IMG/VR virus record: IMGVR_UViG_3300017768_000118
Coordinates: 1-20,461 of that record
Length of the DNA stretch: 20,461 bases
Direction: 5' to 3' (one strand)
Origin: a virus
Shown here: one piece after another, positions 1-20,461 of the stretch
Layout of the letters: every line of letters begins with the position of its first letter
Position numbering within the stretch: the stretch's first letter is position 1
Notes under the pieces: model-generated
What the model was told of the DNA's origin: nothing
Database searches by the model: none
The model's input: the letters and a program-made list of their open reading frames with translations, nothing else
Position numbers and translations under genes: made by a program

Positions 1-996
1 ACAGAAACACAAACTACCATGAACAATACAAGCGCTGCTTGGAACGAGGTAACCGCAGTAACAAATGCTACTAGCGGCGATTGGAATGACGCTAGAACTA
101 CATTGCAAGTTACAAGTGGTGATTGGAATGACACTCGCAGCAGTGTGATGAACACTAGTGGTAATTGGGATAGTGTGTACAGCTTCGTAAACAGTGACAG
201 TGCAACAAACAATACTCAATACAACGAGGATACATACGTAAATGTTACTGGTGATAAGATGATAGGTAATTTACATCTTGACGGTGCAGAATTAATTGTC
301 GGTGGTAATATAACCATGGCAGGTGACATTATACATGAAAATGATACCGGTACTAGAATATCATTCAATGATGATATTATCAATTTAGAAGCTAATGGTC
401 AAGAATTTATAACAATAGATGGTACAGCACCTACTCCTGATGCTGTTATTATAAATGACCCTGCTACTACTGCTATACACTTTCAGGTAAAAACGCCAGA
501 TGATGATTGTGCGTTTGTAATCGATGGTGATACCGGATTTGTAAACATTGGCCAATGTATAGGTGATAACACTGGTGGTTTGTTGGAAGTTAACGGTACT
601 GCGAAATTTGTTAATATAGTAACTCAAGAGCAATTATCAGTCATTGGTGAAATTGTAAGTGGTGCTGATGCGACTCCGCTACATGATATATTCAGTACAA
701 GTACAGATATAAAAGGTGATTTAACTGTGTGGGGCAGCGTTAGTTCTAGAGACGAACTTATTGTCAACAACACTACATCAGTTAGTGGTGATTTAATACT
801 CAAAGGTGATATTGATGGTTTAGAAAATACTAAGATAAACGGACCGGTCGAGACACCAGATGGCCTCACATCAAGTACATACAAGACCACTGCCCCGGAT
901 GGTTCGATCAAAGAAGGTGTTACGCAGGATGTTAATATTGGTGGACATGTATTACATATAGTAAATGGTTTGATAGTAGAGGTGACTGATGAGTGA
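1..996 (+). CDS. Fibre/fibritin-like virion structural protein, 5' end outside window
   Basis: The reading frame is open back to base 1, so the gene probably begins upstream; the first ATG in the window is at 19. The N-terminal part carries three to four degenerate repeats of about 18 residues around the motif SGxWNxxR/xS (for example TSGDWNDTRSSV). Glycine- and asparagine-rich beta-type sequence follows (GNLHLDG, GGNITMAGDI, GDLILKGDI), and the C-terminus ends in a short 'GGHVLHIVNGLIVEV' segment. Repeats of this kind are typical of trimeric fibre, whisker or appendage proteins of marine T4-like phages. No enzyme motif is seen. The position just upstream of other virion genes supports a structural role. 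It overlaps the next gene by 8 nt. Which appendage it forms is not clear; a fibritin (wac) or accessory fibre is a guess from context. Confidence 0.6.
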   Translation, partial: TETQTTMNNTSAAWNEVTAVTNATSGDWNDARTTLQVTSGDWNDTRSSVMNTSGNWDSVYSFVNSDSATNNTQYNEDTYVNVTGDKMIGNLHLDGAELIVGGNITMAGDIIHENDTGTRISFNDDIINLEANGQEFITIDGTAPTPDAVIINDPATTAIHFQVKTPDDDCAFVIDGDTGFVNIGQCIGDNTGGLLEVNGTAKFVNIVTQEQLSVIGEIVSGADATPLHDIFSTSTDIKGDLTVWGSVSSRDELIVNNTTSVSGDLILKGDIDGLENTKINGPVETPDGLTSSTYKTTAPDGSIKEGVTQDVNIGGHVLHIVNGLIVEVTDE

Positions 997-2068
997 CACT
1001 GATGTAAAGCCGTTAAGTTCATTTTATAGTACAAATATGAATCCTATGGTTGATTCATATGATAAACTGGCTACTAGGATTGCACACACTTTAGGTTACC
1101 CACAGATAAACATCGAAGCGCATCAAAATCAAGTATATGAGAATATAAGTATAGCTATAGAGATGTTTTCAAAGTTCGCCGGATATACAGAAGAGCTTCT
1201 CACATTCAACACTGAATTATATGAACCCGGGAAGGGAATACAGATGGACGTGTTGTTTACAGCTACAGAACAATTGAACAGTTCGTATCCTGCAGACCCA
1301 AAGACAACAACACTAGATAAAGAACTATATGATGTGGGTAAGATGATCATCGGTGGTGGTCCATTAGATTTTGGAGTATCATACAGAGGCGCTTCAGATG
1401 GAGATGCTCGAGGGATGGGTAGAGATGGTTCTAGTCGCCCGGAGCTGAGTACACGTACACAAACAGCACCAGAGTCTGAAAAGCCTGTACCAAACAAAAA
1501 AGGGTATGACTATTTAACAGATAGTTATAGAAAAGTGGTGGATTGTTTTTCCTTCGAGGAAGGTAGCACATCAGGTATTAATACACTATTCACAATTGAG
1601 CAAACATTAGCTCAGCAAACATATTTTAGTTATGCTCTCGGTAAATATGGATTTGATCTTATCAGCTGGTTCACCATGAAAAATTGGCTAGACACTCGCA
1701 GAAAGCTTTTATCTCAAGATTATTATTATAGATTTGACGACCGAAAGCAGACATTATACTTAACACCAGAACCTAAAGCGGGTAGAAGAGCTGATTTTTA
1801 CGGTATTATAGGTTGTTATGTCGAGAGACCGGTTTGTGAGTTGGTGTCAGAACAATGGGTATATCAATATTCACTTGCATTAACAAAAATAATTATAGGT
1901 AGAATTCGAGGCAAATACCAAGGTACAAATTTATTCGGTGGTGGTCAACCAAATTATTCTGAATTGCTCAGCGAAGGTAATGCTGAGAAAGATAAACTTG
2001 AAGAAAGGTTATATGAGGGTGTACCAGGATTCGGTGATGGTCAACCACCTCTATTCTTTGTTGGATAA
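989..2068 (+). CDS. Putative virion structural protein (possible neck/head-tail connector)
   Basis: This 359-residue protein starts at ATG 989, inside the end of the upstream gene, with a good ribosome site (GAGGTGA about 4 nt before the ATG). The middle (about residues 130-165) is rich in G, S, R and P and looks like a linker. The flanking parts look folded, with conserved-looking aromatic stretches such as 'WVYQYSLALTKIIIGRIRG' near residue 290. It has no signal peptide, membrane segment or catalytic motif. Proteins of this size and style sit beside neck and head genes in marine T4-like phages, and the tight coupling to a fibre-like gene upstream and head genes downstream suggests a virion component. 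T4 gp13/gp14-like neck function is possible but is inferred only from place. Confidence 0.55.
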   Translation: MSDTDVKPLSSFYSTNMNPMVDSYDKLATRIAHTLGYPQINIEAHQNQVYENISIAIEMFSKFAGYTEELLTFNTELYEPGKGIQMDVLFTATEQLNSSYPADPKTTTLDKELYDVGKMIIGGGPLDFGVSYRGASDGDARGMGRDGSSRPELSTRTQTAPESEKPVPNKKGYDYLTDSYRKVVDCFSFEEGSTSGINTLFTIEQTLAQQTYFSYALGKYGFDLISWFTMKNWLDTRRKLLSQDYYYRFDDRKQTLYLTPEPKAGRRADFYGIIGCYVERPVCELVSEQWVYQYSLALTKIIIGRIRGKYQGTNLFGGGQPNYSELLSEGNAEKDKLEERLYEGVPGFGDGQPPLFFVG

Positions 2069-2069
2069 C

Positions 2070-2414
2070 ATGGAGTACATATACAAGATAGAGGTTTTAA
2101 GAGTAATAGACGGTGATACTATAGATGCAGAAATAGACTTAGGATTTGATATATCTATACAAAAAAGAATACGCCTACACGGTATCAACGCTCCAGAAGT
2201 AAGAACAAGAGACAAAGAGGAAAAGGCTAGAGGTTACAAGGCAAAAGAATATCTTGAAAGTATTATTAAGCAGCAGAACAATGTACTATATTTAAAATCG
2301 ATGGACAAGGGTAAGTATGGTAGATGTATAGGTATATTGTTTGAAGTTGACTTTGATAATTGTAGCATAAATGATGATATGATACATGAAGGTCATGCCA
2401 CGCCATATAAATGA
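2070..2414 (+). CDS. Staphylococcal-nuclease-like (thermonuclease) endonuclease
   Basis: This 114-residue protein matches the SNase fold, a Ca-dependent phosphodiesterase family cutting DNA or RNA. Visible motifs are VIDGDT (residues 12-17, metal site), 'RIRLHGINAPE' (R35 and E43 as in the S. aureus enzyme) and 'KYGRCIG' with R85 at the place of catalytic Arg87. The residue matching Asp40 is Asn40. The frame is open further upstream to an ATG at 1938, but that would run 131 nt inside the preceding gene, and the SNase domain begins directly after ATG 2070, two bases past the upstream stop. The gene ends in an ATGA overlap with the gp4 homologue, so the two are probably translated together. It has no signal peptide and should act in the cytoplasm, perhaps in host DNA breakdown or DNA end processing. 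Confidence 0.85.
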   Translation: MEYIYKIEVLRVIDGDTIDAEIDLGFDISIQKRIRLHGINAPEVRTRDKEEKARGYKAKEYLESIIKQQNNVLYLKSMDKGKYGRCIGILFEVDFDNCSINDDMIHEGHATPYK

Positions 2415-2881
2415 AGAAAAAACCTTATAAGAAATATAAACAGTACAGACAAGGCACATACCGACCAGTCAATTCAACAAAATACAAAGGAGCGAAATAC
2501 CCTAGATACTTGAGTAGTTGGGAGCTTAAATTCTTCAAGTGGTGTGATCGTAATCCTAATGTAATTCAATGGACAAGTGAATCTGTATGTATACCATATA
2601 TATCACCAGTGGATGGTAAGATGCATAGATATTATGTTGATAATACAGTTCATATTAATGAAGGTACTAAAATTGTCAAATACTTGATAGAAATCAAGCC
2701 TAGCAAGCAGACAAGACCACCATCAAAGCATGGCAATAAAAAAAGATCTACTATAATACATGAGGCTGCAACCTGGGAGGTTAATCAAGCCAAATGGGTC
2801 GCAGCAAAAAACTGGAGTGACAAGAACGGGTTTATATTTCAAATCGTGACTGAAAAGGACTTTAATTTATTCACTCGTTAG
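2411..2881 (+). CDS. 4: Head completion nuclease, T4 gp4 homologue
   Basis: The 156-residue product is close in length to T4 gp4 (about 150) and shares its hallmark layout: a basic N-terminus 'GTYRPVNSTKYKG', then 'SSWELKFFKWCDRNPNVIQW', 'SPVDGKMHRYYVDN' and 'YLIEIKPSKQ'. These fit a PD-(D/E)XK nuclease core, with E38, D77 and the E94-x-K96 pair as likely metal and catalytic residues. In T4, gp4 acts with gp50 to finish filled heads before tails join, and is thought to trim DNA. The start is the ATG overlapping the stop of the nuclease gene upstream (ATGA). In T4, gene 4 lies far from genes 21-23; here it lies immediately upstream of gene 21, so head maturation functions are clustered. Confidence 0.88.
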   Translation: MKKKPYKKYKQYRQGTYRPVNSTKYKGAKYPRYLSSWELKFFKWCDRNPNVIQWTSESVCIPYISPVDGKMHRYYVDNTVHINEGTKIVKYLIEIKPSKQTRPPSKHGNKKRSTIIHEAATWEVNQAKWVAAKNWSDKNGFIFQIVTEKDFNLFTR

Positions 2882-2900
2882 TGGAAAACCATAGGAGCTA

Positions 2901-2908
2901 AATAAATA
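2901..2908 (+). promoter_or_regulatory. Possible T4-type late promoter upstream of gene 21
   Basis: AATAAATA lies 7 nt before the ATG at 2916, one base off the T4 late consensus TATAAATA. If the start site is 6 nt downstream, as in T4, the leader would be about 2 nt. An AGGAG stands 18 nt from the ATG, too far for a normal ribosome site. This match is weaker than the other late promoters listed. Confidence 0.35.
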
Positions 2909-2915
2909 TAATTAA

Positions 2916-3614
2916 ATGCATGCAAAATTATTAGTAGAAACATCCGATCCGAAGGATTTTGAATATATAATCGAAGAGAAGAGTAACAACTCCAAATCGA
3001 CTATATACATACAAGGACCGTACGCGATGGCCACGAGCGATCCTCAAGCCGCCAACAAGAATAAAAGATGTTATTGTCCGGATGAGATGAGGAACGAGGT
3101 CAATAGATATAATGAACAGATGGTACAAACCAAACGCGCTCTAGGAGAATTGAACCATCCGACTAGCGCAGATGTTAATCTTGAACGTGCCTGTCATTTA
3201 GTTGTAGAATTAAAGCCAAGTGAATCAGATTCAAATATATATATCGGAAAATCAAAGGTTTTATCAACACCTAGTGGTATGGTTGTTGAATCATTAATCA
3301 GAGATGGGTGTAGTGTTGGTATGAGCACTAGGTCGCTAGGCAAGTTGATACAAATGGAAGAGGACTCTTCAGTCAGTCAAGTACAAGACATGCGACTGGT
3401 GGCTGTTGATTGTGTTGCTGATCCGAGTTTTGGTGAAGCGTTTGTGAACGGTATTCTAGAGAGCAAGCAATATGTATTAGACACATACGGTCAATATGTA
3501 GAAGCATATGAAACCTTCGAACAAGGTCTTACTAATCTGCCACGTAAGGATGTAGAGAGTTATTTGAAGAATAACATACTCGAATTTATTAGCAAAATTA
3601 AAGAAAGTATTTAA
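2916..3614 (+). CDS. 21: Prohead core protease, T4 gp21 homologue
   Basis: This 232-residue protein (T4 gp21 is 212) belongs to the prohead serine protease family that cleaves scaffold and capsid proteins inside the immature head. Key features are 'LGELNHPTSADVNLE' with the catalytic His at residue 81, the serine-rich stretch 'GCSVGMSTRSLG' (residues 131-142) carrying the nucleophile, and 'VAVDCVADPSF' (162-172), all typical of phage prohead proteases. A 34-nt gap separates it from gp4, and the next gene starts 2 nt after its stop. The order protease, linker gene, scaffold, capsid matches the T4 head block. Its expected substrates are the gp22 and gp23 homologues encoded directly downstream. 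Confidence 0.9.
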   Translation: MHAKLLVETSDPKDFEYIIEEKSNNSKSTIYIQGPYAMATSDPQAANKNKRCYCPDEMRNEVNRYNEQMVQTKRALGELNHPTSADVNLERACHLVVELKPSESDSNIYIGKSKVLSTPSGMVVESLIRDGCSVGMSTRSLGKLIQMEEDSSVSQVQDMRLVAVDCVADPSFGEAFVNGILESKQYVLDTYGQYVEAYETFEQGLTNLPRKDVESYLKNNILEFISKIKESI

Positions 3615-3615
3615 A

Positions 3616-3780
3616 ATGAAAGAACAATCTCCTCAAATTAAACAATCAATAACGCAATTTGTTAAGCACTTAACAGATAAAAATTATGCGGAAGCCAATA
3701 AGTTTTTAAAGAAAACGGTGGAAACTAAGCTTTTTGACCGGATTAAGCCCCACAAAAGCATAAATATTTTTAAGCAATGA
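3616..3780 (+). CDS. 54-residue protein between protease and scaffold genes
   Basis: A short gene runs from ATG 3616 to TGA 3778-3780 and fills the gap between genes 21 and 22. It starts 2 nt after gene 21 and overlaps gene 22 by ATGA, an arrangement unlikely for noncoding DNA. The product is small, basic and helical, with the segment 'DKNYAEANKFLKKTVETKL' followed by 'RIKPHKSINIF'. T4 carries small prohead core proteins (gp67, gp68) next to gene 21, so a minor core or scaffold protein is a reasonable guess, but no secure similarity can be shown by eye. A late promoter motif for gene 22 lies within its last codons. Confidence 0.65.
   Translation: MKEQSPQIKQSITQFVKHLTDKNYAEANKFLKKTVETKLFDRIKPHKSINIFKQ
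3759..3766 (+). promoter_or_regulatory. 22: T4-type late promoter for scaffold/capsid genes
   Basis: CATAAATA, one base from TATAAATA, lies inside the end of the 54-residue gene. A start 6 nt downstream (about 3772) would give a leader of about 5 nt before ATG 3777. It would allow extra transcription of genes 22 and 23. Confidence 0.5.
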
Positions 3781-4703
3781 GTGATAACAGCATAAAAGAA
3801 CAATTGAAAAAGGTTGCCTCTGATGTCTTGACTGAAGATACACTAGACGGCATCCAAGAAGCATTTAACCAATCTGTACAGGAGAAGTCAGAAAAGTTAG
3901 CCGAACTCCGCGTTGAGAAAGCTCTCATCGAACAAGATGAAGAACATGCGGTTAAGCTAGAAAAACTACTGGAAGCCATTGATGCCGATCATACATCTAA
4001 GCTACACCGTGTCGTAAAAGCTATTGACACAAATCATTCACAAAAACTTGTGGCTCTAGCAGAGAAGTTCAAGGGTGAATTAGATACTGATGCTGACACA
4101 TTCAAAGAGAGTGTTATTGACAACATCAGCAATTATCTGGATCTGTATATTGAGAAAGTTATACCTGCTGAAGATATACAAGAGGCTGTTAAAAACAAAC
4201 ATGCAGCATCATTATTAGAAAATTTAAGAAAAACATTATCCATTGACAGCGCGCTAGCTAATGAACAGATTAGAGATGCAGTCATGGATGGAAAAAAACA
4301 AATTGATGAATCTACTGCTGAGGTAGAAAAGCTCAAACATAACAACAAAGTTCTTGCAGAGACACTACAAGTCGAGAAGGCTAAATTGACACTCGAGCAA
4401 CTTACAAGCGGATTACCAGCAGTAAAAAAGCGGCACATAGAGAAAGTGTTAGATGGTAAATCAGCTGAATTCATCACAGAAAATTTTCAATACACACTTG
4501 ATATGTTCGATAAAACAGAGACACAAAAGTTGGATCAATTAAGAGAGCAAGTAGCTCCGAAGACACCAGCTGACCGTCCTGTTGCTGGCAAGAAAGAAAC
4601 AATACAAGAGAGTGTTGCACAAAAAATCGAACAAGAAGAACCTAATAAGTTACAAGACACTGGTCTATTTAACAACTACATGGGGGAACTTGGAAAATGG
4701 TAA
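3777..4703 (+). CDS. 22: Prohead core scaffold protein, T4 gp22 homologue
   Basis: The 308-residue product is almost wholly charged and helical, with long predicted coiled coils (about residues 25-115 and 165-215), as in the T4 gp22 scaffold around which the prohead assembles. It has a 'VIPAEDIQEAVKNKHAA' segment and a C-terminal 'DTGLFNNYMGELGKW', a tail style common to T4-like scaffolds. Glutamate after small or hydrophobic residues occurs often, offering cleavage sites for the gp21 protease, which degrades the scaffold during maturation. Its place directly before the capsid gene supports the call. The start is the ATG overlapping the preceding stop, which is also the first ATG after the late promoter motif at 3759. 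Confidence 0.85.
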   Translation: MSDNSIKEQLKKVASDVLTEDTLDGIQEAFNQSVQEKSEKLAELRVEKALIEQDEEHAVKLEKLLEAIDADHTSKLHRVVKAIDTNHSQKLVALAEKFKGELDTDADTFKESVIDNISNYLDLYIEKVIPAEDIQEAVKNKHAASLLENLRKTLSIDSALANEQIRDAVMDGKKQIDESTAEVEKLKHNNKVLAETLQVEKAKLTLEQLTSGLPAVKKRHIEKVLDGKSAEFITENFQYTLDMFDKTETQKLDQLREQVAPKTPADRPVAGKKETIQESVAQKIEQEEPNKLQDTGLFNNYMGELGKW

Positions 4704-4741
4704 AAATAATTTTTGTTGAGGCTCTTAGAAGCCTGAGTTAT

Positions 4742-4747
4742 GGAGGT
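4742..4747 (+). promoter_or_regulatory. 23: Strong Shine-Dalgarno site of the capsid gene
   Basis: GGAGGT lies 8 nt before ATG 4756 and is the best ribosome site in the window. A short hairpin (AGGCT at 4719-4723 with AGCCT at 4730-4734) stands just before it in the leader. Efficient translation suits the most abundant virion protein and contrasts with the missing sites before many other genes here. Confidence 0.75.
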
Positions 4748-4755
4748 ATAGAGAT

Positions 4756-6207
4756 ATGTCACAGGTAAAACCCGCACAATCATATATCGATGAGGCACGA
4801 GCAGGAACACTTCTTGAGAAGTGGGCTCCTGTATTGGACTACAGTTCCGATAACGTTGCTCCTATTACAGACGATCACTCACGTTTGAACACCGCAATTC
4901 TTTTGGAAAACCAAGAGAACTGGTGCTTGAATGAGAATTCGGCTGGATCAGGAGGAGTTTTCGGAACCGCCGGAAGCATGGGACATGGAGGAGCAATGAC
5001 TCCTGCATCTGATTTCTATGCACAAGGCGATGCACGTCTTCCAAAGATCCTCATTCCGATGATTCGTCGTACATTTCCTGAACTTATCACTAACGAGATC
5101 GTTGGCGTTCAACCAATGAGCGGTCCTGTGGGACTCGCTTTTGCTATGCGTTACAAATACGAAGCTGATTCTCTAGGAGCAGATGGCATTGATGGCCACG
5201 CTTCCGGCAAAGTCGACACCCAATCCGGAGTAACCGGTGGTGGGTCAGACGATGACGAAGCAGGTTATCAACAACTTGACACCCGTTTCACGGGTACCGA
5301 GTCTGATGACCTAGGAGATCAGGATTTCACTGATAATATCGGTGCATTCGTAGATGAAGACTCTGGTGTTGCAAAAGCACTTGCTGATTATGAGCTAACC
5401 GGTAAAATTCCTCAGATGGTCGTTTCTTTTGAAAAGACCGCTGTTGAAGCTGGTACTCGTAGGCTTGCTGCTCGCTGGTCCGTCGAACTTGAACAAGACC
5501 TCAAGAACATGAATGGTATTGATATCGATACTGAATTGACAAACGCTATGTCGTATGAAATTCAGGCCGAAATCGACCGTGAAATGCTCATGAGAATGGT
5601 TCAAGTATGCGCATCCAACGCTGCTGGAGGTAAGGGTGTTAGCACCTGGAGCCCTGCAACAGCTGATGGGCGCTGGATGGCAGAACGTAACCGTGACCTA
5701 TATGCCAAGATTATAGTTGAAGCGAATCGAATCGCTATCCGCAACCGTCGTGGTGCTGCTAATTTCTTAGTCGCAACACCTCGTGTTTGTGCGATTCTTG
5801 AAATGCTCCCTGAGTTTCAGTGGATGCAAGTTCAAGGCAACGTCAACACGCAACCTGTTGGTATCGCTCGTGTTGGTAATCTCGGAGGAAGGTTCAACGT
5901 ATATCGCGACACACGTACAGAAGGCCAGTTCGAAGATGGCAAGCGTTCAGAAGGACGCTTGGAATACATTCTTCTTGGTTATAAAGGACCTGAGTTTTAC
6001 GACACAGGAATCATTTATTGCCCGTACATCCCAGTGATGGTACAGAGAACTGTTGGTCCTAATGACTTTGCTCCCCGCGTAGGTTTGTTAACACGTTACG
6101 GCGTTGTTGATAACATCTTCGGAGCAGAGCTTTACTATCACGTAATCGTTGTCAAGAATCTTGGTGATTCGTTCACACCCGGCACACAGTCGGTGTACTT
6201 CGGATAA
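4756..6207 (+). CDS. 23: Major capsid protein, T4 gp23 homologue
   Basis: This 483-residue protein has the T4 gp23 hallmarks: 'RRTFPELITNEIVGVQPM', 'GLAFAMRYKY', 'RWSVELEQDLKNMNG' and 'YYHVIVVKNLGDSF' near the end. It forms the hexameric shell of the head (HK97 fold). The gp21-type processing rule (hydrophobic-x-Glu) is met at LNE, residues 58-60, so the mature protein probably starts at Asn61; the first 60 residues would be the scaffold-binding propeptide. A glycine/serine/aspartate-rich insertion lies at about residues 145-190. Codon choice is noticeably more G+C-rich at third positions than in the neighbours, as expected of a highly expressed gene. It has a strong ribosome site and is followed by a terminator. 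Confidence 0.97.
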   Translation: MSQVKPAQSYIDEARAGTLLEKWAPVLDYSSDNVAPITDDHSRLNTAILLENQENWCLNENSAGSGGVFGTAGSMGHGGAMTPASDFYAQGDARLPKILIPMIRRTFPELITNEIVGVQPMSGPVGLAFAMRYKYEADSLGADGIDGHASGKVDTQSGVTGGGSDDDEAGYQQLDTRFTGTESDDLGDQDFTDNIGAFVDEDSGVAKALADYELTGKIPQMVVSFEKTAVEAGTRRLAARWSVELEQDLKNMNGIDIDTELTNAMSYEIQAEIDREMLMRMVQVCASNAAGGKGVSTWSPATADGRWMAERNRDLYAKIIVEANRIAIRNRRGAANFLVATPRVCAILEMLPEFQWMQVQGNVNTQPVGIARVGNLGGRFNVYRDTRTEGQFEDGKRSEGRLEYILLGYKGPEFYDTGIIYCPYIPVMVQRTVGPNDFAPRVGLLTRYGVVDNIFGAELYYHVIVVKNLGDSFTPGTQSVYFG

Positions 6208-6264
6208 TTCGTAGTAGATTTGTTCAGCCGGTGAAATGATATATCCGGCGATAAAAAACTTTTT

Positions 6265-6301
6265 CGACTCTTACAGGTGATGCTGTAGAGTCGTTTTTTT
6301 T
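6265..6301 (+). terminator. Rho-independent terminator after the capsid gene
   Basis: The stem CGACTCT (6265-6271) pairs with AGAGTCG (6287-6293). A further ACAG/CTGT pair lies inside a 6-nt loop, and a run of eight T follows. A smaller GCCGG/CCGGC hairpin (6227-6231 with 6245-6249) precedes it. On the minus strand the same stem is followed by AAAAAGTTTTTT, so it may also end the converging queF transcript less efficiently. Confidence 0.9.
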
Positions 6302-6303
6302 GT

Positions 6304-7233
6304 CTATTGCTTGGCTGTTTTGGCGTGCAATACACTAGCGTTGGTCAACTTCTTATTCAACACACTCTTATCACTGACGCGTGTAGGATTGATATCAATA
6401 CCACCACGTCTAGCATACAAGCAAGACACAGCTAGAGTTTCTGGCTTCAGAAGATCACTTAATCTCTTGTATATTGTCTCACATATCTCTTCATGAAAGT
6501 GACACTCGTCTCGAAACGATATAATATATTTTAATAATGATAGTGGCGAGACTGTCTTCTCAGCTGTGTAACTGATATACACATCACCCCAATCTGGTTG
6601 GCTCGTGACTCGGCAGTTACTCTTTAACAAGCTACTATGATAAAACACAGGCTGACCCTCTGCCCAAGCTGGCCACTTGTCTACCACTTGTAACAACCCC
6701 GGAGTCTCATTATATACATTAACATCTTTACCATACAATCTCTCATGGGGTACAATGGACTCTAGTGTGTGATACTTATCGTCAATAAAAACCGGTTCTC
6801 CCGTGGCTTTGACACGCGACGGTAATATATCCACAATAACCTCTGTCTCTAGCGAGCTAGACAAATCACCAGAGATTGTTTTCTTGAGAAACTCAAACAC
6901 TGCAGATTCTGATGAACCACATTTGTACATGTTGAATGAATTCAAATACAACTTGAGACTTTTACTCTCTACAATAAATTTACTCTCACATGGATACACA
7001 ATCTTAGCCACACCAGAAATAGGGAGCCCGTTATCAGTTAGAGCGCTCACTTCGTAAGCATTCCATATATCATAGCCTACAAAGGGCAAGTTACCTTCAC
7101 TAATGTCTAGATGTTTCCTGTTATTTGATCGAGGCTCTGGTACTATCAATTCAGGATCATATTGATCCTTGTATTGTGATACCTGTCCTAAATGTTTTGA
7201 TATGTTACTATTATCTAATACTTTGTTACTCAT
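6304..7233 (-). CDS. queF: NADPH-dependent 7-cyano-7-deazaguanine (preQ0) reductase QueF
   Basis: QueF reduces the nitrile of preQ0 to the aminomethyl group of preQ1 using two NADPH. The 309-residue product is the long, two-domain form (E. coli type, about 280 residues). The substrate/NADPH motif 'YPCESKFIVESKSLKLY' lies at residues 80-96. The catalytic segment 'SNCRVTSQPDWGD' carries the nucleophile C207 and the proton donor D214, seven residues apart as in E. coli C190/D197, and 'FHEE' gives H247 and E248. All key residues are present. It overlaps the kinase gene upstream by 8 nt, so the two form one operon. In bacteria QueF serves tRNA queuosine; in a phage with dpdA nearby, the likely use is a supply of preQ1 for DNA modification. 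queC, queD, queE and folE are not in this window. Confidence 0.96.
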   Translation of the reverse strand: MSNKVLDNSNISKHLGQVSQYKDQYDPELIVPEPRSNNRKHLDISEGNLPFVGYDIWNAYEVSALTDNGLPISGVAKIVYPCESKFIVESKSLKLYLNSFNMYKCGSSESAVFEFLKKTISGDLSSSLETEVIVDILPSRVKATGEPVFIDDKYHTLESIVPHERLYGKDVNVYNETPGLLQVVDKWPAWAEGQPVFYHSSLLKSNCRVTSQPDWGDVYISYTAEKTVSPLSLLKYIISFRDECHFHEEICETIYKRLSDLLKPETLAVSCLYARRGGIDINPTRVSDKSVLNKKLTNASVLHAKTAKQ

Positions 7234-7798
7234 TATTAATTGTTGTTAAAATTGTTTGCATGCGTGTATCTACATCCCCTGTCAATCGTACTACTTTACT
7301 TCGCCATGTATGCACGCCAGAGATTGACCCGGAATTTTCAAGTATGTCTTCATATATATCTATTATATCATTTCTAAATTGAGAATCAACGCTTCTTTCA
7401 CCGTCATCTTCTATTCTTATATCATCAGGCTCAGTATAAAATATCACATCTAATTTACCTCCTAGATGTGACAGTAAGCATCTAGAATAATCTAAGACCC
7501 ATTTCGATACCTTGCCGTTCTTATGTAACCAATGTGTATAAACATAACCATCTAATATACATCTATCCAATATAGCATCACCTAATCTCATGATATGATT
7601 CTCTAAATGTTCTTTTAAAATGAATAGTTGAGTCGTATCATCACCATCTTCATTTATCACATGTCCCATTCTACCGACTTTACGTGTTACTTCAGGGACA
7701 TACTCGAATATTCTATCATGTCTCGGTAGTTCAACTTTACACTTCTCTAGCAATGTTGATTTTCCTGTGCATTGTGCGCCTGTAAAACTAACTAACAT
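7226..7798 (-). CDS. P-loop kinase/ATPase of the NadR/AAA_28 type
   Basis: This 190-residue protein opens with a Walker A loop GAQCTGKST (residues 7-15) right after the first strand, as in nucleoside, nucleotide and NadR-type kinases. A 'LDRCILDGYVY' segment near residue 78 resembles the DR motif of deoxynucleoside kinases, and 'DVIFYTEPDDIRIEDDGER' near residue 115 resembles the lid region of NadR-like phage ATPases. The likely role is phosphorylation of a nucleoside, nucleotide or related small molecule; the substrate cannot be told. It is first in a two-gene operon with queF (8-nt overlap). A perfect TATAAT sits 6 nt before the ATG, so its mRNA is probably leaderless. Because DpdA acts on finished DNA, a kinase for a modified dNTP is not required; the link to queF may concern NAD(P) or nucleotide supply. 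Confidence 0.7.
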   Translation of the reverse strand: MLVSFTGAQCTGKSTLLEKCKVELPRHDRIFEYVPEVTRKVGRMGHVINEDGDDTTQLFILKEHLENHIMRLGDAILDRCILDGYVYTHWLHKNGKVSKWVLDYSRCLLSHLGGKLDVIFYTEPDDIRIEDDGERSVDSQFRNDIIDIYEDILENSGSISGVHTWRSKVVRLTGDVDTRMQTILTTINNE

Positions 7799-7804
7799 AA
7801 TACT

Positions 7805-7810
7805 ATTATA
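7805..7810 (-). promoter_or_regulatory. -10 element of a leaderless promoter for the kinase-queF operon
   Basis: TATAAT lies exactly 6 nt before the ATG at 7798, the same spacing as in the early array at 16790-20180. No good -35 is seen at 17 nt (TAGCAA), so it may be an activator-dependent (middle-type) promoter. Confidence 0.6.
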
Positions 7811-7873
7811 ATATAAACTCTATCAGATTGCTACTCATCATCTCGGAAAATTATGTCTTTTTATATCCATGAA

Positions 7874-8206
7874 TCATTCACTCGGAAAATCAAGACGATC
7901 ATCCATGTCCTCTCGACATCTTTCAGCATACATGGCACATAGCATGTTCCATACAACAGCTGCCGCATGATCTTCATCATCCTTACTGGACCACCATGCT
8001 TCTAAATGTCGATGAGCACAATCATAATACACACTCAACGGCATACCTTTCATCCAGTTGTTCTCTCCATACTTTTCTGCACCATCTAGAAACCTTTTCA
8101 TCACACGTTTTAATTCTTTCTGTGGTATCAGGCTCATTCTGAGTTTACCATCACCTGTGTCTCGTTGAGCTCCTGTGTCAAATTGTCTATTCTTCTCTTC
8201 CTTCAT
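7874..8206 (-). CDS. dATP/dGTP pyrophosphohydrolase-like protein
   Basis: The 110-residue product matches the phage family annotated as dATP/dGTP diphosphohydrolase N-terminal domain. It shows 'FDTGAQRDTGDGKLRMSLIP', 'GAEKYGENNWMKGMP', 'HRHLEAWW' and then 'DDEDHAAAVVWNMLCAMY'. The acidic and histidine positions resemble the all-alpha NTP pyrophosphatase metal site. The predicted reaction is (d)NTP to (d)NMP plus pyrophosphate. ATG 8206 is chosen because the conserved part begins about 9 residues later; ATGs at 8260 and 8221 lie deeper in the preceding gene. With ATG 8206 the overlap with that gene is 20 nt. The role may be pool adjustment during replication, or removal of purine dNTPs; which one is not visible here. 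Confidence 0.75.
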   Translation of the reverse strand: MKEEKNRQFDTGAQRDTGDGKLRMSLIPQKELKRVMKRFLDGAEKYGENNWMKGMPLSVYYDCAHRHLEAWWSSKDDEDHAAAVVWNMLCAMYAERCREDMDDRLDFPSE

Positions 8207-8399
8207 TAATATCCGTTGCATCCTTATGTTGATAGTGTGGAAAGTATGTCCACAATCCACACCATGCTGCCATTATTATAGAAAAAACCGCCATATATGA
8301 ACCTCCACGAGCTAAAATTACTGCTACTATCACATTTATAATACATGCTACTGCTAACATTTTACCCTTGTTGTTCAAGTTTCTCCACGGCGACATCAT
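8187..8399 (-). CDS. Small two-helix membrane protein
   Basis: The 70-residue product has two clear hydrophobic segments, about residues 14-31 (AVACIINVIVAVILARG) and 35-52 (YMAVFSIIMAAWCGLWTY), with a short basic N-terminus and a charged C-terminus, so it is probably a hairpin in the inner membrane. It starts in an ATGA overlap with the upstream gene and overlaps the pyrophosphohydrolase downstream, as a middle gene of a compact operon. Function is unknown; small membrane proteins of this kind in phages include exclusion and holin-like proteins, but nothing specific is seen. Confidence 0.6.
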   Translation of the reverse strand: MMSPWRNLNNKGKMLAVACIINVIVAVILARGGSYMAVFSIIMAAWCGLWTYFPHYQHKDATDINEGREE

Positions 8400-8926
8400 C
8401 GCTTAGTAGTTATCTTCGGTCCGGTTTTATTCCACAGATCAACCTCGCATATTCTCAGATTATCACCATTGATAGAAAATCTTTTGATATCCCCAGTACT
8501 TGTACGCTTTCTAGTCAATCCACGCTTCTCAATCTCTACACAATCAACTAGATCTGTACCATTATATCCATGCTCGTAAGATGTGCTAAATAGACCATCC
8601 GGATGTGTAAATCCAATAATAACACCATACACAGGTTTGCTGTGAGTGTTTTTACGTTGTACAACGTCTCCCAATTCGTAATTGCCTTTAGTATTAAATG
8701 TGAATGTCTCATCAATTAGTTTACATCGTTCAATCGGTACTCTCTTTCTTCTAAAAGAGCCATCAAGTTTGTATATAGGTTTAAGTCTCTTATCATATAA
8801 AATAATTTCGTAGCTTTTATCTCCAACGTAACCGTAAACCTCTCCTACATGTAATTTACTATCATATTTACATTTGATCACGCTGCCTATCTCAATCTCT
8901 CCTTCTCTATCAATTTTCAGTATCAT
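8396..8926 (-). CDS. Hypothetical protein, possible tandem SH3/KOW-like barrels
   Basis: This 176-residue gene is not recognised. The sequence is beta-rich and basic. Two segments look alike: 'IGSVIKCKYDSKLHVGEVYG' near the start and 'LGDVVQRKNTHSKPVYGVII' near residue 85. Each resembles the 'G-D-V-V...G-x-V' pattern of small SH3-like barrels, often RNA- or protein-binding. No catalytic motif or membrane segment is seen. It overlaps the lipoprotein gene by 17 nt and the membrane protein gene by 4 nt, so it belongs to the same transcript. Confidence 0.55.
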   Translation of the reverse strand: MILKIDREGEIEIGSVIKCKYDSKLHVGEVYGYVGDKSYEIILYDKRLKPIYKLDGSFRRKRVPIERCKLIDETFTFNTKGNYELGDVVQRKNTHSKPVYGVIIGFTHPDGLFSTSYEHGYNGTDLVDCVEIEKRGLTRKRTSTGDIKRFSINGDNLRICEVDLWNKTGPKITTKR

Positions 8927-9143
8927 ATTTTAGTGGTATTATTGTGTTATTTACTGTTTGCTTGGCGAGCACAATTTTTTGCTCTTCAGTTAGATTATTA
9001 TCTACAAATTTGTGTTTAATAGTTAAATTTACAGGTGCAGAATTTAAATCAATCTTAATATTATGATCGAGTGTTATATGATGTGTTGAATGCATGTAGC
9101 AACCTGTTTGAAATAATAGTAATATAGATGTAATGAATTTCAT
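8910..9143 (-). CDS. Small putative lipoprotein
   Basis: The 77-residue product begins 'MKFITSILLLFQTGCYM', a short lysine start, a hydrophobic core and a cysteine at residue 15 after Thr-Gly, consistent with a lipoprotein signal although the -3 residue (Gln) is unusual. The mature part is about 60 residues, beta-rich then helical, with no recognised domain. It is first in a four-gene unit with the hypothetical, membrane and pyrophosphohydrolase genes. An envelope role such as superinfection exclusion is possible but is only an inference from size and location. A 24-bp inverted repeat lies 2 nt before its ATG. Confidence 0.6.
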   Translation of the reverse strand: MKFITSILLLFQTGCYMHSTHHITLDHNIKIDLNSAPVNLTIKHKFVDNNLTEEQKIVLAKQTVNNTIIPLKYDTEN

Positions 9144-9145
9144 TA

Positions 9146-9169
9146 ATTATCAGATGTTATACTGATAAT
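9146..9169. repeat. Perfect 8-bp inverted repeat upstream of the lipoprotein gene
   Basis: ATTATCAG (9146-9153) and CTGATAAT (9162-9169) are separated by 8 nt. The block ends 2 nt before the ATG at 9143 and overlaps a possible -10 (TATAAC). It could be an operator for a dimeric regulator or, in RNA, a hairpin directly before the start codon. A TTGCAC/17 nt/CATATT promoter-like pair reads into it on the minus strand. Confidence 0.5.
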
Positions 9170-9203
9170 ATGTTATGTTTTCATGATTAGTGCAACTATA
9201 TTG

Positions 9204-9737
9204 CTAGGTTAATTGTACAACCCACAGATCAGTCGCCATCTCATGTAACTTGTCTGTTAGTGATTGTATTCCGTAAACATTGTTTCGTGTTGAACATTCC
9301 GAGACAACCGGGCCTTCATCTACACCTGAAGTAACTCGATGTATTACACAACCTATTAAATCATACTCTTTAATGGTCTCTTCAGCGACTTTCTTTTGAG
9401 GGTCTGCTCCTTTCAACTCCGGGTATTTAGTTATCAACCCTGGGTGTAGGTTATAGATTTCATAGTCCTTACATATCTTCCCCGGTACTATTCTCATCCA
9501 TCCGTGTAATGTTACGATACTATCCTCTAGTATTATGCGTTCATAATCTTCAATTTCTGGTCGATTTGATGTGTATACAATATCCGTATTACTTGCTATG
9601 TTCTTATTGATACACGTTGCACCTGGTTTATTGTTTGTTACTATTCGATCCGGTAACCGGTTGATTTTTCTTGAAATGTTGTAAATCTCCGAACCAGTAT
9701 GGCTGAAGAATGCTGTCCATTTTTTACCTTCTATCAT
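9204..9737 (-). CDS. dpdN: GART-fold formyltransferase, probable dPreQ1 formyltransferase (DpdN-like)
   Basis: The 177-residue product has the formyltransferase fold of PurN (10-formyl-THF-dependent glycinamide ribonucleotide transformylase). The opening 'FFSHTGSEIYNISRKI' parallels the PurN nucleotide loop. 'YNLHPGLI' supplies N96 and H98, and 'IHRVTSGVDEGPVV' supplies D140, the full Asn-His-Asp catalytic set. The gene is joined to dpdA by an ATGA overlap, so the two proteins are made from one mRNA in coupled fashion. DpdN is the name of a predicted phage enzyme that formylates the aminomethyl group of preQ1 in DNA; with QueF and DpdA present, that role fits better than purine synthesis. PurN itself remains the alternative, since marine phages also carry purN; sequence alone does not settle it. 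Confidence 0.75.
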   Translation of the reverse strand: MIEGKKWTAFFSHTGSEIYNISRKINRLPDRIVTNNKPGATCINKNIASNTDIVYTSNRPEIEDYERIILEDSIVTLHGWMRIVPGKICKDYEIYNLHPGLITKYPELKGADPQKKVAEETIKEYDLIGCVIHRVTSGVDEGPVVSECSTRNNVYGIQSLTDKLHEMATDLWVVQLT

Positions 9738-10582
9738 AATGTGACTGCAGACCCGAGTGACACATGCCGGTTTAGTATCTTTTTAAACATGTTTGTATTA
9801 TAATATATGGCCTCTAGCTGTGTATCATCGACCTTATGTTCTATCAGATCCGCTAGTAGCGTCTTTGGTTTCTTATATAGTCCCATATCATCATTATATC
9901 TGAGACCTTTAATTCCAGCAACCACCGGGTTGCTTGTATCAACACTCTTAATATTGTATACGTTATTGTTAACATAATATTTAAACTCCCTAGCAAGGCT
10001 GCACCCTAACAAATGATGTGGCTTCTCCCAACACCAATGACCCTCATCAATTAATTGTCGTATAAATCTTTTCCTACCTGAACAGAACTTCGTTAATTTA
10101 ATTTCCGCCCAATCATCTTCAACCAACCCGATTGCTTGATAGTAATTATAGTCAAAGCTAATGGCTATGTAATCCGCTCGATCCTTCATGAAGTTATAAC
10201 ATTTAACCAATTCATTCCAATCTCTACCCTGTACAACTCCTATACGTAACGCGTCAGTATTATCACCAAACTTTAATTCCCAATCTTTCCATTGCTGCAT
10301 AGTGTCTGAAGCACTCTCTAACACATCCGGGACTATATACCAGTTAGGTTGTAATTTATCAATCCATTCTACATATTTCTTTGGATCAAAGCTTTTACCC
10401 AACTCAAAAATACTATTATCCAACAATACTGGTATGTCTGTTGTGTCTACCAATTTCTTAAAAAAATTATAATATTCCGGGTGAGTTTCAAATAAATGTA
10501 CTAGTGCATAACCATAGTCATTGTATGATAATGACTCTTGTAATATACTGATCGGGCTCTCATGTGATGTTTCAATCTTCAT
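9734..10582 (-). CDS. dpdA: DNA guanine transglycosylase, DpdA family
   Basis: DpdA enzymes are relatives of tRNA-guanine transglycosylase that exchange guanine in DNA for a 7-deazaguanine. The 282-residue product shows the family pattern: 'SHESPIS' at the N-terminus, 'PVLLDNSIFELG' with acidic D55 (matching the first TGT aspartate), 'WYIVPDVLES', the TGT-like 'RIGVVQG' (residues 113-119), 'HHLLGCSLA' and 'SVDTSNPVVAG' with D215 as the likely nucleophile. The frame is open to an ATG at 10672, but the conserved part begins directly at ATG 10582, and a consensus promoter ends 7 nt before it, so 10582 is preferred and the mRNA would have almost no leader. It is followed by the formyltransferase in an ATGA overlap. 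The subfamily cannot be fixed by eye. Confidence 0.85.
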   Translation of the reverse strand: MKIETSHESPISILQESLSYNDYGYALVHLFETHPEYYNFFKKLVDTTDIPVLLDNSIFELGKSFDPKKYVEWIDKLQPNWYIVPDVLESASDTMQQWKDWELKFGDNTDALRIGVVQGRDWNELVKCYNFMKDRADYIAISFDYNYYQAIGLVEDDWAEIKLTKFCSGRKRFIRQLIDEGHWCWEKPHHLLGCSLAREFKYYVNNNVYNIKSVDTSNPVVAGIKGLRYNDDMGLYKKPKTLLADLIEHKVDDTQLEAIYYNTNMFKKILNRHVSLGSAVTL

Positions 10583-10589
10583 ATAACTT

Positions 10590-10618
10590 ATTATAGAATA
10601 TAGAGTTGCATATGTCAA
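10590..10618 (-). promoter_or_regulatory. Consensus sigma-70 promoter for dpdA-dpdN
   Basis: TTGACA (10618-10613), a 17-nt spacer and TATAAT (10595-10590) form an exact consensus promoter. The predicted start is at about 10583, one base before the dpdA ATG, so the mRNA is essentially leaderless. Confidence 0.9.
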
Positions 10619-10635
10619 CTGTTTTATATTATAAT
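10606..10635 (+). promoter_or_regulatory. Divergent promoter for the clpC-like gene
   Basis: TTGCAT (10606-10611), an 18-nt spacer and TATAAT (10630-10635) precede ATG 10648, giving a predicted leader of about 6 nt and no ribosome site. Its -35 overlaps the dpdA -35 inside a 15-bp near-palindrome, GTTGCATATGTCAAC (10605-10619), so the two promoters should compete or share a regulator. Confidence 0.65.
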
Positions 10636-10647
10636 AAATAATAATAT

Positions 10648-13110
10648 ATGAGCAAGTTCCCAAATTTATCAACGAGCTGTAGACGTGTCTTGGCTACCTC
10701 AAAAGTTATAGCATGTGATTGCTTTCATGATTTTCTAACAACTGAGCATTTGTTATTAGGTATACTCGAGCAACGCCGACCATCAATGGGTGTGAAGAAA
10801 TTACTCGAGATGGGTATGGATGTGATGGAGTTTAAAAGCTTTATTATTACTAATCTTAAAAAATACAAAGGAGACAAAAAACCTGTGCTGAACACAATAG
10901 AGCCAACCGATAGGGTGTTAACTATGTTTGAATATGCTAGCTGTATTGCACAAGAGTTAGAATCACCAGTTGTCGATATAGATCACATGTTATTAAGCAT
11001 ACTCGTAAGTGACTCTGGAGCCGGAAATAATCTATTTAAATTAAAAAATATAGATGTAGATTTTCTATATGACTTAATATACACAGAACTGACACCTAAA
11101 GATAAAAAAAATAAAAAGTCAAAACAAAAACAAACTACTGGTCAAACTAATGAGTCAACAAAAGAAACAGAAACAGAAGGTGAGGATAAGTTATTACAAT
11201 TCGCAACAGATTTGACCAAACAAGCGTACAATGGAGAGCTAGATCCTGTTGTTGGTAGAGAAGAAGAACTACAATCTATTATACATGTGTTATGCCGAAG
11301 GAAGAAAAATAACCCAGTATTGATCGGAGAACCCGGTGTTGGAAAAACTGCCATAGTCGAATCGTTAGCACAAAAAATTATCGAAGGTGATGTCCCGGCT
11401 AAACTAAGAAACAAAACAATATATGCATTGGATCTTGCTAGATTGGTAGCAGGTACTATATATAGAGGTCAATTTGAAGAGAGAATAAAAGAAGTTATAG
11501 CTTATGTGAGTTCACGAGATGATGTCATAATGTTTATTGATGAACTACACACACTGGTAGGCGCCGGCAGTGCTACAGGTAGTATGGATGCTAGTAATAT
11601 ACTAAAACCAGCATTAGCGAGAGGTACCATATCTTGTATAGGAGCAACTACAACTAGCGAATATAAAGAGCATATAGAAGCAGACGGTGCACTGGATCGT
11701 AGATTTCAATCAACATATGTAAATGAACCTGCGTGTGATGATGTGATGAACATATTAAGAGGAATTAAAGGTAAGTATGAGACGTTCCATAACGTAAGGT
11801 ATACAATACCAGTTATGTCACATATCGTAGACCTGGCGGATAGATATATAACTGATCGGAACTTTCCAGATAAAGCGATTGATATACTAGATGAAATTGG
11901 AGCTAGAGCTCGTTGTGATCAATACACTCCCAACCCAGACATGCAAAATCTCTTACAAGAGCTAAAAGAAACCACATTAAAAAAACATACAGCAGTCACA
12001 ACACAACAGTTTGAAAAGGGTTTAGAATATAGAGCGCGAGAACAAATCATACAGCAACAACTATTAAAGATGGATGCAGAGACTCTCACTGGTGATGAAA
12101 ATGTCACGTTAAAAATAACTGTAGATGAAGTTTCAGAACTTATTGCTGATAAAACTGGCATACCTGTAGCTAAGTTGAATGAAAGTGAAATTAACACCTT
12201 ACGCAAATTAGAGAGTCGAATGAAGACAGTTGTAGTGGGACAAGAACCTGGCATCTCCAAGATAGTATCCGCTATAAGAAGAAGCCGAGCTGGTGTGAGT
12301 GATCCTGATAAGCCTATATGTTCGTTACTATTTTTAGGCCCGACTGGGGTAGGTAAAACACACCTCGCCAGATGTTTGGGTGATGAGTATTTTGATAACA
12401 ACTGCTTCAAGCAGTTCGATATGTCTGAATTTTCTGAAAAGCATAGTGTAAGTAAATTGATAGGATCACCTCCAGGATACGTCGGTTATGGTGAAGGTGG
12501 TGCCTTGACAGAATTTGTTAGATTCAATCCATACTCTGTTATATTGTTTGATGAGATAGAGAAAGCTCATCCAGAGGTGTTGCAGATATTTTTACAGTTA
12601 TTCGAGTATGGGATGGTGACAGATAGTGAGGGTTTAGAAGTAAACTTCAAAAACACAATCATCGTCATGACGAGTAACATTGGTTCCCATAAGTTTGATA
12701 AGGGAGACACTGTTGGATTCGGTACTGTTAATACAGATATAGATCAAGCTGTAATTAACGAGATACAAAAGCTATACGCACCTGAGTTACTGAACCGGAT
12801 TGATGAGTTAGTTGTCTTCAAGAGGTTGTCAGACAATGATATGGTGACTATAGCTGAGTTGCAGTTGAGCCGGCTCAAGAAAAACGTCCGGAAAAACACA
12901 AAAAATCAATTAACGTTCGATCCTGATGTTGCTAGATTTATTGTGTCAAAAATAGATACAGATAAATATGGAGCACGACCGCTCAAGAGATATATAGTAA
13001 CGGAGATTGAGAATCGAATCGCTGAAGAGATAATGTCTGCGAGAGCAGAACAACCAACAAAATATAATATTAGTGTGAGAAATGGTACTATCTCAGTAAA
13101 TGCTGACTAA
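10648..13110 (+). CDS. clpC: ClpC-like AAA+ protein unfoldase
   Basis: The 820-residue product is a complete class I Clp ATPase. It has a double Clp_N repeat (residues 4-145), a basic linker, AAA module 1 with Walker A GEPGVGKT (227-234) and Walker B IMFIDE (294-299), a short ClpC-style middle segment 'AVTTQQFEKGLEYRARE' (449-465), and AAA module 2 with GPTGVGKT (564-571) and VILFDE (631-636). A 'DTVGFG' loop (VGF, 689-691) stands where ClpA and ClpC carry the tripeptide that docks into ClpP; ClpB lacks it and has a much longer coiled coil. No ClpP is encoded in the window, so the protein could use host ClpP, redirecting host proteolysis, or act as an unfoldase alone. It is transcribed divergently from dpdA. 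ClpA-type naming is the main alternative. Confidence 0.92.
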   Translation: MSKFPNLSTSCRRVLATSKVIACDCFHDFLTTEHLLLGILEQRRPSMGVKKLLEMGMDVMEFKSFIITNLKKYKGDKKPVLNTIEPTDRVLTMFEYASCIAQELESPVVDIDHMLLSILVSDSGAGNNLFKLKNIDVDFLYDLIYTELTPKDKKNKKSKQKQTTGQTNESTKETETEGEDKLLQFATDLTKQAYNGELDPVVGREEELQSIIHVLCRRKKNNPVLIGEPGVGKTAIVESLAQKIIEGDVPAKLRNKTIYALDLARLVAGTIYRGQFEERIKEVIAYVSSRDDVIMFIDELHTLVGAGSATGSMDASNILKPALARGTISCIGATTTSEYKEHIEADGALDRRFQSTYVNEPACDDVMNILRGIKGKYETFHNVRYTIPVMSHIVDLADRYITDRNFPDKAIDILDEIGARARCDQYTPNPDMQNLLQELKETTLKKHTAVTTQQFEKGLEYRAREQIIQQQLLKMDAETLTGDENVTLKITVDEVSELIADKTGIPVAKLNESEINTLRKLESRMKTVVVGQEPGISKIVSAIRRSRAGVSDPDKPICSLLFLGPTGVGKTHLARCLGDEYFDNNCFKQFDMSEFSEKHSVSKLIGSPPGYVGYGEGGALTEFVRFNPYSVILFDEIEKAHPEVLQIFLQLFEYGMVTDSEGLEVNFKNTIIVMTSNIGSHKFDKGDTVGFGTVNTDIDQAVINEIQKLYAPELLNRIDELVVFKRLSDNDMVTIAELQLSRLKKNVRKNTKNQLTFDPDVARFIVSKIDTDKYGARPLKRYIVTEIENRIAEEIMSARAEQPTKYNISVRNGTISVNAD

Positions 13111-13375
13111 TACACATGATTTCTTTTTCAACATCCTGATTTATTGTCTCTACAAACAAATTGTCAATCTCCGGGTAGAAACCATTATTGTCAAAATATT
13201 TTATTAATGTCAGTTCTATAACTTGTGTTTTATAGCATTGCAACAAGTGAGTTACATCTTTTGTTGTGTCACCTTCCATGATCTCATCATAACAAACCGG
13301 ACAGTGTATAGAACCATCTTCTAGATTTTGCTTGTATTGGTCTATATAGTCACTAAGTTTCAAGGTAAATTGCAT
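13088..13375 (-). CDS. Small zinc-finger-like protein
   Basis: This 95-residue gene lies opposite the junction of two plus-strand genes, overlapping the 3' end of the clpC-like gene by 23 nt. It carries 'HCPVCYDEI' followed by 'THLLQC', a C-x2-C ... H-x4-C arrangement (C25, C28, H43, C47) that could bind zinc, then a mainly helical acidic tail. A T4-type late promoter with an extended match (TATAAATACTTAT) stands in front of it, and GGAG lies 2 nt before the ATG. Its ATG and that of the plus-strand membrane protein share the bases CATG at 13373-13376. Function is unknown; a small regulator or adaptor is possible. Confidence 0.55.
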   Translation of the reverse strand: MQFTLKLSDYIDQYKQNLEDGSIHCPVCYDEIMEGDTTKDVTHLLQCYKTQVIELTLIKYFDNNGFYPEIDNLFVETINQDVEKEIMCISQHLLR

Positions 13376-13829
13376 GGCTCCGATAAGTATTTATATGGGA
13401 CCTATATTGAATACAATCATTGGGGCGGGAATAAAAATTGGCGTTAATTGGATAAACGCATGGATTGAGCAAAAAAGGCAAGATCAAATGATGTTAGCCG
13501 CTAGAGACGAGAGACTCATGCAGGCTATACTGGATAATCAACAGCAACAGGCGAACGATCCATTTGTTAAGATAACACGCCGTGTATTGTTCATGAGCAT
13601 AACATTTACATTATGTTTCTTGATGATATATTATGCACTGAACCCAGGCATTACCTATGATGTTATTGTACCACGAGGAGATAGCTCTAGATTTGGTATA
13701 TTCACATGGGTGTTTGGAGGTAAAGATTGGGAGTTAGTGCAAATGACTGGCGGTTTACTACTCACTAGCTTCTTTGATCTATGCTTTATGGTAGTCGGCT
13801 TTTACGCCGTGCCTAGCAAGAGACGTTAA
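13374..13829 (+). CDS. Membrane protein of unknown function (holin-like topology)
   Basis: The 151-residue product has an amphipathic or hydrophobic N-terminus (residues 8-28), a charged helical stretch (32-62), then two membrane segments at about 71-89 (VLFMSITFTLCFLMIYYAL) and 124-146 (TGGLLLTSFFDLCFMVVGF), ending in a basic tail SKRR. A ribosome site AAGG lies 8 nt before the ATG. It is co-oriented with the clpC-like gene about 260 nt upstream, and its stop overlaps the stop of the converging protease gene (TTAA). Small multi-span proteins with charged C-termini include holins, and a secreted protease gene lies beside it, but no diagnostic motif is present. Confidence 0.65.
   Translation: MAPISIYMGPILNTIIGAGIKIGVNWINAWIEQKRQDQMMLAARDERLMQAILDNQQQQANDPFVKITRRVLFMSITFTLCFLMIYYALNPGITYDVIVPRGDSSRFGIFTWVFGGKDWELVQMTGGLLLTSFFDLCFMVVGFYAVPSKRR
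13388..13395 (-). promoter_or_regulatory. T4-type late promoter before the zinc-finger-like gene
   Basis: TATAAATA followed by CTTAT closely matches the extended T4 late consensus TATAAATACTATT. The predicted start at about 13382 leaves a 7-nt leader before ATG 13375. It lies inside the plus-strand membrane protein gene. Confidence 0.65.
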
Positions 13830-14755
13830 TTTTCGAAGAATTCACCAACGGTTGAAGTTTTGTCTTCAATCCTTATAAGAAACTGCTCTTTTTTACCCTT
13901 TTTCTTGGTGCTAATTACCACATCCTTGCTCCCGGCAGTTTCAACCGGTAAATCTTTAATTGTCTTTAGATCAGGTACTGGTAGCTTAGGGTCTAGTGCC
14001 CACATGATGTCATGTTCTTCCGCCCATCTGACCATTCTCCTGATAGGTACCATTAAATTGAACCCTTCACCTGCACCACGGACGATCATTCCTACATATT
14101 GCCCGTCTTGTAAATACACACCACCACCACTACTACCAGGGAATGCTGTAACGGTCGTTTGATCATATTCTACTTTGTCTCTAATACGCCCGACCTGACT
14201 AACAATACCACTGGTCATACTGTTAGAACCAAATTGACCTAGTAACGAACCAACATGAAACAGTGGTGTTCCGATCGGAATGATATTATCTTCTTTATTT
14301 AAATGAAATCGCGCACTGGCTTTTCCGTAATCTTTTGCACGTACCATTAGTACCGCGAGATCCTCTCCAGTGTCTGCATCACTATACTTAATGACAGTTG
14401 CAGCCATCTTCATCTCACCAACCCGGCGGCCACTTTCAACAAGCTCTTTGATTATCTGCACGTCACTAAATTCTACAATTTTCTTCGGCATGCCAGCCTC
14501 AATCACTGTACGTACAGATCTTAAATTGTCGACAACATGCCCACATGTCCATACAAATGTTATTTGTTCTCCACCGATCTCACGTGTTATTAACACGCCA
14601 GAGCCTTCCGAATTGCTGTATTTACCTTCCGATCGTATAGTTACAGATATATCTTGTAGATACTTTGATACATTACGTGTCTCTTTTGGAGACAGTGCAT
14701 ATGTTAAATTGAGTGTTAAGGATAGTAGCAGTATGGTGGTTAATATTCGTTTCAT
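13826..14755 (-). CDS. Secreted trypsin-like (HtrA/S1C-type) serine protease
   Basis: The 309-residue product begins 'MKRILTTILLLSLTLNLTYA', a standard Sec signal peptide with probable cleavage after Ala20. The trypsin fold follows, with a full catalytic triad: H73 in 'WTCGHVV', D132 in 'GEDLAVL' and S209 in 'FPGSSGGGV'. The C-terminal 60 residues are basic and contain no PDZ domain. It should therefore act in the periplasm or outside the cell. ATG 14755 is chosen because a late promoter places the mRNA start at about 14759; an in-frame ATG at 14761 would add two residues. Phage proteases with signal peptides are uncommon; possible roles are lysis, degradation of envelope proteins or receptors, or processing of virion proteins. 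Its target cannot be seen. Confidence 0.88.
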   Translation of the reverse strand: MKRILTTILLLSLTLNLTYALSPKETRNVSKYLQDISVTIRSEGKYSNSEGSGVLITREIGGEQITFVWTCGHVVDNLRSVRTVIEAGMPKKIVEFSDVQIIKELVESGRRVGEMKMAATVIKYSDADTGEDLAVLMVRAKDYGKASARFHLNKEDNIIPIGTPLFHVGSLLGQFGSNSMTSGIVSQVGRIRDKVEYDQTTVTAFPGSSGGGVYLQDGQYVGMIVRGAGEGFNLMVPIRRMVRWAEEHDIMWALDPKLPVPDLKTIKDLPVETAGSKDVVISTKKKGKKEQFLIRIEDKTSTVGEFFEN

Positions 14756-14764
14756 GTACATTTT

Positions 14765-14772
14765 TATTTATA
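14765..14772 (-). promoter_or_regulatory. T4-type late promoter for the secreted protease
   Basis: An exact TATAAATA with its end 9 nt before ATG 14755. The predicted start at about 14759 gives a leader of about 4 nt and no ribosome site. Confidence 0.7.
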
Positions 14773-14792
14773 CATGAGAACCTAGTATACAA

Positions 14793-15344
14793 CTATTTTT
14801 CCTTTGAAGCACCAAACACTTCGATCAACTTGGCTATAACTGCCTCACCATCTCCTAGATCTGTTGGTGGTTTCACTGGCATTGTTGTGGATCCGTTCGC
14901 AGAATCGAACACATCGTCATCACCATAACCGTAATCACCATATATGTCCGGACCATCAGCATCCGCATCTATTTCTAGTATCTCATCCACCTCCGGCTCT
15001 GGTGGTGGTACCCAATCATCTGCTTCTACCTTGTATATGTCACTAAATATGATGAACAACAATTGCTTGGTATGCTCTCTGCTCTTGGTACGAGCCACAA
15101 AATCTATGATATCAGCTTTGGTGAACTTGGCGTGCAATGTTTTGACCGGGTTCCTGATACTAGAATAACACTTGTGTGGAATGTAATCATGAGCTATAGT
15201 GGCACAATCTCGTATAACGTAATAAGCACTCTTCTTTTTTATCTCCACACCTGTGTCCGGCTTGACCATCGCCACGCTGCTAGGCTTGAGCAGGTTCTTT
15301 TCTTTGATATCAGAAGCTGCAAGTATCTTCTCCTCGAAGGTCAT
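14793..15344 (-). CDS. Acidic hypothetical protein
   Basis: The 183-residue product is not recognised. The N-terminal 110 residues look folded and mixed helical ('YYVIRDCATIAHDYIPHKCY', 'NPVKTLHAKFTKADIIDFV'). Residues 112-160 are very acidic and rich in Pro, Gly and Tyr (EPEVDEILEIDADADGPD, then GDYGYGDDD), probably disordered. A short helix closes the protein. It starts one base after the stop of the coiled-coil gene (TGA-T-ATG), so both come from the late promoter at 15561. Late timing suggests a virion or assembly-related protein. There is no signal peptide. Confidence 0.6.
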   Translation of the reverse strand: MTFEEKILAASDIKEKNLLKPSSVAMVKPDTGVEIKKKSAYYVIRDCATIAHDYIPHKCYSSIRNPVKTLHAKFTKADIIDFVARTKSREHTKQLLFIIFSDIYKVEADDWVPPPEPEVDEILEIDADADGPDIYGDYGYGDDDVFDSANGSTTMPVKPPTDLGDGEAVIAKLIEVFGASKEK

Positions 15345-15345
15345 A

Positions 15346-15555
15346 TCACTTGGTCTTTTTCTTGGCCGTGGTATTCACCGGTTCATCACCAACGCATCCA
15401 CAATTCTCCATCAACTTATCAATCTTGACTTCTATAGCCTGCAGGCGATCCATAACGTTCCCGGAGCTTTTCAACTTAGCGTTTTCTTCACTCAAGCGAT
15501 CTAATTCTTTATATATTTGGTTAACCTTTGTAACTTCCCAGTCTTTCATACTCAT
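15346..15555 (-). CDS. Small coiled-coil protein
   Basis: The 69-residue product is a single predicted coiled coil (about residues 10-50, 'IYKELDRLSEENAKLKSSG', then 'MDRLQAIEVKIDKLMENCG') with a basic tail KKKTK. A CGC cluster near residue 53 could form disulphides or bind metal. Its ATG lies exactly 6 nt after an exact TATAAATA late promoter, so the mRNA is predicted to be leaderless. It is first of a two-gene late unit with the acidic protein. Function is unknown. Confidence 0.65.
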   Translation of the reverse strand: MSMKDWEVTKVNQIYKELDRLSEENAKLKSSGNVMDRLQAIEVKIDKLMENCGCVGDEPVNTTAKKKTK

Positions 15556-15560
15556 ACTCT

Positions 15561-15568
15561 TATTTATA
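15561..15568 (-). promoter_or_regulatory. T4-type late promoter with leaderless spacing
   Basis: An exact TATAAATA followed by 5 nt and then ATG 15555. T4 late transcription starts about 6 nt past this element, which is the A of the start codon. Confidence 0.75.
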
Positions 15569-15590
15569 TATATCGGTCAAAAAATCAACA

Positions 15591-15607
15591 TAGCACCGAA
15601 GGTGCTA
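15591..15607 (-). terminator. Second hairpin of a tandem terminator, UUCG-type loop
   Basis: TAGCAC pairs with its complement around a C(TTCG)G loop, an extra-stable tetraloop. On the minus strand it is followed by TGTTGATTTTTTG. It lies 16 nt after the first terminator stem and ahead of the late promoter at 15561. Confidence 0.65.
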
Positions 15608-15627
15608 AAAAATTGAGCCGCAGGCTC
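15607..15627 (-). terminator. Rho-independent terminator after the EF-hand lipoprotein gene
   Basis: On the minus strand GAGCC-TGC-GGCTC is followed by AATTTTTT. It insulates the lipoprotein unit from the next late promoter. The T tract runs into the next hairpin. Confidence 0.8.
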
Positions 15628-15667
15628 CCGCCGCTCTTAGTCCGCCGACCACCCGCTAGCCTGCCGT

Positions 15668-16159
15668 TCACCCACGTTTGCCTTTGTGATCCTCCAACAC
15701 GCCATCGAAGTCTTGTTCAGCATCTAACCAATCGTCCCCAAGTTCCACCGGTTCATGGGGTTCAGTCTTTGGATGTTGCTCGGGGGGCTCGTCTGTTGTG
15801 TCCCAGGCGCCACCGTCTAATGTTGTGGAGTCGTCAGAATGGTCTGATCTGGGTGGCCTGCTCCGGCTCATCCATGCACATATGGCACATATCACTATCA
15901 CGCTTGTGGAGATGCACATGAATGTGGATAACACATCCGGGTGATCTTGTGTGATGTTGTGTTTCTCTTGTGAGTCTATCATGCCATCTTTGTTCAGATC
16001 CACTGATGTTACCGGTATGGCTGATGTTGTGTGAGGTGTGTTGTGGCTTTGCTGCTTCGCAGGCTGTCGCGGCTTGGTGGAGCAACCGAACACCACCAGA
16101 CACCAGATCATCACCAATGTCACTATTAATATAGCCTGTAACCTGCTAGACATGTTCAT
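15668..16159 (-). CDS. EF-hand-containing membrane lipoprotein
   Basis: The 163-residue product starts with a hydrophobic leader ending 'LVVFGCST', a lipobox-like site with Cys26. Residues 54-65, DLNKDGMIDSQE, form a textbook 12-residue EF-hand calcium loop (D1, N3, D5, G6, I8, D9, E12). A second hydrophobic segment (about 76-97, 'STSVIVICAICAW') is followed by an acidic tail rich in D, E, P and H. If the leader is processed, the EF-hand lies outside the inner membrane and the acidic tail in the cytoplasm. The ATG at 16159 is 6 nt after CATAAATA, so the mRNA is predicted to be leaderless; a second ATG lies at 16153. Codon use is richer in G+C than in the rest of the late block. Function is unknown. 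Confidence 0.7.
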   Translation of the reverse strand: MNMSSRLQAILIVTLVMIWCLVVFGCSTKPRQPAKQQSHNTPHTTSAIPVTSVDLNKDGMIDSQEKHNITQDHPDVLSTFMCISTSVIVICAICAWMSRSRPPRSDHSDDSTTLDGGAWDTTDEPPEQHPKTEPHEPVELGDDWLDAEQDFDGVLEDHKGKRG

Positions 16160-16164
16160 GTGAG

Positions 16165-16172
16165 TATTTATG
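16165..16172 (-). promoter_or_regulatory. T4-type late promoter (CATAAATA) for the EF-hand lipoprotein
   Basis: CATAAATA followed by 5 nt and ATG 16159, the same spacing as at 15561. The gp22 gene has the same C-for-T variant. Confidence 0.6.
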
Positions 16173-16389
16173 TGCCCAGGCGCAAAAGGCCATATAGGCG
16201 AGCGGTCTTAAAATTGCGCAAAAAAATTTTTGGCATGCGATCTTCGTTAACCCGTGTTTTCGGCTCTATATATTATGTTCTCGCACGACTGGGTTCTAGA
16301 TAGTCACCGCTTGCTCTGAGACAACCACACATGAAGAGACAGGGCCCGTTTCCGGAACCCTGCCTCGTGGATCAGTTATGGAAAAAATG
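16173..16389. other. Gene-free stretch between early array and late block
   Basis: About 215 nt hold no convincing gene on either strand. Visible items are a long A/T run (GCGCAAAAAAATTTTTGGC), a large hairpin at 16336-16366 and a small inverted pair GACT/AGTC near 16300. A structured untranslated RNA at the end of the early transcript is possible. Confidence 0.5.
16336..16366 (-). ncRNA. Long hairpin with GAAA tetraloop, possible structured RNA
   Basis: On the minus strand GAGGCAGGG pairs with CCCTGTCTC (9 pairs, one G-U). A small TT/G internal bulge follows, then CCG-GAAA-CGG closes it with a GNRA tetraloop. The G-U pair forms only in the minus-strand RNA. No T run follows, so it is not a standard terminator. 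It lies 24 nt after the stop of the early gene at 16390. Confidence 0.45.
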
Positions 16390-16411
16390 TTATGCGTCTG
16401 GAAAGCAGACG
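16382..16411 (-). terminator. Possible terminator at the end of the early array
   Basis: On the minus strand CGTCTG-CTTTC-CAGACG is followed by CATAACATTTTTT. The stem covers the last codons of the gene at 16390 and the T run lies 7 nt after it, so efficiency is doubtful. Confidence 0.4.
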
Positions 16412-16731
16412 TTGCCGGTTTCGATCTCTGCTAGCTCGCCTTTGAGATTGCTGATCTGTTTGAAGCAACGATCGATCCTGTCTTGAATCTGTTGCACCTT
16501 ACGCTCGTTCTTGCTGGGGCCGGCCTCTCTGCTCACATATGTGTCCCGGAAGGTGTCGATGTTGCCTGCATACTTGCTCTGGATCAGGTTGTGAAGATAC
16601 TTGTGATAGAAGCTCTTGCGCTTGCCGGTCTTGGAACAGGTGACTCGATAGTTGTTCAGATCGATGCTCACCTCTTTGCCGTCTCTGTTGAGGAGTGAGT
16701 AAAATTGTTTTGCTTTGCGTGACTTTTTCAT
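16390..16731 (-). CDS. Basic small protein with coiled-coil C-terminus
   Basis: The 113-residue product starts 'MKKSRKAKQFYSLLNRDGKE' and is strongly basic for its first 55 residues ('TCSKTGKRKSFYHKY'). A charged helix follows, likely a coiled coil ('RKVQQIQDRIDRCFKQISNL'). A nucleic-acid-binding protein is plausible but no family is recognised. ATG 16731 is preferred over an in-frame ATG at 16806, which lies upstream of the promoter's -10. The predicted mRNA leader is about 50 nt with no clear ribosome site, one of two exceptions to the leaderless rule in this array. Confidence 0.6.
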   Translation of the reverse strand: MKKSRKAKQFYSLLNRDGKEVSIDLNNYRVTCSKTGKRKSFYHKYLHNLIQSKYAGNIDTFRDTYVSREAGPSKNERKVQQIQDRIDRCFKQISNLKGELAEIETGNVCFPDA

Positions 16732-16788
16732 AACTGTTTTGAATTGAGTGTGTTGTTGAGTGTGGCTTGATTGCCTGATTGTTTTTAA

Positions 16789-16817
16789 ATTATATGCGTT
16801 TCGCACCGGATGCGCAA
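16789..16817 (-). promoter_or_regulatory. Early-array promoter 1
   Basis: TTGCGC, 17 nt, TATAAT. The -35 and -10 both lie within the last codons of the upstream gene, whose stop codon TAA is part of the -10. The predicted start is about 50 nt before ATG 16731. Confidence 0.85.
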
Positions 16818-17023
16818 CTTATTCGGTTGATCAGATCGCTGGTGTGCATCAGGTGATCTCTCAGGTGCATGCGAGTGTGATCCAGATGATTCAATGCCAC
16901 ATCCAATTTGTCTCGATGCCAGATCTCCGGCAGGTCCTGTCGGAGCAGCTCCAAGCATCTGATGGCTCGATTGAGCTGCAGCTCGGTTTCAACGCTTGGT
17001 TCGGTGTATCCTTTGGTGGTCAT
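16790..17023 (-). CDS. Small helical protein, early array
   Basis: The 77-residue product is helical and histidine-rich ('LNRAIRCLELLRQDLPEIW', then 'LDVALNHLDHTRMHLRDHLM'). The gene is unrecognised. The frame is open to 17455, but the ATG at 17023 lies exactly 6 nt after a TATAAT, which fixes this start. It runs 13 codons past the point where neighbouring genes end, reading through the next promoter. Confidence 0.65.
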   Translation of the reverse strand: MTTKGYTEPSVETELQLNRAIRCLELLRQDLPEIWHRDKLDVALNHLDHTRMHLRDHLMHTSDLINRISCASGAKRI

Positions 17024-17029
17024 GTGTTT

Positions 17030-17058
17030 ATTATAAGCGATCTGATTCAGTTGCGCAA
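17030..17058 (-). promoter_or_regulatory. Early-array promoter 2, leaderless spacing
   Basis: TTGCGC, 17 nt, TATAAT, 6 nt, ATG 17023. The stop codon TAG of the upstream small frame overlaps GTTGCGC. Confidence 0.88.
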
Positions 17059-17178
17059 CTAAGCTTTGAGTATCATCTTGAGTTGACCGGCGTCTGATCT
17101 GGTGTTGATCCAGTCCAACGCGTCGTTCCAGCTGTGGCAGATGTGAATTGTGATTTGATTTTTCTTGATCAGGTACAT
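17059..17178 (-). CDS. Possible 39-residue microprotein
   Basis: The frame from ATG 17178 to TAG 17059 encodes 39 residues, starting 'MYLIKKNQITIHICHSW' and containing 'NDALDWINTR'. It begins 3 nt after the stop of the previous small frame and ends exactly at the next promoter's -35, like other genes of the array. No ribosome site is seen, so coupling would be needed. Not recognised. Confidence 0.4.
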   Translation of the reverse strand: MYLIKKNQITIHICHSWNDALDWINTRSDAGQLKMILKA

Positions 17179-17181
17179 GCG

Positions 17182-17304
17182 TTATAGTTGTTTGATTGCT
17201 CGTATGATTCCTTTGATGTGGAACCAGATTCGATTGTAATGATGAGTGACGAATTGCTGCTTGATGCAGCGTGTGTGGAGTATGATTTGTTGTTGGGCTG
17301 ACAC
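17182..17304 (-). CDS. Possible 40-residue basic microprotein (GTG start)
   Basis: The frame runs from GTG 17304, 2 nt after the stop of the 52-residue gene, to TAA 17182. It is basic and aromatic ('HHYNRIWFHIKGIIRAI'), possibly an amphipathic helix. There is no ribosome site and the GTG start is uncertain. It is supported mainly by close packing between neighbours. Confidence 0.35.
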   Translation of the reverse strand: MSAQQQIILHTRCIKQQFVTHHYNRIWFHIKGIIRAIKQL

Positions 17305-17306
17305 GA

Positions 17307-17465
17307 TCAGTCGTCAAAGCCGAGCCGGCGATAGTGAGTGTCGCTGACATCCTCGAAAAGAATGTTTGGTTTGTGTGAATCTCTGATGAGCTGAATGATG
17401 AGCCCGACAGGAACACACATGAGAGGAAATAGTAGCAGAATTGTGAATATATCATTTGTTGTCAT
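17307..17465 (-). CDS. Small single-span membrane protein, early array
   Basis: The 52-residue product begins 'MTTNDIFTILLLFPLMCV' and carries one membrane helix (about residues 5-26) followed by a hydrophilic tail ending 'RRLGFDD'. The ATG lies exactly 6 nt after TATAAT, so a leaderless mRNA is predicted. It is the first gene of a cassette with two possible microgenes downstream. Function is unknown; small early membrane proteins of phages often act on the host envelope. Confidence 0.65.
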   Translation of the reverse strand: MTTNDIFTILLLFPLMCVPVGLIIQLIRDSHKPNILFEDVSDTHYRRLGFDD

Positions 17466-17471
17466 AATCTA

Positions 17472-17500
17472 ATTATAGTCGTTTGTGTGCGAAAGCGCAA
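17472..17500 (-). promoter_or_regulatory. Early-array promoter 3, leaderless spacing
   Basis: TTGCGC, 17 nt, TATAAT, 6 nt, ATG 17465. The upstream gene ends TAA one base before the -35. Confidence 0.9.
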
Positions 17501-17501
17501 C

Positions 17502-17696
17502 TTAATCGATCCAGGGCAGATCCAGATCACCTTGGCGGAACTCGTTCCATTCACTCAGCGTCATTCGATCGTAGCTCCATGTGTCCATCATGAATGTTTC
17601 ACGTCGGTTCTGGTTGGACACGTACTCCATGGCGCGGTTGAGGGCGTGTGCGAAGCCTTGAATGGCTCCATTGAATCGTATGGTGTAAAAGATCAT
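17502..17696 (-). CDS. Small hypothetical protein, early array
   Basis: The 64-residue product begins 'MIFYTIRFNGAIQGFAHALN' and continues with 'TWSYDRMTLSEWNEFRQGD', aromatic and mixed in charge. It follows the 56-residue gene after 4 nt, with an AAGGA ribosome site inside that gene's last codons, so the pair forms one cassette. Not recognised. Confidence 0.6.
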   Translation of the reverse strand: MIFYTIRFNGAIQGFAHALNRAMEYVSNQNRRETFMMDTWSYDRMTLSEWNEFRQGDLDLPWID

Positions 17697-17700
17697 GTGA

Positions 17701-17871
17701 TTATCCTTGGTTCATGATCAACGCACCTGACTGATCCACCCGACGGATGGTGTATGGTGAGTGTTGAGTGAGTCGATCCAACCCGGCCTCCAGGCTCTGA
17801 ACGAATCTGATGGCTGTCTGCAGATCGTCGGCGTTGATAAGGATGGTTCCGTTGTTCAATACTTGATACAT
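17701..17871 (-). CDS. 56-residue hypothetical protein, early array
   Basis: ATG 17871 lies exactly 6 nt after the promoter -10. The product begins 'MYQVLNNGTILINADDLQTA' and continues 'IRFVQSLEAGLDRL', a compact alpha/beta-looking small protein with no known motif. It is first gene of a two-gene cassette. Not recognised. Confidence 0.62.
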   Translation of the reverse strand: MYQVLNNGTILINADDLQTAIRFVQSLEAGLDRLTQHSPYTIRRVDQSGALIMNQG

Positions 17872-17877
17872 ATGCTT

Positions 17878-17906
17878 ATTGTAGTGTGTTTTTGTAGTTC
17901 GCGCAA
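17878..17906 (-). promoter_or_regulatory. Early-array promoter 4, leaderless spacing
   Basis: TTGCGC, 17 nt, TACAAT, 6 nt, ATG 17871. The -10 has one change from consensus. The upstream gene ends TAA one base before the -35. Confidence 0.85.
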
Positions 17907-17907
17907 C

Positions 17908-18162
17908 TTATCTAGGGCATGGATGATCGCTAGGTCCTGCTACTGGCGGCCATTTTGCTACTGGTCTGCTGCCTGGCGCATGTGCCTCTCCGTGCATCTG
18001 TTCAAATTGTTCCTGTCTTTCAGGTGTGTCTTCAGGACACATGCCGCAATCTTCTGCTTGTTCCTTGAGCGTTAAAAATGCATCCATCATCTTCAAACCG
18101 TACGTTCCAAGATTGTCGTGCATGTGCGTTTCCAATTGTTCCCATATGTTGTCTTGATCCAT
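17908..18162 (-). CDS. Small hypothetical protein, early array
   Basis: The 84-residue product starts 'MDQDNIWEQLETHMHDNLG'. It is helical and acidic to about residue 50, with two cysteines ('EDCGMCPEDTPERQ'). The tail is rich in Pro, Gly and Ala and ends 'DHPCPR'. Start 18162 is set by the promoter 6 nt upstream. Not recognised. It is the only gene of its cassette. Confidence 0.62.
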   Translation of the reverse strand: MDQDNIWEQLETHMHDNLGTYGLKMMDAFLTLKEQAEDCGMCPEDTPERQEQFEQMHGEAHAPGSRPVAKWPPVAGPSDHPCPR

Positions 18163-18168
18163 ACGTTG

Positions 18169-18197
18169 ATTATACTGTGGCGCACCTGAATGCGCAA
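18169..18197 (-). promoter_or_regulatory. Early-array promoter 5, leaderless spacing
   Basis: TTGCGC, 17 nt, TATAAT, 6 nt, ATG 18162. About 84 nt without a gene lie upstream (18198-18281), holding a TTCTGC/GCAGAA hairpin at 18207-18225. Confidence 0.9.
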
Positions 18198-18281
18198 CTT
18201 TTGTGTTTCTGCTTTCTCGGCAGAATCTTGTTCTTTCGCTTGTGAGGGCGGGCTTTTGTGAAAACGATTTGTTGCCTGATC

Positions 18282-18410
18282 TTAATTTTCATCATATAAC
18301 ATCTCCACATCCAATACAGCACAAATCTGCCATATCATCATTTCCTTCTCTTCATCATCATCCCCATTTGTTGAGGTGATGATATCGGCAATCTCTTTCA
18401 ATTTATCCAT
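18282..18410 (-). CDS. 42-residue acidic protein, early array
   Basis: ATG 18410 lies inside the end of the previous gene (8-nt overlap), with GGA 10 nt upstream. The product is very acidic in the middle ('TSTNGDDDEEKEMM') with a helical end 'WQICAVLDVEMLYDEN'. Not recognised. It is the second gene of its cassette. Base composition turns markedly A+T-rich from here towards 20000. Confidence 0.55.
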   Translation of the reverse strand: MDKLKEIADIITSTNGDDDEEKEMMIWQICAVLDVEMLYDEN

Positions 18411-18567
18411 CTTCTTTTCCATAATCATAATATGAGTAATCTTCTACCATACTCACCACATTTTCCATCACCATCTCAAAAGTCTCCTCTTCAGATTGAT
18501 CAGAACAGTCAAATTCTGATTTGTGAAATTCTATACATCCCTTTATAAATTCTTTAAAATGATCCAT
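18403..18567 (-). CDS. 54-residue acidic protein, early array
   Basis: ATG 18567 lies exactly 6 nt after TATAAT. The product starts 'MDHFKEFIKGCIEFHKSEFD' and is dominated by Asp and Glu ('SDQSEEETFEMVMENV'), ending in a Tyr-rich acidic tail. Strongly negative early phage proteins are often inhibitors or DNA mimics, but this is only a general comparison. Not recognised. Confidence 0.6.
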   Translation of the reverse strand: MDHFKEFIKGCIEFHKSEFDCSDQSEEETFEMVMENVVSMVEDYSYYDYGKEDG

Positions 18568-18573
18568 AATGTA

Positions 18574-18602
18574 ATTATATCAAATCTTCTTCTAATGAGC
18601 AA
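18574..18602 (-). promoter_or_regulatory. Early-array promoter 6, leaderless spacing
   Basis: TTGCTC, 17 nt, TATAAT, 6 nt, ATG 18567. Confidence 0.87.
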
Positions 18603-18604
18603 CA

Positions 18605-18799
18605 TTAATAAGCACATTCTGAATAGAGATAATTGAGGATGTCTTTAATGTCTTCATATACAGCCAATCTTATTCCCTCTTCAGTATAGGTTGATTCTTC
18701 ATCTTCCTTATCATACCAAAATCCAGTCTTCTCATCATACACAAGAGAGTCTTTCATTTGTTGTTCCATTCTGATTCCCAATTTCTTTAGTTCTTCCAT
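18605..18799 (-). CDS. Small acidic protein, paralogue family A
   Basis: The 64-residue product starts 'MEELKKLGIRMEQQMKDSL' and ends with 'EEGIRLAVYEDIKDILNYL'. The second segment recurs nearly unchanged in the gene at 19036-19203 ('EEGIRIAVYEDLKDSL'), and both begin with a similar LK-x-L ... QM helix, so they are paralogues. It follows the 47-residue gene after 2 nt. Function is unknown. Confidence 0.65.
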   Translation of the reverse strand: MEELKKLGIRMEQQMKDSLVYDEKTGFWYDKEDEESTYTEEGIRLAVYEDIKDILNYLYSECAY

Positions 18800-18801
18800 A
18801 A

Positions 18802-18945
18802 TTATTCAGTCCCAAAAGCCAATTCTGTTATCTCAAAAGCCAATTCAATTCTCTCTTGAGAATCCATATCTGGCTCTTCTGTCATTAGTGATTCCAATTC
18901 AGCTTCAAAAGCTGATTGGGCTTCCATATCTTTAAATCTGATCAT
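18802..18945 (-). CDS. 47-residue acidic protein, early array
   Basis: ATG 18945 lies exactly 6 nt after TATAAT. The product is acidic and helical, starting 'MIRFKDMEAQSAFEAELESL' and ending 'ERIELAFEITELAFGTE'. It is first gene of a cassette with a family A gene. Not recognised. Confidence 0.6.
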   Translation of the reverse strand: MIRFKDMEAQSAFEAELESLMTEEPDMDSQERIELAFEITELAFGTE

Positions 18946-18951
18946 ATTATG

Positions 18952-18980
18952 ATTATATGGGAATTCTTTATAAAGAGCAA
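18952..18980 (-). promoter_or_regulatory. Early-array promoter 7, leaderless spacing
   Basis: TTGCTC, 17 nt, TATAAT, 6 nt, ATG 18945. Confidence 0.87.
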
Positions 18981-18985
18981 CATAA

Positions 18986-19027
18986 TTAATCCTCTCTAAT
19001 TTCTACATCCCAATCTAGAACAACTCT
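18986..19027 (-). pseudogene. Relic of a paralogue of the 39-residue gene at 19686
   Basis: After the stop of the 55-residue gene, another frame encodes RVVLDWDVEIRED and then TAA. This differs at only two positions from the C-terminus RVVVDWDLEIRED of the gene at 19686-19805. No start codon lies between the previous in-frame stop and this segment, so it looks like the tail of a deleted copy. Confidence 0.6.
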
Positions 19028-19035
19028 AGCCTTTC

Positions 19036-19203
19036 TTATTTGTAGAGTATGTCTGAAAATTCACATTTCAAACTGTCTTTCAAATCCTCATAAACAGCGA
19101 TTCTGATGCCTTCCTCACCATACTCCTCATAATCTCCACTTCTCTTGAGATCTGCTCTCATCTGATTCATCATATGCTCTATCAATTCTTTTAATCTGTC
19201 CAT
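19036..19203 (-). CDS. 55-residue acidic protein, paralogue family A
   Basis: ATG 19203 lies exactly 6 nt after the promoter -10. The product starts 'MDRLKELIEHMMNQMRADLK' and contains 'EEGIRIAVYEDLKD', matching the gene at 18605-18799. It is followed directly by the relic of another early gene, suggesting repeated duplication and deletion in this array. Function is unknown. Confidence 0.65.
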   Translation of the reverse strand: MDRLKELIEHMMNQMRADLKRSGDYEEYGEEGIRIAVYEDLKDSLKCEFSDILYK

Positions 19204-19209
19204 AATTGT

Positions 19210-19238
19210 ATTATCACTGATTTTCTTATAATGCGCAA
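19210..19238 (-). promoter_or_regulatory. Early-array promoter 8, leaderless spacing
   Basis: TTGCGC, 17 nt, GATAAT, 6 nt, ATG 19203. The upstream gene ends TAA one base before the -35. Confidence 0.87.
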
Positions 19239-19239
19239 C

Positions 19240-19398
19240 TTACAATTCCATATACATAAACTCTTCTCCCATCCAAATCACTTTATCACCTTTCTTGCAC
19301 CTCTCACTACTCCTCTCAATCTCTCTCATCTCCTCCTCATCCACCTCATCAATCTCATTACTTCCATCATACAAACTTATAACTAAAATTTTCTTCAT
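19240..19398 (-). CDS. 52-residue acidic protein, early array
   Basis: ATG 19398 follows the previous stop by 3 nt and has a strong ribosome site, AAGGAG, 8 nt upstream. The product starts 'MKKILVISLYDGSNEIDEVD', an initial strand followed by an acidic helix, and ends 'GDKVIWMGEEFMYMEL'. It is the second gene of a cassette and uses normal Shine-Dalgarno initiation, unlike most first genes. Not recognised. Confidence 0.62.
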   Translation of the reverse strand: MKKILVISLYDGSNEIDEVDEEEMREIERSSERCKKGDKVIWMGEEFMYMEL

Positions 19399-19401
19399 AT
19401 T

Positions 19402-19605
19402 TTAAACTCCTTCTACAAAAATTATATTATCCCAATTCTCGCTACATCCTGCTTCATTCTCCTCATCAATACATCTCTCCAACATATCTCTATTCTTGAT
19501 AAAGGGGAAATATTTTTCAAACATCTCCAAATCAAATTCATATTCTAATCCTCTATCAATTCTATCTCCAACCCATTCTACATATTTTCCAAATCTCTCT
19601 TCCAT
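19402..19605 (-). CDS. 67-residue acidic protein, early array
   Basis: The product starts 'MEERFGKYVEWVGDRIDRG' and is acidic and aromatic ('YEFDLEMFEKYFPFIKNRD'). It is one of two early first genes with a real leader: about 28 nt from the predicted start, with AAAGGA 5 nt before ATG 19605. Not recognised. Confidence 0.65.
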   Translation of the reverse strand: MEERFGKYVEWVGDRIDRGLEYEFDLEMFEKYFPFIKNRDMLERCIDEENEAGCSENWDNIIFVEGV

Positions 19606-19639
19606 AACAATCCTTTCTTATATAACTGATTAAGATTAT

Positions 19640-19668
19640 ATTATAACCGCATATAATATATAGCGCAA
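19640..19668 (-). promoter_or_regulatory. Early-array promoter 9, with leader
   Basis: TTGCGC, 17 nt, TATAAT. The predicted start at about 19633 gives a 28-nt leader carrying a ribosome site. Confidence 0.88.
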
Positions 19669-19685
19669 CTTAATTACAAGCTACA

Positions 19686-19805
19686 TCAATCCTCTCTGAT
19701 TTCCAAATCCCAATCCACGACAACTCTATTACCATTTTTGTCATCATAACACAAACAATAACATCCCTCTCCCTCCACTTCCATTATGTAATATATTTTT
19801 TCCAT
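19686..19805 (-). CDS. 39-residue protein, early array (intact copy of relic family)
   Basis: The frame from ATG 19805 to TGA 19686 follows the upstream gene after 4 nt. The product starts 'MEKIYYIMEVEGEGCYCLCY' and ends 'RVVVDWDLEIRED'. The C-terminus is repeated in a relic at 18986-19027, which supports this frame as truly coding. Four cysteine/tyrosine-rich positions could bind metal but no motif is complete. Confidence 0.6.
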   Translation of the reverse strand: MEKIYYIMEVEGEGCYCLCYDDKNGNRVVVDWDLEIRED

Positions 19806-19809
19806 ATGA

Positions 19810-19974
19810 TTATTCAGTCTCCCACATGTCTGGATCATTAAAATCAGAAGAGTTCTGATCGATCATCTCTTCTATAAAGGATTCGATAGATCCAAATTCG
19901 TCTTGTTCAGATGGTCCGTAAGTGAATGTCAATTCAAATTTTACTGTTGTTTCATTATCTTTTGTTTTTTCCAT
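19810..19974 (-). CDS. 54-residue acidic protein, early array
   Basis: ATG 19974 lies exactly 6 nt after TATAAT. The product starts 'MEKTKDNETTVKFELTFTYG' (a beta strand) and continues 'DEFGSIESFIEEMIDQ', strongly acidic, ending 'NDPDMWETE'. It is first gene of a two-gene cassette. Not recognised. Confidence 0.62.
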   Translation of the reverse strand: MEKTKDNETTVKFELTFTYGPSEQDEFGSIESFIEEMIDQNSSDFNDPDMWETE

Positions 19975-19980
19975 AACATA

Positions 19981-20009
19981 ATTATATGATGATCACTCGA
20001 AAAGGACAA
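19981..20009 (-). promoter_or_regulatory. Early-array promoter 10, leaderless spacing
   Basis: TTGTCC, 17 nt, TATAAT, 6 nt, ATG 19974. The -35 is less conserved than in the other cassettes, but the preceding G is kept. Confidence 0.8.
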
Positions 20010-20149
20010 CTTAACATCTGTCTTTTTTATATATATCTCGGAATGGTTCTCCCCATATGTGTAATATCGTAGGACAACATAAAACTCAATCTACTTCCCT
20101 GAAGTTAAATCTGTCCTAACCTCTATCCTCCCCTACTTAACATACCATC
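20010..20149. other. Transcribed stretch without a clear gene
   Basis: The first promoter of the array reads into this 140-nt region on the minus strand. The ATG at 20143, at leaderless spacing, opens only six codons (MLSRGG then stop). A 17-codon frame (20080-20027) is the only other candidate. The segment may be a leader RNA, a small RNA or a decayed cassette. No terminator is seen before promoter 10. Confidence 0.45.
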
Positions 20150-20178
20150 ATTATAACAAAAGTTCACAAAATGGTCAA
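20150..20178 (-). promoter_or_regulatory. Early-array promoter 11, leaderless spacing to a six-codon frame
   Basis: TTGACC, 17 nt, TATAAT, 6 nt, ATG 20143. It has the same geometry as the other cassettes, but the frame stops after six codons. Confidence 0.8.
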
Positions 20179-20208
20179 CTTTTCAACAGGTTGATGTTTT
20201 GTTGTTTT

Positions 20209-20264
20209 ATCCACCTATTCTCTGAAAAGGTTGATCTGATCAGCCTATTTCTCGAAAAAATGGT
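20209..20264. repeat. Two imperfect direct repeats upstream of the early array
   Basis: Unit A (20209-20232) and unit B (20239-20264) share ATC-x2-CCTATT, then a CTC/GAAAA block and GGTT, with small gaps. Both lie between the end of the gene at 20245 (unit B holds its stop codon) and promoter 11. AGGTTGAT recurs at 20188-20195 and 20228-20235. They could be binding sites, or chance similarity in A+T-rich DNA. Confidence 0.35.
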
Positions 20265-20461
20265 TCGGTCCTGCAAGTCCGTCAAGAGGTCCCAGTTCGT
20301 CAGGTCCCAACACCTCCAGTTCCACTCGAGTGTCCTCACCCCTTGCTCGATAGAGCAATGTGCTACAACCAACACCATCGTCAACCAAGCTGTGGTCGTG
20401 GCAGTGGATCATCTCCAGTATGATCAGATTGTGAGCCTCCGCAGGCACCGTGAGTGTGGTC
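20245..20461 (-). CDS. 3' end of a hypothetical gene running off the window
   Basis: The frame is open from the window edge to TAG 20245. A GTG at 20448 could be a start, but the preceding codons are also open, so a longer gene is likely. The visible part begins 'VPAEAHNLIILEMIHCHDH' and ends 'GPLDGLAGPNHFFEK'. It reads as a beta-rich domain and is richer in G+C than the neighbouring early genes, closer to the capsid gene in codon style. A virion protein is possible but unproved. Confidence 0.5.
   Translation of the reverse strand, partial: TTLTVPAEAHNLIILEMIHCHDHSLVDDGVGCSTLLYRARGEDTRVELEVLGPDELGPLDGLAGPNHFFEK

Follow-up and report, generated by a model that had tools for sequence, protein, structure and literature searches.

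A phage gene cassette that joins a QueF-type reductase, a TGT-fold guanine transglycosylase (DpdA), a GART-fold formyltransferase (FT) and a P-loop kinase may replace guanine with a formylated 7-deazaguanine that is made with the help of the kinase before polymerisation, a scheme to which, taken as a whole, we give an even chance. Such a formylated base is not new, having reportedly been described by Cui and colleagues in 2023. Some phages carry 7-deazaguanines in place of all or most of their guanines, by a route still under debate, with exchange in finished DNA as the prevailing view. A dedicated kinase beside a DpdA family suggests another route, open to direct test, with the swap made on a free nucleotide in parallel to the Z-genome enzymes. 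New modified nucleotides of this sort are relevant to the evasion of restriction and to the in vitro synthesis of modified DNA.

The DNA analysed (the window) is the 20,461-nt record IMGVR_UViG_3300017768_000118, in which the cassette occupies positions 6304–10582 with every gene on the minus strand, in the order dpdA, FT, a 77-aa ORF, a 176-aa ORF, DUF5664, kinase and queF. The features, by coordinate, are as follows.

6304–7233, minus strand: queF, bimodular NADPH-dependent preQ0 reductase of 309 aa, predicted to convert preQ0 to preQ1 (PF14819, PF14489, alignment with 3bp1)
7226–7798, minus strand: P-loop nucleoside/nucleotide kinase-like protein (AAA_28, phrog_2107; from PF13521 and a predicted model), overlapping the start of queF
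7874–8260, minus strand: DUF5664 protein (PF18909, dATP/dGTP diphosphohydrolase N-terminal; 79.8 bits against a cut-off of 27), probable dNTP pyrophosphohydrolase
8396–8926, minus strand: protein of 176 aa without a Pfam match, confined to the closest relatives
8910–9143, minus strand: ORF of 77 aa with no family match
9204–9737, minus strand: FT (PF00551), 177 aa, proposed DpdN-like preQ1 N-formyltransferase (from PF00551, catalytic triad and context)
9734–10582, minus strand: dpdA, guanine transglycosylase with a TGT fold, 282 aa, CP220/immuto family (phrog_19058; from fold and motifs)
10590–10619, minus strand: dpdA promoter, TTGACA-17-TATAAT (12/12), with the ATG 7 nt past the −10 element

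These genes, their order and co-occurrence, and the folds and conserved residues of their products are read directly from the sequences. The initial annotation had placed QueF, a DpdA-type transglycosylase and a formyltransferase with an intact N-H-D triad in this interval, and all three are there, as is the ATGA overlap that it described between dpdA and FT (9734–9737). Two further genes within the interval, encoding the kinase (7226–7798) and the DUF5664 protein (7874–8260), did not appear in that annotation. The stretch from dpdA to queF recurs at 100% identity in IMGVR_UViG_3300017720_002743, an IMG/VR record of a different sample. The 176-aa protein has tblastn matches of 41–62% identity in many cassette loci, and a tRNA scan of the 20,461-nt window returned zero tRNAs.

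QueF scored above the gathering thresholds of both PF14819 (119.7 bits) and PF14489 (87.3 bits), and alignment with Vibrio cholerae QueF (3bp1, E 2e-47) bears out the completeness of the previously listed residues Cys-207, Asp-214, His-247 and Glu-248, which are drawn from both T-fold halves. The NADPH motif of QueF, E-S/L-K-S/A-x-K-L-Y/F/W, is missing from QueF-L amidinotransferases; here it reads ESKSLKLY at residues 89–96. Given a score of 248.7 bits against the NCBIfam equivalog TIGR03138, below the cut-off of 293.45, we class the protein by its sequence as a divergent phage QueF. The window holds none of the early preQ0 genes. Among 15 large related contigs, queC and queD were each found in 12 and folE in 9, so the early steps are probably encoded by the phage itself, elsewhere in its genome; the earlier suggestion that preQ0 must come from the host or another locus is correct for the 20-kb fragment, but the relatives point to the phage's own genes. 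A search for QueE with the immuto protein gave weak matches only, outside immuto.

DpdA matched no Pfam or NCBIfam family in profile searches. Its predicted model (pLDDT 92) nevertheless matched tRNA-guanine transglycosylases in Foldseek (E 6e-9) and superposed on 1iq8 with a VIA Z of 17.9 (r.m.s.d. 3.0, 235 residues aligned), which shows the TGT barrel. The sequence has the two catalytic aspartates, Asp-55 and Asp-215, both invariant in the family, and the GxVQG motif (GVVQG, 115–119) that had been noted before. Membership of the DpdA1 group (9g, Dp-1) was considered and rejected, as hhalign profile comparison found nothing significant and the protein groups with CP220 and immuto; the CP220-type transglycosylases belong to the DpdA3 subfamily.

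FT scored 41.2 bits against PF00551 (cut-off 26.1), and its residues Asn-96, His-98 and Asp-140 align with Asn-106, His-108 and Asp-144 of PurN, the triad being present in 80 of 80 FT family sequences. This family match, a weak TIGR00639 match of about 40 bits and the occurrence of PurN genes in phage-collection records might suggest an ordinary PurN that boosts purine synthesis and has no role in DNA modification. We find that scarcely credible, and rejected it on residues, tree and gene context. The TIGR00639 score is 40.2 bits against a cut-off of 150.1. The position of PurN Asn-13 is glutamate in 80 of 80 FT sequences and that of Glu-173 is alanine or serine in 78 of 80, the two being residues through which Escherichia coli PurN contacts GAR. 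In a tree, the FT clade is split from PurN, PurU and Fmt with branch support of 100/98. FT is also strictly linked to DpdA and QueF: among 56 non-redundant loci with FT, DpdA was found upstream in 47 of 49 testable cases, typically with a 4-nt overlap, and downstream come the kinase in 49 of 49 and QueF in 47 of 49. Grouping of FT with PurN, together with purine genes in related phages, had been named at the outset as what would overturn the assignment; both were looked for and neither was seen. No PurD or AIRS domain, and so no purine operon, was found among 15 related large records by a search that was positive in 13–14 of 14 control genomes. FT thus goes with DpdA and QueF, as first proposed, and very probably acts on preQ1 as the base, the nucleotide or a residue in DNA, its most likely substrate being the preQ1 amine. 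We are similarly confident that a preQ1-family base is present in the phage DNA. A pattern scan of genome contigs revealed one FT relative outside viral records, on a Clostridiales MAG contig (L205) that carries MazG, DpdA, FT and DNA polymerase A and is most likely phage sequence.

In four sister loci (L047, L048, L059 and L088), a GNAT acetyltransferase sits exactly between DpdA and the kinase, in the slot of FT, which also argues against a PurN identity. In L047 the GNAT gene spans 6879–7421. Two of the GNAT proteins were tested and scored 28.5 and 22.9 bits (cut-off 20.7), and when IMG/VR was scanned with a pattern-based search from the GNAT alignment, these four contigs and no others came up. 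That FT can be swapped for GNAT lends independent support to the formyl assignment and, from gene content, predicts that the four phages would make N-acetyl-preQ1, a DNA base of which we know no report.

The kinase is the third constant gene of the cassette. Of 50 non-redundant loci selected by DpdA, 47 carry it, and where FT is missing it abuts dpdA (−13 to +9 nt). It scored 48.8 bits against PF13521 (cut-off 27), has invariant Gly-7, Lys-13, Asp-78–Arg-79, Arg-135 and Arg-142, and in its predicted model (pLDDT 91) has the fold of a P-loop kinase, including a DR motif. The model matched NadR ribosylnicotinamide kinase, deoxyguanosine/deoxycytidine kinase and thymidylate kinase with tied VIA Z values of 16–17.6, and a sequence search of solved structures gave chance matches only. 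With NadR among the top structural matches, the kinase might serve NAD salvage in the manner of NadR, countering defences that deplete NAD, and be a hitch-hiker in the cassette. We regard this as very improbable, because the kinase holds a fixed position between DpdA/FT and QueF on dozens of different contigs, and DNMK takes its place in other DpdA lineages.

More distant members of this DpdA family lie next to other kinase-type proteins or are fused with one. An AAA_28 protein lies beside dpdA in CP220 and CC_R7, DNMK in Vibrio D479 and Aeromonas Ahp1, AAA_18 in Cellulophaga phage phiST and in MA9V-3, and a protein with a P-loop as its sole kinase feature in Bacillus phage BSP7 and in Youna2; Ahp1 carries a canonical DNMK elsewhere in its genome and a second, divergent DNMK adjoining dpdA. 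A DUF3310 domain is fused to DpdA in RHph_I1_18, with a weak score of 24.2 against 24.0, and the DNMK assignment in Bakedbeans scores below the cut-off. No kinase was found near dpdA in StAshley or in L205, nor beside dpdA in ten DpdA1-type controls, and several DpdA1-type genes sit with clamp or ParB-like genes. The DNMK neighbours and that of phiST were called by Pfam, since a plain P-loop motif scan missed them and was not a symmetric test. A DNA polymerase gene adjoins dpdA or is separated from it by a single gene in CC_R7, BSP7, Youna2 and StAshley, and follows FT in L205, but polymerase or clamp genes also adjoin some DpdA1 genes, so that polymerase proximity alone cannot separate models of base exchange.

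From these features we infer the substrates of all cassette enzymes, the order of formylation and base exchange, and the level of exchange. QueF would reduce preQ0, supplied by phage genes outside the fragment or by the host, to preQ1, and FT would formylate its aminomethyl group with 10-formyl-THF as donor, while GNAT would acetylate it in the sister phages and an empty slot elsewhere would leave plain preQ1. The small DpdA would then put the resulting base in place of the guanine of a deoxynucleotide, dGMP being the likeliest, rather than of a guanine in finished DNA, and DUF5664 would turn dGTP into dGMP, thereby both feeding and skewing the pool. The kinase would phosphorylate the modified nucleotide (or nucleoside), host NDP kinase would complete the triphosphate, and the polymerase would incorporate it, giving dense rather than sparse replacement of guanine. 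Extended to the DpdA family of the window and of the CP220, immuto, BSP7, D479 and phiST groups, the combined proposal of a nucleotide-level transglycosylase with a dedicated kinase, and of an acyl slot yielding N-formyl-preQ1 with FT or N-acetyl-preQ1 with GNAT, is one that we hold tentatively, at only just short of an even chance.

Exchange at the nucleotide or nucleoside level is, in our estimate, evenly poised; the constant kinase, the varied kinase-type neighbours and DUF5664 favour nucleotide-level exchange over exchange in DNA. A phage precedent is DmtZ, which forms dZMP from dAMP and base Z (PMC12884076). A DUF5664 protein from a phage with a Z genome turns dGTP, dATP and dUTP into dNMPs, the tested enzyme acting on dATP ten times faster than on dGTP (PMC12884076); this preference, and the presence of the gene in just 13 of the 50 DpdA-selected loci, count against nucleotide-level exchange. 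So do the equal fit of the kinase model to nucleoside and NMP kinases, the weak kinase calls (Bakedbeans, DUF3310, BSP7/Youna2) and the kinase-less StAshley and L205. In other enzymes the TGT fold works on polynucleotides, and Cui and colleagues are said to have defined DpdA3 and DpdN and to have concluded that insertion is post-replicative, both of which weigh on the same side.

Under exchange in DNA, reportedly also their model, DpdA would act on replicated DNA and put preQ1 or formyl-preQ1 in place of guanine. FT would act either ahead of this step or following it, and the kinase would serve only nucleotide supply. The TGT fold of DpdA is in keeping with this model, as are the modification of 1.7–32% of G in phage DNA by DpdA1-type enzymes and the loss of modification in CAjan without dpdA (PMC6884629). 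Against it stand the constancy of the kinase and the variety of kinase-type genes that adjoin members of this DpdA family. Such neighbours were absent beside the DpdA1-type genes, several of which have clamp or ParB-like genes next to them instead. We rate exchange in DNA as quite possible but clearly short of even. The initial annotation had put exchange and formylation in the phage DNA, as fdPreQ1; the assignment of FT to preQ1 finds good support, whereas on the level of exchange the kinase and DUF5664 argue for nucleotides. An unlikely sub-case of exchange before polymerisation has deoxyguanosine as the substrate of DpdA, with the kinase as a 5′-OH nucleoside kinase like NadR-RNK or deoxyguanosine kinase. 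Matches of the model to NadR ribosylnicotinamide kinase (Z 17.6) and human deoxyguanosine kinase (Z 16.8) agree with this, but TMP kinase is tied with them and the D479/Ahp1 neighbour, DNMK, belongs to an NMP-kinase family.

The cassette shares the order dpdA, FT, AAA_28 kinase and queF with Flavobacterium phage vB_FspM_immuto_2-6A (NC_055915), with identities of 42, 43, 33 and 44%, respectively. Unlike the window, immuto has queD, queE and folE a few kb away at most, with a gene of the QueC family at a distance of ~15 kb, and it has a PRA-PH (MazG-type) gene near dpdA in the place of DUF5664; MazG-type genes also lie near dpdA in phiST and L205. DpdN is said to be a proposed dPreQ1 formyltransferase giving the base fdPreQ1 in a phage that also has QueF and DpdA, and FT is likewise proposed to formylate preQ1 with QueF and DpdA alongside; to our knowledge, that published pathway includes no kinase, DUF5664 gene or GNAT alternative. 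In the Campylobacter CP220 group, which has dense G replacement, DpdA is 43% identical and adjoins an AAA_28 kinase, as here; CP220 was absent among the FT matches and among the QueF matches listed. A high level of dADG modification, with no DpdA known, is reported for Campylobacter phages (PMC6884629). The Z-genome pathway (PurZ, MazZ/DUF5664, DmtZ; PMC12884076) runs through dNTP pyrophosphohydrolysis, dNMP base exchange, phosphorylation and incorporation, the steps proposed for the window, but DmtZ is an NDT-family enzyme making diaminopurine nucleotides rather than a TGT-fold enzyme handling a 7-deazaguanine. The DpdA1 phages 9g, CAjan and Dp-1 resemble the window in having 7-deazaguanine genes and a TGT-like enzyme, but differ in showing no significant profile similarity to its DpdA, no kinase neighbour and partial replacement; Dp-1 carries dPreQ1 (PMC6884629). 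By analogy with earlier work on other 7-deazaguanines (PMC6884629), it is plausible that the modified base protects the DNA from restriction.

The −35 element of the dpdA promoter is overlain by a near-palindrome, GTTGACATATGCAAC (10605–10619). Across 50 fetched loci, duplicates included, this element occurs in one copy per locus, and in loci with a known dpdA start it lies ~36 nt ahead of the ATG.

The window spans the full IMG/VR record (20,461 bases), and the three genes of the initial annotation, queF, dpdA and a formyltransferase gene, all on the minus strand, are real. Within the same interval it had missed two further genes, encoding a P-loop kinase and a DUF5664 protein.

Features of the cassette and its surroundings
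989-6207, plus: head genes (head-tail adaptor, head closure, maturation protease, major head protein)
6304-7233, minus: queF; both Pfam QueF domains passed
7226-7798, minus: P-loop kinase (PF13521, 48.8 bits); overlaps the queF start
7874-8260, minus: DUF5664 protein (PF18909, 79.8 bits)
8396-8926, minus: 176-aa protein with no assigned function, only in the closest relatives of the cassette
9204-9737, minus: formyltransferase; PF00551 passed
9734-10582, minus: dpdA; TGT-type structural match
10590-10619, minus: dpdA sigma-70 promoter, perfect TTGACA-17-TATAAT
10648-13110, plus: ClpA/ClpB-like double AAA+ protein (phrog_4871), a divergent dpdA neighbour conserved in the closest relatives
13826-14761, minus: trypsin-like serine protease (PF13365); in PADLOC, LmuA and RT-Protease_XI matched weakly

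QueF aligned over most of its length with Vibrio cholerae QueF 3bp1 (E 2e-47) and carries Cys-207, Asp-214, His-247 and Glu-248, as annotated, together with the NADPH motif ESKSLKLY; its score of 248.7 is below the NCBIfam equivalog cut-off of 293.45, and it is therefore a divergent QueF. DpdA matched no family in Pfam and NCBIfam searches, but its confidently predicted structure (pLDDT 92) matches tRNA-guanine transglycosylases (Foldseek E 6e-9; VIA-align against 1iq8, Z 17.9, rmsd 3.0, 235 residues). The annotated Asp-55 and Asp-215 are invariant in 32 relatives, and the ATGA overlap joining the formyltransferase gene to dpdA is present here and in many relatives. The kinase model (pLDDT 91) resembles NadR ribosylnicotinamide kinase, deoxyguanosine/deoxycytidine kinases and thymidylate kinases; the Z scores, 16-17.6, are tied.

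For the formyltransferase, we seeded a search with its alignment alone and obtained 80 loci, 56 once those >90% identical were removed. Among the 49 non-redundant loci with enough flank, DpdA lies upstream in 47, QueF is present in 47 and the kinase in all 49. The N-H-D triad is kept in 80/80 sequences; the position of PurN Asn-13, which sits in the loop holding the GAR phosphate, is glutamate in 80/80, and that of PurN Glu-173 is alanine or serine in 78. A branch supported at 100/98 sets the family apart from PurN, PurU and Fmt of Escherichia coli, as well as from a pair of PurN sequences of phage-collection records, which speaks against a grouping with PurN; Fmt and PurU form long branches, and placement among the outgroups is unsure. 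PurD/AIRS domains were absent from 15 related large records, the control genomes being positive in 13/14 and 14/14.

In four loci (L047, L048, L059 and L088) the formyltransferase slot is filled by proteins of one family, two of which, when run against Pfam, pass GNAT PF00583 (28.5 and 22.9 bits; cut-off 20.7). When IMG/VR was scanned with the GNAT alignment, no contigs besides these four came back, and each has the order DpdA, GNAT, kinase, QueF; the slot is empty in 15/47 non-redundant DpdA-selected loci. Because two unrelated N-acyltransferase folds share a slot beside an aminomethyl-base enzyme, the acceptor is probably the preQ1 amine. For the GNAT phages the predicted base is N-acetyl-preQ1; the catalysis of both acyltransferases we infer. 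We know of no report of N-acetyl-preQ1 as a DNA base. Taken together, context, residues, phylogeny, missing purine genes and the slot swap are five lines in favour of a formyltransferase that would act on preQ1. Context and residues support the original reading, under which the phage DNA would carry formyl-preQ1. In some related loci (L042, L050, L051/L166, L066, L068, L071, L075, L079, L083 and L089) dpdA and the formyltransferase gene are separated by about 6 kb of other sequence, the cassette being otherwise intact.

As first noted, the early preQ0 genes folE, queD, queE and queC were not found among the main window ORFs by Pfam, PHROG or NCBIfam. The proposed source, the host or another phage locus, can be narrowed: QueC (12), PTPS/QueD (12) and FolE (9) score above cut-off in the 15 related large records, Flavobacterium phage vB_FspM_immuto_2-6A (immuto) among them, so another locus of the same phage is more likely than host dependence.

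When loci were selected by DpdA alone, 63 had at least 3 kb of downstream sequence; redundancy removal left 50, and the kinase is present in 47 of these; in loci lacking the formyltransferase it starts -13 to +9 nt from the dpdA stop. Among distant relatives, the gene beside dpdA encodes kinase-type proteins of other families: an AAA_28 protein in the Campylobacter phages CP220 and CC_R7, a DNMK in Vibrio D479 (36.3 bits) and in Aeromonas Ahp1 (64.3 bits; cut-off 27.1), an AAA_18 protein in phiST and MA9V-3 (29.8 and 32.4 bits; cut-off 29.4), and a P-loop protein of unclear family in Bacillus BSP7 and Youna2. Besides the divergent DNMK next to dpdA, the Ahp1 genome encodes a canonical one elsewhere (167.8 bits). 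The DpdA of Rhizobium RHph_I1_18 is fused C-terminally to DUF3310 (24.2 over 24.0), the family of T7 gp1.7, which acts on dGMP and dTMP. T7 gp1.7 has been termed a nucleotide kinase (PMC9712115). A kinase-type neighbour occurs in 11 of 13 DpdA lineages examined, the exceptions being StAshley and the MAG contig L205, and in 0/10 DpdA1-type controls, of which 9g, CAjan, RHEph06 and VpKK5 have a sliding clamp nearby, Typha, Mufasa8 and phiSM a ParB-like protein, and Dp-1, V07 and ART complete the set. Under equal rates the chance of this split is ~6e-5 (78/1,352,078, hand calculation; 3.4e-5 for 11/12), a guide only, since annotation and P-loop motif, instead of Pfam, served to assess the controls, and since the lineages are not entirely independent.

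Where the base is exchanged can be weighed from these neighbours. The DUF5664 protein of the window, MazG-type proteins encoded near dpdA in phiST and L205, and the PRA-PH protein of immuto may supply dGMP and lower dGTP. The fdPreQ1 base was reportedly described, and DpdN named, by Cui et al. 2023 (NAR 51:9214; cited in PMC12783734). The same study reportedly delimited a DpdA3 subfamily with which replacement can be complete, and reasoned that insertion follows replication. In that case the base is already known, and what is new is the link to the kinase, GNAT as an alternative enzyme and the level at which exchange is proposed to occur. In DpdA1 phages 1.7-32% of G is replaced (PMC6884629). 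Heavy modification by dADG has been described for Campylobacter phages, in which no DpdA had been found (PMC6884629); the genome of the Campylobacter phage CP220 holds the small DpdA and a kinase. From the kinase-type neighbours, the precedents and the dNTP-hydrolase-type genes, we prefer a model with exchange on the nucleotide, at about an even chance, to exchange in DNA, which is somewhat less probable and a weaker fit to the genomic evidence.

L205 (DUVY01000197.1, 1-7073), a Clostridiales MAG contig and far cassette relative, encodes MazG, DpdA, DNA polymerase A and a formyltransferase whose GTG start overlaps the DpdA gene, with queF and kinase not within reach. In Cellulophaga phage phiSM, proteins without assigned function adjoin QueF and DpdA (L201, 3230-3883 and 2166-2774) and are candidates for further preQ1-modifying enzymes.

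The dpdA promoter ends 7 nt before the ATG, so that the message is predicted to be leaderless. The near-palindrome GTTGACATATGCAAC encloses the promoter's -35 element; each of 50 fetched loci (duplicates included) has a single copy of the pattern GTTGAYANNTGCAAC, ~36 nt upstream of the dpdA start codon wherever the position of that codon is known. This recurrence is operator-like, and GTTGACATATGCAAC is a likely operator.
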